A stretch of DNA of 64,000 nucleotides from Vitis vinifera (lineage: Eukaryota; Streptophyta; Magnoliopsida; Vitales; Vitaceae), in the NCBI RefSeq assembly GCF_030704535.1, contig NC_081821.1, positions 7,083,001-7,147,000 of the forward strand. Reading direction: 5' to 3'. Shown piece after piece: positions 1 through 64,000 of this stretch. The notes beneath the pieces are model-generated. The model did not search any database, was not told the DNA's origin, and was given only the letters and a program-made list of their open reading frames with translations. A program made the translations under genes and the position numbers. The number at the start of each line of letters is the position of its first letter. Within the stretch, counting starts at the first letter, position 1.

Positions 1-59
1 CAGTAGGGATACTTAATAACAATATAAGGATGCTAATTACATTAAGCAATAAAAAAATC

Positions 60-345
60 ACATTAATCACCTTTAATATATAGTGCCACTTTTTGTAGTA
101 GTGACTGTATTCAATTTGCAGAGATCCATACCCTGTGAAGGCTGCCCTCTGACTTGTGGTTAAATAAATGCCACGGCAAAGGGGAGTCTTTATACAGGAG
201 CTAAGCATGAACCGTGCTCCAAGGAGCAGTTGCAATTTAACTATGAAATCAACTTCATGAGCCATTATATTGCAAAGGGTTTCAATTTTCAACCCCTTTG
301 TTGTGCGAAAGACGAGGGACTACATCTTCTATTTAGATTTTCCTT
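60..345. other. Remnant of GST-locus flanking DNA
   Basis: No gene. The stretch resembles the DNA between GST-a and GST-b in both copies downstream (about 3,820-3,960 and 12,530-12,670). Shared segments include the ATGAAATCAACTTCA-type stretch and the GAGGGACTACA block. It is probably the edge of a still older GST duplicate that has mostly decayed. Confidence 0.5.
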
Positions 346-352
346 TGAATAA

Positions 353-535
353 GAGCATGTTTGGAAGTGATTTTGAAAGAAAAAAAACTAAAAATGCTTT
401 TTAATGCTTGAAAGTGCTCTAATAAAATAATTGGATGTTTGATAAATTTTTGAAAATCGCTTTAAGAATCAAGAGATTCATTTGAAGCGATTCTCAAATG
501 ATTACTCAAAATGATTCCTAAACAATAACTTGATA
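353..535. repeat. Possible MITE-like foldback, unclassified
   Basis: The segment starts GAGCATGTTTGG after a TAA and contains inverted complementary runs, such as AAGTGATTTTGAAA against later TGATT/AATCA tracts. It resembles the Tourist-like family at 10,644 and 53,333 but its right end is unclear. Beyond it, about 540-1,140, I see no gene. Confidence 0.3.
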
Positions 536-1149
536 AATGATTTTTCGAAAATGACTCTTTTTGTTACATAATACTGAGCCAAAAACTCCATTAAAAAACC
601 TTCTTCTTTTTTTGTTTTTAATTCATAACACAATAGGAGACGACTCTCTTTAAAAGCGTTTCTAATGGAAATTTTATTAATTAAAGCACCTCCAAAAGCT
701 CCCATTTGTTTCTCAAGCACATGAAGCGGGAAATCTCCTAAAATAAACATCTAAAAAGCAAAAGAGTATTGTTTCTTAACTGCAGGACGCTGCAACCATC
801 CCTAATTTTTTTCTCCTTGAAATGTTGAGAAAAACATTAGGTATAGTTTCTTGAACGACTTGTTAAAAATACTTCGATTAAGTCATGTACCTACATTGAA
901 GTTTCATGTGAGAAGGTCATTTGACATTATATAAATGAGTTGTTGATCCCTCTTTCCACTCATCTTAATCCTATGTACATGAATTTTATCATCATTTATA
1001 CAAACATTAAGCACAGATTAAGGAGAGGAAAGATACAAGGTGACTTACTTTTACAACATAATTTTGTAAATAATTTAGGTAATACAAGCGAGTTTTGTGA
1101 ATTTATTTTGGTTAGTTTAAAATAAAATTGAAAGATGTTATTTACTTGA

Positions 1150-1290
1150 TCTTCTAACAGGCAATCCTTAAGTCAATGGTGAGAAACTGGGATTCCTAGA
1201 CATTGTATTATGTTCGATATTTTGGAAAGAGCAAGAAGAAGTTCTTGGTATAAAGATCATTGAACAAGCAGCCTGTGGTGAAAGATGCTC
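1150..1290 (+). pseudogene. Tau GST exon 2 fragment
   Basis: Reading the plus strand gives NGEKLGFLDIVLCS followed by an EEVLGIKII-like stretch. This matches the middle of exon 2 of the complete GSTs downstream (NGENMGFLDIVLCS, EVVLGVKFIDP). The part that should follow (DPEK to the TALTEL region) is missing, and the similarity stops after a CGER-like stretch near 1,290. There is no exon 1, no splice acceptor and no proper end. It is the fossil of a fifth GST gene at this locus. Confidence 0.75.
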
Positions 1291-1997
1291 TGCTGTTGGT
1301 TGTTCATCAGCTTAATAGACAGAGCTATTTTGCCTCCATGGCTCTTTGATTCAACTTCACTAATTAAAATCAGTAAAAGAAGACGTGTCTCTGAATCTTT
1401 TCCAGAGTGGGGACAGTTCTTAACCACACAGATCTATGAGTCCTCCTCTCATGTTCAATTTTACAGTTGAAGATGTTGACAGCTTAACGTCCCATAAAGA
1501 CTCCTTCAATGCGTGTTAATAACAATTTCGTAGGCATTGCACTCAATGAGGTCCATGGTGCCATCACTACCAGTTTCTGTACTAGTGTTATGAAGTGAGT
1601 CCTCGATTTCTAGTCAACCAAATCCCACAATGAAGTGAGTCCTCAGCTCATTTGAGCTACAACTGAGCTCAGAGGAATCATGAAATTTACTAATCATGAA
1701 ATCAACTTCAAGGACCAGAAAACTGTTCTCAGGTGAATTAGGTAAATGTGATTGATTTCAGATCCTTAAGAAACAAGAAATTCTGGTCATTACATGATCA
1801 ATGAGCTAATCCTTGATATGTTTTTAATAGAAAATCCATAACATATGCACTTATTTTTAACCAGATAAAAGGAGTTAGTATACATATGTCCTATTATTAA
1901 GAGGCTGAAGAAATGGTCCAGCTGTGAATTGTTTAGATTTTAAGTTTGGTGACTTCTTAGAAACTTGGCAAACAAGTCAAGTAATATGCTGGAACTC

Positions 1998-2004
1998 TAT
2001 ATAA
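1998..2004 (+). promoter_or_regulatory. TATA box of GST-a copy A
   Basis: TATATAA lies 61 bases upstream of the ATG at 2,065, a normal plant distance. The equivalent site in copy B (about 10,633-10,640) is followed at once by a MITE. Confidence 0.55.
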
Positions 2005-2064
2005 GGTGAGCATTCAGAAGAAAAAGCTCAAGATCCAAGAAAAAACTGAGAGGGACGTAAGGAG

Positions 2065-3253
2065 ATGGCAGAGGAAAACCAAGTGAAGTTACATGGGATA
2101 TGGGCTAGCCCTTATGTTAAGAGGGTAGAAATGGTCCTCAAATTTAAAGCCATTCCCTGTGAGTATGTGGAAGAAGATTTGAGGAACAAAAGCCAGTTGC
2201 TCCTCCAGTATAATCCTGTCCACAAGAAGGTTTCTGTACTCATCCACAATGGAAAACCCATTGCTGAGTAATTGATCATACTTGAATATATTTATGAAAC
2301 CTGGAAGAATGGTCCTCCACTTCTGCCTCAGGATCCCTATAAAAGGGCCAAAGTTCGCTTCTGGGCCAGCTTTGTCCAGCAAGAGGTGAGAAAATAGTAG
2401 CCTATATTTGTATTCGTGCATGCCCATTATAGAATATATTCTAACTCCTGCAGTGCATGACTTGCCTTCCTGTTGTATAGAATAAGGGGTTTTAAAATTG
2501 ATTCTAATATATTTCATTTTCTTGCATATGGTTTAAGATTGTTGGTTTAATTACCTGCTAGATTGAATAGAACCCTGCTGTTGAAAAAACACTAAACACC
2601 ATTCACTCTAAGAACTGAGAACATAACTGGAAATAAGCAGTGAGAAACCACAAAACAACCTGCATACACCATCAAGGTTGATGTTGCCTTTCCTGTCCCT
2701 GAAACCACTGATGGTCTAGCTCAGTTGAGCTGCTGCCTATGGAACTGCAGGGGCAACCTGCAGAAACCAGTGGTGCAGCTTGGGGGAGGCGCAGCAACAT
2801 CAATCTCTATGATGGACAATCTGCATACAGAAACATAAGTTTTTAGGCTGATACAAGGACTAATGATTATGAGTGTAGTTGTTTGAGAACATGCTCTTAG
2901 TAGTCAAAAGTGATGGGGAAGCACAAGAGAAAGCCATCAAGGTAGCGTTTGAGAAACTGAAGTTGTTTGAAGAGGGAATGAAGGATTTCTTTCAAGGTGG
3001 CACTCATCATATTGATGGTGAGAATATGGGATTCCTAGACATTGTGCTGTGTTCATTATTTGGCGCCCACAAAGTTCAAGAAGTCGTCCTTGGTGTAAAG
3101 TTCATCGACCCAGAAAAGTATCCATTGGTATACTCTTGGTTGACAGCTTTGACAGAGCTAGCTGTGGTGAAAGAGTTGCGACCTCCTCATGAGAAGCTGA
3201 TGGAGATTCTTCAGTTTGTTAGACAGAGTGCCCTTCAATCCTCTGCAGCTTGA
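2065..3253 (+). pseudogene. Tau-class glutathione S-transferase, GST-a copy A
   Basis: This is a two-exon tau GST. Such enzymes conjugate glutathione to electrophiles in the cytosol. Exon 1 is 2,065 to about 2,391 (ends CAAGAG before GTGAG). Exon 2 is 2,879-3,253 after the acceptor TGTAG. Exon 1 reads [16 protein letters not shown], with the family catalytic serine in the SPY motif, then the glutathione-site NPVHKKV and HNGKPIAE. The codon after IAE is TAA (2,269-2,271), where the paralogue at 10,976 has TCA. The frame stays open on both sides, so one base change truncates the product at 68 residues. Exon 2 is fully open, 124 codons. Splice sites look good, so it died recently or the stop is an allele or sequencing error. 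Confidence 0.85.
2655..2835. repeat. Imperfect palindrome in GST-a intron
   Basis: CTGCATACACCATCA near 2,659 and its rough complement near 2,805-2,835 (TGATGGACAATCTGCATAC) form a weak inverted repeat, with inner complementary GAAACCACTGATGG and ACCAGTGGT. The same structure sits in the copy B intron (about 11,370-11,540), so it predates the duplication. It may be an old MITE. Confidence 0.35.
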
Positions 3254-5068
3254 GTAGTAGTCAAGGAAGGTGTCTATGTGATGTCCTTGAGCAGATCTTC
3301 ACCTCTGGTACTTTTAGTTAGCGTGAAAATAAGCAGCAGTCAGCCCAGCTGTTTTGTTGGCTTCTGTTGATGGCTAAGTTTCTGCCTTTAGCTCACTGGA
3401 TTTTGCTTGTAATATGGCCTATGACCACCTCCATTTAATAATTTTCATATCAATATAGAAAAGGTGTTTGCTCAAAAGACATATTTTTCCTTTTCCTGAA
3501 TTGAACTTCAATAATTATAAACAGTAAAGAGGATTCATCATTTGAATCTTTTCCTCAGAGCAACTGTTAAATAACTTGCAATTTGAGATATGAGGACGCT
3601 AATTTCAGTTCAACAATCAGCCTGCTTCTCATTAGAACTTGCCTCTACACATGTTAATCATCTTTTAACAATTTCCTAGAGGTTGGACCCTATGAGGACA
3701 GTCAGACTTAGTAGTGCTCCTCTTTAAATATCAAGTCTCTCTCCTGCAGAAATCCTCCTTGAATTCTAGTTGAGAAAATGTCAAACAAAGCGAGTCTATG
3801 CATGAGTTGATTAAGTAACAAGTTTGGAAGAGCAGGTGCTATTCACTAACCATGAAATCATCTTCAAGAGCCAAGATAGTGCAAGGGGTTTTGACTTTGA
3901 AGCCCTCAGCTGAGGAACTGATAGACTGCACTTTCAAGCCAGATTTTCTTTGATATGATTAAATCAGAGCAATCCATCAAAATTTGGCACATATACATCA
4001 TAAAATTTAATATTAAGCTCTCATTTGCTCATCCAACAGTATGAAGCATAAGCAGTTCAAAGCACATCCTCAATGTCAATGTATCCTATAGATGATCACT
4101 AGAATGACACTTACAACTGCAAATCTGCAGAAAATAATTCATAAGTTCATAATTCTCACACCTTACCCCAAACGTCAAATATGGATTTACTTGCACAACA
4201 CCATACCATTGAAAGGCAACATTTAGAAATGGTCCATGCCAAATTTAATACAGCAGTTAACTTCAGATCATAAATTTGGAAACTCTTTTATTCTACTAAG
4301 TCTAGGCAATGGAAAAAAAGAAAACAAAAGAACAAATGCTCATACAATGTACAGAGAATGGATACCTCAACTGGGAAAATGGTCCAAATAATCCTTCTAC
4401 CAGTTCATGGTGGTAGATGTCCTTCATCACCACCCAACATAGCTTCAAGGATGGGAAAGGTTGCCAGATGTTTCAGGTTTGGGTTGATGAGTGGAGAAAC
4501 CAATAAAACCTAAACAAAATTGGGAAAAATCACCAATTACCAATTTAGGATGTTGAATGAAAGCTAAGATGTTTTTCCCTTCAACTAAATGTTCAAAGAC
4601 CCTTGAAATCTCGAGTTTGGACAAAATATTGCTGAAATCCAAGTCCAAAACACACCAATATTATCATCTCTGCCCAAGCCAAGTCTAAGTAAGAAGGATC
4701 TAGAAATAAAAAATAAACGCAATACAAGAAGCCCTGCTTGTAATGTGAACAATGCTTCTGGAGAATCCAGACTTTTGCTTGCTAAATTGTTTCTCCTGCC
4801 ATTTTTTTTCCTTAGTCAAAGTGAAAAACAGGGCGCGAGGGATGTTGCCTTTTGTTTATTGTTTCTGTAGGATGCTTTCAGAATTATGAAAGTTACAAAT
4901 ATATTTGACCATGCATTCTTGAGCATCAAGAAATTAGACTTCATTATGTGATCAATGAGCTCTTCCTAAGCATATTCAAATGTTTATTTTAATACAGAGA
5001 TCACATTATGATTTGGTTGCCAGATCAAGGAAAAGTAAGGCAAAGCTAAAGAGATAAGGTTGAAATTC
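3254..5068. other. GST-a to GST-b spacer, copy A
   Basis: No gene seen. This is the 3' flank of GST-a followed by the promoter region of GST-b, colinear with about 11,971-14,030 in copy B. The stretch of about 4,200-4,525 has no counterpart in B. Confidence 0.6.
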
Positions 5069-5074
5069 TATTTA
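5069..5074 (+). promoter_or_regulatory. TATA-like box of GST-b copy A
   Basis: TATTTAA-type sequence (CTATTTAATGG) lies about 55 bases before the ATG at 5,124. It is conserved in copy B near 14,025 (CTATTTAATG). Confidence 0.4.
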
Positions 5075-5123
5075 ATGGTTCCCCAAGCATGACCTCGAGA
5101 TTCAAGCATCACATTTGAGAGAG

Positions 5124-5977
5124 ATGGAAGAGGAAAACCAAATTAAGCTACATGGAATGTGGGGTAGCACTTTCACTAAGAGGGTAGAGCTAGCCCTCAA
5201 AATTAAGGGCATACCCTATGAGTATATTGAAGAAGATTTGAGCAACAAGAGCCAATTGGTCCTCAAGTACAATCCTGTTCACAAGAAGGTTCCTGTCCTT
5301 GTGCACAATGGAAAACCCATCATTGAGTCTCTCATCATTCTTGAATATATCGATGAAACCTGGAAGAATGCTCCCCGGTTGCTGCCTGATGATCCCTATG
5401 AAAGAGCTAAAGTTCGCTTCTGGGCCAGTTTTTTCCATCAACAGGTGAGAAAATTCGAAAAAAGTACATATCCTTGTCTCAATATCACCCTCATTCTTGA
5501 CCAGAAAATTGTTAACCATTGGCTAGCCCTTTCCATTAAAAAAACAATTGACTTCTAAATCTGATTCAATGGCTAACACTGAATTTTTTTCTTGAAGTGC
5601 AGTTGTTTGAGGATATGGGTCGAGTAATCACATCTGATGGAGAAGCACAAGAGAAAGCCACAAAGGACTTGTTTGAGAAGCTGACAGTTTTGGAAGAGGG
5701 AATGAAGGATTTCTTTCCAGGGGGCACTCCTTCCATTAATGGTGAAAACATGGGACTCCTGGACATTCTAATGTGTGCATTATTTGGTCCGTACAAAGCT
5801 CATGAAGAAGTCCTGGGAATGAAGATGATCGACCCAGAAAGGAACCCACTGTTATTCTCATGGGTGATGGCTATAACGGAGATACCTGTGGTGCAAGAGT
5901 CAACCCCTCCTCATGAGAAACTCGTGGGCCTTGTTCAGTTTATCAGACAGCATGCTCTTCAGTCCTGTGTGGCTTGA
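5124..5977 (+). CDS. Tau-class glutathione S-transferase, intact (GST-b copy A)
   Basis: Exons are 5,124-5,444 and 5,603-5,977, with donor CAG/GTGAGA and acceptor TGCAG/TTG. They join in phase 0 to 231 residues, a normal length for plant tau GSTs, which are cytosolic dimers that conjugate glutathione to xenobiotics and stress products. The start is the first ATG after the TATTTAA box and gives [14 protein letters not shown]. The N-terminal thioredoxin fold shows the expected catalytic Ser15 (GSTFTKRV), the cis-proline motif KKVPVLV (Pro57) and the glutathione-contacting Glu68-Ser69 ([10 protein letters not shown]). The helical C-terminal domain begins near KVRFWASFF. Position 16 is Thr where tau enzymes usually have Pro (SPF/SPY, as in GST-a). 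It is the only GST in the window open throughout. Exact substrates cannot be read from sequence. Confidence 0.93.
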
Positions 5978-6567
5978 CCACCTAATAATGCGACAAATGG
6001 AGTTTGTGCCTTGCGCTGATTAGTCTTCTTCTGTGTGGCCCTTCCATCCGTGTAGAGTAAGTGACAGCAGAAACCCCAGGATCTTAGCGGGTTCTGCCGA
6101 CCAAGACTAGGCTTTATGTTTTTGGATTTTGCTTGTAGCAGAACACAAACACACCTTTGTCTCATCCACTTGGTTCAAATATAAGAATTTTTTTTTAGCA
6201 GAGGGCATTTTCTACTTTCCTTTTCCACTCAGAAATAGCAATTTGCAGTAGAGGAAGCTCATATTTTGCTTAATATCCCAGAGTCCCAATGAATAAACCT
6301 CCATGATTGTGCTCCACAACATCTAAAACCAATTCCTCATAGTGCCATATATTAAGCCTAATCAGAAGCACATTATTTCTTTAACCATTATAAATTCGGA
6401 CTTCAATCTCAACCACAAAACTTGTTACTAAACAATTCATGGTTATAGTTTTATTTTCTCCTTGAAGAAGCTGCACTTCTTTCCGGACTTGTATACAAAG
6501 ATGTCACCACAAATAATCAGACTGATGCTGGTGTCACACTATACGAACAATTCAGTACAACATTATG
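5978..6567. other. GST-b 3' flank, copy A, with empty Copia site
   Basis: No gene. The stretch at 6,382-6,395 (CATTATAAATTC) is the unoccupied counterpart of the Copia insertion site in copy B. There TTATA is duplicated on both sides of the element (15,453-15,457 and 45,683-45,687). Confidence 0.75.
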
Positions 6568-6572
6568 ATGAA

Positions 6573-7378
6573 TGTTGTCGCCTCGCGTATCCGATGGTCC
6601 ACGTTGCTGCTAGATGGATGGACACGTGATTCTCAACACACAAGGGGTTCTTGATTCAGCGGTTGTACCTACAAAAAGGCATCCGGACAGGGTGTCCGGA
6701 CACACCCTTCGATGGTTTTATTAGCCATGGTGAGAAAGAGGAATGTAAATCAGTTGACCTTTTACTAGGTATCGAGAGGTTACCAGGAGATCTCTTTCTT
6801 CTTCGTGCGAAGGCATATATATACAGCTGCAGGGGTACTGTTCCTCTCATTAATGGTGAGGAGATATTTTATGTTGTGATGATGACAATAGGTGTCAGCA
6901 GGAGCATTATCACCCTACGAACGACTGTCAGAAACCATGGTAGGTGATGCGGCTGTCAGAGATCGTGGGAAGGTGATCATGTAGAATGATCGTGGGAAAT
7001 GACTTGCTATCACTTCATCTTGTCTTCTCATTCTGCAGGTGACAAGATGTGGGTCATGGCTGCTTGTTGTGATTGCGTGTAAGACTTGCTTTACTTTGAT
7101 TGACCATCCAGACGATTTATATCCGGATGGCTTATGCTGATTATCCGGATGTGTTGTGGAGACTATCCGGATGTCTACACTCTGCCAGCGTCGTTTGCTC
7201 TTCCTTGGATAGGAGAAGCTGAAACGTCGTTTGCCTTTCCTTGAGGCGGTTCGGATAGGATAACTGCACCATGCATATCCTTAGGGGAATCCGGATGATG
7301 ATGGTCCGGCTGATAACACGTGCCACGCGTCACTATGAGCTGCGTGCCACGTGTTTCCCAAGGGGAGGGGTCCCTACA
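6573..7378. mobile_element. Solo LTR, unclassified LTR retrotransposon
   Basis: The segment begins TGTTGTCGCC and ends TCCCTACA, the TG..CA ends of an LTR. It is flanked by the perfect 5 bp duplication ATGAA (6,568-6,572 and 7,379-7,383). Copy B carries the empty site (GATGAAGGCTT near 45,863). The base composition is richer in GC than the surroundings. It has several copies of the TATCCGGATG motif and a TATATATA box near 6,815. No internal retroelement DNA is present, so it is the product of LTR-LTR recombination. Confidence 0.8.
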
Positions 7379-7383
7379 ATGAA

Positions 7384-9944
7384 GGCTTAATACTTTCATT
7401 CAAATTTGAAAGCAGACATCTCATGATAATTTTGTGCAGAAATCAATATCTGTTCAAAGTCAAAAATTCTTTCACGCAGATAAAATTGAGAATCTCTGTA
7501 ATCTAGCTCTCTCATGCCTGTTTCTTAACGATCTTTGGCTCTGCCACCAAGAAGGCTTAAATGATCCTACAAAATCGTTTAGAATGTATTACAGTTGCTC
7601 ATTTCCGAGTTCATGATGCTTTATGTGCCAATGCCAACTCCAAATCTCAGAGTTCTTATACCAGATAAAATTAGGCATTTGGAGCACCATACACCATGCA
7701 AAAATCAACAGAGTGAATATTTATTTCTGTGTTTTTTTATGTGACATGTAGCGGACTGCAACCAACACAGTAAAATAAAAATATTGTAGAAGAAGCACCT
7801 AGGAGATAGGACCTCAACACACCCACATCGATTAAGATACGGCATTGAGAAGCTTACACAATGACCAAAGTATAAATAACCTTTCATCTCTGAGGGTCAT
7901 CAGCCTTGGATGCTAAACCACAGGCGAGCCACAAAGAGAAACCACTTGAGTTAAATAAGGATGAGCTTGATCACAAACCATTTGGCCAATTAGAGATCCA
8001 TTTTTCATTTTTAATTATTATCATTAATCCAATGGGCGACAAACAGCCGCTAACATTCATGTAGAAGTTACGTCGTGTAGCATAGCAAATGCATTTGTTC
8101 CAACAATGATCAGAAATGAGTATGTAGGTATACCCCTTGAATCCGCCTTCCAGTTCTGGGAAACTTGAGCTGACTTGCTCCTTTCTTGGTGTCCGGTACC
8201 CCAGCCTTTTATCTAAATTTCAAGCATTCTGAATGATATGAGAAAAAACCCTAAACTTAAATTTGAAATTAAGCAAAAAGAAAGAAGAAAACCAAAACCA
8301 TCCTATTTTTATCTTTCACTTTAAATTGGTAAATTCAAGTACCATACTAATTCAAGAATACAAGTATCAAAATACAGTCTTTTTCTGAATCACCGCATCA
8401 TCTTTCATTCTACTCTCCTTTTATTGGCCTACGACCCTCTTGGTAAATTAATCACTGCATCATCTTTTCTCATTTTTCTTTTTGTCTAAAAATTAAGATC
8501 GGATGCATAAAATTGTTCCACATCGTAAAGGTTTAAGTGAAACCTATTCTAATTTTACAAAATTTTCAGAATGGGTTATAATTAACTTATAAGAGTTGTG
8601 TTGTGCTTTGAATTTTCAGCTCGGGCAATCCTTCTTTCCACCCTAACATTTATTAAGTTAAACCATTTATTTGGCTTATGAGTTTACCCTATTTCATATT
8701 TAATATCCTCCAACATCTCCATCATACTATCATCTTGTAAAAGAATAGAGTACTAATGTTAATAAAATTAAAACGCTCATCTGCATATAATTGGTATTCT
8801 TGTAAAAGAATAGATTATTAATATCAGTAAAATTGAAATTTATGTATTAACATTCCATGTTCTAATGTAAAGACATATCCACCCAAAATTAAACATATTT
8901 TACACGGCACTAACTCTCCATCATTCCTTTTATGACTTTGATACATGAAAAAAGAAAGGTAAGAAATGTGAATAAAGTGTGAATAAAAAGGATTTCTAAG
9001 TGCATGACAAGATTTCATGTCATTGAAATGTTTTTATTTTTATTATTTTTATTTTCTTTTCTTTTTAACACTTCATCAGCTATCAAAATAACAAGGTTTG
9101 AACAAATAAAATGCCCGTATGAAAATTAATATGATTATTCATAAATTGTTATGAATAATAAATATAATGAAACAAGATTATATCCATTAATATTAATTTG
9201 CACAGTAGAATTATTCAATATATGATAATTGTGGTATTTCTCGTCTTAATAAATATTTATTTTTTCAATATTTATTATTGATAAAATTAACTGATAGTTA
9301 ACCTTTCATTTAAGAGAATTTTATCTATTGGGTAAAGGTTTTAAAAACAATTTCTCAACAAATAATTTTTTTAAACTATTTTCAAACTCAAATTCCATTT
9401 AGAAACAAAAATTAATTGAGAATTAAAATATATAATTCAGTAAAGATAAAGGTATTTTGCATCTCAACAACTTTAAAAATATTTTCTCTATTTTTAAAAG
9501 AATTTAAAGCATTTTCCATCTTTTTAATTTATTTAGAACATTTTACAAAATTGTGATAGAAAATATCCTAAATTTGTTATATAAAGTAATTTTTCAGAAC
9601 AAATTTTAAAAAATTATTTTTGGTTAAAAGTTTGTCAAGTGTGTTTTTAAAATAAAAAATATTTTCGAAAAACAAATTTTAAAAAATTATTTTTCATTAA
9701 AAAATTGGCAAGTATATTTTTAAAATAAAAAATATAGTTTCTATTTCACAAAATAACAATTACCAAATAAACATTAAAAAGCATATAAAAATATTGACAT
9801 TAGAGATCTAAAGTCTCTTTTGTCAAATAACCTAACCCTGTTTTTCTCTTTTATCCTTTTTTTAATAGTGACTGTCTAATGGCTAATTCCAAATATGAAA
9901 TTCAAAAAATGGGGGAGCTTTGGAGGCTGGATTGGCACCTGACA
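7384..9944. other. Intergenic DNA, copy A
   Basis: No gene. It is AT-rich and partly colinear with 46,415-50,045. For example, 7,600-7,960 matches 46,670-47,060 around TTAGGCATTTGGAGCACCAT. It includes the upstream flank of the truncated PPR copy. Long open frames are absent. Confidence 0.6.
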
Positions 9945-10031
9945 ATGAACCATACCCAACAGCTCTGCAGTTCTGTGTTGACAAACTGTCAGACCCTCAA
10001 GAACCTCAGGCAAGTCCACTTCTATGTATGA
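9945..10031 (+). pseudogene. PPR gene 5' fragment (duplicate of 50,109)
   Basis: ATG at 9,945 opens MNHTQQLCSSVLTNC and continues for 28 codons, nearly the same as the start of the complete PPR protein at 50,109 ([15 protein letters not shown]). It ends at a TGA (10,029-10,031) created exactly where the similarity stops and the upstream flank of GST-a copy B begins. The 60 bases upstream of the ATG also match those of the real gene. This is the junction of the tandem duplication, not a functional gene. Confidence 0.88.
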
Positions 10032-10643
10032 CGGTTCATAACCACACAGATCTATGAGTCCACTTCTCATGTTCAGTTTGAGAGTTGAAGATGGTAACAG
10101 CTTAATCTCCCATAAAGACTGCTTCTATGCATGTTAATACCCTTCTAACAATTTCCCAGGCATTGCACTCAATGAGGTCGATGGTGTCATCACTACCAGT
10201 TTCTGTAGTAGTGTGTGTGCTTCTGAACTTGCAGAGCTCTGCTCCCTAAGAATACCCTCCTTGATTTCTAGTCAACCAATTCCCACGATGAAATGAGTCC
10301 TCAAAGCATTTGAGCTGCAACCGAGCTCAGAGGAATCATTGAAATTTACTAACCATGAAATCAACTTTAAGGACCATGAAGCAAGAACCAGAAAACTCTT
10401 TTTCAGGTGAATTAGGTAATTGTGATTGGTTTCAGCTTCCTTAAGAAACAAGCAATTCGGATCATTACAGGATCAATGAGCTAATCCTAGGTATGTTTCT
10501 AATGGAAAATCCATAACATACACACTTATTTTTACCAGATAAAAGGAGTTAGTATACATCCCATATCCTTTTATTAAGGGGGCGACTTCTTAGAAACTTG
10601 ATAAACAAGTTAAAGTGATATACTAGAACTCCATATATATTAA

Positions 10644-10761
10644 AGTGTGTTTGATAGTGATTCTAGAAAACGTTTCTAATCTTTTTAACACTCGAATGAT
10701 AAAAATTTTCAAGTGTTAAAAATATTAGAAACATTTCCTAAAATCATTGTCAAACGAGCTC
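10644..10761. mobile_element. Tourist-like MITE between GST-a TATA box and coding region
   Basis: This 118 bp inverted repeat is flanked by TAA on both sides (10,641-10,643 and 10,762-10,764), as expected for PIF/Harbinger-type Tourist MITEs. The left end reads GTGTTTGATAGTGATTCTAG. The right end is roughly its complement (AAATCATTGTCAAACGAGCTC). A 119 bp relative lies at 53,333. Copy A lacks it at the equivalent place. Confidence 0.75.
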
Positions 10762-10792
10762 TAAGTTTATCATTCAGAAGGAGGAAAACAAA

Positions 10793-11970
10793 GTGAAGTT
10801 ACATGGGATATGGGCTAGCCCTTATGTAAAGAGAGTAGAAATGACCCTCAAACTTAAAGGCATTTTTGAGTATGTGGAAGAGGATTTGAGGAACAAAAGC
10901 CAGTTGCTCCTCCAGTATAATCCTGTCCAAAAGAAGGTTCCTGTACTCATCCACAATGGAAAACCCATTGCTGAGTCATTGATCATCCTTGAATATATTG
11001 GTGAAACCTGGAAGAATGGTACTCCTCTTCTGCCTCAGGTTTCCTATAAAAGGGCCAAAGTTCGCTTCTGGGTCAGCTTTGTCCAGCAAGAGTTAGAGAA
11101 AAAAGGAGCCTATATTTGTATTCGTGCATGCCCATTATAGTATATATTCTAACTCCTGCATTACATGAATTACCTTCCAGTTGTATAGAATAAAGGGCTT
11201 TAAAAATTGATTCTAATATATTTCATTTTCCTGCATATGGTTTAGGATTGGCAGTAACTTAAACTGCAAGATTGAATAGAACCCTACAGTTGAAAAAACA
11301 CTAAAAACCAATCACACTATGAACTGAGAACATAACTGGAAATAAGCAGTGAGAAACTACAAAACAACCTGCATACACCATCAAGGTTGATGTTGCCTTT
11401 CCTGTCCCTGAAACCACTGATGGTCTAGCTCAGTTGGGCTCTGCCTATGGAACTGCAGGGGCAACCTGCTGAAGCCAGTGGTGCAGCTTAGTGGAGGCGC
11501 AGCAATGTCAATCTCTATGATGGACATTCTGCATACAGAAACATAGGTTTTTAGGCTGATACAAGGACTAATGATTATGAGTGCAATTGTTTGAGAACAT
11601 GCTCTTAGTGATCAAAAGTGATGGGAAAGCACAAGAGAAAGCCATCAAGGTAGTATTTGAGAAACTGAAGTTGTTTGAAGAGGATATGAAGGATTTCTTT
11701 CAAGGTGACACTCATCATATCGATGGTGAGAATATGGGATTCCTAGACATTGTGCTGTGTTCATGATTTGGTGCCCACAAAGCTCGAGAAGAAGCCCTTG
11801 GTGTCAAGTTCATTGACCCAGAAATATATCCACCGGTATGCTCATGGGTGACAGCTTTGACAGAGCTAGCTGTGGTGAAAGAGTTTCGACCTCCTCATGA
11901 GAAGCTGGTGGAGATCCTTCAGTTTGTTAGACAGAGTGCCCTCCAATCTTCTGCAGCTAGCAGTAGTTAA
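10793..11970 (+). pseudogene. Tau-class glutathione S-transferase, GST-a copy B
   Basis: Exon 1 (about 10,793-11,092) reads [16 protein letters not shown] through [13 protein letters not shown], and exon 2 is 11,587-11,970. Several independent defects are visible. About 50 bases that hold the ATG in copy A are missing, so no start codon precedes KLHG. One codon is lost at GIF/EYVEE. The donor GTGAG has become TTAGAG, and the acceptor TGTAG has become TGCAA. Exon 2 has TGA at 11,764-11,766, and its normal end is shifted to a TAA at 11,968. A MITE sits in the promoter. It is clearly dead and much more decayed than copy A. Confidence 0.9.
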
Positions 11971-12704
11971 GGAAGGTGTCTATTTGAGGTCTTTGAGCCG
12001 ATCTTCACCTCTCTGGTGCTTTTAACTAGTGTGAAAATAAGCAGCAGTCAGCTTGTTGGTTTCTGTTGATGGCTTAGTTTCTACCTTCAGCTCACGGGAT
12101 TTTGCTTGTAATAAGGCCAATGGCCACCTCCATTTAATAATTTTCGTGTCAATATAGAAAAGGTGTTTCCTCAAAAAGACATATTTTTCCTTTTCTTGAA
12201 TTGAACTTCAATAATTATAACCAGTAAAGAAGATTCATCATTTGAATCTTTTCCAGAGAGCAACAGTTAAATAACTTGCAATTTGAGATATGAGGATGCT
12301 AATTTCAGTACAACAATCAGCCTGCTTCCCATCAGAACTTGCCTCTACACATGGTAATCATCTTTTGACAATTTCCTAGAGGTTGAACTCTATGAGGACA
12401 GTCATACTTAGTAGCGCTCCTTCTTTAAGTATTTAGTCTCTGCTCCTTCAAAAATCCTCCTTGAATTCTAGCCGTGAAGATGTCAAACAAAGCAAGTCTA
12501 TGCATGACTTGATTGAGTACCAAGTTTGGAAGAGCAGGTGCTATTCACTAACCATGAAATCATCTTCAAGAGCCAAGATAGTGAAAGAGGTTTTGACTTT
12601 GAAGCCCTAAGCTGTGCAGGGGAAAATGAGGGACTACACTTTAAGGCCAGATATCCTTTGACAAGATTGAACCAGAGCAATCTATCAAAATTTGGCACAT
12701 GCAA
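11971..12704. other. GST-a to GST-b spacer, copy B (left part)
   Basis: No gene seen. It is colinear with 3,254-4,000 of copy A. Confidence 0.6.
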
Positions 12705-13315
12705 AATCAAATAAAATAGATGTTTTTAAATTTGTGGCCCATTTTAAAATATTATTTTCCCTAAAACTAATGAAATGTGGGGATACATCTCTTATGAAGT
12801 AACTACTCACATCTAGTGTGTGACAATTTTTCTTGGTGTGATAACTACATGATACATTTTTTCTTGGTGTGATAACTACCCTTAATCTTCTTTGATGGTA
12901 AGAAGAGAAAAAGGGTAGAGATATGTTGCATTAATTTCATAGGGATAAGGGTCTCTACTCTACAAGAATAGGTCTATGAGTTGCATCGATGCATGGGCAT
13001 AAGGTTTTGAAAGGACTAGCTAATCAGATTCACACAAAATAGGGATTCATTGGCTAGACCTTATGCCCATGCACCGATGGAACTCACAGTCTATTCTTTT
13101 AGACTAATGCAGCATATCCGTTTTTTTCTTCTTACCATCAAAGAAGACTAAGGATAGTTATCGCACCAAGAAAAAAATGTCTTACTCTCAGTAGATATGG
13201 GTAGTTACTCTATAAGATATGTATCCTTACGTTTCATTTATTTTTAGGGAAAATAATATTTTTAAATGCGTCACAAATTTAAAACTTTTTATTTTATTTT
13301 ATTTTTATTAAAATA
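12705..13315. mobile_element. Long foldback MITE, about 0.6 kb
   Basis: Almost the whole segment is a hairpin. The left arm (TTTTAAATTTGTGG, then TATTATTTTCCCTAAAA, then CTTCTTTGATGGTAAGAAG, then CATGGGCATAAGG) returns as its complement in reverse order on the right (CCTTATGCCCATG, CTTCTTACCATCAAAGAAG, TTTTAGGGAAAATAATA, CACAAATTTAAAA). The turn is near 13,010-13,040. Copy A has unrelated DNA of about 100 bases here. The long arms suggest a Mutator-type or foldback element, but the target duplication is hidden by AT-rich sequence, so the family is open. Confidence 0.75.
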
Positions 13316-14030
13316 AAAAACCGTTTCCAACATTAATCATGTCAATACAATGTCAATGTATCCTATAGATGATCACTAGAATGACACTTATAACTGAAAA
13401 TCCGCAGAAAATAATTCGTTAGTCCATAATTCTTACACCTTACCCCAAACGTCAAATACGGCTTTACTTGCACAACACTTTGGAAAAATCACCTATTACC
13501 AATTCAGGCTGCTGAATGAAAACTAGAATGCTTTTCCCTTTTCCTAATTGTTCAAAGACAGTAGAAATCTCAGAGTTTGGGCAAAATATTTCTGAAATCC
13601 TTGTCCAAAATTCCTTTTCCTTCTCTGCCCAAACCAGGTCTAGGTAAGAAGGATCTAGAAATAATATATCCAAGCAATACAAGAAGCCCTGCTTGCAGTG
13701 TGAACAATGCTTCTGGAGAATCCAGACTTTTGCTTGCTTTATTGTTTCTCCTGCCATTTTTTTCCCTCAGTCAACGTGAAAAACAGGGCGACAGGGATGT
13801 TGCCTTTTGTTTATTGTTTCCCGTGGGATACTTTCAGAATTATGAAAGTCACAAATATATTTGACCATGTATTCTTGAGCTTCAAGAAACTGGGCTTCAT
13901 TATATGATCAATGAGCTCATCCTAAGCATATTCAAATGTTTGCTTTAATACACAGATCACATTATGATTTGGTTGTCAGATCAGGGAAAAGCAATGCAAG
14001 CTAAAGAGATAAGGTTGAAATTCTATTTAA
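13316..14030. other. GST-b upstream region, copy B
   Basis: No gene. It is colinear with about 4,050-5,068 of copy A, less the 320 base stretch noted there. Confidence 0.6.
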
Positions 14031-14078
14031 TGTTTCCCCAAGCATGACCTCGAGATTCAAGCATCACATTTGAGAGAG

Positions 14079-14930
14079 ATGGAAGAGGAAAACCAAATTA
14101 AGCTACATGGAATGTGGGGTAGCACTTTCACTAAGAGGGTAGAGCTGGCCCTCAAACTTAAGGGCATACCCTATGAGTATATTGAAGAAGATTTGAGCAA
14201 CAAGAGCCAATTGGTCCTCAAGTACAATCCTGTTCACAAGAAGGTTCCTGTCCTTGTTCACAATGGAAAACCCATCATTGAGTCTCTCATCATTCTTGAA
14301 TATATCGATGAAACCTGGAAGAATGCTCCCCGGTTGCTGCCTGATGATCTATGAAAGAGCCAAAGTTCGCTTCTGGGCCAGTTTTCTCAATCAACAGGTG
14401 AGAAAATTTGAAAAAAAGTACATATCCTTGTCTCAATATCCCCCTCATTCTTGACCAGAAAATTGTTAACCATTGGCTAGCCCTTTCCATTCAAAAACAA
14501 ATGATTTCTAAATCTGATTCAATGGCTAACACTGAAATTTTTTCTTGAAGTGCAGTTGTTTGAGGATATGGGTCGAGTAATCACATCTGATGGAGAAGCA
14601 CAAGAGAAAGCCACAAAGGACTTGTTTGAGAAGCTGACAATTTTGGAAGAGGGAATGAAGGATTTCTTTCCAGGGGGCACTCCTTCCATTAATGGTGAAA
14701 ACATGGGACTCCTGGACATTCTAATGTATGCATTATTTGGTCCGTACAAAGCTCATGAAGAAGTCCTGGGAATGAAGATGATCGACCCAGAAAGGAATTC
14801 ACTGTTATTCTCATGGGTGATGGCTCTAACGGAGCTACCTGTGGTGAAAGAGTCAACCCCTCCTCATGAGAAGCTCGTGGCCCTTGTTCAGTTTATCAGA
14901 CAGAATGCTCTTCAGTCCTGTGTGGCTTGA
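14079..14930 (+). pseudogene. Tau-class glutathione S-transferase, GST-b copy B
   Basis: Exons are 14,079-14,397 and 14,556-14,930. They are nearly identical to the intact gene at 5,124, with only a handful of differences. Exon 1 is 319 bases instead of 321: near 14,349 two C are missing from the GATCCCTATG seen in copy A. This shifts the frame after RLLPDD and destroys the KVRFWASF segment. Splice sites and exon 2 (124 open codons, ending LQSCVA) are sound. The single lesion in an otherwise perfect gene means it is either a very young pseudogene or a consensus error. As with its twin, Thr follows the catalytic Ser. Confidence 0.85.
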
Positions 14931-15452
14931 CCACCTAATAATGCGACAAATGGAGTTTGTGCCTTGCGCTGATTAGTCTTCTTCTGTGTGGCCCTTCCAT
15001 CCATGTAGAGTAAGTGACAGCAGAAACCCCAGGATCTTAGCGGGTTCTGCCGACCAAGACTAGCCATTATGTTTTTGGATTTTGCTTGTAACAGGGCACA
15101 AACACAACTTTGTTTCACCCACTTGGTTCAAATATAAGAAATTTTTTTAGCAGAGGGCATTTTCTACTTTCCTTTTCCACTCAGAAATAAGGAGACTGCT
15201 GAGTTATATATGGTGCATCGGTTCATCAATTTGCAGTACAGAAAGCTAATATTTTTCTTAATATCCCAAGAGAATTCTGAACTCTACCCTGCAATCTCCC
15301 TTGACAGAGCCAAAGAAGGACCTTGAAGTGCAGGCCTCTGCTCCCAGAGTCCCAATGAATAGACCTCCACGATTGTGCTACACAACGCTAAAACCAATTT
15401 CTCATTGTGCCATATATTAAGCCTAAGCAGCGGCATATCATTTCTTTAACCA
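14931..15452. other. GST-b 3' flank, copy B
   Basis: No gene. It is colinear with 5,978-6,382 of copy A, with an extra 100-200 bases around 15,190-15,360 that A lacks. It ends at the TTATA target site of the Copia element. Confidence 0.6.
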
Positions 15453-15457
15453 TTATA

Positions 15458-15975
15458 CGTTAAAATCAATCAAGATGAATACCCTAATTTCATATATACT
15501 GAAATATTTAACAAGGTGAATACCCTAATTTCTTATATACTGGAATCTCCTGATTAAAAAAATGAGTAGAAAAATTATAGCGGAAGCATACCTGAATCCA
15601 TTGAAGGAGAAACCTTATAGGAAGAAAACCCTTTGAGATGGTCTTCCAATTCTAGCCACTAGATTCTGAGTCAATTTCTCTCTGAGAGGATTTTCAAAAA
15701 TTGGAATGCGTAGTCGTAGAATGGGGACCATAACCCTATTTATAAACCGCTACGGCAGTTTTAATTTTATCACAATTATATTTCTACCCCTCATAGAATT
15801 AATAATTGTCTAATGGTATCTACACAATAATCTCATGACAATTATACCCTTAAGCCAATTAATCAATTATTAATTAGATCACTGTATTTAGGCTTAATTA
15901 AATGATAGCACACACATTTTAATTATTTACATGTGTGGCCCAAATTATAGATTAATTACAAAAATTAATCTAACA
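15458..15975 (-). repeat. Copia 3' LTR (left end), 518 bp
   Basis: It matches 45,124-45,682 at about 99% and carries two copies of the GGTGAATACCCTAATTTC repeat where the other LTR has three. Just inside it lies the purine-rich tract (minus strand CCCACTGGGAGATTG) used as the plus-strand primer in this family. Confidence 0.92.
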
Positions 15976-16699
15976 ATCTCCCAGTGGGCCACATGCATAT
16001 GTAATCAAATAAATGTGCTTAACCTTATGAGCTCAAAATTTGCTATCATGTCCTTAGGGTATATCCGAACAATCTCGTCCATTAACTATACTGACATAGG
16101 ATCAAGGTGGCCTTTGTTACATCAATCGTTACTAGACCAATCAATGGTCACATATATCTGCACAGCTAAATGACATAGATCAATCATGAGTGCATAGCAT
16201 GGAAATTACATGCAATGTGATCTATTCATGCCTATTTCCAACTGGTCCAACTTAACTTTATTGAGATCAAATCTTTAGCATAATTTAACAGAGTGCAATA
16301 AAATGAATACTTTATTTCTGCAGAACACAATCCAAATGTATAGATAAAGTCTAAACATAACATAGAGCAATATACAATGAATAATACAAACTCCCACTAA
16401 ATTTGGATATCCTCAAATGAGACAACACCCATATGAGCAGTGTGCTCATGAAAGACCTTGGGTGGTAATCCCTTTGTAAGCGGATCCGCTATCATGGAGT
16501 TTGTTCCAATATGCTCTATGGATATCTGTCCACTCTGTACTTTTTTTTTTACAACTAGGAACTTGATATCAATGTATTTTGATTTTGTAGAATTCCTGTT
16601 GTTATTGGAATATAAAACTGCTGATTTATTGTCACAAAATATCTTCAGTGGTCTTTCAATACCATCTAGAACACGCAGCCCAGTGACAAAATTTCGTAG
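15976..16699. other. Copia 3' internal region
   Basis: Element DNA between the pol segment and the LTR. It includes remains of the RNase H end on the minus strand and the polypurine tract next to the LTR. No independent gene. Confidence 0.6.
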
Positions 16700-19145
16700 T
16701 CATATTCCTTGATTGGATGCCTCATAACATGCTACAAACTCTGCTTCCATGGTGGATGAAGTTATGAGTGTCTGTTTGGCAGACCTCCATGAAATTGCTC
16801 CACCAGCCAACAGAATAATATAGCCTGATGTGGATCTTCTGCTGTCTTGGCATCCAGCAAAGTCGGAGTCGGAATATCCAATGAACTTTAACTGATCCAA
16901 TCTCCTATATGTAAGCATGTACTCTTTTGTTCTCTGTAAATATCTCATAACCCTCTTGGCTGCTCTCCAATGATCCATTCCAGGGTTACTTAGATATCTG
17001 CCTAACATGCCAACAATGTACGCAATATCCGGACGTGTACATACCTGAGCATACATTAGACTCCCCACAGCCGAAGCGTAAGGAATCTTCTGCATTTCTT
17101 GACTTTCTAAACTATTTTTAGGGCATTGATTAAGACTGAATTTGTCTCCTTTAGCGACAGGGGTATCACCTGGTTTGCTATTTTGCATGTCATACCTTTG
17201 GAGGACTTTATCAATATAGGTCCTTTGTGACAATCCTAAAATACCCCTAGAACGATCTCGGTGTATCTGGATTCCTAAGACAAAGAAGGCATCACCAAGA
17301 TCTTTCATCTCAAAATGTTTTGATAAAAATCTCTTGGTGTCGTGCAATATGCTAATATCATTTGTGGCTAGCAATATGTCATCGACATATAAAACCAGGA
17401 AAATATACTTACTCCCACTGAATTTGTGATACACACATTCATCCATAAGATTTGCCTCAAAACCATATGAGATAATAATTTGATGAAACTTGAAGTACCA
17501 CTGACGAGAAGCTTGCTTGAGCCCATAAATGGATTTAGTTAATTTACAAACCATATTCTTTGAGTCTTCGGACACAAAATTTTCTGGTTGTACCATATAA
17601 ATTGTTTCATCAATGGCACCATTGAGAAACGTTGTTTTAACATCTATTTGATGTAACTCAAGATCATAATGTGCAACTAGTGCCATGATTATCCTGAAAG
17701 AGTCCTTCGTAGAAACCGGAGAGAAGGTCTCTTTGAAGTCAATTCCTTCTTTTTGAGTAAAGCCTTTAGCTACAAGACGTGCTTTATATCTTTCTATATT
17801 ACCATTTGAATCCCGCTTGGTTTTAAATATCCATTTACAACCAATGGGCTTCGTACCAACTGGTAATGGGACAAGTTCCCAAACTTTATTGTCTTGCATA
17901 GATTTGTACTCTTCATTCATGGCTTCAATCCATTTCTGAGAGTTGGAACTTTTCATGGCTTGCTGGAAGTTGATTGGATCATCTTCCATCATTCCACTTT
18001 CTACCTCACGTTCCTGGAGATATACGATATAATCGTCCGAAATTGCATCTCTCCTCTCTCTAGTATATCTCCTTAATGGCATATTTTCTTGAGGTTGTTG
18101 AGTTTGTTCTTCAGGAGCAATGTCCTCATTTGCAATTAAGGGTTGAACAATATTGTCTGTTGGTTGAGGATCCAAATTTACTTCTTGATCAATGATAGGT
18201 AGTGAAACCTGTACATTATCAAAAACAATAGTAGATCCCTCTTCCTCCTCAAAGACAATATTCCTAGCCTGATTTCTCCCCCCAAACTCAACATCCTCAA
18301 AAAATGTTGCAGTTCCCGTCTCAAAAATTGACCTTATAGCAGGATCATAAAATTTAAAACCCCTTGATCGCTCTGCATAGCCAATAAAGTAGCTGCTAAC
18401 TGTTTCAGAGTCCAATTTCTTTTCATGAGGCTTATAAGGTCTCGCTTCAGCTGGACATCCCCAAATATGAAAATGCTTTAAACTGGGCTTTCGACCCGTC
18501 CAAAGCTCATAAGGCGTTTTAGCAGCCGCTTTAGTTGGCACCCGATTCAGGATATAAGCTGCCGTTTTGAGTGCTTCACCCCAGAGTTTTTCGGGTAAAG
18601 TAGAATGACTAATCATACTCCTTACCATGTCCTTAAGAGTTCGGTTTCGTCTTTCTGCTACACCATTCATGCTAGGTGATCCTAGCATGGTGTATTGAGG
18701 GACGATCCCACATTCCTCTAGGTATTTAGAAAATGGTCCTGGACGTTGTTCACCTGATCCGTCATATCTATCATAGTATTCACCACCACGGTCAGATCTG
18801 ACGCTCTTTATTCTTTTGTCGAGTTGTAACTCAACTTCTGCTTTAAATGTTTTGAACACGTCCAATGATTGTGATTTCTCATGTATAAGAAATAGGTAGT
18901 CATATCTTGAATAGTCGTCTATGAATGTTATAAAGTACTGTTGACCATTCCAAGATGCCGTAGGGTATGGTCCACAGATATTTGTATGAATTAATTCTAA
19001 GACGTCTGTAGCTCTATTGGCACCTAATTTCTTTGTTTTGGTCTGTTTTCCTTTAATACACTCAACACAAATATCAAAATCTGAAAAGTCAAGTGAATCC
19101 AAAATTCCATCGGACACAAGTCGCTCAACTCTGGATTTAGAGATA
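16700..19145 (-). mobile_element. Copia pol segment: integrase core, reverse transcriptase, RNase H
   Basis: A long open stretch on the minus strand, about 800 codons. From the right it shows the integrase catalytic core ([36 protein letters not shown]). Next is the reverse transcriptase ([11 protein letters not shown], then the active-site [11 protein letters not shown]). The RNase H domain follows ([26 protein letters not shown]). It is closest in style to Tork/TNT1-like plant Copia elements. It is cut off on the right by the CACTA terminus at 19,146. Confidence 0.92.
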
Positions 19146-19159
19146 CACTACAAGAAAAA

Positions 19160-19660
19160 AGGTCTTCATTGACAGTTTTTCATCGTCAAGATAAGGTATA
19201 TCTGTTAAGGTAGATCAGTATTCACATATGTCGTCTATGCCAGTGTCAAGAAATGATAAAAGCTAGCTTGACATATGCATATGTTAAGTAAACCTTATTT
19301 CTATTAATGTAGGAATCTTATTAATATGACATATGTTAAAACGTTTCTTCCACTTTAGTCAAGGTTAGGTTAAACATATGTGAAGGTTAACTCATTGTTT
19401 TGTCAAGATTATATTCAATATATGTTAAGCTTAAGTATGATATATGTCAATGTTGTTTTATATGCTTTTAAATTTAATTTACACATATGTCAAGGATGTT
19501 TTTTGTTATTTTTTTTTTTCAAAGTTGAAATTTTAATATGTTAAGGTTCTTTTATTCTTATGTCAAGGAATACAATTTCTTTTATGTCAAGATTTCTTTA
19601 TTCATATAAAGGAAATTGTTTTATTTCATATCAAGGTTGCATATGGAACATGTCAACAAC
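19160..19660. repeat. CACTA left subterminal repeats
   Basis: Many short variants of ACATATGTCAAGG, TATGTTAAG and their complements (TTGACATATGC) lie in both orientations. In En/Spm elements such arrays are the binding sites for the element-encoded TNPA protein. The matching array at the other end is 42,840-43,230. Confidence 0.7.
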
Positions 19661-19704
19661 CTAACCTGTTGCCCAAATAATCTGCATCAAAATTGAACCT
19701 ATTG

Positions 19705-19736
<32 letters not shown>

Positions 19737-19884
19737 AAGTACATGAATGTATAAAATATACTTTAAAAAAAATATGAACATGTAGGCAAATATATTGACA
19801 AAAAAAAAAAAAAACCTTAATATCCTTGCATAATCTTATATTATCTCACATACATCCAAAAAAAGGCAAATATGTACCCAAAAA

Positions 19885-20500
19885 TCCAATAGTTATACAT
19901 GATAAATATAATGTAGCCATGATCTTGTGCCTTCAAAAGTGCTGTAATTGCTGCAAATGCCACCAAATCTTCTGCAAGTAAGAAAAAAAAATCAGTATAT
20001 GTTTATATTTGAAAGATTAATAAAAGGATATATATGTTTATATTTGAAAGATTAATAAAAGGATATAAACATGTATCCAAATATATTCCCAAACAACCTA
20101 ACAACTATATAAAATCTTGTTATCTTGTCAAATATATATGAAAAAAGAATAGATATTTACCCAAAAATAACCAAATATCAAGTAGCTGTACATGATAACA
20201 AAAATTTATGCGTGATCTTCTCCTCTAAAAACTGCAGCACTGCAAATGTCACCTAACCTTTGGCAAGAAAGAAAAAAGTAACATTATTTTATATTTATTT
20301 TTTAAAGTTTATTAAAAATTCAATGAAAAAAAATCTACATCCAATGTATATTAAACATGTCACATAATCTTTTGCAAGTATGAAAAAAAAAACAACATTA
20401 TTTTATATTTGTGTTTGAAAGTTCATTAAAAAGATATAAATATGTATCCTAAATATATCAAAATGTATCCACAAACAACCCAGCAAGTATACATGATCTT
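19885..20500. repeat. Internal repeat units 1-3 of the CACTA 3' region
   Basis: A diverged unit of about 120-180 bases recurs, centred on CTGCAAATGTCACC followed by CTTGCAAGTA and a poly-A-like run. Units are anchored at 19,951, 20,241 and 20,351. Two more copies lie beyond the captured PPR piece. A separate perfect 36 base tandem copy (GTTTATATTTGAAAGATTAA) is at 19,999-20,064. Confidence 0.6.
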
Positions 20501-20531
20501 ATACTATTATCAAATAGTCCAAAACATAGTC

Positions 20532-20595
20532 TTTGCTACCAGCAGAGATTGGGGCACTTTCTCTTTTAGGGACATTAGATCTTCACTCAAACCAG
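20532..20595 (+). pseudogene. Captured leucine-rich-repeat exon fragment
   Basis: It reads LLPAEIGALSLLGTLDLHSNQ, a canonical plant LRR, ending at CAG before GTGGG, a plausible donor. Only about one repeat survives, so the parent (LRR protein or receptor kinase) cannot be named. It lies against the PPR fragment but is unrelated to it, so it is a separate capture. Confidence 0.55.
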
Positions 20596-20734
20596 GTGGG
20601 TAGACATTCTATATTCAGTTTAAGTATAAAATTTATCCGACCAGTGTCAAATTCTTCTGAGACTTCAGATATACCCTCTTTGAGTGATTTAACCTACATG
20701 TTATTTCTTCTTATCTTAGTTAGCTTCACATTTA

Positions 20735-21614
20735 CTAGCATTATGGCTGCCTGCGTGACCTTAGCATTTTTGAATTGTGGACAACAGATTCATGGGAGGA
20801 TTATTCGAAGAGGCCTTGATGGGAATTTGGCCTTGTCTAATGCCCTTATAGACATGTATTCCAAATGTGGAAATATTGCTAATTCGCACCAAGTTTTTGG
20901 GGGTATGTCTCGTAGAGATTTGGTTTCTTGGACTACCATGATGATTGGGTATGAGACTCATGGGTATGGAGAAGAGGTTGTTGAATTGTTTGACAAAATG
21001 GTCAGGTCAGATATTAAGCCTGACTGAGTCTTGTTTATGGGCATTCTTAGTGCTTGCAGTCATGCTGGACTTGTAGATGAAGGCTTGAGATATTTTAAAT
21101 TAATGGTGGGTGATTATAACATTAGTCCAGACTAGGAGATTTATGGGTGTGAAGTGGATTTGCTAGGACTTGCTGGGAAAGTTGAGGAAGCTTATGAACT
21201 CATAGAGAGCATGCCATTCAAGCCTGATGAGTGCGTTTGGGGGCCATTTCTTGGAGCTTGTAAAGCACACAGGTTTCCCAATTCCAGAAAATTAGCTGCT
21301 CATAGGATATTGGATCTGAGGCCTAATATGGCAGGGACTTATGTGATGCTATCAAATATATATGCAACTGATGGTAAGTGGGGGAGTTTGTAAGACTAAG
21401 AAAGTTGATGAAAAGAATGGGAAATAAGAAGGAGACTGGTAGGAGCTGGGTCGAGATAGGAAATCATGTCTATAGTTTTGTTGTTGGGGATGAGGTGGGC
21501 CCCAAAATAGAGGGGATATATCAAGTTCTGGAAAATTTGATTGGGCATATGAAGGAATCAAGGTATGTTCCTGATTTAGATTGCTTGATATATGACTTAG
21601 AAGATGGCACTTGA
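20735..21614 (+). pseudogene. Captured PPR (PLS class, E/E+ domain) gene fragment
   Basis: Plus-strand frames give PPR motifs ([61 protein letters not shown]). An E/E+ region follows (VMLSNIYATDGKW, SWVEIGNHVYSFVVGD, YVPDLDCLIYDLED). PPR-PLS proteins act in organelle RNA editing. Here the first part of the gene and any DYW domain are absent. TGA lies at 21,025-21,027, TAG near 21,134, and a frame change near 21,390. It is not a copy of the PPR gene at 50,109; the residues differ throughout. It is a host gene piece carried by the CACTA element, in the opposite orientation to the element genes. Confidence 0.85.
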
Positions 21615-22840
21615 GAAGCAGTTGAAGTCCAAAAGGTGAGAAAACCATATACAAATGGGGGATTGAAGAGAGTCATTTGATTTTTATGAACAACCTCGAA
21701 GTGGGTACTAGCAAGAAAGTTTTGAGGTGAATTGACCTTTCCATCTTTGAAAGAGATCCTATTTTATTATAACAGAGAAGAAGAATGATCTGTAGTAATA
21801 ACATGATGGTGTGCAACAAATAAGACATCTTATCAGATCAGCAAAGACCATTGTTTGTATATACAAAATTCACAATGTACTTATCTTATGACCTTAATTT
21901 GTACTACAACACATTAATAACCAAAGAGAAATGCATTGAAAGATTATTCTTCAACTTACTTGGTTGTGAGTGCCCTTTGTTGTTTGGGACAACTTCTAGG
22001 ACTGCAGCTTTAGATTTTGATAACATGTTTACAACCTCAAATCCATGGATGTGAAATGAAAGACAAGATGTGTTATTTAAAATGCATACCATGTAGGACT
22101 AAGACATTCAACTCCTAAACCAAATTCAGGTTGATACGATCTTTGAAAATTTTGAAATCTCAAATTTAATCACTAGCAAAGAGCTAACCTTAACTTGTTA
22201 TGGCATTGGCAAACCAAAAACTAATTGATGAGAGGAGATTTCCTTCCATGGTGAACACCATTTCAATGGAGAGGAAGAGTGGCACTTTCCTTTATGTTGG
22301 ATAACATTTCTATGAACCTGCAAGATTAACAAAAGGCAAGGTTAAACTCATTTTGTAGCATTACTAAGACAGCCAAGTAAAATCTGCTTTAGATAGATTA
22401 TGTATCATTTTTTATTCATAACAAGAATTTATACATGATTTTATACTCTAAAAATTGCAAGTGCTACAAATGTCACCCAACCTCTTGCAAGTAAAAAAAA
22501 AAACAACATTACTTTAAGTCTATATTTGAAATTTTACTAAAATGATATTAACATGTACCAAAATTTATACGAAAAGAATCCAACAAACATACATAATAAA
22601 AAAAAAAAACATGAATTAGTACTTTCATCAAATGTATCTTTTAAAAGATATAGGTATGTACCCAAAAGTATCCAAAACTTCAGCATCTATGCATGACAAT
22701 AAGATCTTACATATGATCTTGTCATCTCAAAATTGCAACAACTGCAAATGTCACCCGAAACCTTGCAAAGAGAAAAGATGCAACATTAATTGAAATTTAT
22801 GTCTGAAATTTTATTAAAAAATTATAAATTAACATACCCA
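21615..22840. repeat. CACTA 3' region with repeat units 4 and 5
   Basis: No gene. Units 4 (anchor 22,462) and 5 (anchor 22,741) repeat the CTACAAATGTCACCC/CTTGCAAG pattern of 19,885-20,500. On the minus strand these are downstream of the Ulp1 stop codon at 22,841, so they may be part of a repeated 3' untranslated region. The captured PPR piece sits inside this array. Confidence 0.5.
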
Positions 22841-24356
22841 CTATACTTGGTCTAAGATAAGAGTGCTCAAAAATGAGACCCATTCAGATCTCACTTCATC
22901 TAACTCAGCTCGTGAATAGGTTTTTTTCCTTCAAACTAAAATATATGACAAGAGAAAATATGTTATTGTGAAACATTAAATATATGTATAAGTTCTCATG
23001 TACTTATGAAAATACATAGGCAGATAAACCTGAGATGTTAAGAGACTTCTATTTGCAATTATGTCTCGCATGTATCGCATGACAAAATATCCGCACATGA
23101 CACCATCCAACTGTTTGGGCCCCTATGAGCAAAATTATAGCAACAAAATTTCACAATCAAATATGACATCATATAAATTTGGTCAATTTTTTCATCATTC
23201 ACATTTTAAATTTAAAAAAATAATGAATGACATAATGTTAGTTTCAAGTAAAATTTGCACCTAAATTATACTCAATACATGTCTAGCATAATACCTTAAG
23301 CTCCCATGTTTACAACTTGGAGGGTTAAATTAGGTAAAATATAAGAATGTACAATAACATGTCTATGTGAAATATGGAGAAAAAAAAAATGAATAGATAA
23401 AGGTAATGATTAATTATATTTATTAAGAATAGTGATTAACTTTAAAAAAATATAATAGTTAACTTTTGTCTATGTGAGAATATCCCTTAGAAAAGATCAT
23501 GACTTTGAAGACTTCATTAAGGTAAATCAATCAAGCTTCAAGAGCAATTATCGATAATATATTTCGAAATATGTAGTATTAACCTCATTTTACATCTCAT
23601 AGATTGACATTATAGAAGAGAAATGCAATTAGTAATTATAAGGAATAAATGTTTTACATATGAACAATTTGATTGAAGATGGATAAAAGAGTAAAGAGTT
23701 TTGATTAAAGAGAGAGAGAGAGAGGTTGTGCCTTACAAGAAACATCTAAACTAAATATAGGATGTATATAAGACATACTAAGGTTAAAAGAAAGATATAA
23801 AGAACAACTCACACCTAAGTAACATGATCAAAGCAATCTAAAGGATCCCCATTGCTTCCTTACCCACACACACATCTAAATTGTTCTAAAGGATTGTAAA
23901 TGCTATGGATATAGTGATCAAAATTTAATAATTGTTCTTCCTATGACCAACATTTCAAATTGACTAATTATGTATATATTAATTTTTTTATGCTTGAATT
24001 TTCTAAGGTTTGATCTTCCACATCATAATACAATTGAAAAAAGTCTTCTAGTCATGCATTTTAATTTAACAAAAATTTTACTATTTTTCTTCTAGTTTCT
24101 ATTACTATTTCTTGAAATATTAATTGTAAAAGGTAAAAATGGATCATAAATCTTTCAATCACATGAAAAAATGGGTTTGTTCTTTTTTAGTACTACTTCA
24201 TTAATTAATAGTGGAATAATGGACATATGAGTACATTGTATTCATAGCATTTTAGATTATATTTTTGTAAGGTAGTGAAACAAACATATATGGTATCCTT
24301 CTCAACTCAAGTTAGAAATAGGAAATAATAACAAAAACAATTATAAACTAAGAAAA

Positions 24357-24398
<42 letters not shown>

Positions 24399-27264
24399 TA
24401 TATATTCATGTGAGAGAAAGCCATATAGAATCTTTACATTTCAAAAATCAAGTAAATTTTCATTCAAGAAAGCAACTTAAATGTAGGTAAGTCTTTAAAA
24501 AGTTTAGGAGAAAAAAAAAATGTAACCTCAACAACCATCCACTTGAGCTCTTTTTTAGATCCTTTCTTCTTTTGAGATACAAAAATTCGAAACCCCCTAC
24601 AAAAAATAAGATTACATTAGTGTTCGTTTTGAGATATGAAAACTAAAATTATGGTAGGCTTACATGTTCACAATATCTTTTATATCTTGGTATAGCTGTT
24701 GCAATTGCGAGTCTAAATAGTAGACTATTTGTGATTTGAGGTCAATTACAGCCAAAACCCAATGAAACCTACAATATATTAACATATAATTTAGATAAAT
24801 AGCATTTATAAGGCTAAGAAATTAAAAACAATTATGATTAACAACTTACCTTGGGTTATATGGAAGAAAAACCAAGTCTGCCAATTTAGAGTCAATTAGG
24901 CGATCAGCAATGAACCTTGCTCTTTTTTCAATTTGTGGGGCTATTGTTCCAGCCTTGGACACCATTCCTGGATGAATAAATATAATTTTCTCCTGTAGTG
25001 TCTCATCCAGATGTTCATGCAACCGCCTAATGAAATATCACCCAATTTAGAATTACTTAACAAAAAAAAAAAAAAACAGCTTCTAACTTATTTATATCAT
25101 GAATGTAACATAAAGATTTACAACAAAATCTCACCAAATATAGAAACATATGCAATTCATAGTCAACTCTTTTGCAGAAATTACATCATTCATTTCACTT
25201 GTCAAGAGGAAAGTTTGAAATTTCATCCCAAAAACATTGATTGGAAAGTCAACTTTGGGTGCCGGTTTACCCTCCAACATTGCTGAAACTGTTTTAGAAA
25301 ACAGTTGTACATCTCTAGGATTCTCATATTTGATTTTCTTTGGGGATGCTTGTATCTTCTTCATTTTATTCTTCCTCTTGCCAACCTCCTAAACACATAA
25401 ATAGATGCATGACATTAAAATGAAAAATAAAGAAACCAAGAGTGTAGGAAAATATAACTCAACTTTGAAAGTTTGGGTATAACGTTATTCACCTCATCAT
25501 CATCATTTATCACAAATGCAATAGGCCACAAAACCTCATATCCAACACCCTCCCTTATTGTCCTAATGTTTTCAGAAAGTGGGAATGGAAGAAGTGCATT
25601 AGGTTGAAGAGGGTAAAGGATGACCACTAATATATCAGCACCATCAATGGAAATCTGTGAATCTCGTAAATAAGTTCCATATGCAACAATGTTATCTTCA
25701 GTTTCAAGAGCTAATTTGCATTTATAAACCTGTAAAAACATATTTTGTAATCCTTAGTCTTTCATTATAGTTATTTTATATATTGTTTTTATAAATTTAA
25801 CTTAGAAAAAGGCATATATACCTGAGTTAGTGGAGAAGCTTTTCGAGTCCCTTGTGCTGATAGGTTCTCCACATGAGCACTATCATGAGTCTTCCCTCCT
25901 ATTTCTTCATGTTGCAACAATTGTTTCCTTATGTTTGTGCTGCTCACTTCAGAGCGGGGTGTGAGGGGTTCTTTTTTTCCAGCTTTCAAAGCAATGATCT
26001 CCTCTTCCAAGCTCTTGACTTTCTCCATTAACATCCTTTGACATTCCTCCTCTTCAAGAGTTTTTGTGGGTTTTGGTGTGTTGAAGAATTGTTTGGGTTT
26101 TTTTTTTCCACCTTTTCCTCTAACCCGTCCAGGATGCTCTAATGTACCCAATGCTAAAGTGAGGATATCCTTTTGGCCAACACATGTGATCTTCCCTTCC
26201 TCAACAGCCTTTGTCAACTCATCCTCCAAAAAAATATGAGATACTTCAAAAGTCATATTAAATAAATAAAAAAAACAAATGAAATTGACTAAAACTAAGT
26301 ATAGGTTTGACAACTTACAATCTTTTCCACTACAGGCCTCGTAACTTCATCATATTCACCTTTTTTGAATCTTGCTAGCTTCCACAAGACCCATCTATCA
26401 ATAGGTTTCCTCGAACCTGTCTTTTGCATCTATCAAAAAACAAAAAAGTGAAGTAATTAAACTTTACAAAAGTAAATATCCAACAAAATAAAATATACTA
26501 ATTCAACTTACCAATTCTTCTTGAAGTCCTGCATATCCTTTCCTACTCACTCGATGAATATAAACGTATTTTGCCCTCCTTTCTTTTCCTTTTTTTGATT
26601 TAACTTGAAACTCTTTTGACAACCTATTAGCCACTAACTTTCTCCAGTCTTCAATTGGAATGTAATTATATTCAGTTGGTGGCTGCAAAAGATACTCGGG
26701 CTTATCCTTATAAGGTAGGATATACTCTTTTGTCAATCTGTGCCTGAATGACCTAAAGCTAGTCCCAATGGATGATATGACGTTGTTTTTGCTATTCTCA
26801 TCAACCAAGAATGCACCCTAAAATATAAGATCTTGATTATTTACACAAAATAAAAGAAAATAATTTCATTAGATTACTACATACTTGATAAAAAATTGAT
26901 TATTTAATAATCATGTCAGTCTACACAAAATATAGAAAAATAATTTCAATAGATTTCTATATGCCTTAACGCAATCCCATAATTTCTCCTTCAATTCCAC
27001 AGGCACTACTCTCCATTCAGTATGATAAACTGGCACCATGGTTCGTGCTAACACACCCATGTATGATACAAGCTGTACATATCCCTCACCCACTCCCTCA
27101 CCATCATCATTATATTGAATGTCAATTTTCAGTCCTTCACTTCTCTTTTTAGCAATTTCAGGTTTTAAAGTTGGGCCTCTTAACCTTTTTGGTGAGGTAA
27201 TCTTCTGTTTTCCTTCCTTTTCATCCATCTACATGACAATCAAAAGAATATGATTAATCTCATA

Positions 27265-27298
<34 letters not shown>

Positions 27299-27367
27299 CT
27301 TACATTCAAAAGTAAAACATGATATTTTAATAGTTACCTGCTTTTTATCTCTTATTGGTGGAGCCAT
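22841..27367 (-). CDS. CACTA second gene: En/Spm (Ptta-type) domain plus Ulp1-like C48 protease
   Basis: I can join eleven exons in consistent phase on the minus strand: 27367-27338, 27228-26971, 26817-26512, 26429-26319, 26223-25822, 25729-25493, 25388-25135, 25026-24850, 24768-24664, 24596-24527 and 23122-23030, all with GT-AG borders. This is 681 codons starting MAPPIRDKKQ. Exons 2-4 form the plant En/Spm (Ptta) domain (VPVELKEKLWDC, SFRSFRHRLTKEYI, RRAKYVYIHRVSRKGYAGL, RKPIDRWVLWKLARF). Exon 5 has a charged coiled-coil-like stretch. Exons 8-11 form a Ulp1/SENP cysteine protease fold: catalytic His in RFHWVLAVIDLKSQ, Asp in YYLDS, and Cys in VMCGYFVMRYMRDI (codon 23,093-23,095). Such enzymes cleave SUMO from proteins in the nucleus. 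The expected tail (YSRAELDEVRSEWVSFLS, stop TAG 22,841-22,843) is offset by one base from the nearest acceptor, suggesting a small indel in a run of seven A. Confidence 0.85.
24361..24397. repeat. (AT)n microsatellite
   Basis: About 18 AT units in an intron of the Ulp1-like gene. Other simple repeats in the element are (AT)n at about 19,712-19,735 and 27,276-27,297 and (AC)n at about 27,650-27,671. Confidence 0.9.
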
Positions 27368-28830
27368 CCGTAAAAATGTAGCACTTTTCTCCCAAGTTCC
27401 CAAATAATTCAGAATTAGGCAATAATAAACAACACTTGAAAATGTATCTCAACTAAATCTAAAGAAATTAGTTACGAAATGATTTCATAAGTATGAATAA
27501 ATAATTGTTGTACAAACTTTGCAATACATGAAAATTAATCTTAAATGTTGATTATGAAATATGCATAAAATTAATAGGCTAATCTATTGCTAAACCTCAA
27601 CAACAACATATCATCAAGTTTAAAGAAAATTACCATGACTTATCTTATAAACACACACACACACACACACATTCTACCATTATAGCTTAGTTAAATTACA
27701 TCTATTTTAGTCACTACTGTTATAAGGTCCTAATTGGAATGCATGTTTCTAGTTAGGATGCAATACTCATAAAATGAAGCTTAAGAGTGTGGGTTGAGGA
27801 TGCATTGCAAGGTGTTTGATTTTCCTACTATTAAGCATATAAGTATTAATCATATGTAATGAGATGTGGTTGCCTTAACTTTAATGATTCTAGGATACAT
27901 GGCTTCACTTACACAATATTGAGGATGGAGTAATGTCACTAATAGTTAACAATAACAAACCAAAGACTACATTCGTTGAAGTAAAATAAATTGAAGAAGA
28001 TTTTCTCTAAATTCACATAAAGTCAAAAATCCACCAAATTCACATTAATGAAACTTTATTTGAATTTTTTAAAACTAATGTTATTCAATTACACAAAAAT
28101 TGCAACTTGATCAATTATCTCTCAAAAGTTTTGTTCTCTAGCATAAACAAGTGACCTAAAACAAAGGAAGGAGCAAGAAAATAAAATTTATGGTATTCAT
28201 ACACCGTTTCAGTTGGAAATAAGAATATTCAACTATCAATTAAAACATATTTTTCCATTGTTAGATGACTCCTAACGAAGATCAACTTCATATAATGTAG
28301 GTTGTTATTATGTTTATAGTTAATTCATATATGTTATTTATTAATGTTTCAAACCGGTTCATTATGGGTTGGTGGATTCAATCTATCTTCCCATAAAACC
28401 TTTTGCTTTGTTTTGCATAGTACGTAGTTTAACACTTTGATTTAAAGTTTTTAATTCAAATCTATAGAAACCTTCAATGCAATTACCCCTTAAATTATTT
28501 AAAAGTTGAATCAATATGAAATAAGTGTGAGTAATGGCTTTATCTTGTCTAATCTTAAATTAAACATACAATATCAACATATAAGCAACATTTATTTAAC
28601 TACATATCAATTAAGCTCAAATGAAAGTTCAAACTATTCAAAATATATAAATATGATGCTAACTGCATTTATTTAGAATAGCTTAGCAAGTATATAATAA
28701 TAAAAATATATTTGACAAGAATAAAATAAAAACATAACATTGTTGAGCATCATATTGTATATTAACAATAACTCAAAAATCACATAATACACTTAGTAAT
28801 CACAATCACAACCAAAAAAAAGTATTAAGC
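27368..28830. other. Spacer between the two CACTA genes
   Basis: No gene seen. It is AT-rich. On the minus strand it is downstream of TNP2 and upstream of the ATG of the Ulp1-like gene at 27,367, so it should hold that gene's promoter. Confidence 0.5.
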
Positions 28831-31800
28831 TTAATTTTCAATCCAAATCCCCTCACAATCAGTACGCATACAAATTTCATCATAATCTTCAACTTCATCA
28901 AAAGACTTAATATTAGGCATCTCATTCGCAAATGGGTGATGCTCCATACAATTGTCGGCTATGTTGTCATCACCTTCTATGTCAAACAACTCCATTTTTG
29001 GCCTTGATAATACAATAGACCATCTTGGATCAACTTGATCTTCTACATAAAAAACTTGTTGGGCTTGCGTTGCCAAAATGAAAGGATCTGATTTATGTCC
29101 TATCTTGCTCAAATCAACTAATGTAAAACCAAGCTCATCAACTTTGACACCATTCTTGCTATCAACCCAATAACACTTAAAAACACAAATGTTAAACATG
29201 TTATAATCAAGGTCCCAAATCTCTGTGATAATCCCATAAAAACACGTCACCAAGCACAGGATTCTTATCTTTGGAACTTGCAATTTGCATGGTCGATGCC
29301 ACAATACTAACACCACTATTTTGGTTGACTCGTGCCTCATCACGGTTCTTGATGTGGTAACGACAACCATGAATGATATATCCAGGGTACGTAAGAACTT
29401 GTTGTCTTGGTCCTTGTGCAAGCCACTTAAGTTCCTTTTCAATAGGTTCTTTCTTGCTTATGTCATCTGAAACCTGTAAGGTTCATTGATGATATGTAAG
29501 TTAATGTAATTTAAATTTTGTAAGCATTAAATTTTAAGGGGAGCATGAATAGTTTCATACCTTTTTTCTAAGCCAATGACTAAATGTGCGCACATGTTCA
29601 TCCTCTAGCCACTTCACTCTTTTTGATTGACGAGGATATTTTGTCTTCAAATATTTCATATGTTCACTATCAAGCAAAAATAGGCAAGTCATGGTTTGTA
29701 TAAACATTAGTTAGAGTTTTAAAATCATATATTCATATATATGACACTTACTCAATAAACGGTTATACAATGGTTGTATTTTGTAGAACATAATGATGTG
29801 CTTGCTCCACCAATTTATAATCATGAATAGTTATTGCACGACCACCAAGTAATGGTTTCCCACATTTCCATTCATCTTTCATACTAGAAGGAATTCCAAT
29901 TGCATCCATGCCCGATAAATACTCTGTACAAAACTCTAAGGCTTCCTCAGCGATATAGCACTCAGCAATACACCCTTCTGGACGATTATGATTTCGAACA
30001 TAACCCTTCAGGACTTTCATGTACCTTTCAAATGGGTACATCCATCTCATATACACTGGTCCACATAATCTAACCTCTCTTACCAAATGCACTGTTAAAT
30101 GAAGCATGATGTCAAAGATGGAAGGTGGAAAATACTTCTCTAGCAAGCACAAAATCACCACTATGTCCTGTTGTAAATCATTCAATCTTGACACATCCAC
30201 CACTTTTGCACAAAGTGCATTAAAGAAAAAACACAATCTTGTAATGGCATATCTGACATGCTTAGGCAACACAGATCTTATTGCTACTGGTAGTAGTTGT
30301 TGCATAAGTGCATGATAATCATGGGACTTAAGACCATTAAGCTTTAGCTCTTCCATGGACACAAGGTTTCTAAAGTTTGAACAATAACCTTCAGGAACCT
30401 TTAAATCAGCCAAAGTCTGCAATACTATTTTTTTTTCCTTTCTACTTAGAGTATAACATGCAGGGGGAAGATAAGTTCGCTTCAACCCAAAGGTTGGTGC
30501 TAAGCCAGGCCTTAAGCCCATTTCGAGAAGATCAAGTCGAGACTTTACTCCATCCTTTGTTTTACCTGGAATGTTAAGCACGGTTCCGATGATGCTCTCG
30601 CAAACATTCTTCTCTATATGCATGACATCCAAGTTGTGTCGGATATAAAAATATTTCCAGTATTCAAGTTCAAAAAATATAGACTTCTTTTTCCAGCAAC
30701 TTGTAGGATTAGCAAAGGATTCACATTGTTTAACCTTCTTTTTCTTTCCCCATGAGTTATGAATCATATCAACTTTTGTAAATATTTCCTCTCCGGTAAG
30801 TTCTTTTGGAGGTAACCTAAACTCTTGTTCACCATTAAATGCCTTTTTTTGCTTTCTAAATGGATGATTGCATGGAAGAAACCTTCTATGGCCGGTATAT
30901 GAGTTCTTATTCCCATGTTTTAGCCAATGTGAATTTGTTTCTTCACCACATATTGGACAAGCATGATATCCCTTAACAGTGCAACCAGACAAGTTCCCAT
31001 ATGCAGGGAAATCATTAATCGTCCATAACAAAATAGCCTTTAATGTGAAGAACTCTCGTTGATGTGCATCATAGGCTTTCACCCCTACCTCCCACAATGC
31101 TTTCAAATCATCGACTAATGGTGCCAAATAAACATCAATATCCTTACCAGGCTGTCGTGGTCCTGATATTAGCAAAGATAACATCATGAATTTCCTCTTC
31201 ATACATAACCAAGGGGGAAGGTTGTAAGTTATTGTGAGAACAGGCCAACAACTATACCTACTGGTCATGGAGCTATGAGGATTGATACCATCTGCTGAAA
31301 TAGCAAGTCTAAGGTTCCTACAATCTGAAGCAAATTCAGGCCACATTTGGTTCACTAGTTGCCATGTTGGGGAATCCACTGGGTGTCGAAGCTTACCATC
31401 ATTTTCTCTACCTTTTGCATGCCATTTTAGGTCTTTGGCTATTTTGGGAGATTGAAACATCCTCTTAAACCTAGGGATGGGTGGGAAATACCACAACACT
31501 TTTGCAGGAATCCTCTTAGTGTTTCTTGCCCCAACTTTGTTTACCTTCCACCTTGACGTTCCACAAGTAGGACATAAAGATGCATCATTTAACTCATTCC
31601 TGTATAGTATGCAATCATTTGGGCATGCATGTATCTTTTTGTATTCCATCCCTAATGCATTCAATGTTTTCTTTGCCTCATACATGGATAAGGGCATCTC
31701 ATTGTTGACCGGTAGCATATCCCCTAATATTTGGAGTAAATCTGAAAAACTTTTATCTGACCACCCATACCGTGCCTTCACATTGTACAATTTAACTAAT

Positions 31801-32231
31801 GCAGAAAGCTTTGTGAACTTTATACAACCAGGATACAAAGGTTTTTCAGCATCTTCAAGCAATTTTTTAAATGACATTGGGTCAGTCATGAACTCATCAT
31901 CTATAACATGAACCATTTGTACTGTACTAGCAACGTCACCACAATCCATCGTGTCATAACATTGTGTCATTTCAGTTGGTTGTCTACTAGTAGGACCTGC
32001 TTCTCCATGCCAATACCATGTATGATAACTTTGGTCAATACCATTGAAAAACCTATGTTCCCGAATCTTGTTAGGTGTATGATGTATTAAGTTTCCACAT
32101 CGCATACAAGGACAACGAATTCCACTTTGATTCGGACAATGTTCTAATGCAAAATTAATGAAGTACTCAACTCCTCCCTCATACTCCCGTGACATTCTAT
32201 CTTTAGACATCTAACTTCGATCCATTCTATG
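28831..32231 (-). pseudogene. TNP2-type CACTA transposase, nearly complete
   Basis: Exons on the minus strand are 32231-29752, 29666-29561 and 29473-28831, with GT-AG borders. The order of parts is a transposase-associated zinc-finger-like domain (CPCMRCGN, residues about 10-70), then the Transposase_21 catalytic core with acidic residues in SADGINPHSS (about 308), DIDVYLAPLVDDL and DVMHIEKNVCES (about 530). A DUF4218 region follows (YFPPSIFDIMLHLTVHL, MRWMYPFERYMKVLKG), then a C-terminal DUF4216 region (WDLDYNMFNICVFKCYWVD). The core is open for 815 codons from the ATG at 32,210. Three lesions are visible. TAG stands for an expected Trp just before that ATG (MDRS-stop-MSKDRM). TAA at 29,763-29,765 replaces an expected Gln (TTIV-stop-PFID). 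One extra base lies in an A run at 29,238-29,242. The protein would nick and move CACTA ends in the nucleus. It is probably inactive now, or supplies only a truncated core. Confidence 0.88.
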
Positions 32232-34440
32232 ATTGAAATACACAATGAATTAATCATGAGGAATTTTAACATTAGTGTTGTGTCATATATCAAAAGGATT
32301 CATCATGTAATATAGCCATGTTGTCTACAAGTATATCAAAGTGAGATAGTTAATTATAAAAATTGTCATATTCAATTCATGTCATTGTAGGTAATGCCAC
32401 AAATTATCCATTTAAAATTCCTATTAGTTCATGATATTTCATCATATTAAATACATTTAATTTCATTAGGTATTGAACCAAAGTAAAAAATGTGGTTCTC
32501 TTATAGAATTATGATCCTATCTAGTTTATGCACTACCATACAAATGAGAAATAAATATATGTTACACTTTTTCAAGTCTTTATTCAATAGCGAATCGTCG
32601 AAGATCATTTATTATGCATATTTCTGTAAAATTAAAATAAATTTATATATCAAAATATTAAACCAAGAAACATAATTAACTCTCATGATTCTATCTTGTT
32701 AAACTAAAATCAACTTAAACTACATGTCTTATGCATTCTAACATCTCCAACTTCCTAGTTTAGGTGGTGGTTCCTATCCCATATAGGAAAACATAATCCC
32801 TACATGTCAACTACTATTATGTTTCGTTTCATTTTAGAAAAATTTCGACAGCATTTCCCTATAGTTCTCCAAGTACACAAAATGGAGAAGGCATATTATT
32901 CAGCCTTGTCCAAATATGCACCTAGAGAACAAAAGGAACGAATGTCGAAATTTCTAAAAAATGAATGAAGCATAAGAGCGTAACTTCAAAGATATTATGT
33001 TTTCCTTATATTGTCCAATTGGACAATTCAAGCATCATTTGTAGAAAAAAAAGTCTCATTCACATGCTAGACTAAGTTAGAAGTTGTCAACTTCAAACTA
33101 GTTCATCAATGAACCATTTGCATTCTTTGACAACTTAAATGTCCTTAGCATGTAATAAGAGAAATTTTTGTCATACAAGGATGCTAGAACGGGAAGTCTA
33201 ATGTTTCATGCATGAACTTATTTAAATTCTATCTAAGTATCCTTAACACATTAAAATGAAATACATTTAATTCCTTTAACATATTTGTTATTTGCCTAGT
33301 AGCGGAAAAAAGAAATATATTTACTTGAAAACTCATGAGTAGAGAAATTTAATTACACTTGGCCACAAACAAACAAAAGTTAATACTCAAAATATAAAGT
33401 CATCAACGTCACATTCAATGGAATCAAATTAAATCAAAAGTAAACCCACCCACTAGACCAAATCTACTAACCATCAAATAACTCAACTACAAGTTTGATT
33501 ATATATGTTCAATTTCCTTAAAAAAAAAATGAAGTATTGACAAGTTAGAGTTTCATGGGAAAGTATAGAGAGAGAGAAACAGGAGAGAGTAAAGAATTAC
33601 CTTAACAAGACTTGTCCCTTGAAATTGTCCTCTAGTGATTGAGAAATTAAAAAACTAACCCATGATTAGGAGGACCTGCATTTTTGGTACAAGGATATGA
33701 GCTTTTAAACAACAAATAGAACATCAATATCCATTAAAACTCTTAGTTCTTTTTCCCCTTGTTTGTTTCCTTTTTTCTTATCCAGGTTTCATGTTTCTTG
33801 TTTTACTTTTTGGATAAAAAGATAGGATCATCATTACGTACCCATGCAGTTTGAGAAAGCTTTGCTTATTTCTACAATGGGTTGGTAATTGTGGACCATT
33901 ATTACATAGCAATAAAATATTTTCTAATGAATTTTGTAATAAATAAATTAGAATTATAAAATATCCATTTTTAATTTATTTATGATATTTATTTTATAAT
34001 ATTTTTCTTTCAATAATTTTAGAATTTTCATATTTAATGTTTATCTTTTTCATATAAACAATTTTTTATTAATAAATAATTTTACCATAAAATTTGTCAT
34101 GTTTTTTAATAAATTGTTTATCATTGCTTTCATAATAATTATAAATAAAATACTATTTCAGAGAGAAATATCATTGATCAGCCGGCTCCAACACAAAATT
34201 CGTAACCAATTATTGGTCCACAGAAATTTTGGTAAATTTTCCAAAATCTATCTGATATTTCGATATTAATCGGTATTTTTATCGATTTTTCGGAAAATTT
34301 ACCGATATTTCGGAAAATTTACCGATATTTCCTACTAGTCCAAGCCACGCACAGGATACAAAATCTGTCTGTTTTTTTTTTAAAAAAAAAAAAAAAAGAC
34401 ATAACATGCTATTCAATAATATGACCATGATTTGCAGGTA
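32232..34440. other. TNP2 upstream region
   Basis: No coding gene. The acceptor TTTCAATCATAG just before 32,231 implies a 5' untranslated exon further right. A candidate is about 33,602-33,700 (minus strand, ending AAG before GTAATTC). At 34,255-34,340 there are short direct repeats of CGGAAAATTTACCGATATTT. Confidence 0.4.
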
Positions 34441-34930
34441 AATGTTGAGTTTTTTAGCCTGCCTAAAAAATCGTGGAGTTAGGGTTCATAATATTTAAAT
34501 CCAATGACACAAAAGCTAAGAGACCCTTACAACACATCCAGAAACCACACAAAGCAAAGAAAAAAGCATTTTTTTTTTTTTTATGGTTTTCCATGGGGGT
34601 TTTGCATGGATTGTCTCCGAAATCAACAAAGGAAGGATCTTCCTGGAAATGGAATGGGTGATGGATTTTCATGAGAATCAAATGGAGATTGCAATAATAA
34701 TAATAGTAATAATAAACTTATTAGAATAGTACCTGCGTTGAATGAGAGTGGCAGAGGAAACAATGGCCTTTTTGGGGATTCTCTCTTGTGGAAGGCAACT
34801 TCAATGAGAGTGGCAGAGGAAACAATGGCCTTTTTAGGGATTCTCTCTTGTGGAAGGCAACTTCAAAAATGGCTTATTCATGGCCGAGTCAAAGGAAGTG
34901 GGTGCCTTTTTTATTTTTAGATTTAGTACA
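34440..34930 (-). pseudogene. Unidentified gene-like fragment with 62 bp tandem duplication
   Basis: The composition is richer in GC than the neighbours. On the minus strand it reads KRESPKKAIVSSATLI twice, because a 62 bp unit (34,741-34,802) is repeated in tandem at 34,803-34,864 with one mismatch. The frame then reaches a GTAC donor-like site near 34,733. No family recognised. It lies inside the CACTA element and is probably another captured exon. Confidence 0.4.
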
Positions 34931-35789
34931 AAAAAAAAAAAACAATGAAACAAATTATGAGAAATTTCGCTTGATGAAATCAGCAATTTTGCTTTCTAAA
35001 GGCCATATTTTAGAAATTAAAATTAATTTCATAAGATAATTTATTAATAATTTTAATAAATCTCAAATGAAATATTTGATATAAATTAATTTCATTTTTC
35101 ATTTAAAATGTAATAAAACATGTTATGATAAAAGTATTTTAAAAATTTGAAAATAAATATTGTCTTCAACAAAATAGGCTCCCTTCATCTAACAATATGA
35201 TAGAACCATATCGATCTTCTTTTTGATACTAAGTCCTATTGCAATGTCATATGTATAAATTATTTTTATTCAATAAAAACAAATATTTTTTTAACTCTAT
35301 TATAACTTTATACATTTCCAAAATGCATATTTATTATTCTTAAAATTGAAATATTAAATCTACCGATATATGTTTGTTTATCTATGTTTTTTTCTTTTTA
35401 TCACATCTATGTCAATTATACTTACAAAATAATTTCAAAATGTATATTGTTGCTTATTTTATCATTTTTACAGTTTTTTCGAGCATTCCTATGAATGTTA
35501 AATAATTTTTGCTCCATCCATATTTGTGAAAAAATATTCATTGATATTTTTTTGATATTTTCGATATATCCCTAAAATCGAAGTATCAATATATTCGTAA
35601 TTATTGGTATTTTTATTATTGATTCTAATTATATATATAAAAAACGTTTAAATATATAGCAACAACTTTTTATGGATTTTTTTCCCACTCAACACCTTTT
35701 TTATGGATTTTTTTCCCACTTTTTATTTATTTTTTTCTCCACCGATTGGGACCAATGTTCAATATTTTGACAAGCTATAAGTAGCTAAC

Positions 35790-36095
35790 AATTTAGGGAT
35801 GATGATTGGAGAGATGACATTTTCTCCACTATCCTATAGCCTATAAGTAGTCTTCCACTTCCCATCTAGCATGCAGCATTTAAGCACTTGATAGTTAGGA
35901 TGCTGATGACGTGACTCCACTACCTCCAAGGCTCTACTCTAAACTTTTCCAACATTGCCTTTACACTTGTAGGATGCTAGGATAACATGTCCAATATATT
36001 TTTCAAGAGCCTCTTTGTCATGCTTCTTGCAATTTTGGAATTGAGTAAACGTATACTCATTTAGTATCTCACTACCAAGACCACCAGTTGGAATA
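35790..36095 (-). pseudogene. Unidentified captured gene fragment
   Basis: The minus strand gives a coding-like run of about 85 codons with one internal TAG. It includes PTGGLGSEILNEYTF, HDKEALEKYIGHVILASYKC, and after the stop SRALEVVESRHQHPNYQVL and CCMLDGKWKTTYRL. The amino-acid make-up and codon use look like a real protein, unlike the AT-rich surroundings. I do not recognise the family. It may be a host gene piece or part of an older transposon protein. Confidence 0.45.
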
Positions 36096-36099
36096 ATGG

Positions 36100-38180
36100 G
36101 ATATTTAAAAAATAATAATATTTTTTAATATAACATATATTATAATCTAGATTACATAACATATTAGAAAAGGACTTATGAAGTTTTAATATAACATTTT
36201 TTTTTTCAAATTTCACATTCATCAATTTTCTCTCCCCTAATTTTCTTAATACATTCTCTCCTCTAATTTTCTTAATAGAATCTTTTATTCGAGAAATTCA
36301 AGATGGAAATGAAATTTTAAAGCTTATTGTATTAATATATATATTTTTTAAATGGCTAATGAGAAAGATCACTGTACTTTGAAGAATTGAAATAATATAT
36401 ATATATATATATAATGGTATTACAACTTGACCAATAATCCAAAATTAAAATTGAAATAGGGAGGTGCATTCATCCATCTCTTATAATTATTATAATAAAT
36501 ATAAAGACAAACACATATTAGAGAATCATAAAACAAAAAGAAAGCTTAGAAGGAGAGAAAATAAGAAAAAAATAAAATAAAGTAATCTCAAAACAGACAT
36601 TTTATAGTTGGAGAGAGAACCTTTTGTTTTATGAGGTAAGAAAATTTAGTCAATCATAACAATATTTTGTAATAGTTCCACCGTACCATTCAAAATATAG
36701 TTTCATTTTTAAAAACTAAATATTATTTTTAGAAATTAACAACATTATCAAATAATTGTTTTTTCATTAACAATATAGGGAGCTTTTTAAGAGCAATTTT
36801 TTTGCCTTTTTTTAAAAAAAAAAATTGAAAAGATTAAATAAATTAAAAATTATAAAATACAAATAAAGGAAAACACAATACTTTAAAATTATATTTTGCT
36901 TCATCTAGTTTTCATTTGATATTTAGTTAAACAAGATTTATATTTGTTTTCCAATGAATTCTTATTTATAATTTAATATGGCATCCAAATACAATAATAT
37001 ATAAGAAACATAATGAATTTCTACATCTTATTTAATTTCTATATCAACATTTCAATTATAATCCTAATGAAAACATTTTTTACAAAGTGATTATGTATAT
37101 GGTAATGTGTTTTTTTTTTTTTCTTAGAATATTATAAACCTTGTATTTTGTTCTCTTGACACATTCCATATAAGATTGTCCTCCTACATCCTTTGATGCT
37201 TTAGTGTGCAATAGTGGTCATTTTTTAAGTTGTGTTTAGCTCTTATTAATTGATGGTCCACTAAGACTATATTGATCACTAGTTTTGGATTTTCAATTAG
37301 ATATTTTGGAGAGACTAAGTGGATCCCTATTTTGTGTGTAGTGACCCTTAATTATTAGTTTAGGACTTTGTTTTTTTTTTATATATATTATTATTATTGA
37401 TTTACAGCATATTTAGGTTTGTTTAGAATTCTAAAACCTTAATTCTTACAAATAAATTCATGTTTTAAAATAATATAATAATTGATATCATATTCTTTAA
37501 AAATATAAAATACAATAAGGTTTTGATAATGATTTGGAATGAGTTTTTTCTTCTTTTTTTTCTTTTTTTTTTCTTTTTTAAGAATGATTTAATAAGATTC
37601 AAGTTTTTTTGTTAACTTTATCTTATAAATTATAGAAATTGAGGTATTAATCAATATATTGAATGATTAAATTGAGAAATAATATATTAAGGTTATTAAA
37701 TATATATTCAAAGCTTTATTTTATGATAAAATAATTTAATTTTTTTAACATCACAGGAATCCTAAATCAAAATAAAGATTTTAGTTTATTAATATATCAA
37801 AGCAATTCTCTTTTTAATACTTTATGGACCAAAAACAAAATTAAAATTTGAGTTTATTATGGTTATCTAATTCATGTCTTAAAATATAAAACAAAATGTG
37901 TTATTTTTTTTTTTTATAATAAACATGCCAAAATAGTTATTATTTTTAGATATCATGAATCATAAGTAAAGTTTATATGATATTAAAATTCACATATCAA
38001 AACATAAAATAAATTAATTTTCTAAATCAAAAACAAATATGCAACTTGTATGATTTTATGAAATATTTACACTTAGATTTCATTTAATTTAAAACATACC
38101 AAACACACCTTAAACTAACCCATGCATCAACCATCCATCAATAGTAGCCTAGCTTCCCATTTCTCTCACCCATCAATTGT
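36100..38180. other. AT-rich CACTA internal DNA
   Basis: No gene seen. Long T and A runs, such as the (T)n tracts near 37,550-37,580 and 37,905, and an (AT)n tract at about 36,393-36,412. Confidence 0.5.
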
Positions 38181-39556
38181 GCTTTGTTGCTACTTGTTAC
38201 TGCTCATATTTCAGATGGCTTAAAACGTATCTGCCATACCACTCTCTCTTTAAAGCTTATGTTTAGTTGCTCAAGACAAGTGCTTCAGACCATGCCATAC
38301 CCTGCAACAACCTATTCTTTAGGCAATCAAAAAAAGCCTATCCCTACCACCTTCATCAGACATCACGCCTCTTTCTTCTGACACAGCCCATGCTTTGGGC
38401 TGCCAAAAACCCATTTGTCATAATGATATCCATGCTTCCCGTCCATTAATTCTCCCTCTTTATCCCTCCACACATGCACATTTAGATCAGCAGCACCTAC
38501 TCTCACTGTGATGTCGTCTTCTTCTTTCCTTCAAACTAAACACCATAGCAGTTTCAATATGCAGCAAATGATTCGTGAAGAGGTGGAGGGGATGGCTCGA
38601 CCCAAACGTTTTTTTAGCTCATCATGTAGAACTCGGTTGTCAACTCCATCGGAACTCACCGTGGGGAATCCGACATGCAACAAGTGTTCAGCTCTTGTTT
38701 TAGATATTAATTTTTGTGGACTTTGGGGTAAATCAATTGAATTAAAACAGTTTTTGTTTCAAGCTTTATGGTCTGAGGGCCATTTTCCTTCCTGGGTCTG
38801 ATTCCAGAAGTGGGTCTTGTGGCACCGGTGTTTTCTTCCCTCGTGGAACCGGCAACCCTTTAGATTCACGCAAGAAACAGGGTACCATTTTCGCCCATTT
38901 GGGTCGTTTGAGCCTTTTCTTAACCTGCTTATTGTCTTCTCTCTCTGTCTGATCTGTTACTATTCATTTAAAAATACACCTCCACTGCATTAAATATCCA
39001 CAACTTGCTTTGAATTTTGATTCTTTTCATGGCATGGTTTGATTTCAAAGATTCTGATTAATCTTCTGGTTTCTATTTTTTTTATTTCTTGGATATAACC
39101 TGACAATGTGAACCGGAATAGTTCTTTTGGGACCACTTGCCGGGTCTTTTCACAGATTTTCTTCTTGCATCTTTGCCGTTTGCTTTCCCATGTTCTCATT
39201 TTTCCTTTTTCTAATGGGCACTTGGGAGTTGTTCTAATTGTTGTGTCCTGTGGTTTAATCAGGATGCTCCACTGCCCTTATACCAGCCAGAGTAGCCCAG
39301 GCCCTGAAACTCAACTTTGATGAAATGGGTGTTGTATCACCATCACTGGGTGGCCGTTTCTCTCTGCAACATGGTACTATACAAACTTCCCTTTGATAAT
39401 TGATCTTTTTTTTCAATAAACATCTTGTTGATAATCACTGTAGATGCGGCACCAGGGCGAAGGAACAGCCTGTATCCACCGCAGAAGCAGCACTGGCCGG
39501 CGCCTCCTGCAATGAAGCACCAGGAGATGGATGTTCCTCGGGGATGGACTCACTGA
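38181..39556 (+). pseudogene. Captured three-exon host gene (unknown plant protein), introns retained
   Basis: Three exon-like blocks join in phase. The first ends at 38,881 (GSCGTGVFFPRGTGNPLD, then SRKKQ). The second is 39,263-39,373 (GCSTALIPARVAQALKLNF and SPSLGGRFSLQH). The third is 39,444-39,556 (DAAPGRRNSLYPPQKQHWP and MDVPRGWTH, then TGA). Borders are G/GTACC, ATCAG/GA, ATG/GTACT and TGTAG/AT. A 5' block from 38,508 (MSSSSFLQTKHHSSFNMQQM) is out of frame with the first block by one base near 38,800. The CGTGVFxPR and CSTxLIPARV motifs recall a family of uncharacterised plant proteins, named only by memory. Intact introns mean it was copied as genomic DNA, not from mRNA. The flanks to 40,490 probably come from the same locus. 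Confidence 0.65.
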
Positions 39557-40129
39557 CACTTGATGAAGCCCCTCTAATCTTATGATGAAATGCTCAAGTC
39601 ACATAGAAAAAAGGAAAAGGAAAAAAATGATAGACAATGATCAAAAGCAAAATATTGCTGAGATTTTTCTTCTTTGGTTTTTCAGGATTTCAAGGGTGAG
39701 AATTTGGAAAAAGGAAAGGAATAAAAGTTGTCTGGGAGGGAAAAGTAGAGAGTCTATAAGGGTTATCATTAGGAATGATGATGATTTAGGTACGATTAGT
39801 GGTTGGTGGGGGGCGGGGATTGGCCTTTTGGAAAAGCGCTTGTAATAATGTTAGAGATGTTAACAAAAGAGAGTTGCCCTGCTTACATCTCTTTGTTTCC
39901 TCTCTTCTACCAGTACCATTTTAGCTTTAAATAATTTCCCCTTATTTTTTGTATGGTCAAGAAAATGTTTGTTGTGAAACTAAAAATTGTTCCTTGAAAT
40001 TTGCCCCTTTGTTTATGCAGTAGTATGTGTATTGCCCTTGGAATATAATCATCAAAATGTGACGTGAAATATCACAGTATGGTGCATACTTCTTTTATAA
40101 GATGAGCATATTTGTATGATAGAGGATGT

Positions 40130-41165
40130 AGAAATTGCAAGGAAGTTAGACGGCGAGAATAGCGGTGGAATCAGCCGTTTCGGGGGTGAGGAGTGAGGAC
40201 TGTGGGATTAGGTGTGGGCCGAGTCCGTGACTTGTTGGGTTGGCATCAAACCCAGCTGCAATTTTCCTTTGGCTTTTTCTTTGGTCCTCGTCTCCCTTTT
40301 CTTACACCAGAGACCACGCTGTGGAGAGTGGACTTTGAGAGACGTGGACTCAGATTCTTTTCCCACGATAGAATACATCTCCTCCCACTCGCTCAATGCA
40401 TAGTCTTTCTTCCCTTTTGTTTTTGTGTGTGTGGTTTTGATTTTCTCATTCCTTTTTCTAAATCTAAGTCAGTCAAGGATTAGGATGATATACAGTAGAA
40501 TGACAATGACGAGGCTCTTTAAATTTTTTCTAGGTCAACCTGGGCTCTAGATTGGATGGCTTGGGCCTACTCATATTGCAATCCTAATGAAAATTTCCAA
40601 AAAAAAAAACCCAAGATATAGTAAAATCATTTCAAATGAAACTTTTTTTTTTAATTAAAACTATATTTGTTAAAACTTAATATTAAGTTAAATTATGTTT
40701 AAGCTTTAAGTCATTAATTTGATTTATCAAAATTAATTTTATTTTAATTTATAATATTAAGTTATTATATTAGACATAATTTTTTTTATGGTTGGGAAAT
40801 TTTTTTTATATAATTGGTGAAGTTTGTTCACTGCCCTTGCCTATCAATACAGCTTTATTGGGTGAACCATTTGAATCATTTTGTTTATGCGTTTGTGATT
40901 TTATGTTGTTTTCTTTACTTATTTTTTGCATGTCATTTACTAGAATTTGGAATGCTTCTGTTTTTCTTGTAAGTTGTATGGATTAAAAAAACTGTGGCAA
41001 TGGTATTTGAGCTGGAGGCTCAACACGCAGTATTTGGGTGAGTTTAAGCATGGCGTTGAGGTGGCCACCTTGAACCGGAAAAGGGAAGATGAGGACATAG
41101 GGAGAGTCCATCCATCTCGCTTTTGGTCCACAATCTCAAGGGTGATATCCTATTACTAACGAGAT
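40130..41165 (+). other. Probable host-derived DNA within CACTA
   Basis: The segment of about 40,130-40,490 is richer in GC, like a host promoter or 5' leader. A second piece at about 40,940-41,160 has a short coding-like run (KLWQWYLSWRLNTQYLG, EFKHGVEVATLNRKR). No family recognised. Between them the DNA is AT-rich and empty. Confidence 0.3.
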
Positions 41166-41486
41166 TTTGAGTTCGTTTTTCCAACTAATAATTTCTTCAG
41201 AGACAACCCTGTGCTTCACTTTCTTTTTCAAGCTTGGTCTGTCATCATTTTCAGGCAGTAGCCTTTGGTATGTGCTGCATCCTTATATTCCACTTCTCCC
41301 ATGTGTTCTTCAATAATCTGTGGTCAACATGTATTGTTTCCTTTTGTTTAAAATCTAAAAAAATAATTACGATTTAGAAATAACTTTTTATTAGCCTTCC
41401 ATACATGGTGCAACTTGTACATTCCACTTCTCCCAGGTGTTCTTTAATAATATGTGGCCAACATGTCTTGTTTCCTTTTGTTTAAA

Positions 41487-42085
41487 GCACTCGTCCTCAT
41501 CACTCTAGGCAGAAACGACTTTGTCAACAACTACTACTTGGTGCCCAACTCTACAAGATCTCGCCAATTTACTCTTCCCAATTATGTTTGCTATCTCATC
41601 TCCAAGTGCCGAAAAAATCTAATGGTAATTCTCCCCAGCATGTGTTACATTTTGGCCTAATCTGCATAAAATATTCACTATTGAATCTAATGAGGAATTG
41701 GGGATGAGTTGAGGGCAAATGCATTATGGTATTGCATATATGATAGTCTATCACAAGAGACTTGTTTTGGTAGGTAGAGACACTTGTTACATTAGAGCCT
41801 TTTCCAATGCATGTAAACTTTATAAATAAGCACTATTACTATTTTGTGCGTTGGGTTGTCCCATTTTCTAACAAAATACAATGTATTAATGTTATATATT
41901 TTAGTGACTTATATGTATGGTCTAAACTTATGGTTGCAAAGGCTATATAAGCTTGGAGCACGAAGGGTTTTTGTGACGGGCACTGGACCAATGGGGTGTG
42001 TACCAGCAGAACATGCCATGAGGAGCAAAAACAGAGAGTGCGCAGCTGAATTGCTGCAAGATCAAAGACGGAGATTTCATGGGCC
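41487..42085 (+). pseudogene. Captured GDSL esterase/lipase fragment
   Basis: Two exon pieces of a GDSL-type lipase, usually secreted plant enzymes. The first, 41,487-41,634, reads [18 protein letters not shown] and ends ATG/GTAATT. It corresponds to conserved block III, where the usual GGND is GRND here. The second, 41,940 to about 42,085, reads [20 protein letters not shown] then VPAEHAMRS and ECAAELLQ, the GxGPxGC block. The exon carrying the GDS serine motif and the C-terminal SxxH block are missing. The 305 base intron between the pieces is kept, so this is a genomic capture. It lies near the CACTA 5' (right) end, in opposite orientation to the element genes. Confidence 0.85.
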
Positions 42086-42839
42086 TTTCACTTGGCTTTA
42101 ATTTCATGTTCCTTTGATTAATGTTCTTGAACCTTGAGTAAGCATTCCTTGCACAACCCGAGCTCAAGATCAAAGAAATTTTCATTCATATTTAAGGTTA
42201 GATTATGGACAACCTCATGCCAGTGGTCTATATCATATTATGAGATCAAAGCATCCTTAGGACTTAGATAAGAGAGAATTAAAAATATTACATATTTTAT
42301 TTCCAACCTTTTATGCATAAATATAAAACAATTTCATTATCTTAAAATTATAATTAATGAAATTTGATATACAATTTTTATGTCTTCTCTTGTTGTCCAA
42401 ATGAATTATATAATGGTACTTCTAAACAGTACCATAGTTTCCTAAAATAATTAAGGACCACTTTTTTTTAAGTTCCAAATTTTCCTAAAATACTATAATG
42501 AATTTTTTCATAATTATTATGGTTGCAATAATAAACCAAATAAAAGGAAGTCATGTTACATCATTTAATAAATGTCATAAAAAATGCAAAAAAACAAAAA
42601 AAAACAAAAAAAAAAACAAAAATTTAAACCCTATAAAGGACATATATTTGCAAAGAGAATAAATATCTAATCCAATAAATTTTCATGAAAAATATTTTAA
42701 CTTTTCACAAAATTTTTAATGGTGGCCTCTTAGGATTTTCTTTCAAGTTGCTTCTAGATGGGAATGGGTCTAGATAGAATTAAAAGAAAAAAAAAATGAG
42801 AAGTGAGATTTTCAATATTTACTAATATAGCCTTAATAG

Positions 42840-43230
42840 ATTTATAAATGAAATTACATTGACTTATAAATTATTTGTCAAGATAGCTTTTACCAACCTT
42901 GACATACGAATATTTTAACTATATATATTGACTTATAATTTTTCTATCAAGATTGTATTACTATAAATTAAAGAAAATTTTAGCAAATTCCATATATGTC
43001 ATTATTGCCTTTATTTAGCTACCTTGACATACAAATATATTAATTTTATATTGACTTATAAATTCTCTGTCAAGGTTGCATCGTTATAAGTCATGGAATA
43101 ATAACTGGAATTCATATATGTCATTATTTCTTTTAACTAAGTTTTATATGTCATAGTTGTCCATTTAAATAAAAAATATTGACATATACTACTTTAAGTA
43201 AAGATAATATATGTCAACAATGACTCTTTT
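42840..43230. repeat. CACTA right subterminal repeats
   Basis: Repeated TTGACTTATAAATT, CTTGACATAC and ATATGTCATTAT motifs lie in both orientations, matching the left-end array in type. The stretch of about 42,100-42,840 before it is AT-rich with no gene. Confidence 0.65.
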
Positions 43231-43243
43231 TCTTGTAGTGATA

Positions 43244-43618
43244 TGACCTAGGCGTTTGTGCCACAATGAGGCCGAATTATCTTTATTCAATTTACGTTTT
43301 GTACCTCGTGATTCCACATGCAAGGTTTCATTATAGGACGGAACAGTTTCCAACAAATATAGATTATCATAAACATTAAGTAAACCGGTTCCTACAGCAT
43401 TTGAATTAATAGATAATGTAAATCTATTGTTTCCAAATGAACAACAATAACCTGATTTGTCCAAAATAGAAACTGAAATTAAATTTCGTCTGAAAGACGG
43501 TATAACAAAAGTATCTATTAAATCCAAAAAATAATCAAATTTCAACAATAATCTAAAGTGCCCTATTGCCTCTACTTCTACCAACTGACCGTCTCCGACA
43601 TAGATGCATCTTTCAGCA
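43244..43618 (-). mobile_element. Copia segment between gag and the CACTA insertion
   Basis: The minus strand shows a protease-region-like stretch and the GAG-pre-integrase motif (LWHKRLGHIT), ending at the CACTA boundary. It continues in the element at 19,145 and below. Confidence 0.75.
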
Positions 43619-44512
43619 TCACTTGGTTTTCGGTAACTCAGGCAACCCTTTCTTAACACGCCAAGCAGCATACTTGGTACATTCCTTCTTAGTATGTCCA
43701 GGCTTATTACAGAAGAAACATGTTACCTCAACTTTCTGTTTCTTTTGTTCTGGACCATTAGAAGCAGCAACCTTATTATCCTTATTCTTTCGTTTGCCCT
43801 TATCCTTGGAAGTGCTAGCCAGATGAGCACTTTCGGTCTTGTCTTGCTTCAATCTCTCTTCCTCTTGCACACAGAATGAAATGAGTTCATTAAGAGTCCA
43901 TTTATCCTTTTGACAGTTATAACTGACCTTGAATTGATTAAATTGTGCAGGAAGAGAGATGAGAACCAAATGCACGAGTAAATCATCAGATAACTCGAGT
44001 TTCAAAGCCTTAAGTTTTGAAGCAAGATGAGACATCTCCATGATGTACTCCCGAACATTACCCTTGCCTTTATACTTCATTGAAATCAAGCTTGCTAAAA
44101 GCGTGCTCGTTTCAGCCTTATCGTTTTTGGCAAAACTTTTCTGAATTTCAGCAAGGAAGTCACTGGCATTAGTAACCTCATCGGTTACTGCACTCCTGAA
44201 AGCTTCTGGAATGCCGCGCTTCATGATCATAAGACTTAGCCTATTTGAACGTTCCCACTTACCCCAATAAACCTCATGCTCTTGAGTACTTTCCTCATTG
44301 AGTTCATCGGGTTTGGGCATTCTCAAGGCTAAGTCTATATCCATGCAGCCTAAGAGAATCATCATATTCTCTTTCCAGTCCTTAAAATTAGTCCCATTTA
44401 ACATAGGGACATTATTGATGTTGGCAGATATAGAAGTAGTTGATATAAAAGCTGAATCGAGAACAAAATAAAATGAATCAAATAAACCATCATGCTCACA
44501 TAAAATAAGCAA
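43619..44512 (-). mobile_element. Copia gag segment
   Basis: An open minus-strand stretch. It contains a UBN2-type gag domain (LNGTNFKDWKENMMILLGC, MKYKGKGNVREYIMEM) and a CCHC zinc knuckle (CFFCNKPGHTKKEC) near its end. This is typical of the nucleocapsid part of plant Copia elements. Confidence 0.88.
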
Positions 44513-44925
44513 TTAAACACATAATCTTTAAATTTAAAAGCAAATTATGACATTTCAAGATACCTAGCACAACATTAATATCAAGTCTTTGGACAGTAAT
44601 ATTAACTGTAAGTGGTACTCTTGTTGTAGTGATCAAACATTGATGATAAGTTATGTCAAATAATAAATCTATCTTTGGATTGATTTATTATTCACATTAA
44701 GTTACCTTTATAATCATCACATATTTATCACCACAGGTATGTATGCAATTTGACCAAATATTAACTTTCCTTTGGGCCAGTCAATACCCGCATGAATCAC
44801 ATACACACAAATATCTAACACCCCGAACAGACTAATCTACACGAAAGATGTCACTTTGGTGATTTTCCGCTTTAATTAGCCTATTTAAAATGCTAGATCA
44901 ATAACTTAAATATTAATATCATAAA

Positions 44926-44934
44926 ATGCTATTA

Positions 44935-44992
<58 letters not shown>

Positions 44993-45041
44993 GTAATAAA
45001 AAAAAATTATCAACTCAATATTTCATAAATCTTAATCCATT

Positions 45042-45074
<33 letters not shown>
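44926..45074. repeat. (AAT)n and (AT)n microsatellites in the Copia leader
   Basis: About 20 AAT units at 44,936-44,992 and about 13 AT units at 45,048-45,074. The leader of about 44,513-45,108 has no gene. Confidence 0.9.
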
Positions 45075-45079
<5 letters not shown>

Positions 45080-45108
45080 TAATAACTCAAAGAATTAATC
45101 AAGGAGTA

Positions 45109-45121
45109 GGCTCTGATACCA
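45109..45121 (-). promoter_or_regulatory. Copia primer binding site (tRNA-iMet)
   Basis: On the minus strand TGGTATCAGAGCC lies two bases inside the 5' LTR. It is complementary to the 3' end of plant initiator methionine tRNA, the usual primer for Copia elements. Confidence 0.85.
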
Positions 45122-45123
45122 CT

Positions 45124-45682
45124 TGTTAAAATCAATCAAGATGAATACCCTAATTTCATATATACTGGAATATTTAACAAGGTGAATACCCTAATTTCAT
45201 ATATACTGAAATATTTAACAAGGTGAATACCCTAATTTCTTATATACTGGAATCTCCTGATTAAAAAAATGAGTAGAAAAATAATAGCGGAAGCATACCT
45301 GAATCCATTGAAGGAGAAACCTTATAGGAAGAAAACCCTTTGAGATGGTCTTCCAATTCTAGCCACTAGATTCTGAGTCAATTTCTCTCTAAGAGGATTT
45401 TCAAAAATTGGAATGCGTAGTCGTAGAATGGGGACCATAACCCTATTTATAAACCGCTACGGCAGTTTTAATTTTATCACAATTATATTTCTACCCCTCA
45501 TAGAAATAATAATTGTCTAATGGTATCTACACAATAATCTCATGACAATTATACCCTTAAGCCAATTAATCAATTATTAATTAGATCACTATATTTAGGC
45601 TTAATTAAATGATAGCACACACATTTTAATTATTTACATGTGTGGCCCAAATTATAGATTAATTACAAAAATTAATCTAACA
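45124..45682 (-). repeat. Copia 5' LTR (right end), 559 bp
   Basis: Ends TGTTAAAATC and AATCTAACA. It has three tandem copies of the 41 bp GGTGAATACCCTAATTTC unit against two in the other LTR, which accounts for the 41 base length difference. The flanking TTATA lies at 45,683-45,687. Confidence 0.92.
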
Positions 45683-45687
45683 TTATA

Positions 45688-48600
45688 AACTAGGACTTCA
45701 ATCTCAACCAAAAAGCTTCTTTACTAAACCATTCATGGTTATAGTTTTATTTTCTCCTTGAAGAAGCTGCACCTCTTTCCGGACTTGTACACAAAGATGT
45801 CACTGCATATGATCAGACTGATGTTGGTACCACACAATAGGACCAATTGATCAGTACAACATTATGATGAAGGCTTCAACCTCAACTGGAAGCGGGCAAA
45901 GTACCTCAGCTTAATTTAAACCAAAATAAGCCGCATAATCAAATGGCCAAACCTCTCTTGAATGATCACATGAACAATCTCCTATTGAAGTTCTTTCCCA
46001 CTGCCACCTTCTCAACTCCTTCCAGGGTGTCTGCCTCTGGAAATGCACACCCACTGCATCGAGTCACATATATATAAGAAACTGATAAAACCAAGCAGGG
46101 CCTAGATGCAAACAAAATCTACTATATCACTCCTATTAAGATGGAGAAAGGCACCACAATGCCCAACACTGAGTCATGAACAAACCCTCCTTTCAAATCG
46201 GGAAAGATTTACCTACAAGATGAGTGCCACAATGCCAGAGTCATCTCAATCCTCTCAATCCACTAGTGCTTCACAAGAAAAAACGAATTGACAGTAATGT
46301 AACACTGGGAAAACTTCAATTCAGGACAATGTGCTTCACGACATCCAAGAAAAGTTTGTAGATACGTCAAAACCCCATGCAAGGATATCTAAAATTAGAT
46401 AGTAAAATGGCATAAACAAATACTTTCATTCATATTTGAAAGCAAACTTCTCATCATAATTTTGTACACAAACCATTAATTGTTTGAAGTAAAAAAAAAA
46501 AAAAAAATTCACTCAACAGGATTAGTGATGGGCTACGGGACCGGGTCATAAACATCCCAAAAATCTCATAATTATAGTTTCACCACATATATCACAATGA
46601 GCTTTTTGGATCAGATCAAATTGAATTCAGATCACCAAACTCTAATAAAATATACCGCACTTGCTCATTTCCTGGTTCATAATGCTTTAAGTGCCAACTC
46701 CAAAAATCCCCAACTCCGAAAATCTCATAGTTCTTTTACAGCATGTAAAACTAATTAGGCATTTGGAGCACCATATACTATGCAAATATCAACAGAGTGA
46801 ATATTATTTCTGTGGTTTTTTTTATGTGATAAGTAGTGGACTGCAACCAACATAGAAAAATAAAAATATGTTGTAGAAGTCTAGAAGAAGCACAGAGGAG
46901 ATAGGAGCTCAGCACACACTAATGGAAATGCTCGAGTAGGTTAGGTCAATGTCGTCCATATCCATTAAGTTCCGGCATTGAGAAGCTTACACAATGCCAA
47001 AGTAAAAACTAACCTTTCATCTCGGAGGTTCATCAGCCTTGGATACTAAACCACATGGCAGCCACACGTTGTATGATTCATTAAAAACAAGGTAAAGGTA
47101 AGAAACGTGATCCGTAAATAAATTGTGAACAAGAAGGATTTCCAATTACATGAAGAGACTTCCTAGCAAGTCATAATTTGCTTAAACTACATTTTCAAAA
47201 ATTGAAATGATTTTTTATTTTTTATTTTTTACATTATTATAATCGAAATTATATGGTGAAAACTAATATAGTTAAAAATGAATTAATATGAATAATAATT
47301 ATATTGTCTTGCAATTAAGATTATATCCATTAATAATAATTTGTAGGGTTATATAATTTATGATAGTTGTTGCATTTCTCACCTTAATAAACATTTTATC
47401 TATCAAGTAAAGCTTTTAAAAATAATTTCTCAAAAAAATAAGTCTTGGCCATGTTTTCTAATAATTGTTTTTAAAAATTATTTATAAGTTAAAAAAATTA
47501 GAATTTTATAAAAATAAAAGTGTTTGACATGTTGCTTTTTAAAAATAAAAAATGTATTTAGATAAGTTGTTTTTAAAAATAAATTTTTTATTTTGATTTT
47601 TTTTAAAAAAATTGTAAATTTAATTCAAGTCTTTTATATATATATATATATGTTTTAGTAAAACATGAATAGTAATATCATAATAAAATCAAAAATTACT
47701 TTTTATAGTATATGTTTAAAAAAAATGTATATTAACATCTTTGCAAAAAATATAATTGATTTTTTATTATTTAAAATGAATAATCAATAAAATTTGACTG
47801 TAGACTACAGTCAAATTTTTCATTATATGTATATAACTAATAAAAAATAAAGTTTAACTTTTTTAACATATAAATGAATCAATTTTTTTTATTATATATA
47901 TACATTTAGTTCTTAATTAGGAACACGATATTTGCAAATGGTTTGATTTAAAATGTAATTAATTAGATTGGTTTTTTGAATTTCAAATGATTCTTAAAAA
48001 TTAAAAGATCTTACTTAATTTGAAATATATTTACAGAAAATTCAAAAAATATAGTTGTATAGAAACAGTAAATTTATAACTCATAAGATATTGGTTTTCA
48101 TTTATTGTTTTTATAGCGATTAAACCTATTTTTAAAGTTTTAACTTATGCTTAAAAAATTGTAAATCCATGAATAAATTCAATACAAATGTGGCTTGATT
48201 TGAAGTTCATTTCTTCCATGATAAAATTAATAAAAATATAATTATGTGCAAAGAAAAATAATAAAATTATTATAAACCAATTTTTATTTACGATGGGTTC
48301 ACTATTTAACTTTTAAATTATTTTTAAGCATTATTGGACTGTTAATGAGTCTAATGCATTAAATCTTGTTTAATTTGAATTTTATTTGTCTAATGAAAAA
48401 AAAATCATAAAAATATAATTCTATACATAAGAAAAGCAAGTCATTCTAAGTCAATTTTTGTCCATACATTTTTTTTTTTTTTGTTAATTGGATTATTATT
48501 TGAGTTTTAAATTATTTTTAAAAATGATTAAACTCGTTATTGAATCCAACTCACTTAACTTGGATTTTATTTTCCTAATGAAAAAAATTTGCAAAAATAT

Positions 48601-50045
48601 AATCATATGCAAAGAATAATATAGTCAAGACATTCAAAATGAATTTTGGTCTATAAATTTCTAATGTTATTGAGTTTCATTATTTTGCTAGTACTAATTT
48701 ATTCGGTTTATTAATGATTTTTTTTATTAAGTTAAAATAAATTCATAAAAATTTATGTAATTTAACTAATTATTATATTTAAAGATTTTCTATATGAAGA
48801 AAAAATAAAAATATATCATGTTCAGTTTTATTTTTTAAAATTCCTCTATGTTTTTGTTTTGTTTTTAAAAACAAATAAAAACAACTTTTACTCCTCTAAA
48901 AACTTTTTTTTTATTTCACTTTGTTTTTAAAAACTAAAAAAGAGAAGTACGGACCAAATAATTTTACGAATATTGAAAAACAATTTTCCATTTAAAAAAA
49001 AAAATTAATCATTCAACCTAACAGACTTTAATACTTCAATAATTTAAAAATACTCTCACAAAGAGTTCTCAAATTTATTTTAAGAACAAAAGTTTAGGAA
49101 TTCAAATACAAGCATGATTTGAGATCATAAGGAATTGAAAATCTCAAAAAAAAAAAAAAAATAATAAGTAGTTTTTATTTTTTTTTTAAAACTTAAAATA
49201 TTTTTCATAGGACATTTTATAAATATAAATAAAATAAAATATTTTAATTTGCTATAAAAAATAATTCTTTGTGAAATGATTTTTTTTTAAAATATTTGCA
49301 TTCTTAGTAAAATATTTGTTTTCTATTTTAAATCCAAACAAAATTACAATTGCCAAATAAGCCTTAAAAATCCTATAGAAGTATATTACATTAGAGATCT
49401 AAAATCTCTTTTGCCAAATAACCTAATGCTAATTACTCCACCATTCTCCTTTTCTTGTTCTCTCAAAATTAAGATACAAGAGTGGTAAGGATGTCTAAAT
49501 CAAATTCTATTCCAAACTATATAAGTTTAAAGTCAATTGTACAGTTTTTCATAGTTCTCATCTCATGACTGTAATGGGTTCTATGCAATGGATAAGGTTC
49601 ATGTTGTTGTTTTAATTTTGTACTTGAACAACCTTTCTTGGATTCATCATATTTCATATTTAATATCCTCCAATCTCTCTATGTGCTTATTCTAAAGAAT
49701 ATAGTATTAGTGTTAAAAACACACCTGACTCAAAATTGAATACATCTCATACATGAGAAAAGAAAGGTAAGATATGTGATTGGGAAATAAAGCGTGACTA
49801 AAAGGATTTTCAAAGACATGAAAAGACTTTCTTATATTTTTAAAATTAAAAAAAAAATATTTTATATTCTGATTTCTATACAATTACCAAATAAACCTTA
49901 AAGCTAAGATTTTATTTATTGTCTTCATATTTTTAAAATTTTAAAAAAATATTTTATATTCTAATTAGTAATTTCTATACAATTACCAAATAAACCTTAA
50001 AGCTAAGATTTTATTTATTTTAATAATTACTTTCTTTAAGAACGG
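45688..50045. other. Intergenic DNA, copy B, right part
   Basis: No gene seen. It continues the copy B unit after the Copia insertion. 45,688-45,865 matches 6,391-6,568, and 46,670-47,060 matches 7,600-7,960. The stretch of about 45,870-46,414 is missing from copy A. From about 47,200 the sequence is very AT-rich with decayed repeats. The 60 bases before 50,109 match the upstream region of the PPR fragment at 9,945. Confidence 0.6.
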
Positions 50046-50108
50046 CTACTTCCAAATATGAAGTTCAAAAAATGGAGGGAGCTTTGAAGGCTGGATTGGC
50101 TCCTGATA

Positions 50109-52040
50109 ATGAACCATACCCAACATCTCTGCAGTTCTTTGTTGACAAACTGTAGGAGCCTCAAGAACCTCAAGCAAGTCCACGCCTATGTATGCAAGAC
50201 CGGCCTCGACACCGATCCCATCATCGCTGGAAAACTCCTCCTCCATTCCGCCGTCTCCGTCCCGGATGCGCTCGACTATGCTCGCCGCCTTTTCCTTCAT
50301 TTTCCCAATCCAGATGTTTTCATGCACAATACCCTCATCCGAGGTCTCGCCGAGTCTGATACTCCACAAAACTCCCTCATTACATTCGTTGAAATGCGTC
50401 GCCGATTGACAGCGCCGCTTGATAGTTTTTCGTTTGCTTTCCTTCTCAAAGCGGCTGCGAGTTATCGGTCTCTGGAATCTGGGATTCAGTTGCATTGTCA
50501 AGCTATTGTGCATGGACTCGATACCCATCTCTTTGTTGGGACCACTCTTGTAAGTATGTACTCGGAATGCGGATTTGTCGCTTTTGCGAAGAAGGTGTTT
50601 GAGGAAATGTTTGAACCAAATGTTGTTGCTTGGAATGCGGTGGTTACTGCGTGTTTTAGGTGCGGAGATGTGAAGGGTGCAGATATGATGTTTAATAGAA
50701 TGCCTTTTAGGAACTTGACCTCGTGGAATGTCATGCTTGCTGGGTACACCAAAGCTGGTGAGCTTGAGCTTGCGAGGAAATTGTTCTTGGAGATGCCCGT
50801 GAAGGATGATGTCTCGTGGAGTACTATGATTGTTGGGTTTGCTCATAATGGTTTTTTTTATGAGGCTTTTGGTTTTTTCAGGGAGTTGCAGCAGGTGGGA
50901 ATGCGACCCAATGAGGTGAGCTTGACAGGGGCCCTTTCTGCATGTGCAGATGCTGGCGCAATCGAGTTTGGGAAGATCCTACATGGGTTTATAGAGAAAT
51001 CTGGTTTTCTTTGGATGGTTTCTGTGAATAATGCACTCTTGGATACATATTCTAAATGCGGAAATGTGGGCATGGCTCGATTGGTTTTTGAGAGAATGCC
51101 AGAGAAAAGAAGTATTGTTTCATGGACTTCAATGATAGCAGGGCTTGCGATGCATGGATACGGTGAAGAAGCAATACAACTTTTCCATGAGATGGAGGAA
51201 TCTGGGATAAGGCCTGACGGGATTGCCTTCATTTCCATTCTATATGCTTGTAGTCATGCTGGATTGATTGAAAAAGGGTATGAGTATTTTTATAAAATGA
51301 AGGACATATATAATATAGAACCAGCCATTGAGCATTATGGTTGTATGGTTGATCTGTATGGTCGTGCTGGTCAGCTAGATAAGGCTTATGAATTCATAAT
51401 CCATATGCCTGTTTTGCCAACTGCCATTATTTGGAGGACACTTCTTGGGGCTTGCAGCATTCATGGAAATGTTAAATTGGCAGAGCGTGTAAAGGAAAGG
51501 CTTTCTGAGCTTGATCCCAACAACTCTGGTGACCATGTTCTGTTGTCAAATATATATGCAGTTGCAGGGAAATGGAAGGATGTTGCTGCTGTGAGAAGAT
51601 CAATGACTGATCAGAGGATGAATAAAACCCCTGGTTGGAGCATGATTGAAGTTGACAAAATCATGTATAGTTTTGTGGCAGGTGAAGTACAGAATAGTAT
51701 TACAGAAGAGGCTTATGAGAAGCTAAAAGAAATAATGTTGAAGCTTAGGGTTGAAGGGTGTTACATTCCAGAGGTTGGGAGTGTTTTACATGACATAGAA
51801 GACGAAGAAAAAGAAGATTCAGTTTCTAGGCACAGTGAGAAGCTTGCTGTTGCTTTTGGGATAGCAAGATTGTGCAAGGGAAGTATCATAAGAATAGTGA
51901 AGAACTTGAGGGTTTGCAGGGACTGTCATACTGTCATGAAACTGATATCTAAGGTGTATGGATTGGAGATTGTGGTGAGGGATAGAAGTCGGTTTCACTC
52001 CTTTAAAACTGGGTCTTGCTCCTGCAGAGATTACTGGTGA
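50109..52040 (+). CDS. Pentatricopeptide repeat protein, PLS class with DYW domain
   Basis: A single-exon gene of 643 codons, as usual for plant PPR genes. PLS repeats run from about residue 20 to 450 ([89 protein letters not shown]). E/E+ motifs follow ([34 protein letters not shown]), then a complete DYW deaminase-like domain. It has the zinc-binding [10 protein letters not shown] and CRDCH motifs and ends in the DYW tripeptide (SCSCRDYW). DYW proteins bind specific plastid or mitochondrial transcripts and edit C to U. Length and layout resemble Arabidopsis At1g74630 (from memory). The ATG gives [12 protein letters not shown]; an upstream ATG at 50,074 is in another frame. The organelle targeting signal is not obvious. 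The first 28 codons are duplicated at 9,945. Confidence 0.93.
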
Positions 52041-52204
52041 GTGGTGATTGATGAAGTTATTAGAGTGGTAGAGTTCTCTTGTGCTGAGTAAAGCAACTGA
52101 ATCAGTTTTTCAGAATAGGAAAAGATCTTGAGAACTGTTGCAATTAATCAAATCATTAAAAAAAACATTTGAAGCAATTTTGCCAAAGAGAAAAGCTAAT
52201 ATGT

Positions 52205-52435
52205 TCATGGTGATTGGGAAAATCAAGAAAACTTCAATGATTTTCTTGGACCATCATATGCAAGGAATTTAGTTTCATGGTGATTGGGGAAATCAAGAAG
52301 ACTTCAATGGTTTTCTTGGATTATCATACTGTGAGGAATTTAATTTCTGAGATTAACATACTGTGGTTTGGGGTGAGAAATAGAAGATGGCTCCATTCCT
52401 GTAAAGATGGCATTTTTTTCATGTGAAAACTACTA
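52205..52435 (+). pseudogene. Decayed copies of the PPR-DYW 3' end
   Basis: Two near-identical 68-70 base units (TTCATGGTGATTGGG, 52,205 and 52,273) are followed by a frame reading HTVRNLISEIN and then VRNRRWLHSCKDG. This aligns with the end of the intact PPR protein just upstream ([24 protein letters not shown]). They are tandem partial duplicates of the DYW C-terminus, now in the 3' flank. Confidence 0.6.
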
Positions 52436-53332
52436 GAAAATTGTGATTAACAACTTATCAAAAAATGGTAAAAGCTCTCACGTGTGAATGGCAACTGAAT
52501 CGATGATGCAGAAGAAAAAGGAGGCTAGAACAGTGGCAACATGATGAACAGCTGTGGAGTTTTGGGCTGTTTTTACCCAACCTTCTGTATGAATGTCTAC
52601 ACCATGGGTAAGGAAGATGTGAATCCATCTTCTAAAAATCTTGAGCCAAAAGGCCTAAAACCTCTATGAAGTTATAATTGCCATTATCACTCATTTTTCA
52701 GCCATCTAGATTAATTTGTACTGCATGGTAAGGAAAATGTATGTCTATCTTGTAATTGGCAGGGCCAAAAGATATATGGGATTATATTTATGACCATTGC
52801 AATTTGGATAGCCAAGAAAACCTTGAACAGCACATCTTGTACTTGACTGAATGTATTAGATGGAAGGATGGTTCTGGGTTATTTAAATGATTCTCTTGAA
52901 CATGCTCTCTTATTCTTTTGAAATAGTACGGTAACTTGTGCAGGGATTTTCTTCAAAGTCTGGAGTTGATCGGTTTTCAATGACTTAAAAACATTATTTC
53001 TTTGGCATGATAATTGGATAGCACAAAAAGAAACAAGCACCCTTCCTCGCCTCAATGTGATTGGAGCATGTACTTCTAAGCATTTTAAGCATGTATTTGG
53101 AAAGGAATCCATGGCTCCAAGAGGATTCAACTTTGAAGAACTGAAAACAGAAAGTAAAAGACATTTCATGCCCTTTGTTTTGGTAGAAGGTGAGTATGTT
53201 TTGGTCTGTGGTCTCTAGATTCATTTGTCTGCAAGCGTTTGTTGTGATATCCTTCGTGATTTAGGTGCTTCCCGGGCAGACAGGCTTTGCATTTGGAGAA
53301 TGACAAGACACTTGATGCCTTGAAGAAATTAA
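52436..53332. other. PPR 3' flank
   Basis: No gene seen. Confidence 0.5.
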
Positions 53333-53451
53333 GAGCGCCTTTGACAATTATTATATGAAATATTTCTAGCATTTTTAATACTTAAAGGATAAAAATTTCT
53401 AAGTGTTATAGAAGTTAGAAACATTTTCTAGAATCACTATTAAACGCACTC
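53333..53451. mobile_element. Tourist-like MITE, same family as 10,644
   Basis: A 119 bp inverted repeat flanked by TAA on both sides (53,330-53,332 and 53,452-53,454). It begins GAGCGCCTTTGACAATTATT and ends with the rough complement (GAATCACTATTAAACGCACTC). Length and ends match the copy in the GST-a promoter. Confidence 0.72.
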
Positions 53452-54019
53452 TAACTATGCCTTTGAGTGATTTTAAGAAGTGTTTCAAGTCTTTCCAATA
53501 CTTTTTTGAATCATTACTAAATGTATTCTAAGAGGAAGAAAAGTCTAACAAGAGAATCCCAATGATAAAATGACGAAAAATTTATCCTACCTAAACAAAT
53601 TAGTTCTCTTGACACCGCTTAAGAGTTATATTTTTTTTTTTTTAAACTTAAGTTGAAACTACATTTCGAAAACCACCTATTAATTTTAAAAATAGGGTTT
53701 CAATACAAAATTAGAATTTAAGTTACATCTTTTACATGCGACTTGTGCAAAGATGAAAATTCGTATTTTCATAATGCAACTTTAATACAAAATCATAGGT
53801 CTTTAAAAATAATTACATGACTCCTAAGTGGCATCAAGAGGGCTAATTAATAATAAAGTTTGGGAATTAACCTACATAGAATAATATTTTGGTCATGAGG
53901 ATCATTTTGGCTCCAAATGGCATAATCCTTACTCTAAAATGGTAAAGAAAATGCTAAGATATTATAATGGTACTTATAAAATTTCAAATCTAAATCGTTG
54001 GACATGTATGATAAAATAT

Positions 54020-54730
54020 AAGTTGTTGGTGTAGTGTCAATCAAACAAAGTCCGTTTAGCTTCTCTGGAGTCAAACGAGTTTTTTCCCTACATAAAAGGA
54101 TGTTCGAACAGATGGTTCGGATACGCCTCTACGAAACTTAAGTAAAAAAAGAAATAGGACGGATCTAATTCTTTCGAATGGCTCTGCACATGCGTACCTT
54201 TTTCATGCTTTTCATGGGGCTTTTATAGAGCAGATGACACCGTTGTCATAGCGTTGATGATGCCTTCATGCCTTTTCTATGATGGTGGTTGTCATCAGGG
54301 TGGAAATCAAGCCTTAGCAAGAGGGTCAACACCATCATTTCTACGCGGATTGAGCAATCATACCAAACAAAATCCATTGAATGGTGCCATTAACTGGCTA
54401 TTGAGCAAGAGTCTCGAATTGTGTGATTGACTATGCATTTATGTTTGTCAATGTCGCAAATTGCATGTAATAATTAGTAAACATTGACTTTCAGGCGTAA
54501 ATGTCATCTAGGCCGTTGCTAATGTGATTATCCGTTTACTCAATGCCTGGAGTCTTCGACTGTGTTGGTTAATCTGTTTGAAGATCTTAGTTGACATGAT
54601 CTATCAATTCCGTCTGACTCTCATAAAAAAGGAAATCTCTTTCATCTTACGCTAGACGGAGTTTGTTTTCGCTCAAACAGATGGATCCAAATAGATCATC
54701 TGCTTCTTTGGACGGACCAACGATTTTTTA
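54020..54730. repeat. Possible LTR or other repeat remnant
   Basis: This block has a different base composition from its AT-rich neighbours. It starts near TGTTGGTGTAGTGTC and has a TTTTATAGAG box near 54,225 and repeated AGACGGA/GGACGGA motifs. No coding frame of note. The ends and target duplication could not be fixed. The stretch of 53,455-54,020 to its left has no gene. Confidence 0.3.
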
Positions 54731-55515
54731 TTTTAGGAAGGACACGTAAGTCATTGAGTGAGTATGCAAACAAATAAGATCCAGGTATTAATAAATAAAT
54801 AAATTTAGAGTACAAAAATGACACATTTTTAGTAACATCTTAACAGTAAATTCTAGCTCCCCACCCACAAAAAAAAAGAAAAAGAAAAAAGGTGAATTTC
54901 TTCTATATTGTTGGTGGACCCAAATGGTAAAGGAGTGGAAAAGCTCTGTTTGAATGTCATTGGCCCATTGCCATGTCTCTTCTAAGGGCCAATCGACTGT
55001 CATTTCAAAATTAATACTATATTACAGATCACAATAGTTGAATTATATCTACCCGTCAATTCAATTTCATGATCACCAAATTCCAAATCCACTGCCTCTT
55101 TCCAATTCTTGGCAAAAAGTTAAGGATGCAGAAGTAGAAAAGTCTTACACATAAGGCTCAAGAGTGAAAAGTCTCAAACTTTTGGTTGAGCCTAAAGCGA
55201 CTCTTCACCTACACACAAAGTCATACTATTGTGGTTCACTTCCCCATCAAACCAGAGGAGTTGAATTTAGTGAAAATATCTCTCTAAATTATAAAATCCA
55301 AGAAAATATTAAAAGCCTCAAATCTAACTTTTGAAAAAAGAGATTGTAGAGTTGAATATTCCAACCTTCTTTAATGAGGATGGGAAATGATTTTTCCCCA
55401 CCAAATGTTTGGTTATAGTCAACGACCAGAAATATCAGTTTTATCACAACCCCACGGCTATATTCTCCGGTTGAAGCGTCTTCTTCCATTTTCCTAAAAC
55501 CCTAGCCCTAATCTC
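54731..55515. other. Promoter region of the hydrolase-fold gene
   Basis: No gene seen. It leads into the 5' untranslated region (CTAAAACCCTAGCCCTAATC just before the ATG), which carries the AAACCCTAG (telo-box-like) motif common in promoters of plant housekeeping genes. Confidence 0.4.
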
Positions 55516-58500
55516 ATGCCCTCGTTGATGGCTTCCTCTGCAATTCTCCATTTTTCTCCGTCTTCATCCCTCCTCCTCTCCCGCAAAATCTGTCGGCCTT
55601 CCGTTTTCACAGCTGCTCAATTTCCGAGATCCCTTACAATTAAGGCTTCAACTTCTCTGGATTACTCCAACGTCTCTGTCATTGATAAGTCAGCAGCCCC
55701 ATCCAAGGTTAGCGTACTCCAATTCATTGTCTCTCACCTACACTGAGTTTCATTCACTGGTTTAGCGTCTTGTTAGCAACATTTTTTTGTCAATTCGTCT
55801 TCTAATTTAGGAAATTCGAATATCTATCTTGTTTTATTGTATTTTAAGCTTTGATTAATAGTTGTGCTTGGTCATCTGTGTGAATTGATTGAAAGTTTGT
55901 ACACATTCAATTGGAAACTGTCGGAAATGAAATTCTATGACTTTGCTTGCGGGATAATGTAATAACCAGTTTTATTTTTGGGTTGGGAGCTATAATTGTT
56001 TAGAAGGTGAATTCCTATATATACTCCTTTGTCTTTGCTAGCAGATTGGCTTATTTCAAATTGTCTCCATAAGCAGAAAAAGCTCATCCATTATGCTGTG
56101 CGAGTAAAATAGAACTATTTCATTTTTCTCGAGTTTTGCAAATGGCTTCTTATTCTGCCATGATAATCTACTGGATCCTGAAAATGGTGTGCATATCGCC
56201 ATAAGTGATAATGGCTGTAGAGTGATATTATCTGTTTGGATTCGGCAAAACCAGATGGAACTTATGCTTTTCTTTTGGTTTGTTTTTGGTGGAAAATGAA
56301 ATTGGGCAAAAAAAAAAATCTTTTTATGCTGATAGATAAGGCTTCTCATGATTTAGAATGTAATATTAGTAAGCTAGATATTGAAGCTTAATTAAGCTGG
56401 CACACATAGCCTATGTGTTTGAAAAGGGTGTTTTAAAAAACTTTTTAAAAAGGAAAAAAAGAAGATGCTCTCCATCGTTTTTGAGTAATGTAGAATTGTC
56501 ACCAGCATATTAGGGGTGTTCTCTGATAAAAAATATTGCAGGTGTTTTGCAATAGCAACTGCAATTGGGGGTTTCCAGAAGATATGTCTCAAGAACACCA
56601 AACAAAGCCTTAGTTAAGATCATATCATTCTGTCATTCAGTTATTCTTGAGCTGTAATCTGTAATATCTTTCTTTTTTTTTTCTTTTTTTTGGGGTGGTG
56701 CAATTTGTGGTATCAGTGACCAAAATTCATTATTATTTGTTTGTCTTACCAATTTTATGCTGTTTCAGACTAATAACTGGAAATGGAAATTCGAGGATAA
56801 TTCTATCAATATATATTATGAAGAATATGAAAAGGAGAGCTCTGATCCTCCTAAGGACATCCTTATGATACCAACAATCTCTGATGTTAGTACTGTAGAA
56901 GAATGGAGATTAGTGGCTAGAGATATTGTTCAACGAGTTGGCAAAGTCAACTGGAGAGCAACTATCATCGATTGGCCTGGACTGGGTTACTCTGATAGGC
57001 CAAAGATAGATTACAATGCAGATGTATTAGAGAAATTCCTCGTTGATTTCATGAGTGCACCAGATTGCCCTATTAGCCAAACAAGTGAGTAATCCAACTA
57101 TTTTATGTCAATATTTGTTAATCATTGTTTTATGTGATGCCTTGTTTAATGTTTTAACAGCTATTTATGTTGATTATTTAATACTTAAATTACCATGAGT
57201 TTCTGAAAATTTTCCTCTGCATTTATTCATTCTGCTTGTGGTTAGAGTTTTCTGACATTTCTCTTAAACTGATCTTGTTCTGTCCTAACTCTCCTCTTTT
57301 TCCATTGCTATCAGTATGCTAGTTATATAAAATTCATGTATAACCACTTGTTTGAGTGCATTCTTTTGTTTCCAATTTTCCCTTTGATGATGAATCACTA
57401 GTTGATGAACTTTATATCAATAGATCAATGTTAGTGTAAGTCAGGGTTCAGTTTCATTGACATTGCTTTTCAGATGAATTAATTCGTACATCGTCTGTTT
57501 GCTTCAGTTTCTGAATATGCTTATTACTGGTATTTCTATCTCTGGAGTTGCAGGGTCCTATGTAGGAGTTCCTTTAAAACAGAATTCTATACCACATCAT
57601 TCATTAGCTTCTTGTCATTTTGTGGAAGTCTAGCTTCTGATAGTATTCTGTTCAAAGTACAAATTCCAAATTCTAGTAGTTTCGCCCTTCTTCATCTTCT
57701 TCTTCTTCTTTGGATTCTTCTTCTTCTTCTTCTTCTGGAAGTGAAGAAGATTTTGGGTAGTTTGTCTTTGACCCATTTCTGCAGGACCCTTGGACTGTGG
57801 TTTTGATTAAGTGGGTGAGAAATCTGGCAACTTCTTAGGTTCTCTTCTGTTTTCATTTCTGGGATGGAAATGCCCATTTCTGCAGGACCCCTTGGACTGT
57901 GGTGTTGATTAAGTGGGTGAGAAATCTGGCAACTCCTTTGGTTCTCTTTTGTTTTCATTTCTGGGTTGGAAATGCCCATTTCTGCAGGACCCCTTGGACT
58001 GTGGTATTGATTAAGTGGGTGAGAAATCTGGCAACTCCTTTGGTTCTCTTTTGTTTTCATTTCTGGGATAGAAATGCCTCTGTTGACTATTTAACAGTGG
58101 ATAAAGGTCTTTGAGGTTAGGCAGCATTTCCTTTTTAGCTTTGATGTCCTGATGTTAGGTTAAGGTTCCACTGTACAGTCTTTCACTCACCTGTGATGAA
58201 AGAGATGGATGTTTGGGATGCACATCATTTCAGTTTATCCATATTTATATAATGATTCATGCTCTGGTTGGTTATATAATGATTAATGTTCCTTGTCATA
58301 TCTCTCCAATAGCAACTATCCTCTTGTTTACTTTACATTTTTCTTATAATTTGTATTTTTTTAGTGCCTTATCAACATATTGTACATGTGAAATCTTCTT
58401 CAAGATTTTACTTTATTCATACTATTAGTGTTCTCAGGTAATTTCTTAGCAATGTCTCTAGCTAATCATCTTCTGCATTTAAATCAGAAAATGACTTAGT

Positions 58501-59552
58501 GGTCTTTGGAGGAGGGCACGCAGCCACAATAACAATTCGAGCTGCAAAAAAGGGTTTGGTGAAGCCAGCTGCCATTGCTGCTGTTGCACCTACCTGGGCA
58601 GGTCCTCTACCTATTGTGTTTGGTCGAGATTCTGATATGGAAACAAGGTAATTTGAGATTCAATATCTGATTTTAAGGCTGTAATACTGGATAACTGGCC
58701 TTGAAGTACTATTTTGTGCTTCCTTTCTAGGATCATAGAACAAAGAGAGATGACTATTCATCATGTGGGAAAACTCATTTTATGATGGCTGTCCGTCTGT
58801 ATTTCATTTGGCCATAACATGATCAGATGAGATTGTCATCTTTGATGTCCTCTGGTTTTTAAAACAACATGGTACAAAATTATTAGGCTTTCTAATTCCA
58901 TAAATTTGATTTTTGAGATCTCTATGGTTCCTCTCCTGCATTTTCTCATACCTACTGATGCTGTTGATTTAGATCTTTCATAACCTATGAATAAAACGTA
59001 CTAGCTTCCAAATGAATTATGCTTGTGCTGTTTAATGAATCTGATCAACCTAATCCTGTTGCCGGTTCTTATAAATCTACCAGGTATGGGTTACTTAGGG
59101 GCACCTTAAGGGCCCCTGCTGTGGGCTGGATGATGTACAACATGCTTGTCAGTAATGAAAAGGCAATTCAGTCCCAGTACAAATCCCATGTTTATGCAGA
59201 TCCTAATAATGTCACTCCAAGCATTGTTGAGAGTAGATATGCACTGACCAAAAGGAAAGGGGCTCGCTATGTGCCTGCTGCTTTCTTAACTGGTCTTCTT
59301 GACCCTGTTAATTCTCGAGAGGAGTTTCTTGAACTGTTTGCAGCGTTGGAGGGACAGATACCAGTTCTGGTTGTGTCAACTAAGGGCTCTCCCAAGAGGT
59401 CAAAAGCAGAGATGGAAGCTCTCAGGGGAGCAAAAGGGGTGAGCAAGTTTGTTGAGCTGCCAGGAGCTCTTCTCCCTCAAGAAGAGTATCCTGCCGTTGT
59501 TGCAGAGGAGCTTTACAGGTTCTTGCAAGAGAATTTTGAATGCAAAGCGTAA
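55516..59552 (+). CDS. Alpha/beta-hydrolase-fold protein, chloroplast-targeted, atypical nucleophile elbow
   Basis: Four exons join in phase: 55,516-55,707, 56,769-57,084, 58,488-58,647 and 59,084-59,552, all GT-AG, giving 378 residues. The N-terminus is Ser-rich with few acidic residues (MPSLMASSAILHFSPSSSLL), a typical plastid transit peptide up to about residue 45. The body has the alpha/beta-hydrolase pattern: IIDWPGLGYSDRP (strand and oxyanion region), then LVVFGGGHAATITIRAA where the Gly-x-Ser-x-Gly elbow should be, a cap region (RGTLRAPAVGWMMYNMLVS), and late strands (IPVLVVSTKGSPKRSKAEM). The elbow reads GGGHA, so the catalytic Ser is Gly, suggesting a non-hydrolytic role or divergent chemistry. 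Plants have a conserved plastid family with this same feature, by memory. A second ATG at 55,528 is possible. Substrate unknown. Confidence 0.9.
57685..57740. repeat. (TTC)n microsatellite in intron 2
   Basis: An interrupted run of TTC/CTT units about 50 bases long, just before the 102 bp tandem repeats. Confidence 0.85.
57772..58078. repeat. Three tandem copies of a 102 bp unit in intron 2
   Basis: Units begin at 57,772, 57,873 and 57,975 with CCCATTTCTGCAGGACCC and run to GGAAATG. Copies 2 and 3 are almost identical. The unit is a multiple of three in length, so a minus-strand frame stays open across it, but it lies inside an intron and is not a gene. Confidence 0.9.
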
Positions 59553-60050
59553 GAACAGTTTTAATGGAAGTTAATGTCAAGAGGCAGTGGTAATTGTTCT
59601 TACCCTTATGAGGTTGTCAGTCATAGACTTCCAGTTTAACTTTTGACTTTAGGTTCCATGAGATTGCAAATTTATTCCGCTCTTGACAGAGGTATATACA
59701 AGAATATATGTATGAGTATAGTTACACTGGAAATGTAACAAGAATTATACCTCTTTATAGAAAGAGTTTCCATGCTTGAGTTTTCACTGAGGTCAACAAA
59801 CCATCAGAGTTAAAGGGAAGAGCCGCCATGAAGACCTCAATATTCAATTTTATTAGCTGTAAGATCGGACATATTTCTAGGGAGCTAGTTGAAATCGTAA
59901 ACCCATCGATTATTAGTGTGAGAAGAGTTAAGAGTTGGAGTGAATTTCCAATCACAATAGGTTGAAATTCAGAGTCAGGTTGGTGGGCATTGAGAGCTCT
60001 ATTCTTTTGAATTGTTCAAAGAATGAATTCATTGAGCCTATTCAAGAAGA
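59553..60050. other. 3' flank of the hydrolase-fold gene
   Basis: No gene seen. Confidence 0.5.
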
Positions 60051-60058
60051 AGCTATGT

Positions 60059-60411
60059 CATAGTTTTAAAAGGCGCGCTTTAGGCTCAAGGCACAACCGC
60101 TCCCTAGTTATAGCGCCTCAACCGCCAAAACATGCATCTTATTGAAGAGGTGCGCCTTGTAAACTTTACTTTCCTTTTTCGATAGTTTGATTCTTGAAAT
60201 TTTTAATTATATATTGAAATTTATATAATTTCATTATTTTTTTATTAAATGTTTCTTTTAATTGGATTAGATTTTGAATCATATTTTATAAAATCGATAT
60301 ATATCCAAGGTCACTTTTCATCACTTCACTAGGGTGTGCCTTGTGTTGCTCCTTGCACCTAAGCTGTAGGAGACTTTTGCACCTTCGATGCAAGGTCCTT
60401 TTAAAACTATG
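60059..60411. mobile_element. hAT-type MITE, 353 bp
   Basis: Perfect 15 bp terminal inverted repeats CATAGTTTTAAAAGG (60,059) and its complement (ending 60,411). They are flanked by the perfect 8 bp duplication AGCTATGT (60,051-60,058 and 60,412-60,419). An 8 bp target duplication is the hallmark of hAT elements. The interior has GC-rich GGCGCGC and GTGCGCC blocks. No coding capacity. Confidence 0.88.
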
Positions 60412-60841
60412 AGCTATGTGGATTATGTTATATGTGGTGAAACTAGAATGGGGTATAGGGATGGGGGTGAAGATGATCAGAAGCAGAGGCCTGGACTGTT
60501 GGATGTTTTCAAAGAATATATGAGGAGACACCCATTTCATGAAGTTAGGCCACTGTAACGTGTGTTATATTTGCTATAAAATACATCGGAATCTCACAAA
60601 CAGGGTGGTTAATATGTGGATTTATGAGACAAAAAAACTTGTCCGAAGGTGGGATTGCTGGGACTAGGAGAAATGTGGAAAGGAGATGGATCATGGATGA
60701 AAATAAATAAATAAATAAAAACAAAAAAAAGAGGTGAAAGTGTGGAAGTGGAAGTGAGAATTTGTTACAAACAGGGGAAATGGACTGCTTGTGTTGAGAT
60801 TAAAGTGTGTCATTAATTTTGAAGGTGATAGACATCCCAGA

Positions 60842-61287
60842 TTATAATTCCCACCCGCCAATCACAAAAACAAAATAAGTGGATAGCATTGCCCACATAT
60901 CACCGCCTCTGATCCGGACACAACAGCAGGGGAACTGGAAGTTAGGGCTATCCGCAACCCAATGAATTATCACTACCAACATAAAAATTCCTCCACATTT
61001 ATGTCGCAATTGACATTTTCCTTTTCTGGTTGAGTTGTTTTTAGTGACCTCTGGAGCAAATGAACTAATGTTATATAAGATGTGGTCAACAAAAGCACAC
61101 CAAGAAGCACCGCTCTCCACCTCAAAATGGCTTCCAGAGAAGCACCCATTTTAAATGCTTTTATCATCATAGTCTCATTCTTCTGTCTTTGCAATTTTGA
61201 TATAATTAGGGCTTTGTCTTCATTTATTGATTTATTTTTGTTATTTTTAATTTGATGATGAAAAACGAAATGAGCCACGTGTAGCAT
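60842..61287 (-). other. Small minus-strand open frames, doubtful
   Basis: A minus-strand frame of 104 codons starts at 61,287. Its inner ATG at about 61,149 gives MGASLEAILRWRAVLLG with one hydrophobic segment (AVLLGVLLLTTSYITLV). A second frame overlaps it. No family recognised. It could be a first exon or chance. The rest of 60,420-61,260 shows no gene. Confidence 0.2.
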
Positions 61288-61570
61288 GGGTGAATGTAGT
61301 GGACCATCTTATCCACAAATGATTTATTTATTTATTTATTTTAAAATGTTAGTGTATTTATGGAACAAGGGCGATGTGGAAACTTATTAGAAGCCAAAGG
61401 GAAGGGTTGGCAGAGGGTTTGACTTTTAAAGGATGCAAAGCAGCTGATTGGGGTCAACACACTTCACCCCTACAATCACACCGCATTCAATCTTGTGTCG
61501 GAGCTCGTCCTCACCTCTACCGCCCACGTGTCCGTTCTTCACGTGATTTATACGTGGTCTCTTCCGCCCA
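61270..61570. promoter_or_regulatory. Cluster of G-box/ABRE-like ACGTG motifs
   Basis: GCCACGTGTAGC near 61,274, GCCCACGTGTCC near 61,522, TTCACGTGATT near 61,538 and ATACGTGGTC near 61,550. These are core sites for plant bZIP and bHLH factors (abscisic acid, light). No promoter-proximal gene can be assigned inside the window, so this may serve a gene beyond it. Confidence 0.4.
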
Positions 61571-62180
61571 ATTAATCACTGTGATGACAGGTGTCAATAC
61601 CGACAAACTCCACCACAGCCCTCGAGCCTCACGATCTTGACACCTGGTCATCGACGCAAACTACTCACTTGGGTGGTGGGCCCTCTCCCCTGGATTTCTA
61701 CTGTTTTTAAAATATCCCGTCATCCATTTGGGGCTTCTCGAAGCCCAACCATTGTAGGTTGTGTACTCTTTAAATATTTTGCCATGTGGGCTTGTTGCTT
61801 GCCATACATTTGTACGGGTACCCCTTGCTCTGGGCCGGATCGGGGGTGTGGGCCCTAAAGTACATGTGGGCTCCTAGTTGTTTGACAAATGGAGGGATTC
61901 TTTAATGTCATTCATTGTAAGCTTTTGTTTCTTGTTTTTTCTTCTTTTATAATTGAAGGTGATTTCCAGACATCGAAGTGGTTTGAGCGATGACTCATCG
62001 AGATGGATGATTGGATGGTTACTTTATGAATTTAATGTCACAAACCAGTCGAACGGGACTTGAGAAGTAGGTGGTAAGATGATTGACGAGAAGTCCTTAC
62101 TTCTCTTAAGATAAAATGGTAGTATTGCATTGCCATTTCTAGGGTGGATATTTGAAGCAAGCTTAGAGTGCATTTCAAAA
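61571..62180. other. Intergenic
   Basis: No gene seen. One open frame over 61,637-61,858 has no recognisable protein features. Confidence 0.4.
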
Positions 62181-63035
62181 TGTTGTTTTAAATTGAAGTA
62201 TTTTCTTCAAAAACGTTTTTTTAAGTTAAAAATGTTTTTTAAAAACGTTATCAGAAACGATTCTTAATCTATTTATTAGTACTGAACAACTAATTTTCAT
62301 AAAAGCTTAAGATACATATTATGTTTGACAAAAAGGTTGATAACCGTTGTTGAATCATTAGAAGATGGATCCCAAAAATCAAATCCATTAATACTTGAAT
62401 AACATTTGGAGACATATATCACCATTTGATGGACAAGAAATAAAAGAACGTTGGGGGTAGTTGTTGTTTTAAATTAGAATGTTGTCTTCAAAAATATTTT
62501 TTAAGTTAAAAATGTTTTTTAAAAATGCTATCAGAAACTATTCTTAATCTATTTGTTATTTGTTACTGTTGAACAACCAATTTTCTTAAAAGCTTAAAAT
62601 ATATATTATATTTGACAAAAAAGTTGGTAACCGTTGTTGAATCATTGGAAGATGGATCCCAAAAATCAAACCCATTAATACTTGAATAACATTTGGAGAC
62701 ATATATCACCATTTGATGGACAAGAAATAAAAGAACGTTGGGGGTAGTTGTTGTTTTAAATTAGAATGTTGTCTTCAAAAATATTTTTTAAGTTAAAAAT
62801 GTTTTTTAAAAATGCTATCAGAAACTATTCTTAATCTATTTGTTATTTGTTACTGTTGAACAACCAATTTTCTTAAAAGCTTAAAATATATATTTTGTTC
62901 GACAAAAAAGTTGGTAACCGTTATTGAATCATTGGAAGATGGATCCCAAAAATCAAACCCATTAATACTTGAACAATATTTGGAGACATGTATCACCATT
63001 TGATGGACAAGAGATAAAAGAACACTGGGGGTAGT
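62181..63035. repeat. Three tandem copies of a 281-287 bp unit
   Basis: Units begin TGTTGTTTTAAATT at 62,181, 62,462 and 62,749 and end GAACGTTGGGGGTAGT. Copies 2 and 3 differ at only a few sites while copy 1 is more diverged, so the last duplication is recent. Each contains a foldback-like AAAAATGTTTTTTAAAAA stretch. No coding capacity. Confidence 0.9.
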
Positions 63036-64000
63036 TGATAAAATTAACTAATATTGTTGGGTCTTGTGGAAGATGAAAGTTATATATATATATAGTCATT
63101 GCTTTCATTTGTTGATTCATTAATCTTTTCGACCATAAATATATTTTTATCTTTCGTTAATTATTAATGTAAGTTGACGTGATTATCCAATTGGCATCAC
63201 CACCTGTACCTCGCAACCATATCAGGCTTTCACCTCCTTAAATACTCTTCAAAACAACTGCACCATTTTGTTTGGCCACCAGCGCCAATACCAGCACCAA
63301 GTAGCTGGCGTGACTAATGCTGATGGCGAAGCCACTAAAGTCAGCATCCATTCCCATCTCTGCCTCTGCTTTCTATCACTGTTGTATGCGTTTGTTGCAG
63401 TCAAGTCCGCAGCCACAATTTGATTAAGAAAATGGTGAAGGATTCAGGGCCTTCTAATTCTACTTCTTATCTCATGTGAATCACACACAATCGACAAATC
63501 AACGTTCAGTCTATGAGTTGTGCTGACTTCACACTGTGTATCTTAAACGTTTTATTGTATGCTTCAAAGATACCATGTGCCCCACGGTTTGGAAACGCAT
63601 GCATAATTTTTTCTTTTTTTTCTTTTAATATTGTAGGAAATTTTATACAAGCTTGACATTGTTGATATCACTTAACATTTAAGATTTTATGTTGAATTGT
63701 TAATTTTAAGATATGATCAGATTCTTATGGTTGAAAAGTCATAAGTTGAGACCTCATTATGCTTATTTTATTTTCCAAGTTACGTACAAGGATTAAAATG
63801 TAACGCATACAAAATGTCTTGTGTAAAACGTGAACTTGTTTAAAAAAATTGTATATTAGAAAATAAAAATAAAAACCGACATCAACAAATTTTGATAAGT
63901 GCAATCTTACATATTATATCTTAAGCCATTATAAAGAAAAAGATAATTATATCCAAAAAATGATGTATAGTAAAAAATTTGCGGTTATAATTGTAGTAAT
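63036..64000. other. Intergenic, right end
   Basis: No gene can be supported. A CCAAT stretch near 63,188 and TTAAATA near 63,238 precede a 36-codon frame at about 63,319 (MLMAKPLKSASIPISASAF). This might be a first exon but has no recognisable partner. Confidence 0.3.

Follow-up and report, generated by a model that had tools for sequence, protein, structure and literature searches.

In the window (the whole 64,000-nucleotide stretch of DNA that was analyzed) we identified a complete tnp2-type CACTA transposon carrying pieces of six host loci from five chromosomes: C4, C6, C13, C14 and C19, the last with two sites 1.8 Mb apart. This host DNA probably accumulated in two non-coding modules of the element through stepwise capture during break repair, nested captures and recombination between element lineages, after which the assembled element transposed. 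Below, W denotes the window copy, C with a number a chromosome, and relatives of the element are named by chromosome (C11, C17b, etc.).

Structure of the element and its insertion site

The element (19146-43240, 24,095 bp; transposase gene on the minus strand) extends beyond both limits of the span originally proposed, 20532-42085. It carries CACTA-type terminal repeats, with the exact TIR CACTACAAGAAAA at 19146 and at 43240 and the TSD ATA flanking each side; the two ends share 14 exact bases, beyond which the similarity is imperfect. In four copies 3-bp TSDs match at both ends (W, ATA; C17b, AGA; C9, CCT; C11, CAC). With its CACTA termini, 3-bp TSD and tnp2-type transposase, the element is a member of the CACTA (En/Spm) superfamily. 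It interrupts a minus-strand Copia LTR retrotransposon (15471-45682; RVT_2, rve and gag domains), whose LTRs (15471-15975 and 45178-45682) have 5 differences in 505 positions. The window yielded no tRNA or Rfam matches.

The tnp2 transposase ORF (29763-32210, minus strand; 815 aa) matches Transposase_21 (3.2e-96), DUF4218 and Transpos_assoc, and a further minus-strand ORF of the transposase region (28831-29442) matches DUF4216 (5.4e-21). The original prediction that the element keeps both of its own genes is well supported for tnp2, but for the second gene region (24600-27380, minus strand) the evidence consists of Transposase_24-like (3.2e-4) and Peptidase_C48-like (0.0021) matches, both under the Pfam cut-offs.

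Captured pieces and their parent loci

The genome search covered the element up to its last 1.1 kb (42141-43240). It located parents for several unrelated host gene pieces, as had been predicted for this one intact-ended element, including the anticipated LRR, PPR and GDSL lipase pieces.

The left array consists of (i) an LRR gene piece (20529-20730, plus strand), 95% identical to C19:3145966-3146166 and 724 bp long in sister copies, and (ii) a PPR gene piece (20723-22419, plus strand), 96% identical over its main block to C14:751990-753652.

The right array contains (i) a Rab-GTPase intron piece in two plus-strand halves (38675-38770 and 40805-41039; 94% and 93% identical to C19:1321914-1322291), (ii) inside it, a plus-strand piece of an unknown gene (38770-40781; 97.8% identical to C6:6525386-6527400), (iii) the 5' end of a UDP-glycosyltransferase (UGT) gene (41034-41258, minus strand) from the C13:4.17-4.30 Mb cluster, and (iv) a plus-strand GDSL lipase gene piece (41485-42060; 93% identical to C4:15720501-15721080). 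The Rab intron and UGT pieces were absent from the original prediction. The best match of the UGT piece reaches 85-86% over 41077-41319, next to a parent ORF with a UDPGT match (1.4e-25); at this identity, the piece may derive from a different copy or from one since lost. The GDSL Pfam match (2.5e-6) appears only after two part-exons are joined; six unspliced frames of 33600-43240 gave no Pfam match at E 0.1.

The C6 piece corresponds to the predicted three-exon gene, apart from the supposed first exon near 38.5 kb. This exon was rejected as part of the C6 gene from the parent comparison and from the matches of 38440-38680: at 24 of the 25 matching places other parts of the element match too, and the remaining one, C1:19.85 Mb, matches 38440-38680 only. 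A fragment at 35.8 kb, also proposed as a capture, had no host parent in the search and no Pfam match, and all 22 of its matches fall where other element stretches find matches as well. A candidate further source at C16:3.81 Mb turned out to be the right end of another CACTA element.

Introns, a 3' flank and the intron-only piece run collinear with the parent loci. Capture therefore occurred at the DNA level, as predicted, and copying from mRNA is ruled out. Since the parents lie on C4, C6, C13 and C14 and at two sites on C19, the array is not a single captured host locus. Five of the six pieces are, as had been noted, opposite to the transposase gene, but six are too few for this orientation to mean much. 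Donation from the element to the host is unlikely: the piece edges are junctions within the element, and the host genes run on past them. The captured pieces are probably passengers.

Nested captures and junction scars

Two of the captured pieces lie within other captured pieces. Insertion of the C6 piece into the Rab piece was accompanied by the loss of 32 bp of the target, and 49 bp of the PPR piece were replaced at the LRR piece, as seen in the C17c copy, which reads PPR-LRR-PPR. Copy C11 has 32 bp in place of the C6 piece of W, its sequence at this point resembling that of the uninterrupted intron on C19, and in C16b the Rab piece is likewise uninterrupted. The GDSL piece occurs without the Rab piece in C13b and C1, which leaves the order of capture in the right array ambiguous.

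The junction scars consist overall of 0-7 bp of microhomology or short filler. The Rab|C6 junction shows 1 bp of microhomology (3 bp when compared with C11), and the right edge of the C6 piece is followed by about 12 bp of filler (40782-40793), which includes a copy of the TTTATGG of the left target. An internal deletion in the PPR piece is marked by 7 bp of perfect microhomology. Microhomology is not general: the PPR|LRR junction has a 1-bp insert, and the LRR|PPR junction is blunt, with imperfect homology only.

These scars fit break repair that copied unlinked DNA, and it is from them that we infer the repair step. Breaks inside the element would have been repaired by copying short unlinked chromosomal stretches, either by filling of gaps or by template switching with end joining. 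Captures inside captures would stem from subsequent breaks within DNA that had already been captured.

An alternative, proposed for Pack-CACTA elements of Arabidopsis and rice and summarized in a 2026 review (PMC13317346), is the fusion of two adjacent insertions whose terminal deletions complement each other, so that the intervening chromosomal DNA becomes enclosed. This origin is unlikely here, given that pieces sit within other pieces in a full element and that the parents lie on five chromosomes; moreover, five of the seven parent loci inspected lack element sequence outside the piece, and the remaining two (both on C13) have short stretches only.

The pieces might also have arrived inside other transposons nested in the CACTA element. 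Helitrons and Mutator-like elements are known to carry gene pieces, according to the same review (PMC13317346), and the TTTATGG repeat (7 bp) next to the C6 piece might be taken for a duplicated target, but the target has also lost about 30 bp. No transposon ends were seen among the piece junctions examined; gene sequence adjoins element or captured sequence there without terminal repeats, while the parent gene continues beyond the cut. In addition, copy C11 and the parent loci on C6 and C19 suggest that no termini bounded the C6 piece before its capture. We therefore regard nested carriers as quite improbable.

Mosaic origin and amplification of the element

The left part of the element groups with a PPR/LRR-carrying lineage and the right part with a Rab/UGT/GDSL-carrying lineage. 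The left tree joins the W group to C5 and C19 and the right tree joins it to C11 (support 100/100 in each). The swapped groupings were rejected by AU tests with p values of 3.7e-6 (left) and 4.5e-7 (right), for clades picked after the distances were known. W differs from C5 by 0.9% on the left and 8.8% on the right, and from C11 by 5.8% and 2.4%, respectively. The best-fitting crossover lies at 29760-29801, at the 3' end of the tnp2 ORF, and as a single event it fits 621 of 815 informative sites; some of the 194 misfitting sites are in repeats at 19.1-24 kb, and some may be due to gene conversion.

These sequence comparisons show that the window-type element arose by recombination between two lineages, the crossover near the end of tnp2 having united the PPR-LRR array with the Rab-UGT-GDSL array. 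Part of its gene load came by this recombination. The pieces had been described as captured by one element; one element does hold them all, but two lineages each built an array and these were later joined.

Both arrays are present in all five copies of the W group, as would be expected from serial capture in a single lineage, with unequal rates accounting for the contrast between left and right. This is nevertheless very unlikely, because the nearest relative switches between the halves (C5 on the left, C11 on the right) and a single grouping for the two halves is rejected by the AU tests.

The recombinant, once assembled, then transposed. The C6 piece occurs in the five copies of the W group, and the three in which both ends were seen (W, C17b and C9) lie at different sites, each with its own 3-bp TSD. 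Assembling large young repeats is difficult, yet an assembly artefact or collapsed repeats are scarcely credible, with the LRR-PPR junction found at 10 places in the genome, the C6 piece at five and matching TSDs in four copies.

Comparison with known systems

According to section 7 of a 2026 review, DNA transposons may still capture unlinked genes through a mechanism yet to be discovered (PMC13317346). The scars described here resemble those of animal Pack-TIRs, for which gap filling or FoSTeST is proposed: their breakpoints likewise show microhomology or short insertions made de novo, and a small internal gap is replaced by filler derived from elsewhere, although those are animal elements and the authors leave open whether the models reach plant Pack-MULEs (PMC8277862). 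As a tentative generalization, large CACTA elements could evolve modularly, with break repair stacking unlinked pieces into left and right cassettes, new pieces entering older ones and recombination in the transposase gene shuffling the cassettes, so that multi-gene loads come by exchange and not by serial capture in one element.

The same array was not found among titles and abstract openings of literature on capture, its mechanism, recombinant elements and stepwise acquisition, a survey lying mostly outside subscription journals. In the literature searched, Cactavine is named by one paper (PMC2528002). The closest described family is Cactavine-5 (EnSpm-5_VV) of Vitis vinifera, with elements of 21-25 kb, a 3-bp TSD, a 23-bp TIR and an Ulp1-like region; in two copies a PPR coding sequence and 3' UTR were captured opposite to the transposase (PMC2528002, 2008). 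The window element is similar in length (24,095 bp) and TSD (ATA), its PPR coding and 3' sequence lies on the plus strand and tnp2 on the minus strand, and a candidate counterpart of the Ulp1-like region is the Peptidase_C48 match (E 0.0021, under the Pfam cut-off). By description, it probably belongs to Cactavine-5. To the PPR capture described for this family in that account it adds LRR, Rab-intron, C6, UGT and GDSL pieces, nesting and a mosaic structure (PMC2528002).

As reported for Pack-TYPE elements, including Pack-CACTA, captured gene DNA (here from six parent loci) is enclosed between CACTA ends and was then multiplied; those elements are defined there as non-autonomous, whereas the window element has a predicted transposase gene, the 815-aa tnp2 ORF (PMC8903248). 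In Chenopodium, CACTA elements that bear a transposase likewise contain fragments of host genes in their non-coding 5' part, but each element has one or two fragments of a gene in that account (PMC8978399). Soybean Tgm-Express1, another CACTA element, holds five fragments of unrelated host genes, introns included; it is described as 5.7 kb long and made of gene fragments, whereas the window element spans 24 kb and retains its tnp2 gene (PMC1947982). With the PPR capture (2008) and a five-fragment CACTA already published, multi-piece capture by CACTA elements is a known process. The window element is a well-resolved case of it: the parents, a relative lacking the C6 piece, the nested captures and the sister copies all lie in one genome, so that the repair scars, and in part the succession of events, are open to direct reading.

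Structure and surroundings of the element

The window covers C17:7083001-7147000. Its CACTA element copy (W; 24,095 bp) has exact CACTACAAGAAAA termini at 19146 (plus strand) and 43240 (minus strand), with ATA flanking each side. Its transposase gene, tnp2, is on the minus strand, and the Pfam matches of its second own gene all fall under Pfam's cut-offs. W sits inside a Copia retrotransposon. When the sequences to either side of W are joined, a single open frame runs across the join, whether the second ATA is kept or removed, which indicates that the CACTA jump is younger than the Copia insertion. Between the two Copia LTRs, 5 of 505 positions differ; with 0.65-1.3e-8 substitutions per site and year in plants, this 1% difference corresponds to roughly 0.4-0.8 million years.

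The surroundings include a GST-like gene cluster of repeated units (2071-15189; two pairs 90-94% identical, approx. 8.7-9 kb apart; one ORF with GST_N at 2e-19) and tandem arrays of three 102-bp units (57772-58078) and three 287-bp units (62181-63037). An open 643-aa PPR gene with an E motif and a DYW deaminase domain (50109-52040) lies 7 kb from the element; in a self-comparison of the window, none of the 60 longest matches listed paired its DNA with the captured PPR piece.

Captured pieces and their parent loci

Parents were sought by DNA searches with 19146-42140 against the whole genome (495.6 Mb, 21 contigs), with short sub-queries repeated, and were then aligned; the genome search scores the best candidates only, and an absent match is not proof of absence. 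The LRR piece (20529-20730) matches C19:3145966-3146166 at 95%; its label is softer than those of the other pieces, because it rests on the translation of the parent and on LRR Pfam matches under the cut-off approx. 2 kb downstream. The adjoining PPR piece (20723-22419) derives from C14:751990-753652 in two blocks (96% and 95%), with 0.7 kb deleted across a perfect 7-bp microhomology. Upstream of this parental gene, the C14 locus contains coding sequence for an invertase-like protein (Glyco_hydro_100; L033:1-1600 of the extracted C14 segment); from this locus the element was seen to carry PPR sequence only.

An intron piece (38675-38770 and 40805-41039; 94% and 93%) comes from C19:1321914-1322291, flanked there by two Ras-family exons (Rab piece). 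Between its halves lies a piece of an unknown gene (38770-40781) that matches C6:6525386-6527400 at 97.8% (C6 piece). The 5' end of a UGT gene follows on the minus strand from approx. 41034, with best matches of 85-86% in the C13:4.17-4.30 Mb cluster; the tail of the match (41259-41319) is also present in CACTA right-end sequence and may be the element's own. Approx. 61 bp adjoining a C13 UGT gene (L038:4294-4354) are similar to CACTA right-end sequence, perhaps a small remnant that gave homology for the UGT capture. The GDSL lipase piece (41485-42060) matches C4:15720501-15721080 at 93%.

Distribution among copies and transposition

The LRR-PPR junction was found at 10 places: in W, in copies on C15, C9, C5, C12 and C19, in two further C17 copies (C17b, 16.81-16.83 Mb; C17c, 11.50-11.525 Mb), in C1 (9.52-9.55 Mb) and in C16a (C16:7.64-7.67 Mb). 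The C6 piece is present in all five copies of the W group (W, C17b, C17c, C9 and C15), and the Rab piece in these five, in the C11 copy and in C16b (C16:0.66-0.68 Mb). Target site duplications match at both ends of W (ATA), C17b (AGA), C9 (CCT) and C11 (CAC), C15 and C17c being represented in this comparison by one end only. That separate copies have their own matching duplications indicates that the element was transposed with its load as a unit. The C11 copy retains approx. 1.2 kb of right-end sequence absent from W (L042:171-1391), and the right end of a related CACTA lies at C16:3.81 Mb (L053).

Order of the captures

The C11 copy has 32 bp in place of the C6 piece of W, and the sequence there tracks the Rab intron of C19; the Rab piece of C16b is likewise uninterrupted. 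This indicates that the C6 piece landed in an intron captured earlier. Upon its entry, 32 bp of the target were lost; in their place stand the C6 piece and a filler of approx. 12 bp containing a repeat of TTTATGG from the left target.

An independent second case of one capture within another is seen in the PPR piece. Compared with W at 20530, C17c contains approx. 818 bp extra, also found in C1 and C5 (by alignment) and in the C19 copy and C16a (by spacing). In C17c it comprises, in order, approx. 40 bp unassigned, PPR upstream sequence and LRR gene sequence; in total, 49 bp of the PPR gene are replaced by 724 bp of the LRR gene. Its absence from W, C15, C9 and C17b is most simply a later loss. 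The GDSL gene span is approx. 2.2 kb in the C11 copy versus 576 bp in W, and in C1 and C13b (C13:20.55 Mb) a 132-bp GDSL stretch directly follows 38683, without Rab sequence.

A mosaic of two lineages

In the left part (22425-26290), the divergence of W is 0.8-0.9% for the C19 copy and C5 and 5.8% for C11. In the right part (36600-38680), it is 2.4% for C11, 5.8% for C1 and 8.8% for C5. Trees for the two sides join the W group to C5 and C19 on the left (8 copies) and to C11 on the right (11 copies, C16b covering less than half of the columns), each with support of 100/100. AU tests, with clades chosen after the distances were known, rejected grouping of the W group with C11 on the left (p 3.7e-6) and with C5 (p 4.5e-7) or C1 (p 5.5e-7) on the right. 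A single crossover was placed at 29760-29801, with which 621 of the 815 sites differing between C1 and C11 agree. Outside repeats, where sequence of both was compared, C1 and C5 differ by approx. 1-3% on the left versus 8-15% on the right; exchange therefore probably happened more than once.

Possible mechanism of capture and comparison with known systems

The parents are unlinked, introns are collinear, target loss is small, and the seams of the captured pieces show short microhomology or filler, with no transposon ends seen there; for these reasons we favor break repair, in which gap filling or template switching would supply the pieces. The enclosure route proposed for Pack-CACTA (PMC13317346) fits less well, since of the seven parent loci examined, five are without element sequence beyond the captured stretch and the other two, both on C13, have short stretches only. 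Repair by gap filling or template switching is described for animal Pack-TIRs (PMC8277862).

For studying how capture works, W is a more suitable case than most. A soybean CACTA is reported to carry five unrelated fragments in a single element (PMC1947982), and in Cactavine-5 (21-25 kb) two copies are reported to have captured PPR coding sequence and 3' UTR in opposite orientation (PMC2528002). Beyond such a PPR capture, the present analysis adds five more pieces, their parents, a partial order of capture and the mosaic.
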